Part shown: piece after piece, positions 1-64,000 of the stretch | Layout: the number at the start of each line of letters is the position of its first letter | Position numbering within the stretch: the first letter of the stretch is position 1 | Source of the DNA: a virus | Reading direction: 5' to 3' (one strand) | IMG/VR virus record: IMGVR_UViG_3300025000_000064 | Location: 59,606-123,605 of that record | DNA: 64,000 nt | The notes under the pieces: generated by a model | Databases searched by the model: none | The model's input: the letters and a program-made list of their open reading frames with translations, nothing else | Told to the model about the DNA's origin: nothing | Translations under genes and position numbers: made by a program

Positions 1-330
1 ATAATCATTTGTAATAAAACTATCATTAATAAGCAGAACTGAATCATATGAATATTCATATCTTATTATATAGTTTCTAGCCTTTTGCCATCCGCTAAAT
101 TCCCATTCATGATTATTACCTTTTATTTTTATTGTCTTAAATTTAGAAAAAATTTCATCAGCACAAATCCAATCATCTGGATAATAACATTCTTCACATT
201 TATTATCTATTTTTACAATTTCAATATTATAAAAGGGTTTTAATTTATTTAGATATATTTGTAATATATCCCATGAATAAGGATATTTATTATTATCATA
301 TTCAACATATAAAACACATATATTTTTCAT
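1..330 (-). CDS. Rhamnan-synthesis-F-like glycan protein, 3' end beyond window
   Basis: This is the N-terminal 110 codons of a gene that continues past the left edge. Its ATG at 330 lies one base after the stop codon of the next upstream gene. The translation aligns with the two neighbouring proteins: a start like MKNICVLYVEYDNNKYP, then WEFSGW and LLINDSF in the same order. These are signatures seen in rhamnan synthesis F-like and related glycosyltransferase-like proteins. It is therefore the third tandem paralogue of the cassette. Acceptor and donor sugar are unknown. Confidence 0.75.
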   Translation of the reverse strand, partial: MKNICVLYVEYDNNKYPYSWDILQIYLNKLKPFYNIEIVKIDNKCEECYYPDDWICADEIFSKFKTIKIKGNNHEWEFSGWQKARNYIIRYEYSYDSVLLINDSFITNDY

Positions 331-331
331 A

Positions 332-1057
332 TTATCCTATGTCCTCTGTTATTCTTGTATATAAAGATAATTCATTTAGCAACATCAAACTTTTCATCCT
401 GAAGAAATCCCACTCTTTTTCTATATTTATAGGGCTATGCCAATGCAATTGTAAGTTTCTTACAATATTGTTTTTTGCAACTGAATTAATAGGAGCGCCT
501 AATAATATGTATGGATAACTTGCATTTGAAGAGATGCATTTATCTATGAAATCAATATTGAGAGTTACCAGTGTTTTTATTTTATTTATAATATTTTTGG
601 ACAACATGAAACAATGCGTTCTCATGTATTTTTTTATATTATACTTATCAATTATTAGTTCATATGGTTCTGCATCTAATATATTACCAATAATTTTATC
701 ATTTTTTCTGCATTCATAAACACAGTTGTCGTTAATAATAACCGAAGGGCTATCATTTCCACCTGGGGCTAAAAATGAATCATTAACAAATAATATAGAA
801 CTATAATCATCGTTAATGGATTTTAAATATTCGATAACCTTTGTGTGACCAGAAAACTCCCAACAAGTATTATCTCCATCAATATATGTTATATTATCTT
901 TAATTATTGGATTGAATAAATTGCTAGACCTTTTATTGTCCACAACAATTATTTCAACATAATGATTTTTAATTTTTTTAAGATATTTTATAAGATATAA
1001 TAATGAGCTTGGATATTTTTCAGTATTATATTGTACAAAAGAAACAATTAATTTCAT
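332..1057 (-). CDS. Rhamnan-synthesis-F-like glycan protein (paralogue 2)
   Basis: A 241-residue protein with an alpha/beta N-terminal half: VSFVQYNTEKYP, then a VVDNK turn near residue 40, WEFSGH near 68 and LFVNDSFLAPGG near 90. The order 'V-D-N-K, E-F-S-G, N-D-S-F' resembles rhamnan synthesis F-like glycosyltransferases. It is closely similar to the gene just upstream but lacks that gene's C-terminal extension. AAAGGA precedes the ATG. The spacing on both sides suggests one polycistronic message. Specific sugar chemistry cannot be read from the sequence. Confidence 0.65.
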   Translation of the reverse strand: MKLIVSFVQYNTEKYPSSLLYLIKYLKKIKNHYVEIIVVDNKRSSNLFNPIIKDNITYIDGDNTCWEFSGHTKVIEYLKSINDDYSSILFVNDSFLAPGGNDSPSVIINDNCVYECRKNDKIIGNILDAEPYELIIDKYNIKKYMRTHCFMLSKNIINKIKTLVTLNIDFIDKCISSNASYPYILLGAPINSVAKNNIVRNLQLHWHSPINIEKEWDFFRMKSLMLLNELSLYTRITEDIG

Positions 1058-1067
1058 ATAATTTCCT

Positions 1068-2108
1068 TTAGTTATATAAAGATTCTATAGTTTTTATTTT
1101 TAGTAATTCTATTTGGCTCTTTATTGTATTGGGTTCAAATAGTGTATAAATAGCAAAATCATATTCTATATTTTTCTCAATAAATTCTTCTGGCGTATAA
1201 ATATTAATATCGTTTAATTTGCCTTTTGCTTTATTGTCCAGAAAAGCCACTATGTTTTTAGATAATAAATTACTTTCAATAAACATTTTTTTGACGCATG
1301 TTGATGCTCCAATGCATACTATTTTTTTATTATCTGGAATGCTGTTTATAATATCTTTTAATTCATATTCTGCTCTATTATATCCCAATATTCTCATTAT
1401 TCTGGTATATAGGGTTAATTCATTTAATAGCATTAAACTTTTCATTCTAAATAATTCCCAATTTTTTGATATGTCAAAAGAACTGTGCCAATTAGTTGTT
1501 AAATTATTAACAAGATTTCTTTTGACATTAATGCAAATTGGAGCGTCTTTCAAAAAATACATGTTATCTTTTTTATATAAATCAATGCATTTATCTACAA
1601 AATCAGCATCCACCGTAACTAATGAGCCTATTTTATCAACTACTAATTTAGATAACATAAAGCAATGAGTTCTCGTATATTTATTTACTAAATATTTACC
1701 TATTTTAAAATTTATTGCGGTATTGCAAAAATTACCAATAATACTATTATTTTCTACACAATTAAATACATTATTATCATTTATTATTGTAAGTGGTGAA
1801 TCATAACCGCTTGGGGCTAAAAATGAATCATTTGCGAATAAGATAGCATCATAATCAATATTTTTTTCTTTAAGATATTGTAAGCCTTTATCCCAACCGC
1901 TAAATTCCCAAACTGAATTATCTCCCGATATTGTAGTAACACCATTAAGATAACCACTCTCAGAACCTTCTTCATCTTTATTGTCTATGACAATTATTTT
2001 CACACTATTTTCTTTTATCTTGTTCAAATATTTCTGTAAATAAAATAAAGAATTTGGGTATTTTTTAGTATCATACTGCACAAAAAGAACAACTAATTTA
2101 TAATACAT
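1068..2108 (-). CDS. Rhamnan-synthesis-F-like protein with C-terminal Rossmann-like domain (paralogue 1)
   Basis: 346 residues. The first ~240 match the two downstream paralogues (VLFVQYDTKKYP, VIDNKDEEG, WEFSGWDKG, LFANDSFLAP). The last ~100 residues form an extra domain beginning with KKIVCIGASTCVKKMF and a VAFLDNK strand. This looks like the small nucleotide-binding or CoA-binding-like domain found at the ends of many glycan-modifying enzymes. The gene lies directly after a GT4 glycosyltransferase. The role is inferred to be glycan assembly. The extra domain suggests this copy is closest to the ancestral form. Confidence 0.65.
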   Translation of the reverse strand: MYYKLVVLFVQYDTKKYPNSLFYLQKYLNKIKENSVKIIVIDNKDEEGSESGYLNGVTTISGDNSVWEFSGWDKGLQYLKEKNIDYDAILFANDSFLAPSGYDSPLTIINDNNVFNCVENNSIIGNFCNTAINFKIGKYLVNKYTRTHCFMLSKLVVDKIGSLVTVDADFVDKCIDLYKKDNMYFLKDAPICINVKRNLVNNLTTNWHSSFDISKNWELFRMKSLMLLNELTLYTRIMRILGYNRAEYELKDIINSIPDNKKIVCIGASTCVKKMFIESNLLSKNIVAFLDNKAKGKLNDINIYTPEEFIEKNIEYDFAIYTLFEPNTIKSQIELLKIKTIESLYN

Positions 2109-2110
2109 GC

Positions 2111-3043
2111 TTATTTATTTCCTTCTTTGTTTAATAATTCATTCCAAAATTTTAATATATCATTCTCTTCTATTTCTTTTGTATAATTTTGTTTTATGAA
2201 ATTGATATCCTCTTCTTCAATATAAAGTTCACACTTTATTACATGCTCTATTCTTTTAACGAAGTCTATTATATCTCCATGTTCAACAATATGACATAAA
2301 TCAAAATATTCTCTGCAACCCATACCTGTATATCCAATAACTGTACATCCGCAAGCCATAGCTTCAAGTGGAGGAGCTGCACATCCTTCATTTTTGCTGA
2401 ATGACAAGAATATCTCAGATTCTTGATATGTTTTTATTAACTCCTCTTCTGTCATATTTTCTATGGCAATAAATTTATAATCTTTTAATCTCCCCCTAAG
2501 TTTTAAAATAGATATTACTTGGTCAACATCCTGTTTGTTTTTTCTTGGCATATAACAGCATTGCTTTTTCTTTTCTACTATTGGAAAAAACTTGTTAAAA
2601 TCAATTGAGATATGCACTCTATGGATTTTTCTATCTAAAAACATTTCTAAATATTGTTTACTATCTTCCGAAACGACCATTATGCCAATAACGTCAGGAT
2701 TGTTATAGTTAAAAATAGTATTTTCGTTTATTGTTCCATATGGGGCAAATGTATTATAACAACTCTGATTGAAAATAACTTTTTTACATTTTGGTACAGT
2801 GTTAAATGCATGATGATTATATATTTCAGGAAAAACTACAATATCATCTTCTTTAATTACAGTTTTGTCATAGGTTATCTTCGTATTGTTTGGGAACCAG
2901 TTGCATCTAAATGCTTCTGTATCATCAAAATGTAAAACATATGCTTCTATGCCATTTTTATTAAGAATATCCACATGGTCATACAACTTTTTTATTCCTC
3001 CACATGGAACACTATTTTCAGGACATCTAAAGTAAACTACCAT
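2111..3043 (-). CDS. Glycosyltransferase, GT4-like (group 1)
   Basis: A 310-residue protein with the GT-B C-terminal signature: IFLSFSKNEG followed by CAAPPLEAMACG around residues 212-232, i.e. the E-x7-E motif that contacts the nucleotide sugar, then VIGYTGMGCREYF. The N-terminal GGIKKLYDHVDIL segment fits the acceptor-domain loop of group 1 transferases. The ATG follows the stop of the upstream methyltransferase directly (TAGATG). It probably transfers a nucleotide-activated sugar, possibly the GDP-heptose made by the upstream genes, but donor and acceptor are not determined. Confidence 0.85.
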   Translation of the reverse strand: MVVYFRCPENSVPCGGIKKLYDHVDILNKNGIEAYVLHFDDTEAFRCNWFPNNTKITYDKTVIKEDDIVVFPEIYNHHAFNTVPKCKKVIFNQSCYNTFAPYGTINENTIFNYNNPDVIGIMVVSEDSKQYLEMFLDRKIHRVHISIDFNKFFPIVEKKKQCCYMPRKNKQDVDQVISILKLRGRLKDYKFIAIENMTEEELIKTYQESEIFLSFSKNEGCAAPPLEAMACGCTVIGYTGMGCREYFDLCHIVEHGDIIDFVKRIEHVIKCELYIEEEDINFIKQNYTKEIEENDILKFWNELLNKEGNK

Positions 3044-3619
3044 CTATTTATCACCTATCACTATTATATAAAATATATTACCTTGAATCCATTCTTCTAT
3101 TATGCACTTGTTTGGGAAATTTTGCAACGCTTCTTCATAATATTGTTTAATTTCTTCTTTATTCAATGCAAACTTATGGAAGAGCGAAGGTTTATTTATA
3201 GGGACAGATATAATTGCCAAATCACTTTTCTCAATAATTTTATTTAATATTTTTTTTGATAAATCAATATCAATATGTTCTAAAAACTCAAAAGAAACAA
3301 TTGCATCATAATGTTCTGTTAAAAAATCAGGATTGGAACAATCATTTGTAAAATAATTTATATTATCTCTTTTATAATATTTATTAGCAAAACAAATTGC
3401 TTCTTCTGAAATATCATATGAATTAATAAAGTAATTAAGTTCAGACAATATAAATGACCCATAACCAATACCGCATCCAATGTCAGCTATTTTTAAATTA
3501 TTCTTTGGCAATAATTCTTTTATTTTATTTCTAGCAAAAGAATATCTTTCTAAATGTTTTTGTTCAACACCATCCAGTGTTTTACTTACTTGTCTTTCGC
3601 CTGTAAATTCTAAATCCAT
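3044..3619 (-). CDS. Class I SAM-dependent methyltransferase
   Basis: The SAM-binding motif I is clear (KIADIGCGIGYGSF), followed by acidic INSYDIS and the motif IV/post-IV stretch YDAIVSFEFLEHID. This is a typical class I fold of about 190 residues. The ATG at 3619 was chosen because it overlaps the upstream stop as TAATG and lies just after a GAGG ribosome binding site; a longer reading to 3646 would overlap that gene. It is likely to methylate a sugar or a glycan intermediate, given its place between glycosyltransferases. Confidence 0.8.
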   Translation of the reverse strand: MDLEFTGERQVSKTLDGVEQKHLERYSFARNKIKELLPKNNLKIADIGCGIGYGSFILSELNYFINSYDISEEAICFANKYYKRDNINYFTNDCSNPDFLTEHYDAIVSFEFLEHIDIDLSKKILNKIIEKSDLAIISVPINKPSLFHKFALNKEEIKQYYEEALQNFPNKCIIEEWIQGNIFYIIVIGDK

Positions 3620-4296
3620 TATATAGCCCTCTTTTGAATAATACATATTCCGCTAGGGTCTTTATAGCTTGTTCTATTTTGTTCTAATGTATTTTTATTG
3701 CTTACATAATCGTTTATATTTATCATGCTTACTTCAGTATTTTTCTCTTTAAATTCTTCCAATGCTCTTTTTACACCACCTTGACCAGAAGCGTCACATC
3801 TCTTTGCTAGCTCAGAAGAATCATGTAGTATAATAAATCCACCATGCTGTAACATATCATAATAGATGTTTAATTCCTTTATTGTTTGTTCATACTCATG
3901 AGAGCTATCTATTACTATAAGATTAGGTCTGTTATTTTTACAAATATCTACAAATGATTCATCGGTAGAACTATATGTATATGTTTTTACATAATCTATT
4001 AGACCAAACTTCTTTACAAAGTTATCCGTTATTTCTGTATGAAATGGATTTATGTCTACTGATATGAATGAATTTTTTGTTTCACTTTGTCTTAAAATCA
4101 TTGCTATTATGATTGACGAATATCCTAAAAAGTGTCCTAATTGAACAATATTAGTTATATTGTTTGCCGATATTAGAGAAGCAATAAAGGATATAAATGG
4201 ATAGCCACACTCCCCCATCCAGCTTTTTTCTTTCATTACTTTGAAAAATTCATCTATATTTTTCTTTTCTTCTATTGATAAATAATTATATTTCAT
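3619..4296 (-). CDS. Class I methyltransferase (Methyltransf_24 / CmcI-like)
   Basis: A Rossmann methyltransferase with the SAM loop replaced by VQLGHFLGYSSIIIA, then FISVDINPFHTE and a LIVIDSSHEYEQT acidic strand. The end of the fold, GGFIILHDSSE, carries the HD pair typical of the Methyltransf_24 and cephalosporin-hydroxylase-like families. The start at 4296 follows GGAGG with good spacing and overlaps the end of the upstream gene. It probably O-methylates a sugar in the cassette. The two adjacent methyltransferases belong to different subfamilies. Confidence 0.75.
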   Translation of the reverse strand: MKYNYLSIEEKKNIDEFFKVMKEKSWMGECGYPFISFIASLISANNITNIVQLGHFLGYSSIIIAMILRQSETKNSFISVDINPFHTEITDNFVKKFGLIDYVKTYTYSSTDESFVDICKNNRPNLIVIDSSHEYEQTIKELNIYYDMLQHGGFIILHDSSELAKRCDASGQGGVKRALEEFKEKNTEVSMININDYVSNKNTLEQNRTSYKDPSGICIIQKRAI

Positions 4297-5485
4297 TTCT
4301 TCCCTCCGCTTTATCATTTTTAAAAGAAGATATTATGTCTTCTTTAATCCTTCTTCCTGCATTTCCATCAAAAAATGGAATATATTTCTTTATTGCACTC
4401 AACCTTTCTTGCTTTTTTATATCTTCACCTCTTTTAAACATTTCTATAAAATTTATCATATCTTCACAAGTGCTACCAGTATAATATGTATTTATTAATC
4501 CAGATATAGCATCTGTCATAGCCTCTATATTTTTCTTATTATACATATACAATATTGGCTTTTCTGTAACCGCCACCTCTACCATTATTGCAGACCTACT
4601 AACAATTATACAGTCTACATTTAAAATTCCTGGTCTATAGTCATCTTCTAAATACATATATAAATTATCAAAACTATTTATTTTTTTCTTTATTTCTTCA
4701 ATTTCTTGTTCGTTTAAAATATTATATTCTAAAATAATTTCAAAGAATTTTGGATGAGGCATAAATATAAAGAATAAATCTTTATGATTTTCTATTTCAT
4801 TTAAAAACTTTTTATATTCTTCAAAGTCTGGTGTCACATAATGAATTTTATCTGTATTTGGTATTGAAAATATCTTTGGAAAATGAACTTTCCATAATAC
4901 AATTTTTCTCCCATTTGCTTTTTGTTTAATATTTTCTGGCAATGGAAAATTATTTTTATTATATAGTCCATCAAACTTTGGATGACCTAATGCCCTTGTT
5001 ATTTCTGGCGATATATATTTATCATAATCTTTTTTAATTAATGGTGAAAATGTATATATTCTCCATGCATTCTGCGGAACACCTTTTAAAAAATGTGCGT
5101 TCACTGATTCAACTGTATTGGATATTTCTATTCCATAAGTTATGTATACAATTTTTATACCTTTGTTTTTTATGTAATCAGACCTTAGCTCTAGTGGTCT
5201 ATGTCCTTCATCATAAGGTGTTTGCATTATCCAAATATCAGGACAATCTTTATCTATATTATAATCCTTATATTCTATAAACGAAATATTATTTTTTTCT
5301 AAAAACACTCTTGCTGTTTTCATTTGACTTTTTTCACAAATTTCTTCATCAAATAAAACAATTTTTACATCAAGTCTATCATCTTTTATACACTCATTAT
5401 AGAATGAGTCCCATGATGCCCAGAACGAAGCAACCTGAAACAAAAATACAACTTTTATTTTTTTCTTATTATTTTGAAATAACAT
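4286..5485 (-). CDS. CDP-glycerol glycerophosphotransferase-like protein (TagB/TagF-like)
   Basis: A 399-residue GT-B-like protein. It starts with VVFLFQVASFWASWDSFY, has WIMQTPYDEGHRP and IVYITYGIE in the N-terminal half, and GHPKFDGLY and FMPHPKF in the C-terminal half. The HPKFDGLY and PHP segments are hallmarks of the CDP-glycerol glycerophosphotransferase family that builds teichoic-acid-like poly(glycerol phosphate). Many members in glycan loci are of unproven substrate, so a general polyol-phosphate or sugar transferase remains possible. Its 3' end overlaps the downstream methyltransferase by 11 bases. Confidence 0.65.
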   Translation of the reverse strand: MLFQNNKKKIKVVFLFQVASFWASWDSFYNECIKDDRLDVKIVLFDEEICEKSQMKTARVFLEKNNISFIEYKDYNIDKDCPDIWIMQTPYDEGHRPLELRSDYIKNKGIKIVYITYGIEISNTVESVNAHFLKGVPQNAWRIYTFSPLIKKDYDKYISPEITRALGHPKFDGLYNKNNFPLPENIKQKANGRKIVLWKVHFPKIFSIPNTDKIHYVTPDFEEYKKFLNEIENHKDLFFIFMPHPKFFEIILEYNILNEQEIEEIKKKINSFDNLYMYLEDDYRPGILNVDCIIVSRSAIMVEVAVTEKPILYMYNKKNIEAMTDAISGLINTYYTGSTCEDMINFIEMFKRGEDIKKQERLSAIKKYIPFFDGNAGRRIKEDIISSFKNDKAEGRNEI

Positions 5486-5525
5486 TTATTTTACAGTTCC
5501 TTATCGTATAAATAATATAATCAAT

Positions 5526-6086
5526 TTATGATTTTACATTTAATATGGCTTTCATTATTACATGAACCAATATCATATGTATGTCTTCCGAAATCTGCAT
5601 ATCGTCTATGTTTGCATTGACGGAGTGTTTACTAATTTGTTTTAATATTCCACCACCATATCCTGTTATTCCTATTGTTATGGCTCGCTTGAGATTAGCG
5701 TATTCAATTGCCTTTATTATATTCTCTGAATTACCGCTTCCAGAAATACCTATTACAACATCACCTTTATTTAAAAAATTCTTTAATTGGTCTTCAAATA
5801 TAGATTCATAACCAACATCATTTGCATAAGCTAACATAGTGGGAATATTATCATTTAAACAGATAACCTTAAACATTTTTTTATCTTTTTGTTTTGTACC
5901 TTTATTTATATCACAAGCAAAATGAGAAGCCGTTGAGGCACTTCCCCCATTCCCCATGATAAATATTTGTTTTTCATTATCTCTTGCTTCTAATAATATA
6001 TTTACAACTTTTTTTATTTCATTTTTATCAATATTATCTATTGTTTTCTTTAGTCTGTCAAAATAATTATCTATTGTTGTCATCAT
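5526..6086 (-). CDS. gmhA: Sedoheptulose-7-phosphate isomerase (phosphoheptose isomerase)
   Basis: A 186-residue SIS-domain protein. It has the phosphosugar-binding GNGGSASTASHFA near residue 45 and VIGISGSGNSENI near 110. The last helix, ISEDIHMILVHVIM, carries the Glu/His pair characteristic of GmhA. It converts sedoheptulose 7-phosphate to D-glycero-D-manno-heptose 7-phosphate, the first step of nucleotide-heptose synthesis. It overlaps the end of the kinase gene, so the two are probably translationally coupled. The length matches the family. Confidence 0.9.
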   Translation of the reverse strand: MMTTIDNYFDRLKKTIDNIDKNEIKKVVNILLEARDNEKQIFIMGNGGSASTASHFACDINKGTKQKDKKMFKVICLNDNIPTMLAYANDVGYESIFEDQLKNFLNKGDVVIGISGSGNSENIIKAIEYANLKRAITIGITGYGGGILKQISKHSVNANIDDMQISEDIHMILVHVIMKAILNVKS

Positions 6087-7032
6087 AAATTATACTTGCT
6101 CCTTTGTCTTCAAACTTAAAATCTACTTCTTTTAAATCTATTAAGCTTCTTCTCAATTGTTCTTGATTTTCCTCTTTTACATAAAGTAATAAGAATCCAC
6201 CTCCACCTGCACCTAGCAACTTGCCACCGTCTGCTCCATTTTTAATAGATAAATTATAATAATAATCTATCTCTGTATTGCTTATCTCTGAAGATAGTTC
6301 TTTTTTATACATCCAGCCTGTATGTAATACATCTCCAATTGAATCAATGTTTCCTACGCTCAATGCAGAATTTAACATTTTAGCTAAGTCAACCATTTTA
6401 CTTAAATTATTATGATTAATCTCATAGCCTTCTAACACTTTATTTGCAGACCTAACATTTCCCAAATAAAATAAAAGCAAGTTGTTTTCAAGTTTATTTT
6501 TATTTCTTTTATCAAGCTTTATACTATTTACAGTAACAGAATCATCTTGGTTAAATATTATATAGTTTAACCCTCCGTAAGCAGAGGCGTATTGGTCTTG
6601 TTTGCCAATGGGACACTTTAATTTATCTATTTCAATATCACAGGCTTTATCTGCTAAATATTCTTTATTACAGTGTTTTTTATTATATGTACTACAGAGG
6701 TTTGTTAACCCTACTGTGAATGCAGAAGAAGAACCCAATCCTGTGCCTGATGGAATATCTGCACTTGAATTAAAGTCGACGCCTTTTATATTGTATTCCT
6801 TAAAGGTTTCTCTGATTATATTGTGTTTTATTTTATCAACAGAACTTACTTTTTCAATTTCAGAATACTTAAGAAAATAATTATCCTTTTCAAAATAAGG
6901 ATGCATGGAAAGGTAAATGTATTTATTTATAGTAACAGATAAAACAGCTCCACCATATTCCTTATAGTGTTCTCTTAAATCACTACCGCCACCCGCAAAA
7001 CTTATTCTAAATGGAGTTCTTGAAATAATCAT
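6067..7032 (-). CDS. hddA: D-glycero-alpha-D-manno-heptose 7-phosphate kinase (GHMP family)
   Basis: 321 residues with the GHMP kinase N-terminal motif ISRTPFRISFAGGGSDL, the ATP-binding PSGTGLGSSSAFT near residue 95, and the C-terminal GADGGKLLGAGGGGFLL motif. The PFRISFAGGGSD start is diagnostic of the HddA/Fkp branch. It phosphorylates heptose 7-phosphate at C1, giving the 1,7-bisphosphate. It follows hddC with overlap and GAGGGAG upstream of the ATG. A GmhB phosphatase, needed for the next step, is not seen in the window. Confidence 0.92.
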   Translation of the reverse strand: MIISRTPFRISFAGGGSDLREHYKEYGGAVLSVTINKYIYLSMHPYFEKDNYFLKYSEIEKVSSVDKIKHNIIRETFKEYNIKGVDFNSSADIPSGTGLGSSSAFTVGLTNLCSTYNKKHCNKEYLADKACDIEIDKLKCPIGKQDQYASAYGGLNYIIFNQDDSVTVNSIKLDKRNKNKLENNLLLFYLGNVRSANKVLEGYEINHNNLSKMVDLAKMLNSALSVGNIDSIGDVLHTGWMYKKELSSEISNTEIDYYYNLSIKNGADGGKLLGAGGGGFLLLYVKEENQEQLRRSLIDLKEVDFKFEDKGASIIYDDNNR

Positions 7033-7714
7033 GCCTGACTCCCTCTAATTTTTCTAAAGTTCCCAAATCTTTTAATATTTCGTCTGTTTGATAAGCTATA
7101 ATTGAAACACCATTATTCAACATTCTTGGAAACACATCTTTGCCAAAATCTTGTGGCTCTGTAGAATCTATAAAATGAAGTATTTTATCTGATAATATAT
7201 AAACCGCTGCATTATTTAATAAATTACAATAATTTACCGCATGATTTCTTGGTTTTGGATAAAATGCTGTTACTTTATTATTATAAACCCGCAATACGTC
7301 TTCTTCTTCTGGACAAATAGGTTGTTGAACAATTATTGTAGCAAACGCTCTAATATGTTCATAAAACTCAATAAATTTATTAATATCAAAATTTAAATAT
7401 AAATCACCGTAAAATACCATAAATCTATCTTGTAATATTGATTTAGCAGAATATAAAGCTCCTGCTGTTCCCATTGGTTTTAATTCTTGTATGATAGTTA
7501 AATCTATACCATTTGGCATATTATCTTTAAAATAATCAACAATAACTTCGGATAAATGCCCTGCAATTATTACAATATCTGTTATTCCATGTCTTATAGC
7601 CAAGTCTATTTGATGATGTATAATGGGCTTATCACCCAATAACACCATAGGTTTTGGAATATCTTTCAAGCCAAGTCTTGTGCCTTTGCCACCAGCTATA
7701 ATTACAAGTTGCAT
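7007..7714 (-). CDS. hddC: D-glycero-alpha-D-manno-heptose 1-phosphate guanylyltransferase
   Basis: A 235-residue nucleotidyltransferase with IIAGGKGTRLG at residues 5-15, KPMVLLGDKPIIHHQI near 20, and VFYGDLYLNFD near 100, where the metal-binding Asp sits. Linkage to hddA and gmhA identifies it as HddC, which transfers GMP to heptose 1-phosphate to give GDP-D-glycero-alpha-D-manno-heptose. Sequence alone would also allow a glucose or mannose 1-phosphate nucleotidyltransferase. GGAGG lies upstream of the ATG. It overlaps the epimerase gene by 13 bases. Confidence 0.85.
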   Translation of the reverse strand: MQLVIIAGGKGTRLGLKDIPKPMVLLGDKPIIHHQIDLAIRHGITDIVIIAGHLSEVIVDYFKDNMPNGIDLTIIQELKPMGTAGALYSAKSILQDRFMVFYGDLYLNFDINKFIEFYEHIRAFATIIVQQPICPEEEDVLRVYNNKVTAFYPKPRNHAVNYCNLLNNAAVYILSDKILHFIDSTEPQDFGKDVFPRMLNNGVSIIAYQTDEILKDLGTLEKLEGVRHDYFKNSI

Positions 7715-8646
7715 TTGATTGCCTCCATTATTGCCTGATTAGATGTCATACTTGCTCTCCAACCCAGATTATGTATTTTATCTAAGCAATAATCAAATTC
7801 TGATACATCTCCAATCCAACCTTTATTTCCACCTGTGTATTGTACCTTTGTTATATTTTGTAGATTCATTGCCTTTATAACCATTTCTGCAATCTCTTTT
7901 ACATAAGTTCTTGTATTATTTCCTATATTATATAAATTTATCTTTTCATTTGTATTATTACAAACATATAATATTGCATCTATAAGTTCATCAACATATA
8001 AATATGGCTTATGTTGATTTCCATCTCCTAAAACCGTTAATGTATTTGGGTTTTCTTTTAATTTATTTATAAAATCATATATGATTCCATGTGTTGCTCT
8101 TGGTCCAACGACATTTGGAAATCTAAATATCCACGCTTGCATATCGTAGTTCTCAACAAAGCTTGATATAAATGCCTCTGAGGCTAATTTGGAAGCACCG
8201 TAATGTGAAACTGGAAGTAATGGTCCAGAATCTTCAGACAGTTTGCCTTTTAATTCTCCATAAACCGCTGAAGTAGATGCAAATACAATCTTTTTTACAT
8301 TGTATTCCCTCATGGTATTTAATATATTAAATGTTGTATCAAATGTATTACATAAATCAATATTCGGGTTTTCATTGCTTTTAGAAATATCAGAATTGGC
8401 AACCAAATGAAACACAGTATCTATATTTTCTTTTTCAAATATTTGATTAAGTATTTCCGAATAAGTAATGTTTGATTCATAAAATGAAAAATTAGGATTA
8501 TCAAAATTATGTTCAATATTATTTATTCTTCCATTTGATAAATTATCAACGACAATTACTCTATTGTCTTGAGCTAATAGGACATCAACTAAATGGCTTC
8601 CTATAAAACCTGCACCGCCTGTTATTAATATGTTTTTAGTTTTCAT
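7702..8646 (-). CDS. NAD-dependent sugar epimerase/dehydratase
   Basis: A 314-residue extended short-chain dehydrogenase with the Rossmann motif ILITGGAGFIGSHLVD at residues 6-21, VVDNLSNGR, FASTSAVYG and the catalytic HYGASK (Y-x3-K) near residue 147. C-terminal PYLYVDELIDA fits UDP-glucose 4-epimerase relatives. It is the first gene of the glycan operon and may act on the GDP-heptose made downstream, or on a separate UDP sugar. AAAGGAG lies just before the ATG and is directly preceded by a folded leader RNA, so expression may be controlled there. Confidence 0.85.
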   Translation of the reverse strand: MKTKNILITGGAGFIGSHLVDVLLAQDNRVIVVDNLSNGRINNIEHNFDNPNFSFYESNITYSEILNQIFEKENIDTVFHLVANSDISKSNENPNIDLCNTFDTTFNILNTMREYNVKKIVFASTSAVYGELKGKLSEDSGPLLPVSHYGASKLASEAFISSFVENYDMQAWIFRFPNVVGPRATHGIIYDFINKLKENPNTLTVLGDGNQHKPYLYVDELIDAILYVCNNTNEKINLYNIGNNTRTYVKEIAEMVIKAMNLQNITKVQYTGGNKGWIGDVSEFDYCLDKIHNLGWRASMTSNQAIMEAIKCNL

Positions 8647-8652
8647 TTTGCT

Positions 8653-8668
8653 CCTTTATATATAAAGG
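8653..8668 (-). promoter_or_regulatory. Palindrome covering the epimerase Shine-Dalgarno region
   Basis: A perfect 16-base palindrome (CCTTTATATATAAAGG on either strand) lies between the leader RNA and the epimerase ATG. Its right arm in the transcript runs into the AAAGGAG ribosome binding site, so folding of this hairpin would mask part of it. Its first base also belongs to the closing helix of the leader RNA. The two structures could therefore compete, which is the layout of a translational switch. This is inference from pairing alone. Confidence 0.4.
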
Positions 8669-8794
8669 ATGGCTTGCGGTGAGATTTGCACTCACTCCTC
8701 CCTGAACTAAATCAAAGATTCTATTCAGATATACGTTATCCACATATCATCCTTTGGACATGTCGAAGATGTCACTTAAACTACGCCAGCCATC
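8668..8794 (-). ncRNA. Structured tRNA-like leader RNA upstream of the glycan operon
   Basis: Read on the minus strand, the ends of this 127-base segment pair over 11 positions with one mismatch (8784-8794 with 8668-8678). Directly inside the 3' strand is a T-arm look-alike: stem GTGAG/CTCAC with a 7-base loop TGCAAAT (8679-8695). Near the 5' side is a 5-bp stem with 7-base loop CTTCGAC (GACAT/ATGTC, 8757-8773), shaped like an anticodon arm with TCG. Two more possible hairpins lie between. There is no D-arm and the middle region is about 60 bases, so it is not an ordinary tRNA. It could be a riboswitch-like leader, a tRNA mimic, or a relic. Confidence 0.5.
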
Positions 8795-8804
8795 TATTTA
8801 TATT

Positions 8805-9134
8805 CTATATTATTTTTGTATGATTGTCAATATATGCTTTATAATCAATCTTGGGATTATTTTTTTTAATATCTATTTTATTTAATATAACCATGATAGG
8901 AATGCTTATTGGGAATACTGCAATAATTAAAATTAATAATATTATTTCAGAGATAATCTGAAACATCTCTTTTATGGCTCTGAATATATTAGGAATATTG
9001 CCAATTGTTAATCGTTTTAATTCATTCAAACACAACAATATAAAATAATTATTATATTTATTATAATTACAGTTGCTTAATTTGCTATCTTCGTAATATA
9101 ATTTTCTTTTACCTTTTCTCACTTTAATCATCAT
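8805..9134 (-). CDS. Small membrane protein
   Basis: About 109 residues with a basic start (MMIKVRKGKRKLYYED) and one long hydrophobic stretch near the middle (IILLILIIAVFPISIPIMVIL), probably one membrane span or a hairpin. The ATG at 9134 was chosen because it overlaps the upstream stop (GATGATGATTAA) and follows GGGAG. No family was recognised. Confidence 0.6.
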   Translation of the reverse strand: MMIKVRKGKRKLYYEDSKLSNCNYNKYNNYFILLCLNELKRLTIGNIPNIFRAIKEMFQIISEIILLILIIAVFPISIPIMVILNKIDIKKNNPKIDYKAYIDNHTKII

Positions 9135-9435
9135 CTTTCTCCCATGCAACTGCAACTTTTATTTTTTTATATTTAATTGGAATGCCAAGAAATCTTTTAT
9201 CAACAATTGTTTTTTCATAATATCTTTGCTCAAAATCTTTGCAATTATTATCTTTATTTCTAAAATTGCATGAATCCATTGTCTTGTCTATTCTTAAAGC
9301 AGAATTTGATACTTTGACAGAATTAGGATGATGACAGTCGGCATCCTCTCCAGTATAAATGTGCCTTTCGTCTCCAATATTAAAACTCTGGATATGCTCA
9401 CAATTCATGCAATATCTTTTTTTATTTTTGTTCAT
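9124..9435 (-). CDS. Cys/His-rich small protein, probable zinc binding
   Basis: 103 residues containing CMNC near the N-terminus, a CHHP segment near residue 35 and two further cysteines (SCNF, NNCKDF). This spacing suggests a structural zinc site. Similar Cys-rich proteins are common in phage accessory operons and have no assigned role. Its start overlaps the stop of the upstream Cys-rich gene by four bases, so the pair is probably coupled. Confidence 0.6.
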   Translation of the reverse strand: MNKNKKRYCMNCEHIQSFNIGDERHIYTGEDADCHHPNSVKVSNSALRIDKTMDSCNFRNKDNNCKDFEQRYYEKTIVDKRFLGIPIKYKKIKVAVAWEKDDD

Positions 9436-9644
9436 TTATTATCTCCTATAATCCTTGATTCTGGCATAATATCTGGAATAATATCTCCTTTTTTAAATAA
9501 GTGTCTTACGTCATGACAAGCCAAATCGTCTTCTGAAAATGTTGCCTCTGGATTATAATTGACACTTTTACATGTTTTACATGGACCATCTATAAATGGA
9601 CAATTTGTTAAACGGTATCTGCATTTATGTGATTTGTTATTCAT
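9432..9644 (-). CDS. Cys-rich small protein
   Basis: 70 residues with C-x5-C-x6-C-x2-C (KCRYRLTNC, GPCKTCKS) followed by DDLACHD, a plausible zinc-binding arrangement. It resembles its downstream neighbour in composition. It overlaps the genes on both sides by a few bases. No function recognised. Confidence 0.6.
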   Translation of the reverse strand: MNNKSHKCRYRLTNCPFIDGPCKTCKSVNYNPEATFSEDDLACHDVRHLFKKGDIIPDIMPESRIIGDNK

Positions 9645-10155
9645 TGATTTCGTCCAATTCTTTTAATAATAATATATTTTCTAACCTTTTGACTTCTTCA
9701 AAATTAGTACAATGTTTTAGTTTGCTATTTTCATCAATGCAATCTTTTACCCAATTAAATCTGGTCAAATCACCTATATCTTGATAATTATTTTGCACAT
9801 GAAAAAGAATGTCTTCATAATTCCTTATCACCTGTTTTTTCCTATTTAACTCTTCTTTTAATTGAACAATATATTTTTTATAGTATATATAGGCATAATC
9901 TTTTAAATTTTCTAAAAATAATTCTCTGCCCTCATGAAATAAATCATTATAATTAGGCAAGGTGTATTCTTCTGCAAGCATAACTGTTATTCTCTTAAAT
10001 AAAGATTCTTTTAACCCAATTTGTGTTATAAATTCCAATAATTTATCATCTTCTAAATTTTCAACAATTGACTCTAGGAAATCAATCAATGGTAATTGTA
10101 ATATATTTTTATCTGTTAATTGTATTTTGCAATTTCCTATTATATTATCTTTCAT
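9637..10155 (-). CDS. Hypothetical protein, helical
   Basis: 172 residues rich in Leu, Glu and Lys with predicted long helices, e.g. VQLKEELNRKKQVIRNYEDILF, and a leucine-rich end (RLENILLLKELDEI). No catalytic motif was seen. It starts one base after the stop codon of the metallophosphoesterase gene, so it is probably in the same operon. Confidence 0.6.
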   Translation of the reverse strand: MKDNIIGNCKIQLTDKNILQLPLIDFLESIVENLEDDKLLEFITQIGLKESLFKRITVMLAEEYTLPNYNDLFHEGRELFLENLKDYAYIYYKKYIVQLKEELNRKKQVIRNYEDILFHVQNNYQDIGDLTRFNWVKDCIDENSKLKHCTNFEEVKRLENILLLKELDEINE

Positions 10156-10156
10156 A

Positions 10157-10912
10157 TTAAACCTCGATAATTAAATCTTTATTATATTTACTGTCTCCTC
10201 TTTCATATGGGGGAGGATACCCAACCTGGTTAGATATAAAATTTATCCCATGTTTTTTCTTTTTCATTGATTCATGCGTGTGTCCAGAAAACCAATACAA
10301 CGGCTTATTTTTACATGCTTCTATCTCTTTAGATAAATCTACTTCGTAAGCATATTTTAAATCATTATATTCATCTGTCAATATGCCTAAATGATGCGTT
10401 ATGACGATTGATTTGCCATCATATTTATCCAATTCTTTGAATATATATTCTTTTGATTTCTCATGAATATTATTTATAAAATATGGAGTTATTCTCCCAA
10501 TTTCACAATTTATATAATTATAATCATTCATTGATTTCCATGCTCTTTGGATGTCATTTGGATTCATATTGTTGAAATTTGTCCAAAAGCATGAACCTAT
10601 GAATTTAACACCATCAATGATAACAAAATCATCTTCCAAGAAATGATAATGGGAATACAATTGAGATAGTTGTCTCAGTTTAAGAATTGTTGCTTCCATT
10701 GTTGATTTTTCATTATAGAATGTATGATTTCCAGCAACTTCAATGATATGCAGATTGGGATTCATGTCTAATAGATTTAATAGCCATAAAGCATGCTTTA
10801 AGCCTTCTGCTGTATCTCCAGCCAATATCAAAACATCAATATCCTCTAAATCAATATCGAATTTATAATTTCTAAAATCTAAATGCAAATCGGATATTGT
10901 TTTAATTTTCAT
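10157..10912 (-). CDS. Calcineurin-like metallophosphoesterase
   Basis: The full motif set of the family is present: ISDLHLD at the N-terminus (D-x-H), LILAGDTAE (GD), EVAGNHTFYN (GNH), ITHHLG and WFSGHTHES (GHTH). These residues bind two metal ions for phosphoester hydrolysis. The start at 10912 (MKIKTISD) is chosen over an upstream ATG because GGAGATTAATA precedes it. Substrate is unknown; phage members include nucleotide phosphatases, nucleases and 2',3'-cyclic phosphodiesterases. A second family member lies at 12012. Confidence 0.85.
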   Translation of the reverse strand: MKIKTISDLHLDFRNYKFDIDLEDIDVLILAGDTAEGLKHALWLLNLLDMNPNLHIIEVAGNHTFYNEKSTMEATILKLRQLSQLYSHYHFLEDDFVIIDGVKFIGSCFWTNFNNMNPNDIQRAWKSMNDYNYINCEIGRITPYFINNIHEKSKEYIFKELDKYDGKSIVITHHLGILTDEYNDLKYAYEVDLSKEIEACKNKPLYWFSGHTHESMKKKKHGINFISNQVGYPPPYERGDSKYNKDLIIEV

Positions 10913-10914
10913 TA

Positions 10915-11280
10915 TTAATCTCCAATCAACGCAATCAAGCAATCTTTTTCAAATTTTAAATCATTAATATCATGTGTATTCAAACTCAGGTTATCATTAT
11001 TTATTTTTAATCTATCTTGAACGGTTTTAATAATTGATAATTGCTCTTCATTTTCTTTCTTAAACTTAGCCTCTCTTATTGATTCGTTAGAGCCGTATTC
11101 TTTAAGTTCATCTTTATCCATATCGCTCAATTTCATGAGCCAAATGTTTCTGGTCATGGATAGCTCAAAATTAGCATTATCTAAACTATTCTTTAGCTCT
11201 GTATTTCTAATCATGCTCTGTCTTATTTCCGCATTTATTGTTTTTGCTTGTTCCATGACTTCTTTTAATCTTTTCTTCAT
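10915..11280 (-). CDS. Coiled-coil protein
   Basis: About 121 residues dominated by two charged helices (KKRLKEVMEQAKTINAEIRQS and EEQLSIIKTVQDRLKINNDN). No enzyme motif. The start MKKRLKEV is preceded by AAGGAAG. The gene is the first after repeat copy A, which probably carries its promoter or leader. Confidence 0.6.
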   Translation of the reverse strand: MKKRLKEVMEQAKTINAEIRQSMIRNTELKNSLDNANFELSMTRNIWLMKLSDMDKDELKEYGSNESIREAKFKKENEEQLSIIKTVQDRLKINNDNLSLNTHDINDLKFEKDCLIALIGD

Positions 11281-11316
11281 ATTATCTTCCTTCTCATGTA
11301 TAAACATGTAAATATC

Positions 11317-11400
11317 AATTCTCAGTGTAAATCTCTCACGTTGTAGTTCAATAACTTTGTGTTAAATATATTTCGGATACAAACATATCATATTAAATTA
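11317..11400 (+). repeat. Dispersed intergenic repeat, copy A
   Basis: About 84 bases starting AATTCTCAG and containing TAAATCTCTCA, TTAAATATATTT and GATACAAACAT. The same order recurs at 21997, 39903 and (inverted) 52308. It lies just upstream of the minus-strand gene starting at 11280. Confidence 0.7.
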
Positions 11401-11401
11401 A

Positions 11402-11581
11402 TTACTCTGCTATCTCTACATATTTACTTTTGAATATTCTTAATAGTGTTCCATTTGTTGATTTCATTATCACTTTACCGTCTTCTGTCTCCAAAATAAC
11501 TCCGAAAGTAAACATATTGCTCTCTCTGCAACTTTTAATACATGACTCAAATTCCTTTAAGTCTCTAATTATTATTTTCAT
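11402..11581 (-). CDS. Small protein (59 residues)
   Basis: A short gene with an ideal TAGGAGGTATTA ribosome binding site before its ATG. The product begins MKIIIRDLKEFESCIK and contains a beta-rich middle (FTFGVILETEDGKVIMK). It ends just before repeat copy A. No family recognised. The strong binding site and consistent base composition make it likely to be real. Confidence 0.65.
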   Translation of the reverse strand: MKIIIRDLKEFESCIKSCRESNMFTFGVILETEDGKVIMKSTNGTLLRIFKSKYVEIAE

Positions 11582-11590
11582 TAATACCTC

Positions 11591-12019
11591 CTAAGTCCAT
11601 AGATGATGCAGAAAACAATCAAATAATTGCAACATTGCATATTCTGAATTATTTCCAGTCATTTTTATTGCTTTATACATTATCTTATAATATCCACTAT
11701 GCTTTTCATCATATAATGCTTGCAAGAAATCTTTTATGTCTTTCATTCTGCTATTATAATTATCTACTTCTTCCACAGAAGGACGATTATCTTTCCAATC
11801 AAGTCCAACACAAATATCCATCAGTCTACTAATTTCTTTAGATAATAGAAAAGCATTATAGTCATAAGATGTTTTTATAATTGGATATTTTTTATAATCT
11901 TTGCCAAGATTGTCTTCTAATTTTTCATATTCTTCTTCGGATATATCAGATTTTAATTCCCATTTATCAACCAATTCCGAATAGCTAAATCCTTTAAATT
12001 TAAATTCTTTTTTATTCAT
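11591..12019 (-). CDS. Hypothetical protein
   Basis: About 142 residues, acidic and helical, with no recognisable motif. The start MNKKEFKFKG at 12019 has GGAG nine bases upstream and overlaps the end of the metallophosphoesterase gene. Its tight spacing to both neighbours points to coupled expression. Confidence 0.6.
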   Translation of the reverse strand: MNKKEFKFKGFSYSELVDKWELKSDISEEEYEKLEDNLGKDYKKYPIIKTSYDYNAFLLSKEISRLMDICVGLDWKDNRPSVEEVDNYNSRMKDIKDFLQALYDEKHSGYYKIMYKAIKMTGNNSEYAMLQLFDCFLHHLWT

Positions 12020-12593
12020 AATTTTTAGCTCCATCTATACTAAACATTTTCTCACCTGTTTTTGCATTATAAAAATATTTATTATCTCTATATTTTAATT
12101 TATTTATTGCATCATCTAATAATATTGGAGTATAGTTTATTGCATCAACGGATACATCCATACTTCTTCCTTTCGTATATGGCAAAGAGCCATGAACGTG
12201 TCCATAAAAGTGATAAGAACCATGAAAAGCCCTATCCCATGATAACATTGGAAAATGAATTAAAAATACGTAATCGTTATTGTGCATAAACCCTTTATAG
12301 TAATGCCAATTGGCTATATAGTTGGATGATTTTGCCCTTTGTAAGTTTTCTTTAGAGTCATGATTACCCTTTATGACAATCTTTTGACCATTTAATTCGT
12401 TGAATATTTCATATTTTCTATCCCAAAAACAGTCTCCAAGTATATAAACAAGGTCTTCTTTAGAAACAGCATTATTCCAATTTGTTTTTATGAAAGAGTC
12501 ATGTTCTTCGCAATCTTTGAATCGACTTCTCACTCCTCGCAAAATCAGATTATTATGCTTCATGTGTAAATCACTAATTAGAAATATCTTCAT
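12012..12593 (-). CDS. Calcineurin-like metallophosphoesterase
   Basis: 193 residues with FLISDLHMKHNN (D-x-H), YILGDCFWD (GD), VIKGNHDSKE (GNHD), IHFPMLSWD and FYGHVHGSL (GHVHG). It matches the short phage/bacterial phosphoesterase subfamily whose members begin with KIFLISDLH. It is distinct from the 252-residue family member at 10157, with different spacing between motifs. Substrate unknown. Confidence 0.85.
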   Translation of the reverse strand: MKIFLISDLHMKHNNLILRGVRSRFKDCEEHDSFIKTNWNNAVSKEDLVYILGDCFWDRKYEIFNELNGQKIVIKGNHDSKENLQRAKSSNYIANWHYYKGFMHNNDYVFLIHFPMLSWDRAFHGSYHFYGHVHGSLPYTKGRSMDVSVDAINYTPILLDDAINKLKYRDNKYFYNAKTGEKMFSIDGAKNYE

Positions 12594-12599
12594 TGATAT

Positions 12600-13457
12600 T
12601 TATTCCTTTATATAAAATAAATCTGCTTCATTATTTATATCTAATATAAATTCTTTTGTTTTGCTTATTATATTTTCATATATTTCTTTATGTTGTTTGG
12701 CATCGTTTATTAAATTAGCATCTCTGTCTGGATGATTGCCATGCTTGTTATTTCCGTAATCTATAACATTAAACTGCAATGAGCAATTTCCACATTTCCA
12801 ATATCTCAAATCTATTCCCTTGTATCTATCTCCGAATGTTTTTATTTTAAAATCATCTTCAACTAATCTTTTACCGCAAGAAGGACAAAATAATTCAGTC
12901 TCGTCACAATAATTATACTGTGCAACTTCTGATACAAAGTCAATTAAATCTTTTTTATTATTAATCTCTTCCAGTTCTTTAGATAAATTTTTTATTGTTA
13001 ATAAATCCTTTTCTCTCGCTTCCCCTAACTGTGTTCTATTTATTTTCTCTAACTTATAAATTTTATTATATAAATCATTTTTAGAATCAACATCATTTAC
13101 TTTTTTATATGAAAGCTCAATCAAATTTTTAATACATTGTTCTTTTTGCCATAAAAAATAAGCAAATTCTTTACTAAATACTTCTTTAACAATAAATTCA
13201 TTTGTAGCAAACACTGGAGCTTTACAACAACAGCCATCTTCAACAACGTCTCCAATTGTTTCTATTAAGGCTATTTCGTATTCTCTGTCCTTATATACAG
13301 ATTGTTTCCAATACCACATGCCATCAGTTATAGTCTGATATAACTTAAAGCCCACACCGTATATAGTTGGGTCATCATATAGTTTAACATGTTCTCCCAA
13401 TTCATACTTAATGCCATTATCTATCAGTCCTTTTCTAAATATTTTGTAACCTATCAT
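12600..13457 (-). CDS. Phage protein with DUF7666-like N-terminus and zinc ribbon
   Basis: 285 residues. The N-terminal ~100 (MIGYKIFRKGL, KYELGEHVKL, YGVGFKLYQT) resembles a domain common in phage accessory proteins (DUF7666-like). Then follow a coiled-coil stretch and a zinc ribbon: LFCPSCGKRL and WKCGNCSLQF, two C-x2-C knuckles about 30 residues apart. The zinc ribbon suggests nucleic-acid binding. It is the first gene downstream of the large RNA gene's terminator. Confidence 0.55.
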   Translation of the reverse strand: MIGYKIFRKGLIDNGIKYELGEHVKLYDDPTIYGVGFKLYQTITDGMWYWKQSVYKDREYEIALIETIGDVVEDGCCCKAPVFATNEFIVKEVFSKEFAYFLWQKEQCIKNLIELSYKKVNDVDSKNDLYNKIYKLEKINRTQLGEAREKDLLTIKNLSKELEEINNKKDLIDFVSEVAQYNYCDETELFCPSCGKRLVEDDFKIKTFGDRYKGIDLRYWKCGNCSLQFNVIDYGNNKHGNHPDRDANLINDAKQHKEIYENIISKTKEFILDINNEADLFYIKE

Positions 13458-13514
13458 TTTATTATCCTTAATTTCTATATAAATATATTAAACGATAAAA
13501 TAACATCTGTCAAT

Positions 13515-13545
13515 ATATAATAAAAAGATGTCTTTCGACATCTCT
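13515..13545 (-). terminator. Intrinsic terminator of the large RNA gene
   Basis: On the minus strand, AGATGTC-GAAA-GACATCT forms a 7-bp stem with a stable GNRA tetraloop (13526-13543) and is followed at once by TTTTTATTAT. This is a textbook Rho-independent terminator. It lies downstream of the structured RNA and upstream of the 13457 gene. Confidence 0.85.
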
Positions 13546-14078
13546 TACAAAGGAGCAATTATTTATTATAAACAACCAATAAATAATAAATTATAAAACA
13601 TAGACAAGGTTTATTTTTTACTTGCAAGCTTTCACCATACAGCCATTTACCATTATTCAGACACATACTAGGTTAATTGTACTTTTTAACCCTTAACATA
13701 TGAAGAGATTGGTTACTCTTAGCTTTCACATCCAATATCATATTTTATATAGCCGTTATTTTCAAGCGACATTTGCTACTCGCACTCCGTACATAGTCTT
13801 TCGTATCTGATATTAACCAGATACCAATCGCAGTTTATCACGTTTCTTTGTTCAAATGTATCCTCACTTCACTAAGGTAACATAAAAATTCAGATAGCTT
13901 ACACAAGACTTACAGATTCCTTATGGTTTTATAGTTACTTACAGTTATTAACAATTCGTCTTTGACAAAACTATGAAGGGCATTCCAACCCTCTTATTAA
14001 TACACTTTTGAGAACTTGGCATTCTCTTCAGTCACTATATTTTACAATTTATTATTTAATTATCATGGTTCGATTATA
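13515..14078 (-). ncRNA. Large structured noncoding RNA (ROOL/GOLLD-like candidate)
   Basis: A ~560-base transcript unit without a meaningful ORF, with its own sigma-70 promoter and terminator. On the minus strand 14041-14058 and 13581-13598 pair in 18 of 18 positions (one G-U), closing a ~478-base domain. Inside lie many hairpins: GAGAA/TTCTC, CCTTA/TGAGG, GTATCTG/CAGATAC (13803-13824), AAGAG/CTCTT and GGTTAA/TTAACC. Base composition is less AT-biased than intergenic DNA. Size, phage location and multi-stem design resemble the giant ornate RNA classes (ROOL, GOLLD), but I cannot test family membership. It lies between two oppositely independent gene blocks. Confidence 0.75.
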
Positions 14079-14084
14079 TTTTTA

Positions 14085-14113
14085 TTATGTATTATAACAT
14101 CTTACTTGTCAAG
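14085..14113 (-). promoter_or_regulatory. Sigma-70 promoter of the large RNA
   Basis: TTGACA (14113-14108), 17-base spacer, CATAAT (14090-14085) on the minus strand. The predicted start is near 14078, about 20 bases before the closing helix of the RNA. Confidence 0.75.
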
Positions 14114-14151
14114 TAGTGAATTATTTTTTTAATTATCGCATTTGTTATTGA

Positions 14152-14484
14152 CTATAATTTATATATGTTTTCTTTGTTTAATGCGCTTTTATACACAGAT
14201 ATAATTTCTCTAAACCCACTGCATGTGAATTCTAAAGACTCGCTATATACAATATTGTTAACACACATTCCAACTATTGATAAACAGTCAAAATTATCTG
14301 GGTCTATAAGCTTTACCCTAATGTCTATTAATGGGCTAATATAACTGAAGCAACTTTCCCTTTCGGATATTTTTATATTAGCAAATTTAGTAAGTAAATA
14401 TTTTAATAAAAAATATATATATCCATCTTGGTTTTTGTCTATCAGAACACATAAAGAAAACCTATTGTTTTTCATAATAATCAT
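14152..14484 (-). CDS. Hypothetical protein
   Basis: About 110 residues (MIIMKNNRFSLCVLIDK...). No motif recognised. The start overlaps the end of the 14462-14635 gene, consistent with coupling; AAAGAG lies upstream. It ends about 40 bases before the large RNA promoter. Confidence 0.55.
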   Translation of the reverse strand: MIIMKNNRFSLCVLIDKNQDGYIYFLLKYLLTKFANIKISERESCFSYISPLIDIRVKLIDPDNFDCLSIVGMCVNNIVYSESLEFTCSGFREIISVYKSALNKENIYKL

Positions 14485-14635
14485 TTATCTCTTTTTTTAT
14501 TGCTTCGACCAATTTTAAGCCATTCTCTTGGCAAGTCATATTCTGGTTATGAAAGGGCATTGTGTCCCTAAAGAGAGCAACATATAATCCTGATAATTTT
14601 GATGACAATTTATATATTCTAGATTCTTTTTTCAT
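14462..14635 (-). CDS. Small protein (57 residues)
   Basis: Starts with the ATG in a TAATG overlap with the CobO-like gene; GGAG is a few bases upstream. The product is MKKESRIYKLSSKLSGLYV followed by a helical end (LKLVEAIKKEINDYYEKQ). No family recognised. Confidence 0.6.
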   Translation of the reverse strand: MKKESRIYKLSSKLSGLYVALFRDTMPFHNQNMTCQENGLKLVEAIKKEINDYYEKQ

Positions 14636-15213
14636 TAATACTCCACACCTCGCCTACTTTTTACTCCGATATCTATATAATGCTTTATAGGGTTCATTCC
14701 TGTTATCAGATGGGCAACTTCAAATAATTTTTCTCTTATCTCTGGTCTACCTATTCTTCCAGTCATTACCACTTCTAACCTTTTTGGTTTATTTTTTAGA
14801 AAATCTAAAACTTGGTCAATGTGTATTGTGTCCAAATCTAAAGCTATGTTTATTTCATCTAATACTATCATGTCATACTCTTTGGCATTATGTATGATGT
14901 AGAACCATCCCTTTTGTGCCTCCAATTTGTCTTCGTCTGTTAAGTTGGCTTTATATACAACTTTATCAAATCCACAATTTTTATATTTTAAATTTTTTCT
15001 TATATTGTCCTTTAATGAATTTAAAGCGTTATATTCTCCGTACTTGCACCTATCTCCTCCTTTGCAGAACTGCATGATAAGAACTTTCCACCCAGAACCT
15101 AAAGCCCTTAAAGCCAAACCCATAGATGCAGTAGTCTTTCCCTTCCCTTCTGATGTGTATATTTGTATATATCCAGTTTTTCTAAACTTTGGATTTTGCA
15201 ATTCTTCTGTCAT
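14635..15213 (-). CDS. cobO: Cob(I)yrinic acid a,c-diamide adenosyltransferase-like (CobO/BtuR family)
   Basis: 192 residues with the family P-loop IYTSEGKGKTTASMGLALRA, MQFCKGG, the Walker B-like MIVLDEINIALD, and the end signature EVVMTGR, ITGMNPIKHY and GVKSRRGVEY. These match bacterial CobO/CobA adenosyltransferases, which attach the adenosyl group to cob(I)alamin or its precursor. Length is normal and the key motifs are intact, so it may be an active auxiliary metabolic gene that feeds adenosylcobalamin to B12-dependent enzymes. No other cobalamin gene is in the window. Confidence 0.85.
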   Translation of the reverse strand: MTEELQNPKFRKTGYIQIYTSEGKGKTTASMGLALRALGSGWKVLIMQFCKGGDRCKYGEYNALNSLKDNIRKNLKYKNCGFDKVVYKANLTDEDKLEAQKGWFYIIHNAKEYDMIVLDEINIALDLDTIHIDQVLDFLKNKPKRLEVVMTGRIGRPEIREKLFEVAHLITGMNPIKHYIDIGVKSRRGVEY

Positions 15214-15570
15214 TTATTTCACTATTGGTTTTAAACTAGCATCTAAACTGTTTCTCAATAATCCCTCAAATATTCTTAGTGTTTTCATATTTTGTTTTAA
15301 ATCAGGATTTATCTTTTTAAACAATCTGCTTGTATAAGAAGGAGAACATTCATTGCAAATATAAGTTTCGTCTTTTGATTTTTTATGAAATTTTATTAGC
15401 TTTGTTGTGTTTGAACATATGTTGCATTTAATAAGTTTCTTTGTGTAATCTTTGCATTTATCAATCTGCTTTAATCTTTGCAATTCTAAAACATTGATTT
15501 CTTTAGGTTTTTCTATTTTATAAGCGGAACTTACTTCGCTTTTAACTTCACTATTTTCATCTGTTAGCAT
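15214..15570 (-). CDS. Zinc-ribbon-like small protein
   Basis: 118 residues. A central pair of knuckles, KCNICSN and YICNECSP, about 25 residues apart suggests one zinc ribbon, flanked by basic helices. It ends one base before the CobO-like gene begins. It may bind nucleic acid. No family name can be given. Confidence 0.6.
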   Translation of the reverse strand: MLTDENSEVKSEVSSAYKIEKPKEINVLELQRLKQIDKCKDYTKKLIKCNICSNTTKLIKFHKKSKDETYICNECSPSYTSRLFKKINPDLKQNMKTLRIFEGLLRNSLDASLKPIVK

Positions 15571-15736
15571 ATATTTTCTCCATTACAGAACTATATCTTT
15601 CGTACCATAGATTAGATATAAATTTATGATGCTCTATCATCTTATCTTTATAATAAATCTTTTGTTCTAAATCTATTCTTTTATTTAATTCATAAAAATA
15701 ACCTATTATAAATATAAATAAAAATACATATGTCAT
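15557..15736 (-). CDS. Small membrane-anchored protein (59 residues)
   Basis: The N-terminus MTYVFLFIFIIGYFYE is a membrane span or signal anchor, followed by a charged helix (KRIDLEQKIYYKDK). The stop overlaps the start of the 15570 gene. No family recognised. Confidence 0.6.
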   Translation of the reverse strand: MTYVFLFIFIIGYFYELNKRIDLEQKIYYKDKMIEHHKFISNLWYERYSSVMEKIYANR

Positions 15737-15738
15737 GA

Positions 15739-15978
15739 TTAATCCCTTTTATTGTCCAGTCTTTCTTTTAAGATGATTCCCAAAATTGATAAAGATGTCA
15801 ATATAGAATCAATCTCTTCTTTGTCTTTATTGTCATAGATAACTTTATAACCTACAATTATCTTATTTGCTAATTGAGAATCAGTTTCTTTTTCTAATTC
15901 TTTTTTCATAGCCATTGCTTTATTGTATAGCTCAATACCTACATTTTTTAATTCATTAATATCATTATTTTCTGTCAT
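15739..15978 (-). CDS. Hypothetical protein, helical
   Basis: 79 residues from MTENNDINELKN, chosen because AAAGGA lies eight bases before this ATG; the longer reading overlaps another gene entirely. The product is helical and acidic, with a hydrophobic end (LTSLSILGIILKERL). Function unknown. Confidence 0.55.
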   Translation of the reverse strand: MTENNDINELKNVGIELYNKAMAMKKELEKETDSQLANKIIVGYKVIYDNKDKEEIDSILTSLSILGIILKERLDNKRD

Positions 15979-16138
15979 TACTTGTTCCTTTATTAAAACA
16001 ATCACACTTAACAGCAAGTCCAGTTTCATATAACTTTGTGCCGTCTTTATCGCAAATGGGTTTTGCTTTATTTGTTTCATTAATATTTAAACAACTTGGA
16101 CATTTTTTCTCTTTTCCGCAAAGTCTATCATTAATCAT
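15965..16138 (-). CDS. Cys-rich small protein (57 residues)
   Basis: Starts MINDRLCGKEKKCPSCL, then KPICDKDG and VKCDCFN: six cysteines arranged like a rubredoxin or zinc-finger fold. GGAGG lies six bases before this ATG, inside the end of the sigma-like gene. It overlaps the next gene by 14 bases. Confidence 0.6.
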   Translation of the reverse strand: MINDRLCGKEKKCPSCLNINETNKAKPICDKDGTKLYETGLAVKCDCFNKGTSNDRK

Positions 16139-16826
16139 CATATGCCTCCATTTCTTTTTTAATTTTATCTAAGATTTTATCTCTTTTTGAATAAATAGCT
16201 TTCTTTGAAATATTTAATTTTGAAACCAAATCATCAATAGATAGTCTTTTGTTATTGAACAATCCATAATAATCTATCAAAAATTCTTTATCAAAAACAT
16301 TTATGTTGGACAAATCAAATATTTTTATTATATCTAAATTAATATCTACATCGGAAAATGATTTGTCATTATATAATGTTGTAGCCCCTTTTGTTACAAT
16401 TGACTTTTTATTTTTCTTATTCTCCTCATTTTCACGCACAAGATAATTCTTATTGTTATCAAATTTATCTCTTACTTCTCCAACGAGCAAGTTATTATTA
16501 TAGAATTTATCTTCCGCTAAAAAAAATCTTGTTGAATAATAATTTATATTATTTTTTAAATATGTTGAGAATTTCATTTTTTTGGAATATTTAAAGTTCT
16601 CAACACTTTTCATAAAGGTTATCATACAATGAGATTGAACATCTTCAAAATCTATAAGATTGTTTTTGTTTTTGCAAATAACGTTAGCCTCTTTGTTTAT
16701 TAAACCAATCACCTTGTAAAGTATTTTGTTTAAGGTTTCCTTGTCTTTTTTCTCTTGATATAGCAAAACTAAATCTTCTGTGTCTTCTCTGACATCTTTA
16801 AACTTACTAACTATGTTGTTATACAT
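16131..16826 (-). CDS. Sigma-70-family-like transcription factor
   Basis: 231 residues. The middle contains FEDVQSHCMITFMKSVENFKY then MKFSTYLKNNINYYSTRFF, which fits sigma region 2 (core binding and -10 recognition). The C-terminus, LSIDDLVSKLNISKKAIYSKR, is a helix-turn-helix like region 4. A divergent, ECF-like phage sigma factor that would direct host RNA polymerase to phage promoters is the best reading. It overlaps the polymerase gene by 16 bases. The promoter it recognises is unknown; the dispersed repeat family is a candidate. Confidence 0.7.
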   Translation of the reverse strand: MYNNIVSKFKDVREDTEDLVLLYQEKKDKETLNKILYKVIGLINKEANVICKNKNNLIDFEDVQSHCMITFMKSVENFKYSKKMKFSTYLKNNINYYSTRFFLAEDKFYNNNLLVGEVRDKFDNNKNYLVRENEENKKNKKSIVTKGATTLYNDKSFSDVDINLDIIKIFDLSNINVFDKEFLIDYYGLFNNKRLSIDDLVSKLNISKKAIYSKRDKILDKIKKEMEAYDD

Positions 16827-19800
16827 GTCTTCTCAATTCCCGCATAATACATTTCTTTATTAACATATTTCTTATCATCAACCCAACAGGTTGACTGCAT
16901 TATTTTAGTTTTGCCATCTTTCTTTCTTTTTAAAGCAGTGATATATTTTATTTCCTTGTTATTATTGTAGCATTCGTTACTGCAATTTGTCAAGATGTTT
17001 GATAATTTTTTAACATCTGTATTATCATCAATATCGAAATATATTATTTCTGGGTCATTTATAAAGGACAATATGGATATATTTTCTCCAGCATAATCAT
17101 AATTACCAAAGTTTTTATTATAAGCATCCAATACCTTTAGCTTTATAATGCATAATTTATTTTTATTTACCTTTCTTCCATTTATTTTTTCCCACATCCA
17201 AGGTGCAAATTTAACAGTTATTGACTCTCCTAAAAATTCTATTTCGACTCTAGCAGCTCCTTTTTCTGTAACATCTTTACTTCTTATCAACCCTATAACA
17301 TTAATATATTGTTCATTATTTTTATATTGCTCTGCAATATCATCATTCTTTAAATCTGCAATTGGAACTGTGTCAAAATATTTTTCATATGTAGAAAATA
17401 ATATCATTGGATTATTTGAAACAGAGAATCCCAATAGTTCTTCTTCAAAATCTTTATATTCTTCAGAAGTAAAATCTTCACCATAATCGTTATTCAGGGT
17501 TAAAGAATTAAGTTCCTCTTTTATTATTCCTTCCAATTCCAATTTAAGATTAGCTTTTTTTTCTTTGTCTTCTTTCTTTGTGCTTTTTATTTCTTTTACC
17601 CTTGCTTCTATTTCTTTATATTCTTCTAATGATTTAGCTTTAGATATTGCTATTGTTTCCAACACAGCATCTTTTAATGTTGTTTTACCTTCTTTGTATC
17701 TCGATAAAGTTTTAGCCTTTTGAATGAACTCCACATAGCTTAATAGCATTTTAGAATTAGATTCAATTGATTTAAGAGAACCTGTTTTTATTAAACCTTC
17801 TAATGCGGTCTTATTAACAGAAGAACACCTTTCTATCAAGTCCCAAAAACTTTTATATTCTCCATTGTTTTTTCTCTCTTCTAAAAGCTTATTCAAAGCA
17901 CTCTCTCCAATGCCTTTAATTGCAGCCAACCCAAATACAATATTATTATCATTATTTATTTCAAATAAATTCGTAGATACATTAATATCTGGTGGCAATA
18001 CTTTTAAACCAATTCTAAAGCTTTCCGATATATATTGTTTTATCTTATCAGAACTTCCAATTTCATGATTCAATAAACATCTCATATATTCAACTGAATG
18101 ATTAGCTTTTAAATATGCTGTTCTGTAAGCCAAGATAGCATAAGCAAGACTATGAGATTTATTAAAAGCATATTGTCCGAATCCTTCAATATTATTATAT
18201 AAGCCTATTGCAAAACTCTCATCAATATTGTTGTTTATGCAACCATCAACAAATATTTTTCTATGCTCGTCAATAATTTCTTTCTTCTTTTTGCCGATAC
18301 CTTTTCTTAATTCATCAGCTTGAGACATTGTGTACCCCGCAAGCACTACTGCTAAACGCATTACTTGTTCTTGATAAATCATAGTTCCATATGTATCAGA
18401 CAATACATCTTCTATTTGAGGGTATCTATATTTTATGTTTTCTGAATTATGTTTATTGTTAATATAGTCCTCAATTGCTCCACACTGAATAGGACCAGGT
18501 CGATATAATGCTATAACAGCGTCTAAATGCTTTAATTCTGAAGGATTAAGAGATTTAAGTAACCCTTGCATTCCATTGCTTTCTAATTGAAACACGCCAG
18601 AAGAAAATCCCTGAGATAACATATTATACGTTTTTTTATCATCATATTCTATGTTGTCAAAACTTACTTCTGTTTCTTGTCTTGCTTTTATTAAATCAGT
18701 TGTATTTTTTATAATTGTCAAGTTTTTTAAGCCCAATATATCATATTTTACCAATCCAACTTTCTCAGCATTATCCATAGAATAAGCAGTTGCTATTGTT
18801 CCCTCTTTTGTTCTAACCAAAGGGCAAATATCTGAAATATCTCTATCTGAAATCATATATCCACTAGCATGACAGCCTGAGTTTTGTATTCTTCCTTCTA
18901 TTTTTTTAGCCATATCTATTATGTTTGCTATTTCTTCATCGTTGTCATATAGTATCTTGAAAGCAGGACTATCCTCTAATTCACTATCTATTGTAGAATC
19001 TGGCTTGCCACTCATAGCCTTTGTTATTTCATTGGCTTTCTTAAAATCTAAACCATAAGTGCTTGCAACTGATTTGACAGCAGCTTTAGCCTTTAATTCT
19101 CCAAAGGTAATGATTCCAGCAACAGAATATTTTCCATATTTTTCTTTTAAATATTCTATTATTTCTCCTCTTCTTTCAATACATATATCTGAGTCGATGT
19201 CTGGAATGCCTATCCTGTCTGGGTTTAAGAACCTTTCAAATGGCAAATTATATTTTATAGGGTCAATTTCTGTGATTCCTAATAAGTAACAAACAATACT
19301 TGCACCAGCAGAACCTCTCCCTGGACCAGTTGGAATTCCTTGTTTTCTTGCCCAATTTGTGTAATCTTGAACTATCAAAAAATATCCCTCAAAATTCATT
19401 TGAGAAATAATAGATATTTCATAATTTATTCTACTAAAAACTTCTGTACTTATATTTGTTTTATAGATTCTTTTTATGCCTTTTAATATTTCATTTTTAA
19501 ATATTTCTTTTTCATTGTCTGCAAATTTAGGCATGATTGGTTTTCCAATTTCCAATTCTAAATTGCATTTATCAATTATTTCATAAGTATTATCTATACA
19601 ATTATCTATGAAGTCTTGACCGTATTCTTTATGAGATTCACATATTTCTTCATAACTTTTATAATAGAATTCATTGTTTGAGAATTTAAACCTTTTCTCG
19701 TCAGTTAATTTAGCATTTGTGTTTTTGCATAATAATACATCATGAGTGACAGAATCCTCTTTATTTAAATAATGCACATCGTTTGCGATTATATTTTTAA

Positions 19801-20479
19801 TATTATGCTTTTTAGACAACTCTATCAATATTTTATTAATTATTGTTTCTTCTTCTAAGTCATGACTGTGAATTTCTATATAAAAATCATCATTGAAAAT
19901 ATCTTTATAAAACAATATTAAATTTTCTGCTTTTTCAATATCGTTATTTAATATGGCTTGGTTTATGTCTGACATTATACATGCAGATGTACATATTAAA
20001 TCAGAAGAATATTTTTTTAATACCTCATAGTCGATTCTTGGTTTGTAATAAAAATTTTCCAAATTAGCATACGTTATTAGTTTGCACAGATTTTTATAGC
20101 CTTTATTGTTTTTAGCATATAAGCATAAATGCCTTCTGTTTTCATGATGTTTTAGCTCTTCTGTTAAGCTTTTTAAATTTGTTTTATCTTCACTTTCTTG
20201 AATTAGTTTCATATTATCTTTTAATTCTTTTATTTTAATTTTTAATTCATCGCCCTTTAAGCTTGATTCGCTAAGATATGCTTCAAATCCTACGATTGGT
20301 TTGATTTCATTCTTTTTGCATTCATTATAAAACTCTATTGCCCCAGACATGACCATGTGGTCAGAAATAAACAAAGCAGAAAGTTCTCTTTGTTTGCCAA
20401 ATGCTACATATTCTTTAATTGTTGCCAATCCATCCAGTACAGAATAGTTGGTATGGACATGGTTATCTATATATTTCAT
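16811..20479 (-). CDS. dnaE: DNA polymerase III alpha subunit
   Basis: 1222 residues, in the DnaE size range. The N-terminal PHP domain has DNHVHTNYSVLDG and LFISDHMVMSG. The catalytic palm includes PTGPGRGSAGASIVCYLLGIT and GIPDIDSDICIERRGEII, holding the metal-binding DID pair. YNMLSQGFSSGVFQLES, LYRPGP, GTMIYQEQ and FNKSHSLAYAILAYRTAYLKANH follow in order. The C-terminal ~150 residues look like an OB-fold (YINVIGLIRSKDVTEKG). It is the phage's replicative polymerase. Its ATG overlaps the upstream stop (TAATG). Confidence 0.95.
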   Translation of the reverse strand: MKYIDNHVHTNYSVLDGLATIKEYVAFGKQRELSALFISDHMVMSGAIEFYNECKKNEIKPIVGFEAYLSESSLKGDELKIKIKELKDNMKLIQESEDKTNLKSLTEELKHHENRRHLCLYAKNNKGYKNLCKLITYANLENFYYKPRIDYEVLKKYSSDLICTSACIMSDINQAILNNDIEKAENLILFYKDIFNDDFYIEIHSHDLEEETIINKILIELSKKHNIKNIIANDVHYLNKEDSVTHDVLLCKNTNAKLTDEKRFKFSNNEFYYKSYEEICESHKEYGQDFIDNCIDNTYEIIDKCNLELEIGKPIMPKFADNEKEIFKNEILKGIKRIYKTNISTEVFSRINYEISIISQMNFEGYFLIVQDYTNWARKQGIPTGPGRGSAGASIVCYLLGITEIDPIKYNLPFERFLNPDRIGIPDIDSDICIERRGEIIEYLKEKYGKYSVAGIITFGELKAKAAVKSVASTYGLDFKKANEITKAMSGKPDSTIDSELEDSPAFKILYDNDEEIANIIDMAKKIEGRIQNSGCHASGYMISDRDISDICPLVRTKEGTIATAYSMDNAEKVGLVKYDILGLKNLTIIKNTTDLIKARQETEVSFDNIEYDDKKTYNMLSQGFSSGVFQLESNGMQGLLKSLNPSELKHLDAVIALYRPGPIQCGAIEDYINNKHNSENIKYRYPQIEDVLSDTYGTMIYQEQVMRLAVVLAGYTMSQADELRKGIGKKKKEIIDEHRKIFVDGCINNNIDESFAIGLYNNIEGFGQYAFNKSHSLAYAILAYRTAYLKANHSVEYMRCLLNHEIGSSDKIKQYISESFRIGLKVLPPDINVSTNLFEINNDNNIVFGLAAIKGIGESALNKLLEERKNNGEYKSFWDLIERCSSVNKTALEGLIKTGSLKSIESNSKMLLSYVEFIQKAKTLSRYKEGKTTLKDAVLETIAISKAKSLEEYKEIEARVKEIKSTKKEDKEKKANLKLELEGIIKEELNSLTLNNDYGEDFTSEEYKDFEEELLGFSVSNNPMILFSTYEKYFDTVPIADLKNDDIAEQYKNNEQYINVIGLIRSKDVTEKGAARVEIEFLGESITVKFAPWMWEKINGRKVNKNKLCIIKLKVLDAYNKNFGNYDYAGENISILSFINDPEIIYFDIDDNTDVKKLSNILTNCSNECYNNNKEIKYITALKRKKDGKTKIMQSTCWVDDKKYVNKEMYYAGIEKTCITT

Positions 20480-20667
20480 TATAGTGCTATATCTCCATCG
20501 TTATCATCATAATTAGCTCCATGCTGAAGAACAAAAATAATATTGTTTTCTCTGTCTTTTTTAATGTCAATAATTTCAAATTCTGCACATGGTATTTGAC
20601 ATATTATTTTTTGACCATCTTTTATATTTAATTTATTTAAAATAGATATTAGCGTTTTATATTCCAT
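20479..20667 (-). CDS. Small protein (62 residues)
   Basis: MEYKTLISILNKLNIKDGQK... with a beta-rich middle and an acidic end (NYDDNDGDIAL). Overlaps the polymerase start (TAATG) and the upstream gene by 11 bases. Possibly a polymerase-associated small protein on position alone. Confidence 0.55.
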   Translation of the reverse strand: MEYKTLISILNKLNIKDGQKIICQIPCAEFEIIDIKKDRENNIIFVLQHGANYDDNDGDIAL

Positions 20668-20959
20668 TTTTAACCTCTAATGTCAATAAATAATCATATA
20701 ATTTTTCATCCGTATCTAACAGCAAATCAGTTCCATCTTCTTCGTAAATGACTTTATTCCATCCACCGTAAATATAATCATAGAATAAATCTGTTTGAAT
20801 ATCATTCAAACTTTTATCAATAAATATGTCTATTATTGAAAGATAATCTTCTGAAAATTCATCAATATTTATTCCTAATTTATATAATTGGTTTTCTTTG
20901 TTTTTAATATTTTTAAATGTTTTAATAATTTCTAAAAACTTATCTTTATTATTCAGCAT
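20657..20959 (-). CDS. Hypothetical protein
   Basis: 100 residues from MLNNKDKFLEII, preceded by GAGG. Contains an aromatic segment (FYDYIYGGWNKVIYEEDG). No family recognised. Overlaps both neighbours. Confidence 0.55.
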   Translation of the reverse strand: MLNNKDKFLEIIKTFKNIKNKENQLYKLGINIDEFSEDYLSIIDIFIDKSLNDIQTDLFYDYIYGGWNKVIYEEDGTDLLLDTDEKLYDYLLTLEVKNGI

Positions 20960-21359
20960 TTTTATTATCCTCACATTGACAGAGAGGGAAAAATTCACAA
21001 CATGAAACTTCGCTTATGTCATCAATATCCTCACAATCCTCTTCAAAGCTTTTTATTGCATTCTCTAGTGCTTCCCTTATTGATTTACCTTCTCCGAACA
21101 AATAATACTCAAACATTTCTTCTTCGTCATCTTCTTCAAATATGTCGTTTCCTATCAAAATATTATAAATTGGAATGACGTTATTATCTTCGTTAAAAAT
21201 ATTAGAAATTGTAACAGATGTTATTAAACCCTCAATGGCAATATCTTTTAATATTTCCATGGTATCTTCGTTATTGTTTAATTTTTCTTTTACGCCAGAG
21301 ATTAGTTCTTCAATATCTAATTCGTAAATTTCGTCTTCATTGTTGTTATCTTCTGTCAT
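20949..21359 (-). CDS. Acidic hypothetical protein
   Basis: 136 residues, very rich in Glu and Asp (MTEDNNNEDEIYELDIEELI), with a Cys-containing end (SCCEFFPLCQCEDNK). A DNA-mimic-like charge profile is visible but no family was recognised. Overlaps the downstream gene. Confidence 0.55.
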   Translation of the reverse strand: MTEDNNNEDEIYELDIEELISGVKEKLNNNEDTMEILKDIAIEGLITSVTISNIFNEDNNVIPIYNILIGNDIFEEDDEEEMFEYYLFGEGKSIREALENAIKSFEEDCEDIDDISEVSCCEFFPLCQCEDNKNAE

Positions 21360-21586
21360 ATTATCACCTGCATTTTACTTATTATATCGTCTTTTAATTT
21401 TTCTGCATTTTTAACTTCTGAAAATTTTATATGTTTACATAAATTATTTTTGTATCTTAAGCTAAATAAATATCCACTAAATATTGACGCTCTTTCTCTG
21501 CCTATAGAAATATCTAATATATTATTAATATCTATAGATATTGAACCAGAATCTATTAAATCCGAATAGTAAAATGTTTTAAACAT
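21356..21586 (-). CDS. Hypothetical protein
   Basis: 76 residues from MFKTFYYSDLIDSG. This start overlaps the stop of the upstream Cys-rich gene (AAAGATGTTTAA). Contains ISIGRERASIFSGYLFSLRYK. No family recognised. Confidence 0.5.
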   Translation of the reverse strand: MFKTFYYSDLIDSGSISIDINNILDISIGRERASIFSGYLFSLRYKNNLCKHIKFSEVKNAEKLKDDIISKMQVII

Positions 21587-21767
21587 CTTTATTGATTCCC
21601 AATATGTTATTAACTTCAATTAGTGAATTTTTATCTATATTTAGTATAACAGTATTATAGTTTCTTTTCAAGCACTTAGAACATAAGCAATATATAGGAT
21701 ATATTGTAGATTTTATTTCTAAGCAATCTTTTTTGATATTGCAACATGCACAATGTTTTTTAATCAT
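21579..21767 (-). CDS. Cys-rich small protein
   Basis: 62 residues from MIKKHCACCNIKKDC, with CACC and CLCSKC knuckles about 25 residues apart, probably a zinc ribbon. The ATG overlaps the upstream stop (AATAATGATTAA). One of several such small Cys-rich genes in this operon. Confidence 0.6.
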   Translation of the reverse strand: MIKKHCACCNIKKDCLEIKSTIYPIYCLCSKCLKRNYNTVILNIDKNSLIEVNNILGINKDV

Positions 21768-21987
21768 TATTGTCATCTGATTCGATAAATGGGATTTGAA
21801 CATCAGAACAAAACGCATCAGACATTTCACATGCCAACATATAGGGTAAGTTTAAATGTCTGTCTTCGTCTTTAGAATGCAAATCAGTATATTCATCAAT
21901 TATTCTTATAAAATGTTCTGCTTCTTCTATTGTTTCTAACATTAAATTAATAGGCTGATAGCTAAGAATTTTTTGCAATAATCTCAT
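21760..21987 (-). CDS. Hypothetical protein
   Basis: 75 residues from MRLLQKILSYQPINLM; GGAG six bases upstream decides the start. Mostly helical with an acidic tail (IPFIESDDNND). Repeat copy B lies directly upstream and ends in its leader. Confidence 0.55.
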   Translation of the reverse strand: MRLLQKILSYQPINLMLETIEEAEHFIRIIDEYTDLHSKDEDRHLNLPYMLACEMSDAFCSDVQIPFIESDDNND

Positions 21988-21996
21988 TTTATTCTC

Positions 21997-22048
21997 CATT
22001 CTGAGCGTAAATCTCTCCACAAGATAGGCTGTAAAATCATGTTAAATA
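21997..22048 (+). repeat. Dispersed intergenic repeat, copy B (shorter, diverged)
   Basis: CATTCTGAG, then TAAATCTCTC and TCATGTTAAATATT, in the same order and spacing as copies A, C and D. The distal GATACAAACAT part is replaced by the end of the upstream coding sequence. Confidence 0.6.
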
Positions 22049-22408
22049 TTATTTAGGTATGTTTATATTACTGACAAATTCAACATCATTATTTTGTGGT
22101 TTGTCATATACTAAAAACTCTGTTAGTACCAACAAGTTCCATATACAAGCTGTCATGTGTGGCAATCCACTTTCTTTATCTATAAACTCACCTTTGAACC
22201 AAGCAAATAGATGCCTAAGCAGTGCTTTTCTATATCTACTAACTGGATTTTTTACTTTTGACCAATTCATGATTTCTACAGATTCGTTATATTTTTCTGC
22301 TCCATAATTGCACCATCTTGCAACACCTTCTAGGGAATTGGGGAAATGAAGCATCAATATCTCTAAATTAAGTTTTCCATCGTCTGCCTTTATGCCTTCC
22401 TTATTCAT
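22049..22408 (-). CDS. dATP/dGTP diphosphohydrolase-like protein (DUF5664, MazG-like)
   Basis: 119 residues matching the phage family pattern KADDGKLNLEILM, VARWCNYGAEKYNE, NWSKVKNPVSRYRKALLRHLFAW, and GEFIDKESGLPHMTACIWN. The family is an all-alpha NTP pyrophosphohydrolase; relatives remove dATP/dGTP or act in modified-purine pathways by hydrolysing dNTPs to dNMP. The putative metal ligands (E, E, D) are present. No purine-modification synthase (PurZ-like) is seen in this window, so its role in nucleotide pool control is inferred. Confidence 0.7.
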   Translation of the reverse strand: MNKEGIKADDGKLNLEILMLHFPNSLEGVARWCNYGAEKYNESVEIMNWSKVKNPVSRYRKALLRHLFAWFKGEFIDKESGLPHMTACIWNLLVLTEFLVYDKPQNNDVEFVSNINIPK

Positions 22409-22416
22409 TATAACCC

Positions 22417-22647
22417 CTATAATCCCAACTTCTCATTAACAAATGGAACTAATACAGCCATCATTTTGCTTTTTATTTCTTGAGATTGAATCACTTCTGT
22501 TGTTAGACCTTTAATTCTACCTTTGAATGATTCTTCAAACAGTTTAATCAAGAACTCATCATCTTCTAATACGGAATCAACATATTTAATGTACTTTTTA
22601 TCTAGTAATTCATTTTGCTGTTTTGTTAATTGTAAACTAATATACAT
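22417..22647 (-). CDS. Hypothetical protein
   Basis: 76 residues, helical, MYISLQLTKQQNELLDKKY. Tight spacing to both neighbours. No family recognised. Confidence 0.55.
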   Translation of the reverse strand: MYISLQLTKQQNELLDKKYIKYVDSVLEDDEFLIKLFEESFKGRIKGLTTEVIQSQEIKSKMMAVLVPFVNEKLGL

Positions 22648-22648
22648 A

Positions 22649-23014
22649 TTATTCTCCTTCTTTATTCTCTTTTATTTCTTTAATTTGTTTTTCTAAATAA
22701 GTGTTGGTAAGAGACATTATATTGTCTGGTAATTTATTTAATTCTTTATTCTGAGCTACTTGAGACACGCCATTTTTTAAATAAGGATAAGCCCAAATAA
22801 GAGCCAAATCTTGTTTACTTGGAATAAATATAGTCATAAACAGAAAGAAAAAAGCCACTATCCAAGTACATAGCCACCATTTTGAAATTTCATTAGAAAA
22901 AGCTCCAATGGTTAAACAAATACTGCCTATTCCTAAAACAATAGAACTTACTCCAAATGCGATAGATGCATTCTCGCTAATTGACCATAAGTAAATAATT
23001 AATTGTTCATTCAT
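22649..23014 (-). CDS. Two-span membrane protein
   Basis: 121 residues. Two hydrophobic segments, IAFGVSSIVLGIGSICLTIG and WWLCTWIVAFFFLFMTIFI, separated by a short loop, then a charged cytoplasmic tail (EKQIKEIKENKEGE). Shape fits a holin or other small phage membrane protein, but it lies in the replication operon, not the lysis region. Confidence 0.55.
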   Translation of the reverse strand: MNEQLIIYLWSISENASIAFGVSSIVLGIGSICLTIGAFSNEISKWWLCTWIVAFFFLFMTIFIPSKQDLALIWAYPYLKNGVSQVAQNKELNKLPDNIMSLTNTYLEKQIKEIKENKEGE

Positions 23015-23060
23015 TATACATTATCCTTTCAAAAAGTGTTATATTGTATCGTTTATTCAA

Positions 23061-23104
23061 GCCTATTTGTGTAAAATTATGTAATTTATGATGCCTATTT
23101 GTGT
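23061..23104 (+). repeat. Two direct copies of GCCTATTTGTGT
   Basis: The 12-base unit occurs at 23061-23072 and 23093-23104, a 32-base period, in the gap upstream of the 23014 gene. The spacing of about three helical turns suggests a protein-binding pair. Otherwise the gap 23015-23152 holds nothing recognisable. Confidence 0.45.
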
Positions 23105-23152
23105 TATATTAATCATCTATCACTGCAATTTGTTATTCGCATATATTTCTCC

Positions 23153-23788
23153 TTATAATTTTAAATTAGCTAATAAACTACTCTCACAAATGTTATCGTT
23201 TATAACCCTGCAACCTTTAGGAATCCAAAATTTATCTATGTCTTTTATTAATTCTCCAGATATTCTTATGCTCTCGCTTTTAACAAATTTCTTTCTATCT
23301 GAACTGCTTAGTTTCTTTGGTGTTTCCTTGTAGTCATAATGCTTTCTCCATTCTTGAATTGGAATCACTTTATATTTTATTCCAACAATATCTAAACATG
23401 TTTGGCATATTCCAAAATATTCAGCAAGCTTCATGAAACTCTTAACACTTGAAGCATCGTTGGTCTGATAAATTAATCCTTCAATATAACATATTGTAAT
23501 TGATTCCTTATATTTTGTCAACCACTCCAAAACTCTTGAAATATCTTTTGGGTCAGAATCATTCAAACTTATGATTCTTCTTTTTAATATCTTTATTTTT
23601 TCTTCTGTTTTGCCCTTTTGTCCTTTGATGCACAAAAATGGTTCAAGTTCTTTTATCTCTTTGTTTATTATTTTTATTTCTTCCTTGTACATATTTAAAG
23701 GTTGTGGGACTTTGCATAAATCTATCACTTTATCATTATCTGACAAAACAAAATATCCTATTGACGAATTGTCCAATCCTAACTGCAT
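23153..23788 (-). CDS. RuvC-like Holliday junction resolvase
   Basis: 211 residues with a RNase H-fold pattern: N-terminal LGLDNSSIGYFVL (first catalytic Asp), CYIEGLIYQTNDASSV (catalytic Glu with the IEG turn), VIPIQEWRKHY near 145, and the C-terminal NDNICESSLLANLKL, where RuvC has D(E/D)xDAxxIA. An insert with two charged helices (residues 35-75) separates the first two motifs. It would resolve branched DNA during replication or packaging. The last Asp is less clear, so confidence is moderate. Confidence 0.7.
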   Translation of the reverse strand: MQLGLDNSSIGYFVLSDNDKVIDLCKVPQPLNMYKEEIKIINKEIKELEPFLCIKGQKGKTEEKIKILKRRIISLNDSDPKDISRVLEWLTKYKESITICYIEGLIYQTNDASSVKSFMKLAEYFGICQTCLDIVGIKYKVIPIQEWRKHYDYKETPKKLSSSDRKKFVKSESIRISGELIKDIDKFWIPKGCRVINDNICESSLLANLKL

Positions 23789-23910
23789 TAATCATCATCC
23801 TCCTCCTCATAATATATTTCGTTCTCTTCGTCATAATCTGATTCGTTTTCAAAGCCATAAATATAATCACTTGGAACACTATAATCTTCGTATAAAATCC
23901 ATTTATCCAT
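23788..23910 (-). CDS. Acidic small protein (40 residues)
   Basis: MDKWILYEDYSVPSDYIYG then a strongly acidic end (YYEEEDDD). The stop overlaps the resolvase ATG as TAATG, and GGAG lies seven bases upstream of this ATG. That GGAG is inside the displaced dnaB tail, showing this gene once followed dnaB directly. Confidence 0.6.
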   Translation of the reverse strand: MDKWILYEDYSVPSDYIYGFENESDYDEENEIYYEEEDDD

Positions 23911-23960
23911 CATTCAGCTCCATATTTAGATTCTAAAAAATTAACTCCAGTGAAAATCAT
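23910..23960 (-). pseudogene. Displaced original 3' end of dnaB
   Basis: These 51 bases encode MIFTGVNFLESKYGAE then a stop. The intact dnaB ends with MLFNGTNFHESKF. Ten of the thirteen positions from M to Y/F are identical or conservative at protein level, while many codons differ. It is therefore a remnant of a second dnaB 3' end, now separated from the gene by the HNH endonuclease. Confidence 0.75.
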
Positions 23961-23984
23961 TTGTTGCGGTTTTCTTTTTTTTTC

Positions 23985-24695
23985 TTAAATTAATAATTCA
24001 AACCTCCATCCTTTGTGAGAGTTATGTCCGATTCTTTTATTTATACATTTATTCATATGTGAACAATTTAGATTATGAACTTTTGAAAATTTAGAACAAT
24101 TATTATCAATGTATTCTACTCCCTCTGGCGATATTGCTTTAAATAATTTTTGTGACGGTAGGTCTCTTCTATTGTTCATCTGTTCTGAATTTGTTGCCCA
24201 TCTACAATTATCTTTACAATAATTTCCATCAACATCTATTCTGTCTATGCTTGTATTCTTTTTTCCGTATTCTTCAACATGGTCAAGATAAGACTTATAC
24301 ATATCGTCTCTAAAATTCTCAAAGGATTCTAGCCATCTATCGCAAACAGTAATTCCCCTTCCTCCATAGTCATTATAGTTACAAATGTTATTGTTGTAAC
24401 ATCTTTCTTTTATGTGACACCACGCTTTATAAATTTTACTATTAGACATATTGTGTTTTTTAAACATATTAGAAGTTTTTTCTCTTCTGAGGCATCCGCA
24501 AGATTTAGTTGTTCCAGTAGTTAATGCAGAACCTCTAACATATACTGGCTCAATATTGCCACAATCACATTTGCATTCCCAAACCCATTCATTCTGATTA
24601 TTTTTACCATACTCTTTTATGACTTTAAGCCTATTGAATTTTTTATCTTTTAGGTCTCTAAAATTATGTGCCTTATTGGTAATTATATTGTTCAT
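23985..24695 (-). CDS. HNH homing endonuclease (AP2/NUMOD1-like), inserted at the dnaB 3' end
   Basis: About 236 residues from MNNIITNKAHNF. A Cys4 zinc site comes first (CKCDCG, then KSCGCLRRE). Next come the family stretch KIYKAWCHIKERCYN, NDYGGRGITVCDRWL and the catalytic HNH core SIDRIDVDGNYCKDNCRWAT. The end, FKAISPEGVEYIDNN, looks like a NUMOD1-type DNA-binding module. The ATG lies one base after the dnaB stop. It shares the same domain order with the 57657 gene. Free-standing homing is likely, with dnaB as target. Confidence 0.85.
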   Translation of the reverse strand: MNNIITNKAHNFRDLKDKKFNRLKVIKEYGKNNQNEWVWECKCDCGNIEPVYVRGSALTTGTTKSCGCLRREKTSNMFKKHNMSNSKIYKAWCHIKERCYNNNICNYNDYGGRGITVCDRWLESFENFRDDMYKSYLDHVEEYGKKNTSIDRIDVDGNYCKDNCRWATNSEQMNNRRDLPSQKLFKAISPEGVEYIDNNCSKFSKVHNLNCSHMNKCINKRIGHNSHKGWRFELLI

Positions 24696-24696
24696 A

Positions 24697-26109
24697 TTAA
24701 AACTTACTCTCATGAAAATTTGTGCCATTAAAAAGCATACTCAGCGGGTCTCTTTGTTCTCCGTCTCTTATCTTTTCAAATATTATTTCGCAAACATCTT
24801 TTAAGTCTGGTCTTTTAATTATTAAATCATTATAAATTGACGGTCTGTACAATAACATCACAGCGTCACAGTTTTCTATTATTCCACCCCATTTTAAATT
24901 GAATTCGCTTGGTCTTCTGTCCTCTGATTCTTTAATAGAATTATTCATTTGATGTAATGGAACAATTGGAACATTTAAGTCTTTTGCTAAAGCTTTTAAT
25001 CTCATATAAATTTCTGGGACTCTTTGTATGTCATTAGCTCCAGCAACCCTAACTATATTGGTATGGTCTACAAATATAGAGTCTATTTTCCCATATTGTA
25101 GTTTGGTTTTTTTAGCTTTGGCTATCAAAGATGATAGTTCTATACATGGGGATTCGTCAATTAGAATATTTAGCCCTTTAACTAACTCTGAATGATATTT
25201 AATATCATTTAAAAACTTATATATATTTTCCGTTGTTTGCTCTATGCCATTTTCAATAAAATAAAGTTTTGGCTGAATAATATATTTTCTTGATATATTC
25301 ATTGATTGTGAAATCAAATATATGTCCATTTTTTGCTTTGTTTCTTCTGAAGAAAAACACAGAACTGGAGAATCTTCTATTTTTTTTAAATTATTCTCTT
25401 TCGCCCTATATAGCATACATTGTCTTTGCCAAGTGCTTTTACCAGACCTGCTTGGTCCTGTAAAATTATAAACACAACCAGGGTGTAATCCATCCAATGC
25501 TATATCTATAGCATGCCATCCTGTTTTCTTTCCACTTACTTCTATTGTGTCAATATTTAGTTTATAATTTATATCTGTTAATAGCTGTTTTGTATCCAGC
25601 CCTATTTTTTGAATAGTATTGTTTTTGTTTTCTGTGATGCTTGAAATTTCCAGTGCTGTATTTTGAGATATTTCGTCCACTAAAGATTCGTCATTACAGA
25701 CATAAATTTTTTCAATAGCTTCTTTATGCTTATTAATCCCATACCTTATTTTATATCTTTTCTTTATATGTTTTGCATATTCTGCTATTTTTATAGCTGT
25801 CACTTCTGCATTTTTTAATGTATTGTATACATATTCTTTTATGTCTCCAGTTGATATATTGGGAGTCTTGGCTAAAAATCCTTCCTGTTCCAATTTGTCA
25901 AATAGTATAATTTCATCAAACATACATTTATTTTCAAACAAAGAAATCATGCAATGATATATATTAGAATTAACATTTGACTCAAACATATCTACCGAAA
26001 TAATATCTATAATATCAAGTATTGCATCATTTCTGCACAATATAGAAGCTAAAAATCTTTCTTCTAAATGAGATGACTTCCAGTTATTTATATAATCATG
26101 GTTTTTCAT
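24697..26109 (-). CDS. dnaB: Replicative DNA helicase
   Basis: 470 residues. The N-terminal helical domain (EERFLASILCRNDAIL) is followed by the RecA-like ATPase: Walker A TGPSRSGKSTWQ near residue 220, LCFSSEETKQKM, Walker B DSIFVDHTNIV, then VPIVPLHQMNNSIKES and GGIIENCDAVMLLYR. It unwinds the fork together with the phage primase. The last residues (NGTNFHESKF) replace an older version that survives at 23910-23960, so the 3' end has been exchanged during HNH insertion. Confidence 0.92.
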   Translation of the reverse strand: MKNHDYINNWKSSHLEERFLASILCRNDAILDIIDIISVDMFESNVNSNIYHCMISLFENKCMFDEIILFDKLEQEGFLAKTPNISTGDIKEYVYNTLKNAEVTAIKIAEYAKHIKKRYKIRYGINKHKEAIEKIYVCNDESLVDEISQNTALEISSITENKNNTIQKIGLDTKQLLTDINYKLNIDTIEVSGKKTGWHAIDIALDGLHPGCVYNFTGPSRSGKSTWQRQCMLYRAKENNLKKIEDSPVLCFSSEETKQKMDIYLISQSMNISRKYIIQPKLYFIENGIEQTTENIYKFLNDIKYHSELVKGLNILIDESPCIELSSLIAKAKKTKLQYGKIDSIFVDHTNIVRVAGANDIQRVPEIYMRLKALAKDLNVPIVPLHQMNNSIKESEDRRPSEFNLKWGGIIENCDAVMLLYRPSIYNDLIIKRPDLKDVCEIIFEKIRDGEQRDPLSMLFNGTNFHESKF

Positions 26110-26886
26110 TTAATAATTTTTCCATAAACTTTCAACTGCATTAGAACCACTATTGGGAGATTTAAAATCAATTCTATTATATTTTAAGGATAACTCATCA
26201 TATATTTTATGATTATAGCCACTTAATAAGAATTTCCCTTTTAAATTTAATAATATATTAACTAATTTATAATGCTCTTCATCTGTCATTTCTACTTCGT
26301 AATTTTGATTACTTTTTCTTGTACTGCGAACATAAGGAGGGTCTAAATAAAAGAAAACATCTTCTCTGTCATACTTATCTATCAAATCAAAAATATTTAA
26401 ATTGTCAATCAAAACAGTAGATAATCTTTCATGGAAAGACGGCAATGCTTCTATTGATGATAAATAATCACTTGTGGAACGACACATTTTTCTTCTGACT
26501 AATAGTGTTCTACTAAAGCCACCAACTCCATTAAAAGAACTCCTTGATACATAGAAAAAATAATATGCTCTATCTTCAATAGATAAATCGTTTCTTTTTA
26601 ATAATTCTTTAAATTCTTCCCTTATTGTTTTTGAATAATAAGTTAACTCTAACCTATGTTTTAAATTTTTAAATTTATTTTTATTTGATAATACTTTAAA
26701 TAAACTATAAACATTATTGCCTAAATCGTTATATATTTCTATGCCAGATTGTTCTTTTTTAAATAAAACAGAAGCTCCTCCGCCAAAACCTTCAATATAT
26801 GTGATGAATTCTTTTGGAAAATTATTTATTATAATATCTGACATAAAATTTTTCCCGCCATAATATTTTATAAGTTTAGAAACCAT
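26110..26886 (-). CDS. dam: Adenine-specific DNA methyltransferase (Dam/D12 class)
   Basis: About 258 residues from MVSKLIKYYGGK (AGGAA upstream). Motif I is FITYIEGFGGGASVLF, the catalytic motif IV is FFYLDPPYVRS near residue 181, and KFLLSGYNH follows. This order (motif X, I, IV) is that of alpha-class N6-adenine methylases such as Dam. It probably protects phage DNA or times its replication. Recognition sequence cannot be read. No partner restriction enzyme is nearby. Confidence 0.9.
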   Translation of the reverse strand: MVSKLIKYYGGKNFMSDIIINNFPKEFITYIEGFGGGASVLFKKEQSGIEIYNDLGNNVYSLFKVLSNKNKFKNLKHRLELTYYSKTIREEFKELLKRNDLSIEDRAYYFFYVSRSSFNGVGGFSRTLLVRRKMCRSTSDYLSSIEALPSFHERLSTVLIDNLNIFDLIDKYDREDVFFYLDPPYVRSTRKSNQNYEVEMTDEEHYKLVNILLNLKGKFLLSGYNHKIYDELSLKYNRIDFKSPNSGSNAVESLWKNY

Positions 26887-26902
26887 TTTGTTATTTCCTA
26901 TA

Positions 26903-26941
26903 ATAAAATAAAAAGGGATATACAATTGGCGAGCATATCCC
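26903..26941 (-). terminator. Intrinsic terminator
   Basis: Minus strand: GGGATAT at 26940-26934 and ATATCCC at 26920-26914 form a 7-bp stem with a 13-base loop, followed by TTTTTATTTTATT. It lies after the 26977 gene and before dam, so it may reduce read-through from the divergent promoter into the replication operon. Confidence 0.75.
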
Positions 26942-26976
26942 CATAACTAAAGGAGAAAGTCAATATATTGCCAATA

Positions 26977-27495
26977 TTATTTCTTTGTTTTTGTTTTCTT
27001 CTCTGTTGTTACCTCTTCTTTAACATCTGGAGCTTGATAGAGTTTAAATTGTCTTCCCAAAGTTGCAGCGATTCTGTTTTTAATATGTATCATATCTTCT
27101 TTCGCAATATCTGATTCATTAACCAGTACATAATTATCAATTGCATCAGAAACAAAGTCTATTGTTTTAAACTCGGATAAAATAAACTCTAAGGCTAACT
27201 CTTGTGTTATCTCTGTTCTTGAATCGTTCTTTAATCTTTTAATTGTTTTCTTTCTGTTATTTCTTAGCTTATTAAAGTTTGGTTTATCTTCTGGGTTGGG
27301 AATTAAATTCCACCACTTGCCATTTTTAACAACATTTATTTCGTCTCCAACATCTTTTTTAGAGAATAGATAATCAACATTCGCATCTTGGAATATCATT
27401 ATTGGCTCAGATGTTAATTCCATATCATCTACCCAAATTAAAGCATATTCGTTACCATTTTGGGATTCATCAAAAAATAACTCTTTTATTTGCAT
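26977..27495 (-). CDS. Hypothetical protein, operon with SSB-like protein
   Basis: 172 residues from MQIKELFFDE; the ATG overlaps the upstream stop (TAATG). An N-terminal beta-rich region (EYALIWVDDMELTSEPIMIF) is followed by basic helices (KLRNNRKKTIKRLK) and a Lys-rich tail (TTEKKTKTKK). It may bind nucleic acid. No family recognised. Confidence 0.55.
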   Translation of the reverse strand: MQIKELFFDESQNGNEYALIWVDDMELTSEPIMIFQDANVDYLFSKKDVGDEINVVKNGKWWNLIPNPEDKPNFNKLRNNRKKTIKRLKNDSRTEITQELALEFILSEFKTIDFVSDAIDNYVLVNESDIAKEDMIHIKNRIAATLGRQFKLYQAPDVKEEVTTEKKTKTKK

Positions 27496-28391
27496 TATTC
27501 CCATCCTTCGTTGCTTGCCAACATATTGTCAATATCTGATTGAGATATTTGTGATGATGTTGCATTACTTGGAGCAGATGTTGCTTGTTGCTTTACTTCT
27601 TCCTGTTTTGGCTTGATTGCTTTTCCTTGCATTGTTGGTATTTCAATGTTTGATAAATCAATAACTTTCTCTGGGTCAATGCCAAAATCACTATTTCCAC
27701 CAAAATTATTATTTGATTTTTGGACAATCTCAATTGAAATAATTTTACATCTCAAGAATAATTTACTTTCTTCGCCTTCTTTTCTTGATGGAGAACATAT
27801 AATATCTGTATCAATATTTACAATATCTCCAGTGCTTACCCACAAAGGAACAGTTGTTCCATCTTTTTTAACAATCTCTGTCTGTTTGACTCCATCAACA
27901 ACTTGATATATGTCAATCTTGTCTTCGAGAGTATAAATAGCATTTAGTTTGTATCCTGTTTCCAATAAATCTGTTACTGCTTGTTTTTGTACTGTGTCAG
28001 TTCCTTGAATAGCAGAAGCTTCTTTAAATAATTTCATTCTTCCTGTTTGTTTTACAATTTTACCATTTTCTTCAATTTCTTCTTCTTTCACCATAAAGGC
28101 TTTAGAGTCTTTATATGGGAATGTTAATGTTAAATGGTTCTTTGATTTCTTTGATTCTTTCAACGGAGAAACAACAGATTGAGGAGCAATACCATTTTTT
28201 GCTTCATATGCTGATTCAACTGCTGACTTAAGTGCTTTAAAAACTTCATTAACATAAACAGCTTGAGGAGTTCCTTTTTCAAATAAAACAGATAAAGATT
28301 TTCCGTTAATTTTCGGGAAAGCCTTCAAAGAAACTCTTGTGTTTAAATTACAGAACCCAACTTCCAAATTTTCAAATTTTACTCTTTTCAA
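27495..28391 (-). CDS. Probable single-stranded DNA-binding protein
   Basis: 298 residues with many beta strands (LTLTFPYKDSKAFMV, IICSPSRKE...LFLRCKIISIEIV), a low-complexity Gln/Ser/Ala linker and an acidic C-terminal tip (SDIDNMLASNEGWE), the layout of phage SSB-type proteins whose tails recruit partners. It is the first gene leftward from the divergent region and has a strong promoter, as expected for an abundant binding protein. No direct family signature was recognised, so this is inference. Confidence 0.5.
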   Translation of the reverse strand: MKRVKFENLEVGFCNLNTRVSLKAFPKINGKSLSVLFEKGTPQAVYVNEVFKALKSAVESAYEAKNGIAPQSVVSPLKESKKSKNHLTLTFPYKDSKAFMVKEEEIEENGKIVKQTGRMKLFKEASAIQGTDTVQKQAVTDLLETGYKLNAIYTLEDKIDIYQVVDGVKQTEIVKKDGTTVPLWVSTGDIVNIDTDIICSPSRKEGEESKLFLRCKIISIEIVQKSNNNFGGNSDFGIDPEKVIDLSNIEIPTMQGKAIKPKQEEVKQQATSAPSNATSSQISQSDIDNMLASNEGWE

Positions 28392-28522
28392 AATTTACCT
28401 CTTTTTTCTAAACTTACTAAACTCGATATATTAAACTTACCACTTGGATTTATTTTTGTCAATATATGTTATTTTCCAGTCATTTGTTATAAAAATCTCA
28501 ACAAAATATATCAACTATTTTT

Positions 28523-28551
28523 AGTATAGCATTATGGTTTTTATTTGTCAA
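28523..28551 (-). promoter_or_regulatory. Leftward sigma-70 promoter
   Basis: Minus strand: TTGACA (28551-28546), 17-base spacer, TATACT (28528-28523). Drives the SSB-like gene and probably the replication genes beyond. A weaker TTGACA with TAAGTT lies closer to the gene (28462-28434). Confidence 0.8.
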
Positions 28552-28659
28552 CATATTAAAAATATCATCAATAAAATAGCCAATAATATATATTATACTT
28601 ATAAGAATTATTCTAAGCGGTTAGTCTAATTAGAATAACACTAATTTAGAATAAAATAT

Positions 28660-28940
28660 ATAGATTAATACTTAACTTACAACATAACTTAATACATAGA
28701 ATAATACTTAACTATATTCTTAACTAAATAATAACTTAATATTTAACTATATTCTAATTAACTTACTACATATTAACTTACTTCTATTAACTGACTACAA
28801 TTTAACTTACTTCAATTAACTTATATCTAATTAGAATATTACAATATAACTTAATACATATTAACTAAATACAATAACTTATTACTTAACTTACTACTAA
28901 CTAAATACTTATTAGACTAATATATTAACTTAATACTAAT
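28660..28940 (+). repeat. AACTTA repeat array, AT-rich
   Basis: Eleven copies of AACTTA lie in about 270 bases, mostly within the longer forms TTAACTTACTAC, TTAACTTACTTC or ATAACTTAATAC, irregularly spaced. Related AACTAAAT and TAATTAGAATA units are mixed in. G is nearly absent. Both strands are full of stops. Such iteron-like, easily melted DNA is typical of origins. Confidence 0.65.
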
Positions 28941-28970
28941 TAGAATAATACTATATAGTATTATATATAA

Positions 28971-28992
28971 ATGTTACCTATACAGGTAACAT
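28971..28992. promoter_or_regulatory. Dyad operator ATGTTACCT-ATAC-AGGTAACAT
   Basis: A perfect inverted repeat with 9-base arms and a 4-base centre, the size of a dimeric repressor site. It is placed about 190 bases upstream of the rightward promoter and right beside the repeat array. It could equally be a replication-protein site. Confidence 0.6.
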
Positions 28993-29185
28993 ATAATTAT
29001 AGCATGTTTTTAGAAAAAGTTCCTAAAATTTTATTTATTTTAAAATAATCAAATTAACCCAATCCAAAAATAATTAAAATATGAGAATATTCCAAGGAGC
29101 GTAGCCCTCTTACTTAAAATTAGTAAGGGTTATGGAGGATAGTTGTTGTAACAATTATTAGTATAACAATTTAATTAAATATATA

Positions 29186-29214
29186 TTGACAAAGATTATG
29201 CGATGATATATACT
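29186..29214 (+). promoter_or_regulatory. Rightward sigma-70 promoter
   Basis: TTGACA (29186-29191), 17-base spacer, TATACT (29209-29214), 26 bases before the thymidine kinase ATG. Same -10 hexamer and spacing as the leftward promoter. Confidence 0.85.
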
Positions 29215-29239
29215 TAAAATATAGTGAGTTGAGGTAAAT

Positions 29240-29812
29240 ATGATAATAACAATTGCAGGACCAGTCCATTCAGACAAGACAAGTATAATATGCGAGAGAA
29301 TAAACGACTATCTTTGTTCTGGGCATGATGTTAAACTTTTTTATCCAATCTTCTTAGAAAAAGAAGAAAAATATGTTATCAAGGGCAATGATTATAAAAC
29401 AAAGATTATTCCAATATCTGACTTAAAAGATATATTATCTCACATAACAAATTCAAATAAATTAATCATATTTATTGATGAATTTCAATTCTTTGATATA
29501 AAAAATTCTGATTATATCTTACAGGAATTGAGCGAAAGAGATGTCGAAGTTATAATATCTGGATTGGATATTAATTATTATGGAACAACATTTGCAAATA
29601 TGGAATTGGCTTTATCCTATTCTGACAAAGTTATAAAATTGAAAAATAACTGTGAAATATGTTCTTCAACAGAAGGCAGAAGAAGCATAAAATATGTTGA
29701 TGGCAAGCCCCAATTTGATGGAGATTTAATATCTTTGGAATCTGATAATGTTTCGTATATTTGTGCATGCAAAAGATGCTTTTATGAGAAATTAAATGAT
29801 GAACAAATATAA
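29240..29812 (+). CDS. tdk: Thymidine kinase
   Basis: 190 residues of the type II (TK1) family. The P-loop IAGPVHSDKTS is at residues 5-15, KLIIFIDEFQFFD near 74 is Walker B, and VIISGLDINYYGT (substrate lasso region) follows. Two zinc knuckles, CEIC and CKRC, are in place. It makes dTMP from thymidine. Oddly, the second P-loop Gly (GPMFSGK in relatives) is Asp here, which may alter ATP binding. First gene of the rightward operon. Confidence 0.88.
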   Translation: MIITIAGPVHSDKTSIICERINDYLCSGHDVKLFYPIFLEKEEKYVIKGNDYKTKIIPISDLKDILSHITNSNKLIIFIDEFQFFDIKNSDYILQELSERDVEVIISGLDINYYGTTFANMELALSYSDKVIKLKNNCEICSSTEGRRSIKYVDGKPQFDGDLISLESDNVSYICACKRCFYEKLNDEQI

Positions 29813-30206
29813 CAATACAATTTATAACGATTGCTTATTTGTTAAAGATGAGTTAATATATATCAATGAACAGCTTGATTCTTATGAAATATATTGCGAT
29901 AATCAAACAGAATTCTTTAAACATAATTTAAGAAGATTTGAGACCTCTTTTATCAGTAAAATAAGATATGAAATATGCGAAGATATTAATTATTTATATC
30001 GTTTTGAGAAACAATTAATTTATTGGATTTCTTACTTTGATTTCTTAAAACAACAAGACCAAGAAACAATTGATTCAAGTATATATATGATTTTATTTGG
30101 AAATTATATAAATTTAAACGAAGCTCTTAAAAAGACAAATCAATATCTTGTTCAAGTTAAAGAAATATTAAACATCTTAAACGAGTATCTAAAATATAAA
30201 ATATAG
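29796..30206 (+). CDS. Hypothetical protein, helical
   Basis: 136 residues, rich in Tyr, Leu and Glu with long helices (LRRFETSFISKIRYEICED). The ATG overlaps the end of the thymidine kinase gene. No family recognised. Confidence 0.55.
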   Translation: MMNKYNNTIYNDCLFVKDELIYINEQLDSYEIYCDNQTEFFKHNLRRFETSFISKIRYEICEDINYLYRFEKQLIYWISYFDFLKQQDQETIDSSIYMILFGNYINLNEALKKTNQYLVQVKEILNILNEYLKYKI

Positions 30207-30214
30207 GAGAAGAT

Positions 30215-30290
30215 ATGTTTAATAATATAACAGATTTGGTATCTAAATGCAATTAAAAATAATGAAATAACAATTGAAGAAATAGTTTAA
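30215..30290 (+). pseudogene. Tiny ORF with apparent +1 frameshift
   Basis: After TAGGAGAAGAT, an ATG opens MFNNITDLVSKCN then stops. Removing one base after codon 11 would join MFNNITDLVSK to AIKNNEITIEEIV and a stop, a coherent 24-residue peptide. It may be a decayed small gene. Weak evidence because it is very short. Confidence 0.3.
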
Positions 30291-30324
30291 TGTTTTGATA
30301 TAGAATTGAGAAAGGACTTATAAG

Positions 30325-30849
30325 ATGTTTAATATATTTAAAAAAAAGAAAAACAAGAATATTGTCCAAGAAATAAAAGAACCAAGCATTGAAGAAAAAG
30401 TTTACGATAGATTAACAGACTTGTGTTTAAAAATAAATGGATGTAATAGTTTTCATATGAAAGTGAAAACAAAATTAGGTAGTAGATTTTTAAAATACGA
30501 CAGTATAAAGGACTTCCATTCCAACTATCAAATATTAAGTTTCTTTGAAAATAAATTTGATAAAAATTATTTATTTGAAATTGCTTTTTATAAAAAAATC
30601 TCAGGAGATATTTTTGAAGAACCTATAATCTCTTATCATATTGATATTAAGCCAAACTTGGCGAGTAATCACAAAATGACAGAAGGAGAAATATTTAATT
30701 GCATATTAGAGTTAGAAGAAATAGCAGAAATAGAAAATAAAAAACTAAATATTTATTTAGAAACAATAAAAAAACTAGATGAACAACACAATAAATTAGT
30801 AAATAATTTTAAAAATAGATTTAATTATGGAATTAACAAGGAGAATTAA
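30325..30849 (+). CDS. Hypothetical protein
   Basis: 174 residues. Starts MFNIFKKKKNKNIVQEIKEP and continues as a mixed alpha/beta protein with a coiled C-terminus (LNIYLETIKKLDEQHNKLVN). AGAAAGGA precedes the ATG. Function unknown. Confidence 0.6.
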   Translation: MFNIFKKKKNKNIVQEIKEPSIEEKVYDRLTDLCLKINGCNSFHMKVKTKLGSRFLKYDSIKDFHSNYQILSFFENKFDKNYLFEIAFYKKISGDIFEEPIISYHIDIKPNLASNHKMTEGEIFNCILELEEIAEIENKKLNIYLETIKKLDEQHNKLVNNFKNRFNYGINKEN

Positions 30850-30870
30850 ATAGAGAATAAAGCAAATTTT

Positions 30871-31179
30871 ATGAATAAATGCGAAGACAGCTATGTGCAA
30901 GAATATAATTGTGTTATAGAATTAAAGTCCCTTTGGGCGGATAAAAATATCTGTATAGATAGTTGCCTTTTAAAAGAAATAGAATATTTGTGGGGCAAAG
31001 GAATAGTTACAACAGGATGTTGTTGTGGAAAACATATTAATAGTCCAGAAAACAGTTCTTTTATAGGAGTAGAAGAAGATTTTATACCTTTAATGAAACA
31101 ATTGGGTTATCAAGTTAGATTTAACCCATGTAGAATAAATGACGAAGATAGTTTTGTGCCTAAATTTAGTTTGGAATAA
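30871..31179 (+). CDS. Conserved-looking phage protein with CCCG motif
   Basis: 102 residues. IVTTGCCCGKHINSPENSSFIGVEEDFIPLMKQLGY resembles a small phage family with a 'T-x-x-C-C-C-G-H' metal-binding turn. Three adjacent Cys plus His suggest a metal site. No function is known to me. Confidence 0.55.
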   Translation: MNKCEDSYVQEYNCVIELKSLWADKNICIDSCLLKEIEYLWGKGIVTTGCCCGKHINSPENSSFIGVEEDFIPLMKQLGYQVRFNPCRINDEDSFVPKFSLE

Positions 31180-31184
31180 ATATA

Positions 31185-32867
31185 ATGCAAAAAATAGAAA
31201 TAAATAAATCTGAGATTATAAAATTAAAATCAAATATTGACAACTTGGCTTTCTACTCTAAATATTTAAAGTTAAAAAAGATTGGAAAGAATTACTTTGC
31301 GAATTGTCCATTTCACCAAGAAAGAACTGCTTCATTCCAAATAAATATGGAAACAGGTTTTTATCGTTGCTATGGGTGTGGCGAGTCTTCTGATGTTATT
31401 GATTTCTATAAAAACATTGAAAATAAAACCTTTATTCAGTCTGTTTTGGATTTGGCAGAAGAATACAATATAAAACTAGAAATTGACGAGAAAGTAAAGG
31501 AATATATATCTTATAGAAAGAAACTATTCAATGCAAACAGATTGGTTTATAACATCTACAATAAAAATTTAAAAGAAAATAAAAATGTCTTGAAATATTT
31601 GTACAAAGATAGAAATTTATCTTTAACATCAATAAATAAATTTAAGCTTTGTGCTTCATCTTCTAATCAACTATCTAATATTGACCATTTGTATAAGCAG
31701 TATTTCAAAGATTTAAATCTGGTTATGGAGGGAGAAAACGGAAACGAGTTTGACTATTTTAGAACAGAGAGAGCTATATTTCCATTTGTTAATGAATATG
31801 GGCAGATAATAGGATTCTCGTCAAGAGCTTTGAATGACAAAGAAATGCCCAAATATCTTCACACAAAAGACTCTGAAATATTTTTAAAATCAGATGAAAT
31901 ATATGGTATACATCAAGCATTGGATTCAATAAAGAAAAAAGATTCTGTCATAATTGTTGAAGGATATATGGATTGCATAAGGTCGCATGAAAATGGATTT
32001 ACAAATACAGTTGCTTTGGCTGGGTTGAATATGTCAGAGAATGTTGCTAAAAAATTAGGCAAACTAACAAAAAACTTTTATATATGTTTAGACAATGATG
32101 AAGCAGGGCAGAATGCTTTAAAGAACATATATGATGCCCTAAAGAAGAATGCTACTTATCCAAACATAATGATTATAAAACTGCCAAAACCAAACAATGT
32201 AAAGAAGATGGACTTGGATGAATTTTTATCATATAACTCCTCAGATATGTTTAAATCTCTCATTAAAGGAGCTTTGTCTTATAATGAATTTATAATAAAT
32301 GAAACACTTAAAACATTTAACTATAAAACAATAGAAGATAAAAAGACATTAATTTATATGTTGAGAGAACACATAAGATGTATTCCAAACATAATTGATA
32401 GAAACCAATATATAACTTTAATAGCAAATAAGCTGTCAATTCCAGAAAATGATGTTTTCTTAATCATGAAAGATAGAACAAATTTAAAAGAAGTAAGTCA
32501 TGGCTCAAAAGAGAAGCAATATGTAACTGCACAAAAGCTATTATTAGCACTATTGTTTTCCTCTCATGATAAGCATTTTATATCAATATTATTTGACGAA
32601 TATGATATAAAAAATAATTTGAATAAAAACTATCGAGCTTTATATGGAGTAATATCTGAAAAAGTTTTCAATATGTTGACAGAGGATAAGATAACTGATA
32701 CAATTAATATTATATATTCGATGTTTAATGAGAACGAAACAGTAAAAAATATATTAGCAGATATAGTGTTTAAAGTCGAAGAAGTTGATGCTTATTCTCA
32801 AGAAGAACTAAAATTATTTGTGGAAGATTTGCAAATATGTTTAAAGAGACAAATAAAGAAAGATTGA
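31185..32867 (+). CDS. dnaG: DNA primase (DnaG type)
   Basis: 560 residues. The CHC2 zinc finger is at residues ~41-68 (NCPFHQERTASF and YRCYGCGESSDVIDF). The catalytic core includes RTERAIFPFVNEYGQIIGFSSR. The Toprim domain has VIIVEGYMDC and YICLDNDEAGQNALKN, with the metal-binding E and DxD. It makes RNA primers with the phage DnaB. The C-terminal helicase-interacting part is less conserved. Confidence 0.93.
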   Translation: MQKIEINKSEIIKLKSNIDNLAFYSKYLKLKKIGKNYFANCPFHQERTASFQINMETGFYRCYGCGESSDVIDFYKNIENKTFIQSVLDLAEEYNIKLEIDEKVKEYISYRKKLFNANRLVYNIYNKNLKENKNVLKYLYKDRNLSLTSINKFKLCASSSNQLSNIDHLYKQYFKDLNLVMEGENGNEFDYFRTERAIFPFVNEYGQIIGFSSRALNDKEMPKYLHTKDSEIFLKSDEIYGIHQALDSIKKKDSVIIVEGYMDCIRSHENGFTNTVALAGLNMSENVAKKLGKLTKNFYICLDNDEAGQNALKNIYDALKKNATYPNIMIIKLPKPNNVKKMDLDEFLSYNSSDMFKSLIKGALSYNEFIINETLKTFNYKTIEDKKTLIYMLREHIRCIPNIIDRNQYITLIANKLSIPENDVFLIMKDRTNLKEVSHGSKEKQYVTAQKLLLALLFSSHDKHFISILFDEYDIKNNLNKNYRALYGVISEKVFNMLTEDKITDTINIIYSMFNENETVKNILADIVFKVEEVDAYSQEELKLFVEDLQICLKRQIKKD

Positions 32868-32868
32868 T

Positions 32869-35604
32869 ATGATAACAATGGATAAAAATGAAATAATATT
32901 AACAAAGGAACAAAATAATATCTTGAAAACATTAAATAATGACCAAGAATATATTGTCATAAACGCTTTTGCTGGAGCATCAAAAGCACAACCACTATAT
33001 TCTAAAATATTAACCCCTAGTGGTTGGACAACAATGGGCAAAATAAAAATTAATGATGATATAATAGGCTCAGACGGCAATATATATCAAGTAGTTGGAG
33101 TTTATCCGCAGGGTGTAAAAAAAATAAATAGAGTAACATTCTCTGATGATTTTTATACTGATTGTTGTGATGAACACCTATGGTCTACCAAAACAGATAA
33201 AGAAAGATTCTACAAGAAACAACCAACCGTTAAAACAACTTTAGATTTAAAAAATACTCTATATGAGTCTAATAAAAATAAAACAAGAATTGTTAAAAAC
33301 CATTCTATAGAATGGTGTAAGCCTATTAATTTTCCAAAAAGGGAATTAAATATACATCCTTATGTATTGGGTATTATAATAGGAGATGGCTCTATTGATT
33401 CTAATGGCAATGTAATAATAACAAATCCAGAGATAGATGTAATGGATAAAGTTAAAAGATATTTACCAGAAAATATTTATTTGAAAACAAGAGATTATAA
33501 AGATAGATGTATAGCATATGGTATTAATTGTAATACCAGATACAACGTATTCAGTAAATATATAAAAGAATATGGGCTAAATGGTAAAAAAAGTTGGGAA
33601 AAATATATACCTGATGATTACATGCTATCCTCTGTAGAAGACAGACTTAATTTATTACAAGGATTAATAGATTCAGACGGATGCGTAAATAAAAATACTT
33701 CTAATGTTACATATACCACTACTTCTAAAAAATTAGCAGAAAATATTATAGATTTGGTTCAATCACTAGGGGGAAGAATAACAATTTCTGAAAAAATGGG
33801 GAAATATACTAAAAATAATATCACTAAAGAAACAAGAGTTTTTTATTCACTTAATATATTATTTTATAATAATATAATCCCTGTTTCATCAGAAAAACAC
33901 TTAAGTAGATTTGTAAAAGCAAAAAGACAATATGAAAGATATATTAAAAATATAGAACAAATAGGAGAAGAGGAGTGTCAATGTATAAGAGTAAACGCTC
34001 CAAATAGTCTATACATAACAGATAATTATATATTAACACATAACACCACTATTTGTATAGAATTAATTAAAGAAATGCTAAAAAATAATAACAGTAGTAA
34101 AATTCTTTACACATGCTTTAATAAGCTTATAATGGAAGAAGCCAAAAGTAAATTCAAAAGGTTAGGTCTGAATATAGAATGCAGGACTGCTCACTCTTTG
34201 GCCTTAAAAGAATTACAAAAAATAAAAAAAGTAGAATTAATATTTTATTTAGATTATGATTTCTTTAAGAAAAAGAAAAAAGATAAGAAATCAACCTTTA
34301 TTGGAGTAAAATATTTAATAGATAAATATACCTCATGCGATTTTAATATGGAAGAGTTCAAAACTATATCTTCAGATAATTTATACAAAGACAATAAGAT
34401 AACAGCATATGAAAATAGAGATATTGACGAATTTGAAAATATATATAATTTATTAATAAAAGAAAATAAATATATGCACAATATGTATTTAAAAGAATTT
34501 GCTTTATTAAATACTTCCATAGAAGAATTCGACTATGTGCTAGTTGATGAGTCTCAAGATTTGGACACAGCAATGCTTTCTATTCTTAAAAACATGAAGT
34601 GTAAGAAAAAATACATAGTTGGAGATTCTTTTCAAACAATATATGCTTCATTTAGAGATACGGTAAACGCTTTAGATATTTTAGCAGAAGAAGACAAGTC
34701 CAATGTTTATCCATTATCTAAAAGCTTTAGGTTTCATGACGATATAGCAGAATTGGCAAATGTCATTTTAGAAGGAAGTGGCTCTGTATTAAAATTAAAA
34801 GGTAATGGCAAAAATAAAAATAAAAACGTATGTGATAAAAATATAACTGTCTTATTTAGAAGTAATTTTGGGATATTAAATTGGGCATGCAAACGGCTAA
34901 AATTAGAAAAAAATATAAAGTTTAATTTCAATGGGATAAGTGATGGCAAATCCGCAAAAGATTTTAATGAATTGTATTACGATTTTATTAGCTTGCTAAA
35001 ATTAATGTCACAAGACAAGAAAGACAAATATTTTGAATCAGAGCTAGATAGGTTTTTTCCAGTTCTAAAACTGTCTCCCAGAGTTCTTAAAATGAAAAAG
35101 ATAGCTTCTGAAGAAAAGAAATCATTATCTGGATACCTTAGAGAACAATGCGAAAAGAATGTAATGCTAGACCAAGACTTAGTAAATTATTGGAAGTTTG
35201 CAGAGGTAACATGGGTAGATTTAATAAACAAACTAAGGAGTTTAGAAAATTCCCAATATGTAAAAAATCCAGATAAGATTTATACTCTTTATACAACACA
35301 TAAGGCAAAAGGGTGTGAGTGGGATAATGTGATAATAGCTGAAGATTGTTGGTATAGCCATGAATATGGTGTTGATGATGAAGATTACAAACAGGAAGCT
35401 ATGAATATTATATATGTGGCATTGACTAGGAGCAAAGAGAAATTAACTATAGAATCAGAAATAATTAATGATTTATTAAACATAGAAGGCGAAACAGAGC
35501 TGAATGACTTCTTTTCTTCGGGAGATTCTTTTACATCTGTTGAATTAGAAGATGGAACAATTGAAGATGATTATTTAGAAACAGAAGAAACATGGGGAGA
35601 ATAA
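32869..35604 (+). CDS. UvrD-like SF1 DNA helicase, interrupted by an intein
   Basis: 911 residues before splicing. The N-terminal extein ends at VINAFAGASK (Walker A) and resumes at TTICIELIKEML after the 353-residue intein. The spliced motif, AGASKTT, is that of UvrD/Rep-like helicases. Further motifs: YVLVDESQDLD (Walker B), GDSFQTIYAS (motif III-like Q), FRFHDDIAELA (motif IV), YTTHKAKGCEWDNVI (V) and YVALTRSKEKL (VI). Mature size is about 558 residues. It probably acts in replication restart or recombination. Confidence 0.9.
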   Translation: MITMDKNEIILTKEQNNILKTLNNDQEYIVINAFAGASKAQPLYSKILTPSGWTTMGKIKINDDIIGSDGNIYQVVGVYPQGVKKINRVTFSDDFYTDCCDEHLWSTKTDKERFYKKQPTVKTTLDLKNTLYESNKNKTRIVKNHSIEWCKPINFPKRELNIHPYVLGIIIGDGSIDSNGNVIITNPEIDVMDKVKRYLPENIYLKTRDYKDRCIAYGINCNTRYNVFSKYIKEYGLNGKKSWEKYIPDDYMLSSVEDRLNLLQGLIDSDGCVNKNTSNVTYTTTSKKLAENIIDLVQSLGGRITISEKMGKYTKNNITKETRVFYSLNILFYNNIIPVSSEKHLSRFVKAKRQYERYIKNIEQIGEEECQCIRVNAPNSLYITDNYILTHNTTICIELIKEMLKNNNSSKILYTCFNKLIMEEAKSKFKRLGLNIECRTAHSLALKELQKIKKVELIFYLDYDFFKKKKKDKKSTFIGVKYLIDKYTSCDFNMEEFKTISSDNLYKDNKITAYENRDIDEFENIYNLLIKENKYMHNMYLKEFALLNTSIEEFDYVLVDESQDLDTAMLSILKNMKCKKKYIVGDSFQTIYASFRDTVNALDILAEEDKSNVYPLSKSFRFHDDIAELANVILEGSGSVLKLKGNGKNKNKNVCDKNITVLFRSNFGILNWACKRLKLEKNIKFNFNGISDGKSAKDFNELYYDFISLLKLMSQDKKDKYFESELDRFFPVLKLSPRVLKMKKIASEEKKSLSGYLREQCEKNVMLDQDLVNYWKFAEVTWVDLINKLRSLENSQYVKNPDKIYTLYTTHKAKGCEWDNVIIAEDCWYSHEYGVDDEDYKQEAMNIIYVALTRSKEKLTIESEIINDLLNIEGETELNDFFSSGDSFTSVELEDGTIEDDYLETEETWGE
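32986..34044 (+). mobile_element. Class 3 (WCT) intein with LAGLIDADG endonuclease
   Basis: Residues 40-392 of the host protein. The first residue is Ala (AQPLYSKILTPSG), not Cys or Ser. The C-terminus is YILTHN followed by Thr. The three class 3 residues are visible: Trp in block B (DEHLW, residue 105), Cys in block F (CQCIRV, residue 372) and Thr in block G (ILTHN, residue 390). The endonuclease has two dodecapeptides, VLGIIIGDGSI (~166) and LLQGLIDSDGCV (~262). Both look intact, so splicing and homing are plausible. Confidence 0.88.
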
Positions 35605-35605
35605 A

Positions 35606-35812
35606 ATGAATTATATTAAAAAAATATTATTGATAGCTAAAATATTCACACCCAATAAAAATATAGAATTAAAAGAGCTTTTTATGACAACGCTGATAAC
35701 ATCTTTAACAAAACAAAATCCAAATATTGCTAAAATAGAAGCACATATAACTGTTGCAATTTTAGATGAAGTTTTTGAGCAAGTATTAGAATATGCAGAA
35801 GGCAAACAATAA
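35606..35812 (+). CDS. Small hypothetical protein
   Basis: 68 residues, helical, ending EQVLEYAEGKQ. Starts one base after the helicase stop and overlaps the cytosine methylase start (TAATG). No family recognised. Confidence 0.55.
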   Translation: MNYIKKILLIAKIFTPNKNIELKELFMTTLITSLTKQNPNIAKIEAHITVAILDEVFEQVLEYAEGKQ

Positions 35813-36684
35813 TGAATAATAAAATTAATGCAATGCTTTTGTTTGATGGAATATCATGTTCCCAAGTTTCTTTTAAGAAACTTGGGATAGTTACCGACAA
35901 ATGCTATGCTTCCGAAATAAAGAAACATGCTATAACTGTAACACAACATCATTTTCCTGATACTATTCAGATAGGAGATATAAATAATATTGATTTTAAT
36001 TTATATAAAAATATATTTATATTAATGGGAGGAAGCCCATGTCAAGACTTAAGTAGATTAAAAGTCGGAGAAGATAGAAAAGGATTACAGGGCGAAAAAT
36101 CCTCTTTGTTTTTTAAATACATAGAGGCCTTACATACAATAAAGCCAAAATACTTTTTATTAGAAAATGTTATAATGGATAAAGACAATGAAGACATCAT
36201 TAGTGATTTACTAGGCGTTAAACCCATAAGGATAAATTCAAATTTAGTAAGTTTCCAAAATAGAGACAGGTTATATTGGACAAATATTCCAAATGTTACA
36301 ATTCCAAAAGATAAAAATATATCATTTCAAGATTTTAAAGATACCGATTATGAGTATTGTAAAAAATTTAAAGTCAACAAAACTCCAAGTAGAATAAAAA
36401 TGTATGAAAAGCAATGCCCAAATGTAACATATAGAGATAAAATTAATTGCTTGACATGTAAGCAAGATAGACGGAACAATAGTGGATTAATAGATTTTGA
36501 GGATTTTTGTAGATATTTGACAACTAGAGAACTTGAGTTAGCACAGACTATTCCCATTGGATATACAAGCATGTTAACAAAAACACAATCTGAAAATGTA
36601 CTTGGTGATTGTTGGACTGTTGATGTAATAACTCATATATTAAAGTGTATTCCAGAATTAAAGGATATAATAAATGAACAATAA
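35812..36684 (+). CDS. C5-cytosine DNA methyltransferase
   Basis: 290 residues. Motif I MLLFDGISCSQVSFKKLG, motif IV LMGGSPCQDLS (catalytic Cys), motif VI YFLLENV, motif VIII FQNRDRLYWTNIP and the C-terminal motif X VLGDCWTVDVITHIL are all present. It is compact but complete, with a short target-recognition region. It would make 5-methylcytosine in phage DNA. Specificity unknown. Ends overlap the next gene by 11 bases. Confidence 0.9.
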   Translation: MNNKINAMLLFDGISCSQVSFKKLGIVTDKCYASEIKKHAITVTQHHFPDTIQIGDINNIDFNLYKNIFILMGGSPCQDLSRLKVGEDRKGLQGEKSSLFFKYIEALHTIKPKYFLLENVIMDKDNEDIISDLLGVKPIRINSNLVSFQNRDRLYWTNIPNVTIPKDKNISFQDFKDTDYEYCKKFKVNKTPSRIKMYEKQCPNVTYRDKINCLTCKQDRRNNSGLIDFEDFCRYLTTRELELAQTIPIGYTSMLTKTQSENVLGDCWTVDVITHILKCIPELKDIINEQ

Positions 36685-37654
36685 TTGGGAAACAGAAGAA
36701 GAAAATACAAACATTCTGATGGTCTGCAACACAGTTAAATCTAGAGATGCCGACAATCCAGAAACAATAAAGAGATATTTTACAATATACGAAAGAGATA
36801 AAACTAGTTTCTTGCAATTGTTTTCTCCTCTTGATTATTTTGATGATTGGGCATTTAGAATAATTGAAGATAAATACGAATTAAAAGACATCATTGTGAA
36901 TAACTTTCTTTCAACAAATAGAACAGAAGAATATGATAAGAAATTTACTTCTGTGAGCAGAATTAGTAATGATTTAACTCCAATGTCTCCTTCCAATAAA
37001 GGCTTGATATATTGGATGAAGGGGCAAACATTGGAATCATATCGAGAGCAAGAGCTGTTAAATAAATCAGCTCAAAATAAAGGAAATGACCTACATCTTG
37101 CGTTGGAAAGAGTTTTATGCGATAATAAACATGTATCAATAAAAGAAAAAAATATAGAAGAATATGTTAAAGATTTAGAACATAAAGACTTGTGCATTGA
37201 GGCTTTAACAAAAGCAAAACAGTATAAATGCAAAGAATCAAAAAATTATATAAAAGATGTTCTTTATCATTCAGACACAATATATTCAGAAATATTTGTT
37301 AAATCAAAAAAGTTAGAACTTCAAGGTTGCATAGATTGCCTTTGTTTCTACAAAAACAACCTTTACATATCTGATTTTAAGACCACATCAAAAATAAATA
37401 AAGCAACTGGAAAGAGAGTATTCAAATCACCAAATGATTTAGCTAATTATCAAAGACAAATATGCCTATACGGAATATTATTAGAGGAAGAGCAAATAAT
37501 AAGAAATATAAATGAATTACAATATATGTTAAATGTCTTTCATATGGTAGAACCAGAATACAGAATATATCATTTTGAACAAGAACATATCTTGGGTTTA
37601 AGAAAAGAAATTTTTAGAGTTGTAGATTGGTTTAATAACGCAAAAGGAGTATAA
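36674..37654 (+). CDS. PD-(D/E)XK nuclease, RecB/Cas4-like
   Basis: 326 residues. The catalytic core is visible: KGNDLHLALERVL (upstream His/Glu helix), LQGCIDCLCFYKNNLYISDFKTTSK (Asp, then D-x-K) and NDLANYQRQICLYGILL (Q-x3-Y helix). This is the PDDEXK_1 / RecB-like arrangement used by phage exonucleases that process DNA ends. It sits between a methylase and a ligase, fitting a recombination or replication role. Confidence 0.8.
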   Translation: MNNNWETEEENTNILMVCNTVKSRDADNPETIKRYFTIYERDKTSFLQLFSPLDYFDDWAFRIIEDKYELKDIIVNNFLSTNRTEEYDKKFTSVSRISNDLTPMSPSNKGLIYWMKGQTLESYREQELLNKSAQNKGNDLHLALERVLCDNKHVSIKEKNIEEYVKDLEHKDLCIEALTKAKQYKCKESKNYIKDVLYHSDTIYSEIFVKSKKLELQGCIDCLCFYKNNLYISDFKTTSKINKATGKRVFKSPNDLANYQRQICLYGILLEEEQIIRNINELQYMLNVFHMVEPEYRIYHFEQEHILGLRKEIFRVVDWFNNAKGV

Positions 37655-37789
37655 ATGAATAAAGTTTTAGAGTTTAAAGAATTACTAATAAAGTTAATAG
37701 AATCTGGAAATACAAATTGCGGAAGAAATCAGGTAATAGACAAAATAAATACCGCTTTTGAGACTTATAAAATAATGGAGAATAAATAA
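37655..37789 (+). CDS. Small protein (44 residues)
   Basis: AAAGGAG precedes the ATG. The product is MNKVLEFKELLIKLIESGN then a short helix. Its stop overlaps the ligase ATG (TAATG). No family. Confidence 0.55.
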   Translation: MNKVLEFKELLIKLIESGNTNCGRNQVIDKINTAFETYKIMENK

Positions 37790-39201
37790 TGAATAAAGTA
37801 ATTGAAATCATAGAAAACTTAAAGAATTTATCTGGGAATTTGCAATTGGACTATTTGAAGTCTGTAAAAGATGAGCCAAATTTAAAAGAAGTGTTGCTAT
37901 ATACTTATGATTCAAATAGGCAATACAAAATAAAAGAAGACAAGTTTAACAAATGCTTAAACGGAAAAGCTTATTCTGTAACAAAAAGAGATTTGGTTTG
38001 GGAAGATTTTAAAAATATTTTGGATACATTGGACTCCTTGAAGGGTGTTAAGAATGATGATGTTGTCGATGTTTATAAATTCATCATGTCTTTGAATAAA
38101 AAATCAGAGCAAGAATTATGTCAAGGCATCTTGTTTAAGGATTTAAAAATTGGTCTTGGTGTATCTTCAATAAATAAAATTTGGGACAACTTAATAATTG
38201 ACTACCCTTATCTTGGAGCAAGTGGGTTAAATGATAAAAATAAATCAAAAATCAAATATCCTTGCCTTGCTCAAAACAAAGAAGATGGGTTGTTTTGCAA
38301 TGCTGTTATAGAATATATGACAAATAAGTGTGAATATATTTCAAGACAGGGTAAAAACTTATCAATAGGGAGCATATTAAATAATGAGTTGCTCCGCTTA
38401 TCAAGTAATTTTGAATATGACAAAATTGTATTTACTGGAGAGATAAGAACTTTAGCCTCAGAAGACGTATTCAATTATTTATTATCTAAAACTAAAGATA
38501 GTAAATTTATTAAAAATTTAAAAAATGAACAATCTCTTAATAAAAAATATCTTAAAAGGGAAATATCTAATGGTTTTATAAATGACGAAAAAAGACCAGA
38601 AGAACTAAATAAATATATTAAGTATATTGTATGGGACTATATTCCATGGAATCGTTTTGTTGAAAAAGAATTTAATAAAAAATGTGTTGATAGATTTGAA
38701 GATTTAACAAAAATATTAATCGACATTAAGTTATATTCTTTTATAACTGTTCCAGAATATAAAATATGTAACTCTTTTGAAGAAATAATGGATTATTTTG
38801 AAGAAGTTAGAAATAATAACGAAGAAGGGCTAGTTGTTAAAAATATTGATAGTATTTGGAAAGATACTAAATCATTAGCATTTAAAATAAAAGCCAAAGA
38901 AGATTGCGATTTAGAAATTATTGGATTTACAGAGGGCAAAGGGGCGTTAGAAAATGCTTGCGGAGCAGTGTATTGTAAGTCTTGCGATGATAAATTATTC
39001 GTAAATGTCAAACCTAGGACTCCAGATATATGTAAGTACGTTTGGGATAACCAAGAAGAATTTCTAAATAAAATATTGTGTGTTGAATATAATGAAAAAG
39101 TGATTGGTCAAGATAAACAAATATTTACGTTGCAACATCCGAGATGGATTGAGATAAGAGAAGACAAAATAGTTGCAGATAATTTAGAGAATATAAAATA
39201 A
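37789..39201 (+). CDS. ATP-dependent DNA ligase
   Basis: 470 residues, T4-ligase size. The adenylation motif QNKEDGLF (K-x-D-G with Lys near 164) has Glu in place of the usual Tyr. Motif III is FTGEIRTL, motif IV is NEEGLVVKN, and motif V is AFKIKAKEDCDLEI. An N-terminal helical domain and C-terminal OB-fold (CGAVYCKSCDDKLFVNVK) complete the enzyme. It seals nicks during phage replication. Confidence 0.88.
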   Translation: MNKVIEIIENLKNLSGNLQLDYLKSVKDEPNLKEVLLYTYDSNRQYKIKEDKFNKCLNGKAYSVTKRDLVWEDFKNILDTLDSLKGVKNDDVVDVYKFIMSLNKKSEQELCQGILFKDLKIGLGVSSINKIWDNLIIDYPYLGASGLNDKNKSKIKYPCLAQNKEDGLFCNAVIEYMTNKCEYISRQGKNLSIGSILNNELLRLSSNFEYDKIVFTGEIRTLASEDVFNYLLSKTKDSKFIKNLKNEQSLNKKYLKREISNGFINDEKRPEELNKYIKYIVWDYIPWNRFVEKEFNKKCVDRFEDLTKILIDIKLYSFITVPEYKICNSFEEIMDYFEEVRNNNEEGLVVKNIDSIWKDTKSLAFKIKAKEDCDLEIIGFTEGKGALENACGAVYCKSCDDKLFVNVKPRTPDICKYVWDNQEEFLNKILCVEYNEKVIGQDKQIFTLQHPRWIEIREDKIVADNLENIK

Positions 39202-39368
39202 TGATTAAATATTTTATAACTGGTTTTGTTTCGTTAGCTTTATTAATATTAATTGTAAAAACAACAATTGGTGCTATTCTGATTCCAATTGCAGTAATTA
39301 TTGGTTCAATTTGTATAGTTGGATATTATATACAAGAGACAATTATAAAGCCAATAATAGAAAAGTAG
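39201..39368 (+). CDS. Small membrane protein (55 residues)
   Basis: TAATG overlap with the ligase stop. Two hydrophobic stretches (FITGFVSLALLILIV and GAILIPIAVIIGSICIVGYY) make a two-span hairpin. No family recognised. Confidence 0.6.
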   Translation: MIKYFITGFVSLALLILIVKTTIGAILIPIAVIIGSICIVGYYIQETIIKPIIEK

Positions 39369-39407
39369 TTTACATTGCAGATAAGTTAGAGGATATAAAC
39401 AATAGAT

Positions 39408-39488
39408 ATGATAAATGAAAATACAAAATTAACTCCTGTATTTAGAATAGATGGAGAATCAGATATTGAGTTAAGAGATTTTTTATGA
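39408..39488 (+). CDS. Very small ORF (26 residues)
   Basis: MINENTKLTPVFRIDGESD... ending in an ATGA overlap with the next small ORF. Only the chain of overlapping starts supports it; GAGG is 13 bases upstream. Low confidence. Confidence 0.3.
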   Translation: MINENTKLTPVFRIDGESDIELRDFL

Positions 39489-39616
39489 TAAAGCTTATAT
39501 TGTCAAGAAATTTAGAAAAGGATGATTTTTTAAAAGTCCATGATTATGTTCTTAAATTAAGAAAAGACAGTGTTGCTTTAAACAATTTAAGCAAAGAATA
39601 TCCGAGTATGTTTTAA
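39485..39616 (+). CDS. Small ORF (43 residues)
   Basis: MIKLILSRNLEKDDFLKVHD, helical; overlaps the previous ORF (ATGA) and the next gene (TAATG), so it fits the compact layout of this operon. Confidence 0.45.
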   Translation: MIKLILSRNLEKDDFLKVHDYVLKLRKDSVALNNLSKEYPSMF

Positions 39617-39900
39617 TGAATAAAAGAAAACCAGAATATGTAGAATTTCTTTCTATTATTAATGATGAGAATAAATTATTGAAAATATTAAATCCCATTG
39701 TTGGTTCGTCAAATAATCATCCTGCAATAAAATATAATACAAACTGGTTTTATTCTCATTCTAATCATCCTCTTTATTCATTAATTATTCAAAGATTATT
39801 GGACGAGGTTTATCAATATTGGTTATCTTTATCTGATAATACATCAATATCTTTTTGCAAATCAATAAAATATATTTTCAATAAACATGGAATCAAATAA
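39616..39900 (+). CDS. Hypothetical protein
   Basis: 94 residues, MNKRKPEYVEFLSIIND, with an aromatic middle (NWFYSHSNHPLYSLII). No motif recognised. Ends directly before repeat copy C. Confidence 0.55.
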   Translation: MNKRKPEYVEFLSIINDENKLLKILNPIVGSSNNHPAIKYNTNWFYSHSNHPLYSLIIQRLLDEVYQYWLSLSDNTSISFCKSIKYIFNKHGIK

Positions 39901-39902
39901 CA

Positions 39903-39990
39903 AATTCTCAGCATAAATTACAGCTATTGTAGTTAGATAAAAACACACTAAATATGTTTTGGATACAAATACACCATGTTAAATTTACAA
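39903..39990 (+). repeat. Dispersed intergenic repeat, copy C
   Basis: AATTCTCAGCATAAAT, then GATAAAAAC, CTAAATATGTTTT and GATACAAATACAC, same order and spacing as copy D, fills the gap before the 40015 gene. Confidence 0.7.
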
Positions 39991-40014
39991 TCGTTATTTT
40001 ATAGTTAATTAGGC

Positions 40015-40557
40015 ATGATAATGGCAATAATAAAGAAAAACAAAAAAGAAGAGAGAAAGATAACATCTGGTCTCATAAAGAGTTGTTTATTTTCTCATTA
40101 TAGATATAAAAGGCAAATGCACCATCTATGTTCTGAAGTTGGCACATACAACGCAGATTTTCTTGTTGTTAACAAACTAGCATATATGTATGAGTTTGAA
40201 ATCAAAATATCAATGTCTGATTTGAGAAACGATAAAAAGAAAAGGAAGCACTTTAGATATATAAATATTAGTACATTAAAATACGGTTATCAGAAATATT
40301 TTATTCCTAACTATTTTTATTATGTTGTTCCAGAAGATATGTATGATAAAGCAGAGGAATATATATTGCAGAATTGCCCTCATTATGGTATCGTTATATT
40401 TAAATTAGGAAGAAGTATGTGTTTGGATTCATTGATAACAAAAAGACAGGCTTCTAAACTACATGATGAAAGATGTAATAAGAAGGCTTATGAAGCGATT
40501 ATAGCAAGAATGAGCAGTGAATTAGCAACATTGCATAATAAGTTATTAAGTAAATGA
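40015..40557 (+). CDS. PD-(D/E)XK-like nuclease (MmcB-like)
   Basis: 180 residues. YNADFLVVNKLAYMYEFEIKISMSDLRNDKKKRKH contains Asp followed by E-x-K, the restriction-fold active site, with YYVVPEDMYDKAE next, as in MmcB-like and related phage proteins that often act in DNA repair. A separate start at 40021 (MAIIKK) is equally possible. It follows repeat C and may begin a new transcription unit. Confidence 0.65.
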   Translation: MIMAIIKKNKKEERKITSGLIKSCLFSHYRYKRQMHHLCSEVGTYNADFLVVNKLAYMYEFEIKISMSDLRNDKKKRKHFRYINISTLKYGYQKYFIPNYFYYVVPEDMYDKAEEYILQNCPHYGIVIFKLGRSMCLDSLITKRQASKLHDERCNKKAYEAIIARMSSELATLHNKLLSK

Positions 40558-40745
40558 TATATGTATTAGAATATAGCTATAACTACAAAGGCAAAGCTAA
40601 GATATGGCTTTATAAACAATTATTTTATGATGAAATAACAATGTTCGCACATTACGATAGGGCTGTAGAAAGATATAGCATGTATGACAATTTTAAGATA
40701 AAGAAAAGAGAATATAATGAAGATAACCAAAGAGGAAATGAATGA
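40554..40745 (+). CDS. Small hypothetical protein
   Basis: 63 residues, rich in Tyr and Lys (YVLEYSYNYKGKAKIWLYK). ATGA overlap with the nuclease gene. No family. Confidence 0.5.
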   Translation: MIYVLEYSYNYKGKAKIWLYKQLFYDEITMFAHYDRAVERYSMYDNFKIKKREYNEDNQRGNE

Positions 40746-40899
40746 TAAGATTATATCATTAGAAGCAAGAATTATAAACCTAGAAAGAATAGTGAACAAT
40801 TTAGACAACAGAACATTTAGCCAGATAACGCTTGGTCCTTTGCCAGATTTGGATAGATATAAGATATTTGGTGTTGATAAAATTAAGGAAATACAATGA
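40717..40899 (+). CDS. Small coiled-coil protein
   Basis: 60 residues. MKITKEEMNDKIISLEARI is a coiled-coil, followed by a short proline-containing end. Overlaps both neighbours; the overlap with the preceding ORF is 29 bases. Confidence 0.5.
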   Translation: MKITKEEMNDKIISLEARIINLERIVNNLDNRTFSQITLGPLPDLDRYKIFGVDKIKEIQ

Positions 40900-41975
40900 T
40901 AAAAAAGGACATACTTATCGTCACAGATATTTTATTCTGGAAGATGATGCGTGGCAATAACAACAGAATATCGTCATATTGTAATTATTTATCATTGGAA
41001 AACAATGTCGATATATTCATGTTAAATAATGATGAAAAAGATTATTCATTAAAGAACTGTTATTATTATGATGACTTTTTAAGTGACGATTGCGAGAATA
41101 TAAAAGAAGAACATGTTAGTGCCTTAAATAGTTTTATAAAAAAGAAATTATATGCAGATAAAAAATACGAAATTGTTATTTTCCCTTATATTTGGAGTGA
41201 CTATTTAGCTAAAGACAAGCATGACTTATATGAATATAAAACAATAGTGGACACAAACGATTGCTTATCCAAAAGGTCTGAATCGTTTAGAGAATATGGT
41301 GTAAATTATAGAAGACCATATACACTAGAGGAGGAAAAAGAAAGTTTAAAAGGCTTTGATTATATCATGGCTATTTGCGATGAAGAAAAATTACTATTTG
41401 AAGAAATGGGGTTTAGTAATGTTTTTACCTCTAAATATTTTTACGAGAAACCAAATGACAATTTAAATAAATTAGGATTTATAGCCTCAAATAATTTGTC
41501 ATCTTTTGAATCAATTAAATGGTTTTACAAGAATGTATTTAAGAATAAACTAGATAGCAACTATTATTTATACATATGTGGTGATTTATCTAAAGCCCCA
41601 GAAACCAGAAGGATGTTTCTTGGTAAAAAAAATATTGTTTTATATGCTCCAATATTTAATATTAGTGATTTTTATAGAATGGTTGATATTGCCATAAACC
41701 CTTGCATGTTCGGTTCGGGTTTGAAGATAAAGAATATCGAAGCAATATCTTTTGAGAAGCCAATAATTAGCAACAAACAAGGGTTGCAAGGCATGATAGA
41801 AGAAAAGAAATATGGTATCATAGAGGAAGCCAATACTGTTGGAGAGTGGTTAGGGAAGATAAAATATTTATCTAATAAAATAAATTATGGTATTGCTATA
41901 TACAAAATACAGGGATATAATCATAAAAATTCTGCTGATAAAATTTATAGAGAGTTAAATAATGTTATTGGATAA
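40896..41975 (+). CDS. Glycosyltransferase, GT4-like
   Basis: 359 residues. The N-terminal domain (DILIVTDILFWKMMRGNNNR) has the GT-B loop that contacts the acceptor. KTIVDTNDCLSKRS is the hinge region common to group 1 enzymes. The C-terminal half contains YLYICGD and INPCMFGSGLKIKNIEAISFEKPIIS, where E-x-x-S-F-E is the usual nucleotide-sugar loop. A second glycosyltransferase site, separated from the main cassette by 32 kb. Confidence 0.78.
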   Translation: MIKKDILIVTDILFWKMMRGNNNRISSYCNYLSLENNVDIFMLNNDEKDYSLKNCYYYDDFLSDDCENIKEEHVSALNSFIKKKLYADKKYEIVIFPYIWSDYLAKDKHDLYEYKTIVDTNDCLSKRSESFREYGVNYRRPYTLEEEKESLKGFDYIMAICDEEKLLFEEMGFSNVFTSKYFYEKPNDNLNKLGFIASNNLSSFESIKWFYKNVFKNKLDSNYYLYICGDLSKAPETRRMFLGKKNIVLYAPIFNISDFYRMVDIAINPCMFGSGLKIKNIEAISFEKPIISNKQGLQGMIEEKKYGIIEEANTVGEWLGKIKYLSNKINYGIAIYKIQGYNHKNSADKIYRELNNVIG

Positions 41976-42690
41976 AAACTTAACCATAGACAATACTGGG
42001 ATAATTTTTGGGTGTGGTGCATCTATAGAGTCAATAAAAGAATATATTCCACTTATCCAAAAAAAATGGCAATGTGGTTACCTTAACCGTTTTCCAGAAT
42101 TTTATCCAACGCAGAATAAAGGGCAGGATTATTGGTTATGGGCTGATTATCGCTTTTACAGCGATAATCTTTGTGACAGAAGCCATTTAATGAAAGAAGA
42201 ATACTTAGAAAAATCTTTACAAATAAAAGACAAAAGAGAATTTTTAAAAGACTATAAAATAATAACAACTCCAGAAATAAATAATAGGGAAATAAACAAA
42301 GAATATATCAAGGTTACAAATGGAGAAGAAATACACCTAGAGGGATATATTAAACCCCATTATTTGTTTAATGCAGTTGTGGATGATATACAGTTAGAAA
42401 TGAATAATAAATTAATGATGTACAAAACAAGTTTGCACGCTGCTATTAATTTTGCAATAATAAAAAAATATAAAAATGTAATATTAATTGGTGTTGATTT
42501 AGACAAAAAATGGAGGCACTTTTATGATAACATAATAGACCCTTCCATCTTAAAAAACCATAAAGATGGGAAAAGATATGACATCATGATTGATAAATTA
42601 TATCAATGTAAAGACTATATCAATATATATAAAATTAATAAATTAAATAATCTTAGTTTTGAATATTTGAATATTAGTATATTATTATGA
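41962..42690 (+). CDS. Putative glycosyltransferase (DUF115 / GT42-like)
   Basis: 242 residues. It starts with a Rossmann-like GIIFGCGASIESI and later has SLHAAINFAIIKKYKNVILIGVDLDKKWRHFY, a pattern like the 'LCGIDFY' strand of DUF115/MAF and GT42 sialyltransferase-like proteins. It overlaps the GT4 gene by 14 bases and is followed by a broken paralogue. Sugar specificity unknown. Confidence 0.5.
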   Translation: MLLDKNLTIDNTGIIFGCGASIESIKEYIPLIQKKWQCGYLNRFPEFYPTQNKGQDYWLWADYRFYSDNLCDRSHLMKEEYLEKSLQIKDKREFLKDYKIITTPEINNREINKEYIKVTNGEEIHLEGYIKPHYLFNAVVDDIQLEMNNKLMMYKTSLHAAINFAIIKKYKNVILIGVDLDKKWRHFYDNIIDPSILKNHKDGKRYDIMIDKLYQCKDYINIYKINKLNNLSFEYLNISILL

Positions 42691-42712
42691 TAAATAGGGT
42701 AGAAACATATGA

Positions 42713-42795
42713 TTAAATGAAATAAAACATAAGATAACGTTGCACTCAGCAATTTATTTAGCTGTTGTGCAACGATTTACTAACGTAATATTGAT
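42713..42795 (+). pseudogene. 5' remnant of a paralogue of the 41962 gene
   Basis: In frame, these bases encode ITLHSAIYLAVVQRFTNVILI, matching TSLHAAINFAIIKKYKNVILI of the intact gene upstream. An in-frame stop precedes it, so the N-terminal two thirds are missing. The remnant stops at TTGAT (42791-42795), exactly where the TnpB element begins. Confidence 0.75.
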
Positions 42796-44018
42796 GGGGT
42801 GGATTTAAAAACCTTTCAAAGAGATATGTCGTATTAATAAAAATGAAAGAATAAAGTAAAGAATAATGAAAATACATAGAAGTAGCAAATGTTATTTTAA
42901 TAAATGGCTAACTACCAAGAAAAAACAAGAATTAAAAGAAATTTTGGTTGAACACTCTCGTATTGTTAATTATTTTATTCGAAAATATGAAAACGACATT
43001 CCGCAGAAAAAGAAAAATGAATTACTTTTAGCTAATTATATACAAGAATGTATTTCTGATACAAAAACATTCTTTACTGCCAGAATGGTTAAAAACTGTT
43101 TTAGTGAAGGCTATGGAATGATACAGTCTTCTAAATCACTATCAACTTCTATGGGTAAAAAATATGTTTCTCCTAAGCATTATGGGAAAAGGATGATTCT
43201 TTCTGAAACTATTGCCACACACGATATAGCTAGGCAGACTAAGTTATTTGATTTCAATTTAACTTTAGGTTGCGTAAGAACCGATAGGAAGAAACATAAA
43301 ATTTCAATACCTTTAAAAAGACACATACAATTTAATAAATGGAGTATTCTCGGAAAATTATCTAAATCAGTAGTTATTACAGACAAATATGTAATATTCT
43401 TTTTTAAAGTAGAGACTGGCAAGAAGAAAACGGAAGGTGAGTTGGTAGGGTTCGATTTTGGCTTAAAGAGATTAGGTACTCTCTCTAATGGAGACGTTAT
43501 TGGAAAAAATATTAATAAATTATTGTTGGAATTAAACATAAAGAAAAGATGTAGTAAGGCGTATTACAGAAAGAAGGAAGAAATAAGGGAGTATATCAAC
43601 AAAGAAATTAAAGATATAAATTTCAACGATAAACAACTGATAGTTGTTGAAAAATTAAAGAATATGAAATATAAGATGAAAGAGAGAGGGCGACTCTCTA
43701 AAAGTATTCGCTCTGTTTTCTATAACTTAAGTTATAGGCAAGTTCTACAGAGAATACAAATGTTGTGTGAAGAGAACCGTGTCTCTTTTCGTTCAATTTC
43801 TCCATTCTGGACTTCCTGCGAGTGCTTAAGTTGCGGACACATAGAAAAGAAGAATCGTTTATCACAGGAATCTTTTGTTTGTCTGAAGTGTGGTCATTCA
43901 GATAATGCAGATTCAAATGCGAGCAAAGTAATACTGAAACGGTTCATCACAGGAAAGTACGGTTTCTGTTACCAACAAGATAATTTAAAGGAATATTATA
44001 TTTCTGCAAATTAAAATG
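42796..44018 (+). mobile_element. TnpB-only IS200/IS605-type element
   Basis: About 1.2 kb between the two halves of the broken gene. Its left junction is the pentamer TTGAT, the target/TAM of ISDra2-type elements. Joining TTGAT to the right flank at 44019 restores one reading frame (LITVDL for LIGVDL). No TnpA transposase is present, so it would need a helper. Right end is placed to within a few bases by frame logic. The omega-RNA scaffold should overlap the 3' end of tnpB. Confidence 0.65.
42866..44014 (+). CDS. tnpB: RNA-guided nuclease TnpB (IS605 OrfB family)
   Basis: 382 residues. RuvC-I is GFDFGLKRL (Asp 197), RuvC-II VVEKLKNM (Glu 262), the zinc finger CECLSCG and CLKCGHS, and RuvC-III DNADSNAS (Asp 349). 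The N-terminal basic REC/WED-like part is complete. All catalytic residues are intact, so a functional nuclease guided by omega-RNA is likely. It would cut the paralogue target without the insertion, favouring retention of the element. Confidence 0.9.
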   Translation: MKIHRSSKCYFNKWLTTKKKQELKEILVEHSRIVNYFIRKYENDIPQKKKNELLLANYIQECISDTKTFFTARMVKNCFSEGYGMIQSSKSLSTSMGKKYVSPKHYGKRMILSETIATHDIARQTKLFDFNLTLGCVRTDRKKHKISIPLKRHIQFNKWSILGKLSKSVVITDKYVIFFFKVETGKKKTEGELVGFDFGLKRLGTLSNGDVIGKNINKLLLELNIKKRCSKAYYRKKEEIREYINKEIKDINFNDKQLIVVEKLKNMKYKMKERGRLSKSIRSVFYNLSYRQVLQRIQMLCEENRVSFRSISPFWTSCECLSCGHIEKKNRLSQESFVCLKCGHSDNADSNASKVILKRFITGKYGFCYQQDNLKEYYISAN

Positions 44019-44220
44019 AACGGTAGATTTGAATAAGGAGTGGAATCATTTTTATGATAATATTCCAGAGGGAATAGTTTTAAAAGAACACAAAACTGGA
44101 AAAAGATACGATATAATGATTGATAAATTATATAAATTTAAAAAACACATTAATATATACAAGGTTTGTGATAATTTTTTAGATTTTGAATTGATTGATA
44201 TTAATCTATTAATATCTTAG
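44019..44220 (+). pseudogene. 3' remnant of the paralogue of the 41962 gene
   Basis: Encodes VDLNKEWNHFYDNIPEGIV...HKTGKRYDIMIDKLY and a proper stop, matching VDLDKKWRHFYDN...HKDGKRYDIMIDKLY of the intact gene. A local ATG does not occur; reading starts inside the gene. It converges with, and overlaps by 12 bases, the minus-strand gene at 44209. Confidence 0.75.
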
Positions 44221-44595
44221 AATGCAAGTTGAGTTTTTTAATTTGCCTTTAAAATAATCAATGCAAAACTTTTCAGCATCGCTTTCGTTAAAATCTTTGC
44301 AAGAGAATATATTTAAAGACATCTTTCGGTCAACCTCAAAAGAATGGGCTGTTATATTGGACGTTAATATGAACTGGACTGCACTCCAACCTTTTAAATG
44401 ATTGAACTCCTCTTCGCTCTTATTTGCGTCCTGTGAATATTCCCAATAGAAAAGCTCTGTTCTTTGCATGTCTATCTCTTTGCACATTTCTATAAAGAAA
44501 TTATCCAGAGATTCTTTTGTTAATGTTTCTTCACTGCAATCATGAATATCTAATATTAATTCTTTGCCCATTGCACCATTTGGTAATTTGTTCAT
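44209..44595 (-). CDS. S-adenosylmethionine decarboxylase-like protein (SpeD type)
   Basis: 128 residues, the normal size of bacterial SpeD. KELILDIHDCSEETL, GWSAVQFILTSNITAHSFEVD and LNIFSC follow the family order. The pyruvoyl-forming Ser (79) and the catalytic Ser (71), His (84) and Cys (99) equivalents are in place, but the usual His just after the cleavage Ser is Asn (80). It would supply decarboxylated SAM for polyamines; a non-catalytic or altered reaction is possible. Confidence 0.7.
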   Translation of the reverse strand: MNKLPNGAMGKELILDIHDCSEETLTKESLDNFFIEMCKEIDMQRTELFYWEYSQDANKSEEEFNHLKGWSAVQFILTSNITAHSFEVDRKMSLNIFSCKDFNESDAEKFCIDYFKGKLKNSTCILRY

Positions 44596-44612
44596 ATTAT
44601 TGACCTCTATAT

Positions 44613-45074
44613 CTATGCCGAAAATATTTCTAGTTTATTGTCTACTGTTCTAAATGAGTCAACATGAACCCATGTTTTAGCAGATTTTTTATCTTCTATT
44701 CTTCTGAATAATTTTAATTTATTATTAATTATTAAATTCTCAACATGTTTTCTCAAGCCTTCAATGTTTCCATTTATGGGCTTTAAATCAAAACCTTTTG
44801 CTAAAACATGAGCAGAGACATAGGGTGTTTTTTTAGATTTTACTAAACTGTCAATATTGCATCTCAATCCAGATTCACGATATTGACCTCTATTGTGCCA
44901 GTCGTTTATTTTTATTCCACTATTCCATGTTTCTCTGATTATGTCTAATTCTTTCAATATTGATTCATCAAAAAAAGACCATATGAAATTTTCTCCATAC
45001 TTGGGAAAGTAATAATTATAAACTTTGTCGCTGACGAGTTCTTTTATGTTGAAATATTTACATTTATATATCAT
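44613..45074 (-). CDS. Peptidase M15-like endolysin
   Basis: 153 residues from MIYKCKYFNI, whose ATG overlaps the upstream stop (TAATG). The metal ligands of M15_3 are visible: SAHVLAKGFDL (His 89, Asp 96) and TWVHVDSF (His 137). NDWHNRGQYRESGLR is the usual N-terminal cleft motif. It should cleave D-Ala-containing peptide bridges in peptidoglycan. Likely the phage's lysin or a virion hydrolase. Confidence 0.8.
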   Translation of the reverse strand: MIYKCKYFNIKELVSDKVYNYYFPKYGENFIWSFFDESILKELDIIRETWNSGIKINDWHNRGQYRESGLRCNIDSLVKSKKTPYVSAHVLAKGFDLKPINGNIEGLRKHVENLIINNKLKLFRRIEDKKSAKTWVHVDSFRTVDNKLEIFSA

Positions 45075-45883
45075 TATCCTGAGTACCTCATGTTGGTTTC
45101 CTGCCATGAAACTGAATTAGGTCTATAAACATTACTTGCGTTGTAGTTAGTAGCATCAACAGCCACGCTATTTAAAGGTGCTGAGTCTATAGCACTTGAC
45201 AAAATGCCGTAAGTGTTATTTTCGCCATCTAATAGTAATCCAGAAGATGTTCCTGTGTTAGCATTAGTATAGAAATTAGTAGTATTTGTTCCTGAAAAAT
45301 ATTTATTAAGACCCTTTATCCCACTAGCATATGGGTTAAAATTAGCAATGGTAGTAACAGCATTGCTATACACAATGTTGGCTAATAATTTATTACTATC
45401 ATTAACAGGTTTAAATTTGGTTGGTACAATGCCTAAACAATGTCTATTTAATTGCATATCTAAAGCGGATTCAGTACACCATAAATAAATTTCTAAAACA
45501 TCGCCTACAGTAGGTTTGTTTGCTCCACTTAAACTACAGAAATTAAGATTAGCTTTATTATTAGCTGCTACAGATTGAGAGCCGTTCCCAATGCTTGTGC
45601 TATTTCGTTTTACTCGCCAATTTAAAGTTCTCGCGGAGCTTCCATTCCCATTAAGACATCCTGCAAGTAAAAAACCTACATAGTCTATACTTTTAGGTAA
45701 ATCTCCAGTTAGCGTTGGATAATGCCCCAATTCTACTGTGTAAGAAATTTGCGGACTTCCAACAGGCTCAACATCAGGAAGCGTTGCAGGACTTCCAATT
45801 AATGTCGTTGAATAATTGTAAGTAAGAGTACAAGTTTTTTGCGGGTAAATTTTAAGCTTGCTATTGATATTATTAAAAATCAT
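45074..45883 (-). CDS. Virion protein, probable fibre or receptor-binding part
   Basis: 269 residues, Ser/Thr/Asn-rich and beta-dominated (TCTLTYNYSTTLIGSP, VLEIYLWCTESALD, TTNFYTNANTGTSSGLLLDG). Such composition is typical of phage fibre tips. It lies at the distal end of the tail gene block. No family recognised. Confidence 0.55.
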   Translation of the reverse strand: MIFNNINSKLKIYPQKTCTLTYNYSTTLIGSPATLPDVEPVGSPQISYTVELGHYPTLTGDLPKSIDYVGFLLAGCLNGNGSSARTLNWRVKRNSTSIGNGSQSVAANNKANLNFCSLSGANKPTVGDVLEIYLWCTESALDMQLNRHCLGIVPTKFKPVNDSNKLLANIVYSNAVTTIANFNPYASGIKGLNKYFSGTNTTNFYTNANTGTSSGLLLDGENNTYGILSSAIDSAPLNSVAVDATNYNASNVYRPNSVSWQETNMRYSG

Positions 45884-46644
45884 AGTAAATAACCCTCAAT
45901 TTTGATATAAATATCTTCGTTTGCTATCGGCACATAGGCATTGTTAGCTATAACTGCTATCCAGACAGTGTTATTTGCACCTACTGTTAATTGGTCTGCT
46001 ATTCCTGTTTGTTTATACCCATAAAAACCTGTAGAAATATTCTGAACTGTTGTTTGTATAGGTTCTATAAGACTAGAAAATACAGCTTTACCTTTGTCTA
46101 ATCCTAATATTGATGCGCCTAGCGGTTTAAATATTGCATGGTCGCCCACTCCTCCACCAGAAATCATATCTGAATTTGTTAAATTAAAGTTAAAAATTTG
46201 TACTATAGCAGACAAAAGGGGGCTTGCTGCTCCGTTGGAACTTTCTAGCATAACTTTTGAAAATTGAATAATATCACCCGTAACTACTCCATACGATGTT
46301 AAATCTAATGGAATTAGCGTATTTGCATCAGTAGCGGTGTTGATAATATCTCCTATCGTGTATGCACCAGGTGTATCGTTTGGACGCGTTATTTTTACTT
46401 TCGCTACTAAACTTTTTTTACCTAGCCTTGTTAATAGACCTTTAATATTAGCAAGCAAACTTGATGTTTCGCTTGTACTATCTGTGTTTGCTGGGTCGGC
46501 TGATGTGCCGAGAGCATCCTGTATTAATCCTAAGTCACTCCCCATTGAAGAACTTAAACTATTTTTTATTGCTTCTATATCAGCAGAATTATCTATCCCT
46601 GCACTGCTTGCATTTTTCATATTATCAAAATTTATTCCACCCAT
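45880..46644 (-). CDS. Virion-associated protein
   Basis: 254 residues. A helical N-terminus (SAGIDNSADIEAIKNSLSSS) is followed by a beta-rich region (AYTIGDIINTATDANTLIPL, WIAVIANNAYVPIANEDIYI). Similar small structural proteins accompany phage fibres. Four-base overlap with the next gene. Confidence 0.5.
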   Translation of the reverse strand: MGGINFDNMKNASSAGIDNSADIEAIKNSLSSSMGSDLGLIQDALGTSADPANTDSTSETSSLLANIKGLLTRLGKKSLVAKVKITRPNDTPGAYTIGDIINTATDANTLIPLDLTSYGVVTGDIIQFSKVMLESSNGAASPLLSAIVQIFNFNLTNSDMISGGGVGDHAIFKPLGASILGLDKGKAVFSSLIEPIQTTVQNISTGFYGYKQTGIADQLTVGANNTVWIAVIANNAYVPIANEDIYIKIEGYLL

Positions 46645-46654
46645 TTTATGCTCC

Positions 46655-46996
46655 TTATTTATTTGTTAGTATTTTTGTTATATTCTCATTTATTGATTTT
46701 ATTTCTACATAAAATTTATCTGTCATGTTATCTATTTTTTTATCTAATTTGTCCATATAATGTTCTAATCTGTCATATACATTAGATATTAATTCATCTT
46801 TGTTGCAACATTTTTGATGTTCCATCAAATCTATTTTTTTAGCATAATCTTCTTTCAAATCAGTTTTAAGATTATCTATTCTTCTATTAAGATAATACAC
46901 AATCATTCCTGCTATTATTATTAAGCTTAATATAAATATGGACGCTGCCAATGGTAAACCACTTGTCGATAAAATCGAAAATAATGTTTCTGTCAT
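46655..46996 (-). CDS. Holin-like protein with one membrane span
   Basis: 113 residues from MTETLFSILS (AAGGAAAG upstream). One span, LPLAASIFILSLIIIAGMIVYY, is followed by a long coiled coil (MDKLDKKIDNMTDKFYVEI). This resembles class III-like holins or spanin-type anchors. It lies between a hydrolase pair, which supports a lysis role. Confidence 0.5.
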   Translation of the reverse strand: MTETLFSILSTSGLPLAASIFILSLIIIAGMIVYYLNRRIDNLKTDLKEDYAKKIDLMEHQKCCNKDELISNVYDRLEHYMDKLDKKIDNMTDKFYVEIKSINENITKILTNK

Positions 46997-47030
46997 TGTT
47001 CTTTCCTTAAAATGAATGCCAAGCCATGTT

Positions 47031-47567
47031 TTATAATATAAATACTTTTCCAAACTCTTTATTTTTAAACATATCCAATAAATTGTCTGGACTTATTTTA
47101 GAGGGTATAATATCTTTTAGTATATTTGTGACGATAAAGCACTCTGTTGCAAATTCACTGCAAAAATATTTTTTTGTATCTTTTTTAAATTTTATAAAGG
47201 TAAAGAATTGTGATAAAGTTATTGTTAGCAATTGAGGGAAATCGTATTCTTTATTTTTTGATTGCTTTATTAATTCATCAAACCTGTATTCGTTTTTTTT
47301 AAATATCTCTCTGTTTGTTTTTGATAATTTTCCAACAAATATATGATTATTTTTATCTTTTATAACATCTTTTATGTTTCTTTCTTTATATCGTGGATTG
47401 ACAAATTCTCCCATTATCTCATCCGTTATCATTATTCCAACATGTGAAGTTTGCCCATTCGTTCCCCATTCAATCAACCAGCTTATTATGTTGTTGTTAC
47501 TAAAGAATACAACATCTCCTTTTTCAAACTTCATTATATTTATCCCTAAATTCATATTTAAAGCCAT
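47031..47567 (-). CDS. Permuted NlpC/P60-like (YiiX-type) cysteine peptidase
   Basis: 178 residues from MALNMNLGINIMKF, preceded by an ideal AGGAGG. KGDVVFFSNNNIISWLIEWG and TSHVGIMITD hold the His, and YFCSEFATECF holds the Cys of the permuted papain-like fold. YiiX-like enzymes act on peptide or lipid amide bonds. Here a wall-degrading role is likely, near the M15 lysin and holin-like gene. Confidence 0.7.
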   Translation of the reverse strand: MALNMNLGINIMKFEKGDVVFFSNNNIISWLIEWGTNGQTSHVGIMITDEIMGEFVNPRYKERNIKDVIKDKNNHIFVGKLSKTNREIFKKNEYRFDELIKQSKNKEYDFPQLLTITLSQFFTFIKFKKDTKKYFCSEFATECFIVTNILKDIIPSKISPDNLLDMFKNKEFGKVFIL

Positions 47568-47577
47568 ATTAAACCTC

Positions 47578-48801
47578 CTACGTTGGGTCAACTTTTGCTG
47601 TCAATAAACCATCTTTAAATGTTAAACTTCCGTCAGTACCGCCTGATGTTATTTTTGCCAATGCAACAGTGGTTGTTAATCCTGCTGAGCCGTCAGAGGA
47701 TTTATAAGAATTTGCCTGAAATGTTCCATTTACATTCAAAAATTGACTTGCTGTATCGGTATTAAATTTACCATAAATTAGAGCCTTTACTTTAGCGTCA
47801 GCTTTGCTTGCCCTTGTTGTGTTATCAATCATTAGTACTTGGGAGTCTGTTTCGTAATACCCTGCTTGATTCCCTAAAAATACACTGCCATAACCTGTAG
47901 TGTTGGAATATCCTGCTTGATAACCAATTGCTGTATGATAAAAACCACCTGTATTATTGTATAAAACATTTCCGCCAATACCAGTATTATAACCTTGATT
48001 AGTATTATACCCGGCATATCTACCTAAGAGTGTATTCCAGTTATAAGTAGTTAATGAATACCCTGCATTTGAACCCAATAAAGTATTATATGACCCAGTG
48101 GTCATACTTTGACCTGCTTGACTTCCTATAAAGGTCGCATCTCCTGCCCCTGTAATATTTAACCCTGCATTAAAACCTAACGTAGTAGCCATTTGGTCTA
48201 ACATTATAGACCTATTATTACCAACAGTAATAAAATTGCTTGTAGTATTTGGCGACCACCAACGAGAAGTTCCTGCTGATAAAGAAGCATCTGCAATATT
48301 ATCTTCGTAAGTGGAAGTTGTATTATCATTTATTGTAGCCACTAATAATTGAAAAGAATCTGCTTGACCTACCGGAGTTCTATATATTTTTCTTCCTGTG
48401 ACTCTTGAGTCGGTTGATACTGGAACAGTTATGGTTACTTTTTTATGACTCGCATCTGTTGTAATCGAGGCGACTGTGCCATGATTGGTTTCACCTACAG
48501 CAGTAATATAGGTAATATAGTATCTATATGCGCCTACTCCCAACAACCCAGAAGCGTCTAATACAAGAGAAAGAGTTGGAGCAACTGGCTTTGTTACTGT
48601 ATAGAAATTAATCCCCATCCATGAGTTTATCATTTCGTTTGACGATGAGCCTTGAATATCTATTCCATGAAAAACTGGACTTGCTGTATCTCTAACATCT
48701 TGATTTACTTTTGAATTATATTCAGATGTTTCAACTTTGTTTAACAAGTCACCTGTCAAGCCTTTTATTTGATTTTGCTTTATTCTTTCTCTACCAGTCA
48801 T
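47578..48801 (-). CDS. Tail fibre with YadA-like head repeats
   Basis: 407 residues. The middle holds tandem motifs of the hemagglutinin/YadA head type: TGSYNTLLGSNAGYSL, YNWNTLLGRYAGYN and GFYHTAIGYQAGYS, each with the N-T-x-x-G-x-x-A-G pattern. The N-terminal part has a fibronectin-like segment (YYITYITAVGETNHGT). Such repeats trimerise. It is an adhesin-like fibre for host recognition. Confidence 0.75.
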   Translation of the reverse strand: MTGRERIKQNQIKGLTGDLLNKVETSEYNSKVNQDVRDTASPVFHGIDIQGSSSNEMINSWMGINFYTVTKPVAPTLSLVLDASGLLGVGAYRYYITYITAVGETNHGTVASITTDASHKKVTITVPVSTDSRVTGRKIYRTPVGQADSFQLLVATINDNTTSTYEDNIADASLSAGTSRWWSPNTTSNFITVGNNRSIMLDQMATTLGFNAGLNITGAGDATFIGSQAGQSMTTGSYNTLLGSNAGYSLTTYNWNTLLGRYAGYNTNQGYNTGIGGNVLYNNTGGFYHTAIGYQAGYSNTTGYGSVFLGNQAGYYETDSQVLMIDNTTRASKADAKVKALIYGKFNTDTASQFLNVNGTFQANSYKSSDGSAGLTTTVALAKITSGGTDGSLTFKDGLLTAKVDPT

Positions 48802-48804
48802 AAC

Positions 48805-51084
48805 TTATGTCCTTTTAAAGAGTAAAATATTAATAGTATTGGCTTTTAGCTCTACCGAATTATTAACAACATTAAGATTATTAAAATTATAATAAATTTT
48901 TCTTATTTCAGAAGGATTAGCCTCGCCATCATTAGTATTTAAAACATTATAATCAAGCGGCAAGTCTTCGCCCATAACAATACTTTTCTTAAACTCGCAA
49001 TTAGAAGGTAAATCTAAATTGATAGTTCTATTAGAGCCTATATTTACAATAATTACAGACATTTTGCCTGTGTCATAAGTTGCTGCAATTTCTACATTAT
49101 GATTATTGGATTCAGTTTTTAGAACACTTTTATAAATATACTTATTAAATAGCTTTATGATGTGAGCTGTAGGCAACAGTACAAAGGATTTTGTTTTACT
49201 GGTTTCAAAAGTTCTAAGCAAAACCCCAAAAGAATCAGATAAAAATTTAGAACTTGAAGTTGTGTAAACGTCTAATAATTCAAAATGGCAGAGTTCCCTA
49301 AAACCTAATGTATTGACTGCCGACAATATAGTTCTAGCGTTAGCCAAAGCACCTAAGTATGAGGACATATTTCTGTCCGATAAATTAAAAGCGTTAAATT
49401 CTCCGACTACTATTTGTGGATTGGTTACACCGCCATTAATTAAGGTTCTATAACAATTATCCCTAATTATTACATTATGACCATTTAATATCTGGTCAAC
49501 ACAGCTTTCAAATGTGTTAAAGGTGGGATTGTCAGAAGGTTTTTGATTTAAACTTTTTTCATATGGAACAAAATAGTAATAATGCGGAGCATAATAAATA
49601 TTTTCATCATTTTTATAATTATCTAAATGTCCAGAAGCAAGCATATCTTCGCCAAAAGCATGTCCCATTACATAGTATGCCCAATAGTCTGAATCTCCTT
49701 CCGTAAAAGTAAGCATTACTTTTAAATCAGAATCAACTTCACGCATTTTTTCGATAAAAACAGAAGCTATTTGTGCATATTCAGAAGCTAAGAAATAATT
49801 ACTATAAGCCCCAATAGCATAATCTTCATTGCCAATTTCCCAATAAGCAATTAAATCCGCATTTCCTGAATCATAAATATATTGCACCAATTCTTTGGCA
49901 GATACAGCCATTTTATCAACTAATTCCCAATCTACATTGCCACCGTTGCCTGTTGGAAAATCAGTATTTGTTAATAAATGAGTTCCGTCTTTTGTAAAAC
50001 TAATTGTTTTTGTTTCTTTGTCAAAATAAGCATGATTATTAACTTGCATTATTATTTTTAAATTATGTTCTCGGCAATAAGCTAGTATATCATCGACAAA
50101 CCACATATTTTCACGACTAATGTTTTTAAGATAAGAAGCTCTCCAAAAAGTCCAATTATTAAATCCTTCGATAAGGTCATCGTAAGGTATATCCCAAAAA
50201 AATGAAGCAACATATACGCCTGAAGGAAACCTAAGTGTCTTCATTCCTAAAAGTTTTGTAAAATCTGCAAGAGTTTTTAATTGATTATTTTGTATCATCA
50301 AATTGGTTGTTCCTGCTGAATTATTAGCATTAAACCAATTTGAGTTTATAAAGCTTGATTGAGGTAAAGTTTTTATTGTTTCGTTTTCAATAGTTACTAT
50401 ATTTTCAGTTCTTTGATTATCTTTAAAAGCTATTTCATAATTATCACAAACATCTTTCATTGTTAGAACTTCGTCATATAAACGATAACTATATATTTTT
50501 ACTGGTTTATTCTCAAAAGAAATAAGCTCAAAATCATAAGTATTTACGTTATTTATTTTGGTTGGATTTATTTCCCATCCTATTTGTACCTTATTGCTAT
50601 ATCCCACTAAATTATAATTCTCGTCATAAGTTATAACAAGATGATGAATTTTGTCTTTTCTCAAACAAGCCCTTGCGCCTGTCATGCAGTTTTTAAACCA
50701 ACCTACTCCTGTAAAGATAGCTTTTATCCAAAAATACCACACAGATGCATAAGAATTATAATGCTCTACCATATCTTCTTCGATAGAACATGTTATTTCT
50801 ATTGAAAACTTAGTGTTCAACATTAAATTTTGGGAGTAAGGTATTCTTATTTTACTTAATCCATCACCTAAAAGTCTTACATGATAAGGTGTGTTATCGC
50901 CATCGCCTAAAATTGCCTGATTCAAATTTTCAATTGTCGCATTATCAGCAGCCTTTGAAGGGTTATATGTATTTGCAAGATTATACATACCAAAATTATT
51001 AATATCAAGACCATCAGAAGTGTTATGATAAGACCTTATATCAACTATACAGTTATTAGGTTTTGATGGAAGCGTAAATGACAT
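48805..51084 (-). CDS. Tailspike with GH clan A glycoside hydrolase domain
   Basis: 759 residues. A concanavalin-like N-terminal region (FSIEITCSIEEDMVEH, HHLVITYDENYN) is followed by a TIM barrel. AYWEIGNEDYAIGAY near residue 418 carries the acid/base Glu (N-E) and QIVVGEFNAFNLSD near 563 the nucleophile Glu, as in GH51/GH39/GH79-like enzymes such as alpha-L-arabinofuranosidases. A C-terminal beta domain follows (TYDTGKMSVIIVNIGSNR). It probably degrades a surface glycan of the host. Confidence 0.8.
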   Translation of the reverse strand: MSFTLPSKPNNCIVDIRSYHNTSDGLDINNFGMYNLANTYNPSKAADNATIENLNQAILGDGDNTPYHVRLLGDGLSKIRIPYSQNLMLNTKFSIEITCSIEEDMVEHYNSYASVWYFWIKAIFTGVGWFKNCMTGARACLRKDKIHHLVITYDENYNLVGYSNKVQIGWEINPTKINNVNTYDFELISFENKPVKIYSYRLYDEVLTMKDVCDNYEIAFKDNQRTENIVTIENETIKTLPQSSFINSNWFNANNSAGTTNLMIQNNQLKTLADFTKLLGMKTLRFPSGVYVASFFWDIPYDDLIEGFNNWTFWRASYLKNISRENMWFVDDILAYCREHNLKIIMQVNNHAYFDKETKTISFTKDGTHLLTNTDFPTGNGGNVDWELVDKMAVSAKELVQYIYDSGNADLIAYWEIGNEDYAIGAYSNYFLASEYAQIASVFIEKMREVDSDLKVMLTFTEGDSDYWAYYVMGHAFGEDMLASGHLDNYKNDENIYYAPHYYYFVPYEKSLNQKPSDNPTFNTFESCVDQILNGHNVIIRDNCYRTLINGGVTNPQIVVGEFNAFNLSDRNMSSYLGALANARTILSAVNTLGFRELCHFELLDVYTTSSSKFLSDSFGVLLRTFETSKTKSFVLLPTAHIIKLFNKYIYKSVLKTESNNHNVEIAATYDTGKMSVIIVNIGSNRTINLDLPSNCEFKKSIVMGEDLPLDYNVLNTNDGEANPSEIRKIYYNFNNLNVVNNSVELKANTINILLFKRT

Positions 51085-51093
51085 TGTAACCTC

Positions 51094-51903
51094 TTAAAAT
51101 ATGTAACTTATCACACCTGACGAATCTTTATATGCTAATTGATTTTGGTCTGTTGAATAAAAAAATGAGTTTATTGGTGCATTTATTTCTGCGGAAGCTT
51201 TTGGTCTAAAAAATCCATCTCCGATATTTGGCTCTGCGGTAATTGCATATATTTCTAATTCATCATCAAGTTCGGGGGCAGTATCAAAAGTTAAGGTGTC
51301 TAAAACATAAGTTCCTAAAATATCAGGAGAATATCCTACTCCATTAAGTTCTATTCTGATGTTTGGATAGATTTCATCAGTTATAAAAACTTTGTTGACT
51401 CCATCAATATCTCCTGTGAAATTTACAGGTTGTTGACCCGATAAGAGATTTTGAGCAGAAAATCCATTTATTACACTTACATTAAACTCATTTGCACTAA
51501 AGTCTTGTGTTAAATTTCCAGCAATTGCAGCTTTTGCATCTAAATTATCTTGTAATCCATTAATTGTACTTATATTTTGAGTATGAGCAGAAGGAGTGAA
51601 GTCTAAAGGTTTTTCTGACAAATCACTATAACTTCCAGAAAAATTAGCTTTATTCTTAAATTTTTTAGAATCGAAATCATAGAACAAAATATCATCGTCT
51701 TGCAAATCAACTGTTTCAACATCTAATAATTCACTTGTTCTTGTTGCTCCAGATTTTATTATTGAGAAGTTTATATTTCTATTTCTCGAAACAGAAAAAT
51801 TAACATCTTCATTTTTAGAAACAGCAAAATTAATATTCGCATTCTTCAATGTGGAGAAATTGACATTATTATTTTTAGATATTGAAAAAATTATATCTGT
51901 CAT
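51094..51903 (-). CDS. Tail fibre protein with N-terminal decapeptide repeats
   Basis: 269 residues. The first 60 residues repeat a decapeptide with the core 'N-x-N-F-S/A-x-S/I-K' (VNFSTLKNAN, INFAVSKNED, VNFSVSRNRN, INFSIIKSGA). Further on come fibre-like segments (DTLTFDTAPELDDELEIYAI). It likely links the tail tip to the fibre. Confidence 0.6.
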   Translation of the reverse strand: MTDIIFSISKNNNVNFSTLKNANINFAVSKNEDVNFSVSRNRNINFSIIKSGATRTSELLDVETVDLQDDDILFYDFDSKKFKNKANFSGSYSDLSEKPLDFTPSAHTQNISTINGLQDNLDAKAAIAGNLTQDFSANEFNVSVINGFSAQNLLSGQQPVNFTGDIDGVNKVFITDEIYPNIRIELNGVGYSPDILGTYVLDTLTFDTAPELDDELEIYAITAEPNIGDGFFRPKASAEINAPINSFFYSTDQNQLAYKDSSGVISYIF

Positions 51904-52257
51904 TTATGAAACATCTCTTGTTGCATTTTTATTTATTTGAAAATTACCAACCCCAAGAGTGGTAATTTTGCCATTTGTATCTTTCATTCTAAAATCACAT
52001 GCATATTTGCCAGCAGATAAAGCTTCTGTTTCCGCACTTGTTAATGTCAATAATGACTTTCCGTTTGTTGGGTCAGAATGTTCAATTATTTCTTTTGGAC
52101 CAATCAGGGCAATTTCATCAGCATCATTGAGATTATTTTTTACAGTGAAGAATATTGTATAACCAGTTATGTCCAATGGCTCATCATTGTTATCTGCGTC
52201 TGTAAAATTTAAAGTATACGAATCATCATCGCCTTTATATTCTATGATATTTTCCAT
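51904..52257 (-). CDS. Baseplate upper protein-like (BppU N-domain)
   Basis: 117 residues. GDDDSYTLNFTDADNNDEPLDITGYTIFFTVKNNL matches the BppU N-terminal fold of lactococcal-type baseplates, and FRMKDTNGKITTLGVGNFQI the C-terminal strand. It anchors receptor-binding proteins in the baseplate periphery. Confidence 0.65.
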   Translation of the reverse strand: MENIIEYKGDDDSYTLNFTDADNNDEPLDITGYTIFFTVKNNLNDADEIALIGPKEIIEHSDPTNGKSLLTLTSAETEALSAGKYACDFRMKDTNGKITTLGVGNFQINKNATRDVS

Positions 52258-52307
52258 CTTTACCTCTGTTAAAAATACATATTAACTAATATGATATTAA
52301 TTATTAA

Positions 52308-52390
52308 AATTTATTTTGGTATGTTTGTATCTAAAATATATTTAACATGTTTTTATCTCACTAATTACTGAGAGATTTATGCTGAGAATT
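52308..52390 (-). repeat. Dispersed intergenic repeat, copy D (inverted)
   Basis: On the minus strand: AATTCTCAGCATAAATCTCTCA, then TGAGATAAAAACATGTTAAATATATTTT and GATACAAACATAC. Identical in layout to copies A, B and C. It contains TCTCA/TGAGA arms. It fills the gap between the 51904 and 52411 genes. Confidence 0.7.
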
Positions 52391-52410
52391 AATCATTTGA
52401 GTAATGCATA

Positions 52411-52947
52411 TTAAAATTCTATAGCAATCGCTTCAATTTCTTCTTTCGTTGTTGCTGCAACGATTTGACCTAAGACTGTTGCTCTTTTTGTTTCTACAAT
52501 TGCCTTATATGTTACAATCTCGATATATATTGCATTTGCTTGACTTTTTGTTATTTGACGGATATTGCCGTTAAAATCAATCAATGGCATTGGCAATATG
52601 TCTTCATCATTAAGATTACTGGTTGCAATCATTGCTCCCATGTAATTCATTTGGTCTTCTTGCTTGATATGTAATTTATATCCCAAAGTTGCTGAATCTA
52701 AACCATTCAAGAAAACATCTGCAAATTTTGATTGAACTTCAATGTTTTTTTCTGTTTTTAATTTTTCTAAATCAATAGGTTTTTCTACCACTTGACCATC
52801 AATAACTACAACATCTTTGTCATAAAGCTCAACAGGAACTTCTATATAATCAGGATAGTAATTGTAAGCTATAAGATTTCCTTTTGTTGGTTGGAAATCA
52901 ATGTTTATCTTTTGGTTTGTATTCATATTTATTATTTGATATTGCAT
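52411..52947 (-). CDS. Tail fibre assembly/chaperone-like protein (DUF4376-like)
   Basis: 178 residues. LGYKLHIKQEDQMNYMGAMI and YKAIVETKRATVLGQIVAATTKEEIEAI match the DUF4376/tail-fibre-associated pattern. It ends one base before the fibre gene starts (overlap TAATG). Likely a fibre-associated accessory protein. Confidence 0.65.
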   Translation of the reverse strand: MQYQIINMNTNQKINIDFQPTKGNLIAYNYYPDYIEVPVELYDKDVVVIDGQVVEKPIDLEKLKTEKNIEVQSKFADVFLNGLDSATLGYKLHIKQEDQMNYMGAMIATSNLNDEDILPMPLIDFNGNIRQITKSQANAIYIEIVTYKAIVETKRATVLGQIVAATTKEEIEAIAIEF

Positions 52948-54644
52948 TAGAAACTCCTCTCAATATCTACTATCAGCCCATAAGTTGCTGCATTTTGTAT
53001 ACTTAGAGCAGTAAGTCCTGATGCAATGATATTAAAAACAGGTGTTGCATCAGCGACAATTATAAGGGTATTATTGGAGTCAATACAGTAAGGTTCATGA
53101 CCTGATTCTGCCCTTAAAGGATATCTTGTACTGTCTGAATATTTTATTGCACCAACTGTAACTTTTTTTAGTTTTGTTGTACCTATATTGTGGTTTTTTA
53201 CAGTTTGAGCGTTGATAAAATTACCAGATGTTTGCTCGTAGTAATATTTTCCATTATAAGCATAACTTATAGGAGTTCCAAGAGTTGTTGATTTTGTAAC
53301 TTCACCTATTTTCACAAACTGTTTGTCTGTCCATACAGAACCATTAAACAATTGAGGTAATAGTGGATTTTGATTTATAAGTAAATTTAAATCACCGTTG
53401 TCGGGGGTTGTAGGTAAAACATATTCTTCTGTTATATTTCCTCCTTCATAAGTCACAGGATACCAAAATTTAACTTCGTTCATTATGGCATATCCCTGAC
53501 TATATCCACCAACAAGGTTCGCTTGAGGACGAATAGAATAGTAAGAATATGCAGTTGTATTTGGAATAACAATAACAGGATTAGTTCTAAAATCAGCAGA
53601 ATACGCATTTAATAAAACTGTCCAGTTTGTTCCGTCATTAGAGCCAGACACAGTAACTCTGCTCATACCACAATAAACAGTAGGATTTGAATTTGAATAT
53701 ATTTGTACTTTATTTAAAATTATTGGTGTAGAGCAAGATATTCGCATATAGTTTGCAATAGTTCCTGATTGAAAACTTGTGTATGTTGAATTAACGCCAT
53801 CTATGCAGTTCCAGCAGTCTCCCAACAAAGTATTGTTTGAATATAAATATTTGCCTACAGTAAATGTGTCTTTTGTTGCAGATGTAAATATGGGCGATAT
53901 TACATCGGCACTATATCCAATATTAAAAGCAATTGCAACAACACTATATGTTCCATCATAAAGATTTATTAAATCGTCTTCTTGAATAATAATTTTATAA
54001 ACACCGTCAGCACTTATTCCTGTAATATTTGCAATACTTGAAATCTCATAATGTTTGCCATTCGGGAAAGTTATTCCCAGATTTGCATAAGAAGAACCTA
54101 CTTTGAAACTTACTTCTGTATCAGAAACTTTTGTAATTATATCTGCATATCCGTTAACATCTGTGTTTCCTGAATTAGCACAGTAGGTTGTATAATTTTG
54201 TTTATTATTCAGTTGTCCTAAGTTTACAGCATTAGTTAAAACCAATCCATCTGACACAGAGAAAATTTCGTCTGCATTTCCATTTGTTAATGCTCTTTCA
54301 TTTAATTGAGTTTGAATAGCCGATGTAACACCTGATACATATTCTAATTCAGTTGATGTAACAGATGACGAATCTATTTTACCATCAGCATCAGCAATTA
54401 AAGCTGTACTTGCTGTTAATTCATTTGTTAAATAATAATCAAACATGGCAACAAACCAAGTTAACCAAGCGAATGTTAAATCCCATTCCCAGTTAAAATG
54501 ATTTGATTCTGGTTTTTCAGCAGATGTAAAGCCCAATGTTAATTTCTCATCACTTGGTCTTTCTCTGTTTGTTGTTCCAAAAGAAGCAGGAATATCATAT
54601 TCATCTCCTGTTGTTAATAAATCTGGTTTTATAGGTGCAGTCAT
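52947..54644 (-). CDS. Tail fibre with F5/8 type C (discoidin) domain
   Basis: 565 residues. A coiled and beta N-terminus precedes a carbohydrate-binding region: GDCWNCIDGVNSTYTSF and ISCSTPIILNKVQIYSNSNP, RVTVSGSNDGTNWTVLL, AIMNEVKFW, the classical discoidin layout. It probably binds surface sugars. The N-terminal FTFAWLTWFVAMFDYYL segment is unusually hydrophobic and may be the attachment to the baseplate. Confidence 0.75.
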   Translation of the reverse strand: MTAPIKPDLLTTGDEYDIPASFGTTNRERPSDEKLTLGFTSAEKPESNHFNWEWDLTFAWLTWFVAMFDYYLTNELTASTALIADADGKIDSSSVTSTELEYVSGVTSAIQTQLNERALTNGNADEIFSVSDGLVLTNAVNLGQLNNKQNYTTYCANSGNTDVNGYADIITKVSDTEVSFKVGSSYANLGITFPNGKHYEISSIANITGISADGVYKIIIQEDDLINLYDGTYSVVAIAFNIGYSADVISPIFTSATKDTFTVGKYLYSNNTLLGDCWNCIDGVNSTYTSFQSGTIANYMRISCSTPIILNKVQIYSNSNPTVYCGMSRVTVSGSNDGTNWTVLLNAYSADFRTNPVIVIPNTTAYSYYSIRPQANLVGGYSQGYAIMNEVKFWYPVTYEGGNITEEYVLPTTPDNGDLNLLINQNPLLPQLFNGSVWTDKQFVKIGEVTKSTTLGTPISYAYNGKYYYEQTSGNFINAQTVKNHNIGTTKLKKVTVGAIKYSDSTRYPLRAESGHEPYCIDSNNTLIIVADATPVFNIIASGLTALSIQNAATYGLIVDIERSF

Positions 54645-54687
54645 TATTTTAATACCTCTTATATAATATATTTATTTTTAATAATAT

Positions 54688-55302
54688 TTAAGTAATTTTA
54701 TCAAAGTTAGTAAGTAAAACTCCAGAAGGTAAAGCAACCTGTAAAAATTCTGACATATATTGTCTTTGATTATCTGTTAATTCTTGATTTGAATAATAAA
54801 TAGAAACTCCACAAGGAAAAACACTTGAATAATTTACTGTTTCTGAATTTGTTAATATTTTTACAATATTTATTATTTCTTCAGGGGTGCAACTTCCTAT
54901 ATTTCTTTTAATTTTTGCCTTAATTGCATTTCTATAAACAATATCTGTTCTTGTTTCCCCTACTGAGCCACCAAGTACATTTGAGTCATACCAAAAGCCT
55001 TCATTAAACCCAGAACCCAATGTATTATCAGAAAAAGCAAAGAATCCAATATCTAAATTAACTGTATATTTTCTTGGCTCTCCGACTATTTCACCAACAT
55101 GGTCAAGGTTTATTCCTTCAGCTTCATTTATAGTTCTTAAATATCTCAAATCATAAATTGCTTGATATATTAAATCTAACTCTTCTGAAATAGCTTTTAA
55201 ATACATTTCAAAGTTTGGTTGATTAAAATAGTTTTGAGGAATACTTTGTATCTTTTCAAATACAGAGCTTGGAATAAAAATATCTTTAATATCTTGCATC
55301 AT
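54688..55302 (-). CDS. Baseplate protein (Mu gp48/DUF2612-like)
   Basis: 204 residues. NEAEGINLDHVGEIVGEPRK near residue 60 is the typical 'LD-x-x-G-x-x-V-G-x-x-R' signature. The rest, TVNLDIGFFAF and YRNAIKAKIKRNIGSCT, fits the family that links the wedge to fibres. Genes run baseplate J, this one, then fibres, as in Mu-like contractile phages. Confidence 0.75.
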   Translation of the reverse strand: MMQDIKDIFIPSSVFEKIQSIPQNYFNQPNFEMYLKAISEELDLIYQAIYDLRYLRTINEAEGINLDHVGEIVGEPRKYTVNLDIGFFAFSDNTLGSGFNEGFWYDSNVLGGSVGETRTDIVYRNAIKAKIKRNIGSCTPEEIINIVKILTNSETVNYSSVFPCGVSIYYSNQELTDNQRQYMSEFLQVALPSGVLLTNFDKIT

Positions 55303-55314
55303 ATCTTTAATCCT

Positions 55315-56481
55315 TTAAACTATTGTTATTTTATCATCTGAGAATACAGCTATTTCGTCATAAGCTATTGTAATATCTTGTTCTACTTCATCTGATGTTG
55401 TGCCAACAGTTAATCCTAATTTAGTAATATTTGAAATTCCTGGAATTGCATAAATAATAGAATATAATCTTGTTCTTATTACATCATCTGATATTAACAA
55501 ATTTGAAGAAGCATAAGTTGTTAATGCCTCTTTTATTTGGTCGTCTCCATCATCAGGAAATAATGAGTTTGTTTCTATATCTATATAAATAAAAATTGGA
55601 ACACTTGTCGGTATTGTAAATCCAATATTTTGATTATTACCTTGAGAGTCAACAACCACTTCTGTTGTTGTTCCATAAGCTTGTATTCCAGCAGGACCTT
55701 TTAGCCAAATTGTTTCTGCTATTTCTGCCGAATCTCCACCATAAACAATTAATTCATAAGAATTTGCAGGTTGACCATCAACTACATTAGATGTTCTATT
55801 TTCCCTTATATTAACATCCAATACATTATCAACATCAGATACGTTTGAAATTAAAGCTTCAGAAGATGAAGTTCCACCTATTGATAATTGAAGTTCTCTT
55901 CTCTCTCTATATTCTGCATCTGTTTCTTCGTATCTGCCCAATGTGGTTTGTACATTTGCATTTGTTACAGATGCCCAACCACTTACAGGTGTTTCAATTA
56001 CAGTTAAAGTTCCAGATAATACAGAAATATCGCCATATTCTTGAGCAATAACATTGGCATCAATTGTACCTACAATTGGTATTATTATTTCTGATTCTGT
56101 TTCAAATTTATAAGATGTTCCCGTTACTGATATTATTGAACCAATTGGTATTATAGTTCCTACAGTTCCAACAAATGTACAATTAACAACAGTTTTGACT
56201 CCTGCTAATCTTTCGCAAGATGTATATTCTCCAATATTATCAAGTTGCAAGCCTTGTGAGCCTGAAGGATATTGACTGTAATATAGAGCTTCTAAATTAT
56301 CCCAGACATCAGCTAATTCACTTGATATTGTTATTAGAAGCACATCATTGCTTGTATCTGACTCAGATGGGCGAATTTGATATGAAGGATAGTAATTATC
56401 TTGAATATAAGCCTCTAAGCTCGATTCAATATCGGTTTGTTCTTTTTTAGAAAATCCGTCACTTGAAAGACCAAAGGTCAT
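55315..56481 (-). CDS. Baseplate J-like wedge protein (Mu gp47 type)
   Basis: 388 residues. DNIGEYTSCERLAGVKT, then VTGTSYKFETESEIII and the family core GRYEETDAEYRERRELQL, SSEALISNVSDVDNVLDVNIREN. These are conserved in baseplate J of contractile tails. It forms wedges around the hub. Confidence 0.9.
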   Translation of the reverse strand: MTFGLSSDGFSKKEQTDIESSLEAYIQDNYYPSYQIRPSESDTSNDVLLITISSELADVWDNLEALYYSQYPSGSQGLQLDNIGEYTSCERLAGVKTVVNCTFVGTVGTIIPIGSIISVTGTSYKFETESEIIIPIVGTIDANVIAQEYGDISVLSGTLTVIETPVSGWASVTNANVQTTLGRYEETDAEYRERRELQLSIGGTSSSEALISNVSDVDNVLDVNIRENRTSNVVDGQPANSYELIVYGGDSAEIAETIWLKGPAGIQAYGTTTEVVVDSQGNNQNIGFTIPTSVPIFIYIDIETNSLFPDDGDDQIKEALTTYASSNLLISDDVIRTRLYSIIYAIPGISNITKLGLTVGTTSDEVEQDITIAYDEIAVFSDDKITIV

Positions 56482-56503
56482 ATTTAATACCTCTTATAAT
56501 ATA

Positions 56504-56866
56504 TTATAAATTAAAATTTAATCCGTTTGCTGTTGCTGTTCCATAAATTGTATTAATTTTGAAACTGATTGACAAAACTCTTGTTTGGTTATTAAAATCA
56601 TAAGAAAACTCAATTACTGATTTAACGCCTGGTGTTTTTAAAATTCTATCTTTTATTGCTTCTGCTGCAATATATTTATTCTTTTTGCCCAAAACATATC
56701 TGAAATAATCCATTCCTGCTTCGGGATATATGCTAAAATTACCAACAGCAAAACTTAATCTGCTTTGTATATGTTGTAATATAGCATCTACGCCATCTAT
56801 CCAGACTGGCATTCCAGTTGTGAGGTCAATATCCCCATCCGATGTTAATTTAACCTGTAGTGTCAT
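56504..56866 (-). CDS. Baseplate wedge protein (gp25/W-like; Mu gp46 type)
   Basis: 120 residues. DLTTGMPVWIDGVDAILQHIQSRLSFAVGNFSIYPEAGMDYF is the canonical gp25/gpW pattern, and ALRxRILKTPGVKSV-like EAIKDRILKTPGVKSV follows. It is the initiator of sheath polymerisation in contractile tails. Confidence 0.85.
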   Translation of the reverse strand: MTLQVKLTSDGDIDLTTGMPVWIDGVDAILQHIQSRLSFAVGNFSIYPEAGMDYFRYVLGKKNKYIAAEAIKDRILKTPGVKSVIEFSYDFNNQTRVLSISFKINTIYGTATANGLNFNL

Positions 56867-56868
56867 TA

Positions 56869-57570
56869 TTAAAACGCTCCTGTATTTCCACCTTCTGGAT
56901 TTGTATGAACATGTCCATTTACTGATTTTTCACCACTTAAAACATTTGAGCCAGCAATAGTTGAATCAGAACTTATTGCACCGCCTGAATGAGTTGTTCC
57001 TGTTATTGTTACATTACCTGTTATTGTGGTATTGCCAATTATTTCCCATGTTCCATCAGTGTTTAATTTAAGTTTTGTTGCGGTTGCTTGTTTAACTAAA
57101 CATTCATCATCTTTTGTTAATGTTAAAGTAACACCTGAATTATATTTGCCAATTACTAAATCGTCAGCACTATGGTTTGGTATTGATTTATTAAAAGGAT
57201 TAAAGCAAGGAATAAATATTGAGTTTGAATAATTAAAATTATGATTTGGGTCAAGCTTATTTAAACTTCCTGTTGTTTTTGCCAAATCAATATCCATTGA
57301 CAATATATGTAAAATTCCTAAATCACCATCTTTTAAAGGCATTGATATAAAGAAATCACCAGTTAATAACATAAATACAGGAATATCAGTTAATACGGGG
57401 ACTTCTTCATATATATCTACATCAACCTCAAAAGCACCCATTATTTTAACATTTGCTCTTCTTGTTGTGCTATCATATTTTTCAATTCTTGCAATGTATG
57501 AAGTGCGAATACTGTTTTGTATATATTCCGCATATATAGTTTGCCATTGTAGCCATGAGTCAGGAGACAT
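56869..57570 (-). CDS. Baseplate spike protein (Gp138-like)
   Basis: 233 residues. An N-terminal OB-like region (YIARIEKYDSTTRRANVKIMG, PVFMLLTGDFFISMPLKDGD) is followed by a repetitive beta-helix (NTTITGNVTITGTTHSGG) and a His-rich tip NGHVHTNPEGG that can bind iron, as in Gp138/gpV spikes. It pierces the outer envelope. It starts next to the opposite-strand HNH gene. Confidence 0.8.
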   Translation of the reverse strand: MSPDSWLQWQTIYAEYIQNSIRTSYIARIEKYDSTTRRANVKIMGAFEVDVDIYEEVPVLTDIPVFMLLTGDFFISMPLKDGDLGILHILSMDIDLAKTTGSLNKLDPNHNFNYSNSIFIPCFNPFNKSIPNHSADDLVIGKYNSGVTLTLTKDDECLVKQATATKLKLNTDGTWEIIGNTTITGNVTITGTTHSGGAISSDSTIAGSNVLSGEKSVNGHVHTNPEGGNTGAF

Positions 57571-57656
57571 ATTTTCCTCGCTTTATTATATATTGTATTT
57601 ATTTTTAAAATATGTTATAATTTTATTATGTTAAAATTTATTATAAAGGTTTATGA

Positions 57657-58328
57657 ATGAGAGAAATTAAAAATTATATTAATGAAAAATTTGGAAGACT
57701 AACAGTTGTGAAATATAGTCACACTGATAAAAATTATAAAAAGTATTATATATGTTTATGTGATTGCGGAAATATTACTACTGTATCTATAGGTAATTTA
57801 AAAAATTGCATAAAATCATGTAGATATCTTAAGAAGGAATTACACTTAAAGAGGAATATTATCCATAATTTAAGTAATACTAGATTTTATAAAATACATA
57901 AATCTATGAAAGAGAGATGTTTAAATAAAAATAATAAAAATTTTAAAAATTATGGAGGAAGAGGAATTACAATACAAAAAGACTGGTTGAATTTTAATAA
58001 TTTTAAAAATGATATGTATGAATCATATTTATCTCATATTGAACAATATAGCGAAAAGCAAACAACCATAGATAGAATAGATGTTAATGGCAATTATGAA
58101 TTAAATAATTGCAGATGGGCGACTTGTAAAGAGCAAGTACACAATAGAAGGAGACAAAAGAGTCAAAAAGAATTTAAAGCAATATCTCCCGAAGGGATAG
58201 AATATATTAGCGATAATCAAATGAAATTTGCCAAAGAGCATGGATTATATTTTACTTATATAAGTAGATGTTTAAATAAAAAATACGGTTTTAAATCGCA
58301 TCATAAATGGACTTTTGAGTATATTTAA
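57657..58328 (+). CDS. HNH homing endonuclease (AP2/NUMOD1-like), opposite strand
   Basis: 223 residues on the strand opposite to all surrounding tail genes. RFYKIHKSMKERCLN, NYGGRGITIQKDWL and the HNH core TIDRIDVNGNYELNNCRWAT match the dnaB-linked HNH protein. The end, FKAISPEGIEYISDN, is nearly the same module. The zinc site is altered: CLCDCG is kept but SCGCL has become SCRYL. The 3' end overlaps the hub gene by four bases. It is a recently duplicated or imported mobile gene. Confidence 0.85.
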   Translation: MREIKNYINEKFGRLTVVKYSHTDKNYKKYYICLCDCGNITTVSIGNLKNCIKSCRYLKKELHLKRNIIHNLSNTRFYKIHKSMKERCLNKNNKNFKNYGGRGITIQKDWLNFNNFKNDMYESYLSHIEQYSEKQTTIDRIDVNGNYELNNCRWATCKEQVHNRRRQKSQKEFKAISPEGIEYISDNQMKFAKEHGLYFTYISRCLNKKYGFKSHHKWTFEYI

Positions 58329-59287
58329 ATTATGATAGCTTCTATATCACAACCAAAGTCCCCATCTGTATTATTTCCTGCCAATGTTATATTTTTAACA
58401 ATACAATAATTTTTAGGAAAGAATTTACTTTGTATTTGTAAATAGCTGCCAGGTATTATTTCTGGTATCATCAGTGTTTTAAACTGAAGCTTATGTTCTT
58501 TATCATATTGCTTAGTTTCAAACTTTTGTGTAGCTTCTGCAATACTTCTATTTCTTGCAGCAATTGATTTTGGAGTTGGTTTCTTAAGTGGTTTTCTTGT
58601 CTTGTTATATTTTTTATGAATTTTGGTAATCGTTTTCTCTATACTTCCAACCAATCCTGTTTCTTCACTTATTACAAAAGCATTGCTTGTTATTGCTGTA
58701 TCGTCTTTTTTTATAATAAGTTTATTATTCTGTATTGAATATCTAACACCATTTTTATAACAATATTCTTTTAAATATTTGGCAGAACTGCCAAATAATG
58801 TATGGGAATTTGTTATTACTGCTGTTTCATCAACATCTAATATTTTTGGGTCTGGAAGTCCCATTGAATTTGATATATCTTTTAATATTTTATAATAAGT
58901 TGTTCCCGAAGGATAAGTTTTATTTATTCTTGAATCTCTATATTGATTGCTTCCGTCTTCAAAAGTAATCTCAGTGGAAACGGTTGCACTATCATAAGAG
59001 TGTTTAACTTTTGAAATGTTTCCCATTCCAATAAGTTTATATTCTTCTTCGTAACCACCATATATAACACAATAAATATACTTATCTTCTATTGCTCTTC
59101 TTGTTTCTTCGTTAAGGTTGTATAGCGTACAAGATGATTCATTTGGTTCTTTCTCTGATGTTTTAACAACAGAAAACGACATATCAAAACCGTCTTTATT
59201 ATTTGTGGTTCTGGCATTAAATTTTTGACCTTTGCCATTTTCATCAGCAAGTTCTATATATAAACATCTGTTGAATAATGTACTCAT
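58325..59287 (-). CDS. Baseplate hub protein (gp27/gpD-like)
   Basis: 320 residues. A beta-barrel start (FDMSFSVVKTSEKEPNESSC) is followed by IIGMGNISKVKHSYDSATVST-like GNISKVKHSYDS, the hub core VRYSIQNNKLIIKKDD and a C-terminal DIEAIII. The layout fits central hub proteins of contractile phages. It lies next to the spike across the HNH insertion, as expected. Confidence 0.65.
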   Translation of the reverse strand: MSTLFNRCLYIELADENGKGQKFNARTTNNKDGFDMSFSVVKTSEKEPNESSCTLYNLNEETRRAIEDKYIYCVIYGGYEEEYKLIGMGNISKVKHSYDSATVSTEITFEDGSNQYRDSRINKTYPSGTTYYKILKDISNSMGLPDPKILDVDETAVITNSHTLFGSSAKYLKEYCYKNGVRYSIQNNKLIIKKDDTAITSNAFVISEETGLVGSIEKTITKIHKKYNKTRKPLKKPTPKSIAARNRSIAEATQKFETKQYDKEHKLQFKTLMIPEIIPGSYLQIQSKFFPKNYCIVKNITLAGNNTDGDFGCDIEAIII

Positions 59288-59308
59288 TAAATAAACCTAT
59301 TAATATTA

Positions 59309-59677
59309 TTATTGATTTTCAAAAACTATATTTGATATTGATAATTTATGTTCATCGCCTAAATTAAATTGACTTGGATAATCATTCTTATTAACTATAT
59401 TATAAGAGAATAAAAATGGTGTATTTAAATCAAAGAGATGTTGATAATTATGATATAAGTTCCAATTGGGAACAATCTTTGTTGTGCATAATAATTCTTC
59501 TAATTGATTATAAACTTCCAATGACCAGAACTCATAAAGATTATTCCATTTATACCAAAATATAAACTCTTTATTGTTTATATTTATATTATATTTAAAG
59601 GAAGAGTCTGCAAAAAGTGGTAAGTCTTGAGCCGTTATATTTTCTACCATATCAATAAAAGATTCTATTTTTATCAT
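59309..59677 (-). CDS. Baseplate plug-like protein
   Basis: 122 residues with FKYNININNKEFIFWYKWNNLYEFWSLEVY, resembling small baseplate plug proteins (DUF6983 type) of cyanophage-like minimal contractile tails. It sits between the hub and the Dit-like gene, the expected place. Confidence 0.6.
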   Translation of the reverse strand: MIKIESFIDMVENITAQDLPLFADSSFKYNININNKEFIFWYKWNNLYEFWSLEVYNQLEELLCTTKIVPNWNLYHNYQHLFDLNTPFLFSYNIVNKNDYPSQFNLGDEHKLSISNIVFENQ

Positions 59678-59699
59678 TTTATTATCCTTTATAGATTGA

Positions 59700-60563
59700 T
59701 TAATTAATCATATATTTTTGTATATCTAAATTAAACTCTCTTCTGCCTATCTCTATAATTTGATTTCTTTTACTGTCTGATACTGTTGGCATCCAAGCAT
59801 ATTTTCCATCCATTCCAGGCACAGAGACAAAATATGTATCTGGATTTGTAGCAAAACTATTTCTAAAATTTTCTATAGGGTTATTTACAACACCCTTTTG
59901 ATTTCCTTTATCTTTTGCTCCTGCTGTTTTATTTGCATTTGCTATTTTAGCTAGAATACTAGCGTTCGAGCCATCATTTTTTGCCAAAGAAGCAGCCAAA
60001 GCAGCTTTTAATTTTGCAATAATTTCTTTTGATAAAGTTGTTTTCTGAGAATTTACTTTTGGAGTTTCTTTAAATGTTAAACTAACATCCCAGCCATCTC
60101 CTGAGTCTATATTTTCCTGAAAAGAGATAGACTTTAGCATAAATCCAGAGTAAACCCTGCTGTTTATATCTAAATAATCAATTACAACGGCTTTTGCTTT
60201 TATCTTTTCTAATAATGCTAAAACATCTTCTTTTTTTCTTTTTTGAATGCCTGTTGTTGTCGAAGAAACTTGCATACCATTTGAATCAATTGGGATTGCA
60301 TTAACAATGGCTCCATTTTTTAAAAAAGTTGTTATATCTTCTTTTCTTATTATGAGTTCAACTTCTTCTTCAGCAGGAATAAATATTATTGCAGGAACTT
60401 CTCTAAGATTTTCAATTGAATTATCTGTAAAGCTTTTTCTTGTCTCCGAAGGGTGTTCTGTTATTGTATTCTCAGAACTATAATCAGAGCTTAAACAAAC
60501 TTTTATAAATAATTCTTTATTTTCCTGTGTTTCTGGGTCTTTATATGTTAAAAATAATGACAT
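59700..60563 (-). CDS. Dit-like tail protein
   Basis: 287 residues. The N-terminal half has a Dit-type pattern: ITTFLKNGAIVNAIPIDSNG, then AVVIDYLDINSRVYSGFMLKSISFQENIDSGDGWDVSLTFKE. An Ala-rich linker and a conserved end (WMPTVSDSKRNQIIEIGRRE) follow. It connects tube end and hub. The linker is unlike short Dit proteins. Confidence 0.6.
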   Translation of the reverse strand: MSLFLTYKDPETQENKELFIKVCLSSDYSSENTITEHPSETRKSFTDNSIENLREVPAIIFIPAEEEVELIIRKEDITTFLKNGAIVNAIPIDSNGMQVSSTTTGIQKRKKEDVLALLEKIKAKAVVIDYLDINSRVYSGFMLKSISFQENIDSGDGWDVSLTFKETPKVNSQKTTLSKEIIAKLKAALAASLAKNDGSNASILAKIANANKTAGAKDKGNQKGVVNNPIENFRNSFATNPDTYFVSVPGMDGKYAWMPTVSDSKRNQIIEIGRREFNLDIQKYMIN

Positions 60564-60577
60564 TTATTTATTCCTTA

Positions 60578-62476
60578 TTATGGAAAGTTTAATATAGATG
60601 GAGAGCCAGGTAAATTATTTTTTAATCCAGAAACTATAGCGTTTGGATTATCTAATGTATTTATTTGGAAACCACCATAATTATATGTTGTATTGGCATT
60701 AGAATTATTTGATAATTGGTTTGCTTTATAGCCACCATATCCACCTATTGCCATACCAGGGATAATTCCTGCTGGACCCATAGTAACTAACCCTAATATT
60801 CCTCCGCCAATAGCTCCAGAAAATATAGACTTCATTTGTTCTTCTAATTTACTCAAAGCTATTTTTGCATGGGTAAATAAAATACTGATAGTTCCAACAC
60901 CTTCTACTTCAAAAGTTCTTCTCCATTTTTGAAGCCTATTTAACCAATTCATTACTTTATCAATATTATTGTATATTAACGTAGACACCAACCCTATAGA
61001 TAATCCCCATAATCCCATAGAAAGAGTAGCTGCCCTGCTGGTTGCAGAAAAGGCTAAAATGAGAGCATTTCTTGCCGAAGAAATAGCTTTTATGAGCGAA
61101 ACACCTATTATGTTATTTATTAAAAAGGCAACTAATGGAACTATAGTTTTCATTTGCTTGGAAATATCTAATAAAATATTTCCAAGACTCTTCATTGTTC
61201 TTTCAAACTTATCGCCTTGAATAACAGCGGTTATTGCATCCGCCACATTACCTATCGCTTCACTAAATCCACTTTCTGAAAGTTTCATTTGCAATTCCAT
61301 AATGGCGTTTTGCATGTTTATTATTTTTGACTGAGATGATGCTAAAGCAGCACTTAATCCTTGTCCTAATTCTTGTTTTAATTGTTTTGCAAATTTTGGC
61401 AAAAACTCATTGGCAAATACCTTGCCATCTTTTACCATTTTGTTAAATTCTTTTTCAGACTTCCCCATTGCTCTTGCAGCAATACCGAAGGCACCAGGTA
61501 TATGTTCTCCCAACTGTCTTCTTAATTCTTCCATTGAGATTGTACCCTTGGAAGCCATTTGTTCAACAGCAAGTGAAACTAATTTAAATTGACGAGGAAG
61601 GATATGCATAACTGTAGAAGCTTGCAATAAAGAATCATAAACACTTCTCATGTCTTTTTGAGATAATGTTTTATTAGCAGCAGCATAGAATTTAGAATAA
61701 CCTTCTGCTGCATCCAACATAGGTTGTCTTAATTCTTTTGCTCTTTTATAAATCCAATCCATTTCTTCTTTAGCCATACCAACATTGGGAGCTAAAGCTT
61801 TAAATCTTACATCAACTGCAATGAGTCTATTGTTTACATCAATTAAGTCTCTTACAAACTTTGCCATATAAGAAGCGGTAATTAACATTAATGCATTTTT
61901 TACATTAAATAATCCATCAAGAAAACCTTGTTGAGATTGCTTTTGTCTTTCAATTGCTTTTTGTTGCTTTTTTAATTCTCTGGTTACTTCTTTTTCATCA
62001 GATATTCTTTTTCTTGCGTAACCATTAGCTTGGCTATATGATTGTCTATCTATTGCTGCTTGGTTTTTATAATTTTTAAATGAAGCCATAGCATCAGCTT
62101 CACCAGAAGTAAAGCCTCTTGTTTTTTTAAGAAATTGAGAATGTTCTGCTCTTGCTTTTGCTATTTGGTCAGATGTTAATGGAGCTTTAAAGTTTCTATT
62201 TATAGAAGCATTGCCAACAGAATCAACATACATTATCTTAGACTTTGTATCTAAAACTCTCTTATAAGATTTATTTAATCTTTCGGCATTAGATATGTCT
62301 CTACTGACATTTTTGCCAAGGGTCATCCCAAGTGAAGATTTTTTAAATTGTCTTTCAATATTGGCTAATTTTTTAGACAAAGATGTTAATAAACCATCTA
62401 CGGCTTTTAATCCTGCAATAGCTTTTTCGCTATCTATTTGTATTAAACCTTCTAGTCCAAAATCTTTATTAGCCAT
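60578..62476 (-). CDS. Tape measure protein
   Basis: 632 residues. A coiled N-terminus is followed by the tape-measure N-terminal domain (IAVDVRFKALAPNVGMAKEEMDWIY, AAEGYSKFYAAANKT, LGEHIPGAFGIAARAMGKSEKE). Hydrophobic segments (VPLVAFLINNIIGVSLIKAI and LSMGLWGLSIGLVSTLI) lie near the C-terminal third. Length usually sets the tail length; at this size the tail should be roughly 95 nm. It follows the chaperone pair. Confidence 0.9.
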   Translation of the reverse strand: MANKDFGLEGLIQIDSEKAIAGLKAVDGLLTSLSKKLANIERQFKKSSLGMTLGKNVSRDISNAERLNKSYKRVLDTKSKIMYVDSVGNASINRNFKAPLTSDQIAKARAEHSQFLKKTRGFTSGEADAMASFKNYKNQAAIDRQSYSQANGYARKRISDEKEVTRELKKQQKAIERQKQSQQGFLDGLFNVKNALMLITASYMAKFVRDLIDVNNRLIAVDVRFKALAPNVGMAKEEMDWIYKRAKELRQPMLDAAEGYSKFYAAANKTLSQKDMRSVYDSLLQASTVMHILPRQFKLVSLAVEQMASKGTISMEELRRQLGEHIPGAFGIAARAMGKSEKEFNKMVKDGKVFANEFLPKFAKQLKQELGQGLSAALASSQSKIINMQNAIMELQMKLSESGFSEAIGNVADAITAVIQGDKFERTMKSLGNILLDISKQMKTIVPLVAFLINNIIGVSLIKAISSARNALILAFSATSRAATLSMGLWGLSIGLVSTLIYNNIDKVMNWLNRLQKWRRTFEVEGVGTISILFTHAKIALSKLEEQMKSIFSGAIGGGILGLVTMGPAGIIPGMAIGGYGGYKANQLSNNSNANTTYNYGGFQINTLDNPNAIVSGLKNNLPGSPSILNFP

Positions 62477-62477
62477 A

Positions 62478-63172
62478 TTATTTCGCTTCCATATAAACTT
62501 GTTGAATCATATCAAAGTCAGATAAGGCTTGAAACATCACAACCATATCTTCAAATGTCCACTTATTACATATATCTATAAAACTATCTTTATTTTTTTC
62601 ATTAAAGTATAGTTGATATATAGGTCGCATATAATCTGGAACTTCAGAATTAGACATTATCATTTCAATTTTTGTTTGAATGTTTTTATCTACTTTTGTA
62701 CCAATTCCAGGAATTGCAACTTTTTTGCTATCTTTTTTAACCCCACTTCAAAGTTAAACTTCATTGCTTCAATGAAGATTTCTGCTAATTCGTCAAGTTC
62801 GTCAATGCTTAAATCTTCTAAATTGAATTTAACTTCTTTAATGCCATCATCTGATTTTTCAGAAACGATTGCATCTGTTAAAATTCTTTCAAATATTAAT
62901 ATAAATAAATCTATATTATCTGCTATTAATTCTATTAATTTGGGAATATTTTCCTTAAAAGAATCAGCATTGGATAATAAACTATTTAATGTATCAATAT
63001 TTTCTTTTTGGTCTTCTTTGCTTTTAAATAATAAATCTATTATCATAGAGATTATGGGAGTCGCAGTTATTTTTGATAACTGCGAACTAACCCATAAAGC
63101 ATCTTTTAAGCCCATCTTTTTTAGCTTATATTCTTTATCATCTATATTAAATTTATGATATTTTATACTCAT
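62478..63172 (-). CDS. Tail assembly chaperone, frameshifted fusion form
   Basis: The −1 reading frame from the slippery site at 62720 runs open to a stop at 62478, giving a 231-residue fusion (151 residues of the upstream protein plus about 80). The second part ends with IYQLYFNEKNKDSFID, WTFEDMVVMFQAL and YMEAK. This is the lambda G/GT arrangement, where the fusion loads tube protein on the tape measure. The short piece is not a separate gene with a good start. Confidence 0.8.
62690..63172 (-). CDS. Tail assembly chaperone, short form
   Basis: 160 residues from MSIKYHKFNIDDKEYKLKKM. It is acidic and helical (NLEDLSIDELDELAEIFIEA), and ends KKIAKKLQFLELVQK when no frameshift occurs. It lies between tube and tape measure genes, as expected for chaperone G. 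Confidence 0.78.
   Translation of the reverse strand: MSIKYHKFNIDDKEYKLKKMGLKDALWVSSQLSKITATPIISMIIDLLFKSKEDQKENIDTLNSLLSNADSFKENIPKLIELIADNIDLFILIFERILTDAIVSEKSDDGIKEVKFNLEDLSIDELDELAEIFIEAMKFNFEVGLKKIAKKLQFLELVQK
62720..62738 (-). other. Tandem A-AAA-AAG slippery sites for −1 frameshifting
   Basis: In zero frame the minus-strand RNA reads TTA AAA AAG ATA GCA AAA AAG. Two heptamers of the dnaX type, A AAA AAG, lie at 62738-62732 and 62726-62720, both in the right phase. From either site the −1 frame stays open into the fusion. Confidence 0.85.
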
Positions 63173-63212
63173 TTGGTCACTCTCTTTATTATATTGTATT
63201 ATTATTTAGTTT

Positions 63213-63749
63213 TTATAATGGAGATATTACATTGTTAGCGTTTTGTATTTGTCCTGCCAAGGCTGTAACTGACTGTAATGTTGCAGATGCGGTTTCTATT
63301 TTAGATGTACAAGTGCCTGTTAATTCAACATCTACTGTTTCTAAACTCCCCTGATATTTTAATGAAGGATTGCCTTTTATAGCACCTATAAAATTATAAG
63401 AGATATTTAACATAGGGTCTTTGAATGAACAGGTTACTAACATATCAGCAGGAGCATTCATTATTTTAGCTGCACCGATTAAACTTCTGCTTTTTGCAAC
63501 CAATTTATGAATTTCTGAGCCATGCATTGCGCTTATTTTAATTTCTGTTTTCTTTGAGTTTTTGAAAGAGAATTGAGTATATTCTCCTGTAACATCTTCT
63601 TTAACATCTACTTGGTCTTGAGGAAATGTTACTTCAATACTACCGTCTGCATCAACTCCACCTTCTTTAACAACATCAATGGTTTTTAAACCTGAAATTG
63701 ACATTGTAAAGTTTATTGCAGCCATATTATATATAGTTGGTGTTGCCAT
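63213..63749 (-). CDS. Tail tube protein (DUF3277-like)
   Basis: 178 residues. INFTMSISGLKTIDVVKEGG, then DGSIEVTFPQDQVDVKEDVTGEY and KISAMHGSEIHKLVAK, are the beta strands of the DUF3277 tube family. It lies between the sheath-like gene and the chaperones, the usual order of contractile-tail genes. Confidence 0.8.
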   Translation of the reverse strand: MATPTIYNMAAINFTMSISGLKTIDVVKEGGVDADGSIEVTFPQDQVDVKEDVTGEYTQFSFKNSKKTEIKISAMHGSEIHKLVAKSRSLIGAAKIMNAPADMLVTCSFKDPMLNISYNFIGAIKGNPSLKYQGSLETVDVELTGTCTSKIETASATLQSVTALAGQIQNANNVISPL

Positions 63750-63792
63750 TTTTATATATCCTTTATTTATAAATTATAAATTATATTGAACT

Positions 63793-64000
63793 TTATACGT
63801 TCATGTCGCCATCAATATCAACGCTATGAATAGCAGAACTGTATCTGAATTTAACATTTATATAACCAACATATTGTCTAGCTATTCTGTCTGCATCTGA
63901 AACTTCTGAAACAGGTGTCACTGTTATTTCGTAAGGAACAAGAACTGACTCTGCGTTATAATCTCTTGTTTGATATGTTATAAGTCTGCCTTTAGAAATT
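63793..64000 (-). CDS. Probable tail sheath protein, C-terminal part only
   Basis: Only the last 69 codons are in the window. VPYEITVTPVSEVSDADRIARQYV then VKFRYSSAIHSVDIDGDMNV and a stop. The ending resembles the DUF3383/sheath family, and position before the tube gene supports it. Confidence 0.6.
   Translation of the reverse strand, partial: ISKGRLITYQTRDYNAESVLVPYEITVTPVSEVSDADRIARQYVGYINVKFRYSSAIHSVDIDGDMNV

Follow-up and report, generated by a model that had tools for sequence, protein, structure and literature searches.

Large non-coding RNAs of phages

ROOL and GOLLD are large ornate phage RNAs which form protein-free cages. ROOL assembles into an RNA-only homo-octamer, and its conserved stems P1–P19 are supported by covariation. 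ROOL genes are often located near tRNA islands, an association that is common but not universal (PMC12286853). The lncRNA of L. salivarius, which is very abundant and stable and whose deletion mutants are viable (PMC5643018), is the ROOL RNA of pMP118, as identified here by a covariance-model match and in the literature (PMC12286853). The most abundant transcript of ICP1, a phage that lacks tRNAs, is an RNA of ~800 nt encoded in a gap without ORFs (PMC7567579), and phage K carries lnc001, which is 635 nt long and has its own early promoter, as well as lnc002 (PMC9241854). In the PLE satellite, terminal inverted repeats are reported to flank an abundant RNA and a MITE origin has been suggested; the IIR transcript of this satellite displays antisense homology to the leaders of several ORFs (PMC7567579).

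The locus described here is, judged by its sequence, very probably an RNA gene. In full, it is proposed to be a free-standing orphan gene for a large phage ncRNA of the ICP1 and phage K kind, the product of which would probably be a stable particle of folded RNA, either single or assembled into a homo-oligomer; taken as a whole, this statement stands about evenly between right and wrong.

Genomic setting

The window, i.e. the whole stretch of 64,000 nucleotides under analysis, comprises bases 59606–123605 of an IMG/VR virus record totalling 123,605 bases, and its G+C content ranges from 24 to 33%. Since the record encodes a tail sheath, a portal, a terminase and a capsid protein in addition to a DnaE-type polymerase and a DnaB-like helicase, the virus is a tailed phage. 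The capsid protein shares about 30% identity with those of named phages. The closest DnaE elsewhere, searched for with the single sequence as well as with an alignment, is at most 40% identical, and these searches revealed neither synteny nor a homologue of the RNA. An identical capsid protein, found with the capsid as search seed, is encoded by one 22-kb viral contig. A copy of the RNA is absent from this contig, which says little because the contig is a fragment. Neither tRNA nor tmRNA is detected in the record by ARAGORN, and an identity of the RNA as one of these is rejected.

Several other features of the record deserve mention. A BtuR/CobO corrinoid adenosyltransferase gene (window 14635–15213, minus strand; Pfam E 3.7e-50) adjoins the RNA gene, and relatives of this protein occur in only six records within the phage collection, including cyanophage PSS2. 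A TnpB-like transposase gene (window 42866–44014, plus strand; PHROG transposase families) is an unlikely partner of the RNA, because it is situated 29 kb away. Two contractile-tail gene sets, each with tape measure, baseplate J-like gene and neighbours, are found at opposite ends of the record (L040:1223-9365 and window 54688–62476); by eye, the ORF translations display a similar order and diverged sequences. Inspection of translations also indicates a UvrD-like helicase with an apparent intein at the Walker A motif (window 32869–35604, plus strand), and a run of sugar-nucleotide genes (window 5526–8646, minus strand) for a GmhA-like isomerase, a GHMP kinase, a nucleotidyltransferase and an epimerase, adjoined by glycosyltransferases and methyltransferases. 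This gene content suggests that the phage remodels a surface or virion glycan.

A self-contained transcription unit

The unit and its flanking genes comprise the following features:

14152..14484, minus strand: preceding gene, 110 aa, without family assignment; its end lies 40 nt from the promoter of the RNA
14084..14112, minus strand: sigma-70-type promoter of the RNA gene, TTGACA-17-CATAAT (consensus scan, 11/12 bases)
13523..14077, minus strand: non-coding RNA of about 555 nt (no coding frame; fold z -3.77)
13523..13546, minus strand: intrinsic terminator of the RNA gene, AAGAGATGTCGAAAGACATCTTTT (terminator-like site search)
13485..13513, minus strand: separate promoter of the next gene, TTGACA-17-TAATAT (consensus scan, 10/12), directly after the terminator
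12600..13457, minus strand: downstream gene, outside the RNA, 285 aa, weak DUF7666 match below the Pfam cut-off

Promoter, non-coding stretch and intrinsic terminator thus succeed one another at 14112–13523. The start of the RNA at 14077 was placed 7 nt past the −10 box, and its end was taken to be the terminator. Promoter sites of equal quality (11/12) number only 29 in the 123.6-kb record, both strands counted, and two terminator-like sites are present in the 2.8 kb scanned, where 0.5 are expected. The unit fills the gap between two genes, of which the next one has its own promoter, and should therefore give rise to an independent transcript. The sequence-only reading had placed a stand-alone structured RNA gene, equipped with promoter and terminator and devoid of an ORF, at 13515–14113; these coordinates are correct, the sequence supports the description well, and the strand, missing from that reading, is the minus strand.

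The arrangement would in part also suit a long 5' leader or attenuator controlling the gene at 13457–12600, as the unit lies directly upstream on the same strand and carries a terminator at its end. However, the second promoter at 13513–13485, positioned between this terminator and the start codon, disfavors a leader function, and no riboswitch or leader family of Rfam matches the locus, making such a role very improbable.

The unit contains no ORF of at least 40 aa on either strand, and its longest stop-free stretch in six frames is 40 codons. Scored with the phage's own codon usage, the six frames range from -0.35 to -0.85, whereas 147 equally long windows from phage genes have a minimum of +0.07. 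An ordinary coding gene is rejected, since all six frames score below the coding windows of the phage. Both the missing coding capacity and the transcription signals are evident from the sequence, and the unit is presumably transcribed.

Among the ORF-less gaps of the record, the one harboring the RNA gene is the third longest. The two longer gaps (L041:5779-7899 and window 28392–29239) are full of TTAACTTA-type repeats and differ in kind from it: they are very A-T-rich and share direct repeat families of the TTAACTTA(N)TAC type. The gap at 28392–29239 is situated at a switch of gene strand and GC skew, and both gaps therefore resemble origins of replication or partition regions.

The closing helix

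The most prominent structural element of the RNA joins its two ends:

14035..14058, minus strand: 5' arm of the 24-bp closing helix (mean pairing probability 0.97; shuffle and window tests)
13580..13603, minus strand: 3' arm of the closing helix (same basis as the 5' arm)

Positions 14058–14035 pair with 13603–13580 in 24 consecutive pairs, 22 of them Watson-Crick and two G-U, and 431 nt separate the arms. A pairing of both ends had been claimed before, with 18 positions across 442 intervening bases; it is present and longer than proposed. The helix is composed almost entirely of A-U pairs, a point against the proposed reading. In 3000 dinucleotide shuffles of both end segments, 24 pairs were never reached (best 18), and of 4104 windows with this geometry, covering both strands of the whole 123.6-kb record, it is the sole helix of at least 18 pairs. 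At two positions the underlying DNA repeat is imperfect; in minus-strand RNA these become G-U pairs, whereas a plus-strand RNA would have A-C mismatches there. Moreover, the fold energy amounts to -130.1 kcal/mol for the minus strand versus -90.9 kcal/mol for the plus strand. Because the G-U pairs fit the minus strand only and the minus strand folds better, selection on the minus-strand RNA is favored; the helix and its strand can be read from the sequence directly.

Inverted repeats at both ends (13580–13603 and 14035–14058), together with a weaker outer pair (13498–13529 and 14076–14107; 75%), could also mark a DNA-level or dead element, that is, a MITE-like insertion or a decayed gene caught between promoter and terminator. 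The PLE satellite, with its terminal inverted repeats and suggested MITE origin, offers a precedent (PMC7567579). However, the element is present as a single copy in the record, it retains no residual coding signal, and its promoter and terminator are good and in register. In addition, the placement of both imperfect repeat positions as G-U pairs points to selection acting on RNA. A mere DNA element is accordingly quite improbable.

Known RNA families and search for relatives

All 4227 Rfam models were run, over the whole record at gathering thresholds and over the region at E<=10. In the record, no family scores at or above its gathering threshold; at E<=10 the region yields none of the large RNA families, only chance-level matches to unrelated ones. 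The ROOL model (RF03087) matches neither in the region at E<=10 nor in the whole record, whereas it detects the ROOL RNA of L. salivarius pMP118 at 130.4 bits; with this working positive control, identity as ROOL is rejected. For GOLLD, too, the Rfam scans gave no match, neither with gathering thresholds nor at E<=10, the positive control having covered the ROOL model only. The same scans returned no covariance-model match for OLE, HEARO, raiA, 6S, RNase P or group I and II introns. Membership in ROOL or GOLLD, considered in the sequence-only reading, is therefore not supported, and the OLE and HEARO models, which it had also named for comparison, fare no better. Neither ROOL nor GOLLD is a suitable label for the locus.

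Relatives were sought at the level of the RNA and of its neighbors. Blastn against phages and plasmids yielded no homologue, only short fragments of 7–10% cover or less, and single-protein seeds from neighboring genes led to none either. Scans of viral contigs and GTDB genome contigs with exact RNA patterns, which are sensitive to close relatives only, gave no real homologue among the matches listed; these were screened by blastn and nhmmer, or seen to lie inside coding sequence. One such match (L252) falls within an open frame of 1,791 codons, and its similarity is gone once the 17-base seed is masked. In 399 genomes of one phylum only matches of 20–70 nt occur, mostly to the A-T-rich clamp formed by the closing helix, and 43 virus records contain one match of 43 nt, located within an ORF. 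The RNA gene thus far stands as one orphan, well supported by its sequence.

Predicted architecture of the interior

Between the arms of the closing helix, the following elements are predicted:

14010..14026, minus strand: hairpin GAGAAU/GUUCUC (probability 0.99)
13946..14002, minus strand: three-way element with hairpins 13993–13976 and 13969–13955 (probabilities 0.71, 0.93, 0.76)
13786..13916, minus strand: branched domain closed by UCUGUA-AGUCUU/AAGACU-UACGGA, with hairpins 13877–13862 and 13824–13803 (closing pairs 0.8; hairpins 0.93, 0.99)
13670..13692, minus strand: hairpin GGGUUAA/UUAACCU with a 9-nt loop containing GUAC (probability 0.78)

Four interior hairpins (14026–14010, 13993–13976, 13877–13862 and 13824–13803) are predicted with a mean pairing probability >0.9 and several more with about 0.7–0.8. 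The GUAC loop at 13670–13692 is a possible self-kissing site in the model, although a 4-base palindrome in a 9-nt loop is not rare by chance.

Folded as a whole, the RNA displays a z of -3.77, and 0/100 shuffles are as good, a result due in large part to the closing helix and the terminator. The interior alone reaches only z -1.01, with 18/100 shuffles as good. Sliding folding windows across it are mostly ordinary; those at 13741–13890, which overlap the branched domain, show z -2.3. Since the interior folds no better than shuffles and its windows are mostly ordinary, its architecture stays a prediction. The six further hairpins noted earlier are thus predicted, four of them at the >0.9 level, and may form, but the energy of the interior is within chance. 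Folding energy decides neither way, because an authentic ROOL RNA is just as ordinary by this measure: that of pMP118, folded whole as a control, gives z -1.09 with 16/100 shuffles as good.

An interior that folds weakly by energy would suit a fold that depends on protein. In the main rival explanation, the structured RNA would bind a protein, be it host RNA polymerase, a ribonuclease or a phage protein, and serve as a scaffold or decoy like 6S RNA or OLE. The gene anatomy expected for such an RNA is identical to that of a particle-forming one. However, the Rfam families with this mode of action, 6S and OLE, are without a match at the locus, as are HEARO and all others, and family searches of the neighboring proteins recognized no partner gene beside it. 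The weak interior is no argument for a protein, because a real ROOL RNA also has ordinary folding energy. Protein binding is on balance unlikely, though it remains a serious contender.

Proposed mode of action

According to the preferred reading, transcription by a host-type RNA polymerase would begin near 14077 on the minus strand and run to the terminator at 13523. The 24-bp helix would then close the product and clamp its ends, leaving the interior as a single multi-branched body. Stabilized by this clamp, the folded RNA would accumulate as single particles or, like ROOL and GOLLD, as homo-oligomers, and presumably act in trans. In phage setting, size, clamped ends and gene anatomy the RNA agrees with these two, and a ROOL/GOLLD-like manner of action is conceivable at somewhat less than an even chance.

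The folded particle is preferred over a leader of the next gene and over antisense action. Pairing with phage or host mRNAs has a parallel in the antisense homology of the PLE satellite RNA to ORF leaders (PMC7567579), but when compared with the translation starts of 184 phage ORFs, the interior is no more complementary than shuffled sequence (score 25 against a shuffle mean of 26.3). Antisense action on the phage's own translation starts is rejected on this basis, and an antisense regulator in the wider sense is extremely improbable.

An independent phage RNA that matches ROOL and GOLLD in size and gene anatomy, in a record without tRNAs or close relatives, would suggest that such RNAs evolved in phages more than once and that tRNA linkage does not belong to their function. 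A bolder proposal sees in the gene the first of a hitherto undescribed class of giant ornate RNAs in phages, unrelated in sequence to ROOL and GOLLD, held by a 24-bp clamp and assembling as an RNA-only homo-oligomer; taken as a whole it is improbable, though a new class as such is conceivable.

Comparison with known large RNAs

The RNA resembles ROOL (RF03087), a phage or mobile-element RNA of 500–660 nt without ORF, in its length of about 555 nt and its lack of a coding frame, with negative codon scores throughout. Both have helix-closed ends, as the same prediction assigns a 7-bp closing stem to pMP118 ROOL, and their paired fractions are similar (0.60 and 0.59). In contrast to the short stem of ROOL, however, the clamp of the locus RNA is 24 bp long and A-U-rich; in addition, the RNA lacks a covariance-model match and nearby tRNAs. 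With GOLLD it shares large size, a phage-borne location and the absence of coding capacity, but neither an Rfam match nor tRNAs nearby. As with the PLE IIR transcript, inverted repeats flank a non-coding RNA of a phage-related genome, whereas the antisense homology to leaders seen for IIR was not found here.

Sequence similarity to the ICP1 and phage K RNAs was not found by blastn in the phage collection, and while those RNAs are abundant by RNA-seq, the RNA described here is predicted from sequence. In size and organization, however, it corresponds to them: an orphan large RNA, equipped with promoter and terminator, occupies a gap of several hundred bases that is free of ORFs. A promoter of its own is likewise present in lnc001 of phage K, and tRNAs are likewise absent from ICP1.
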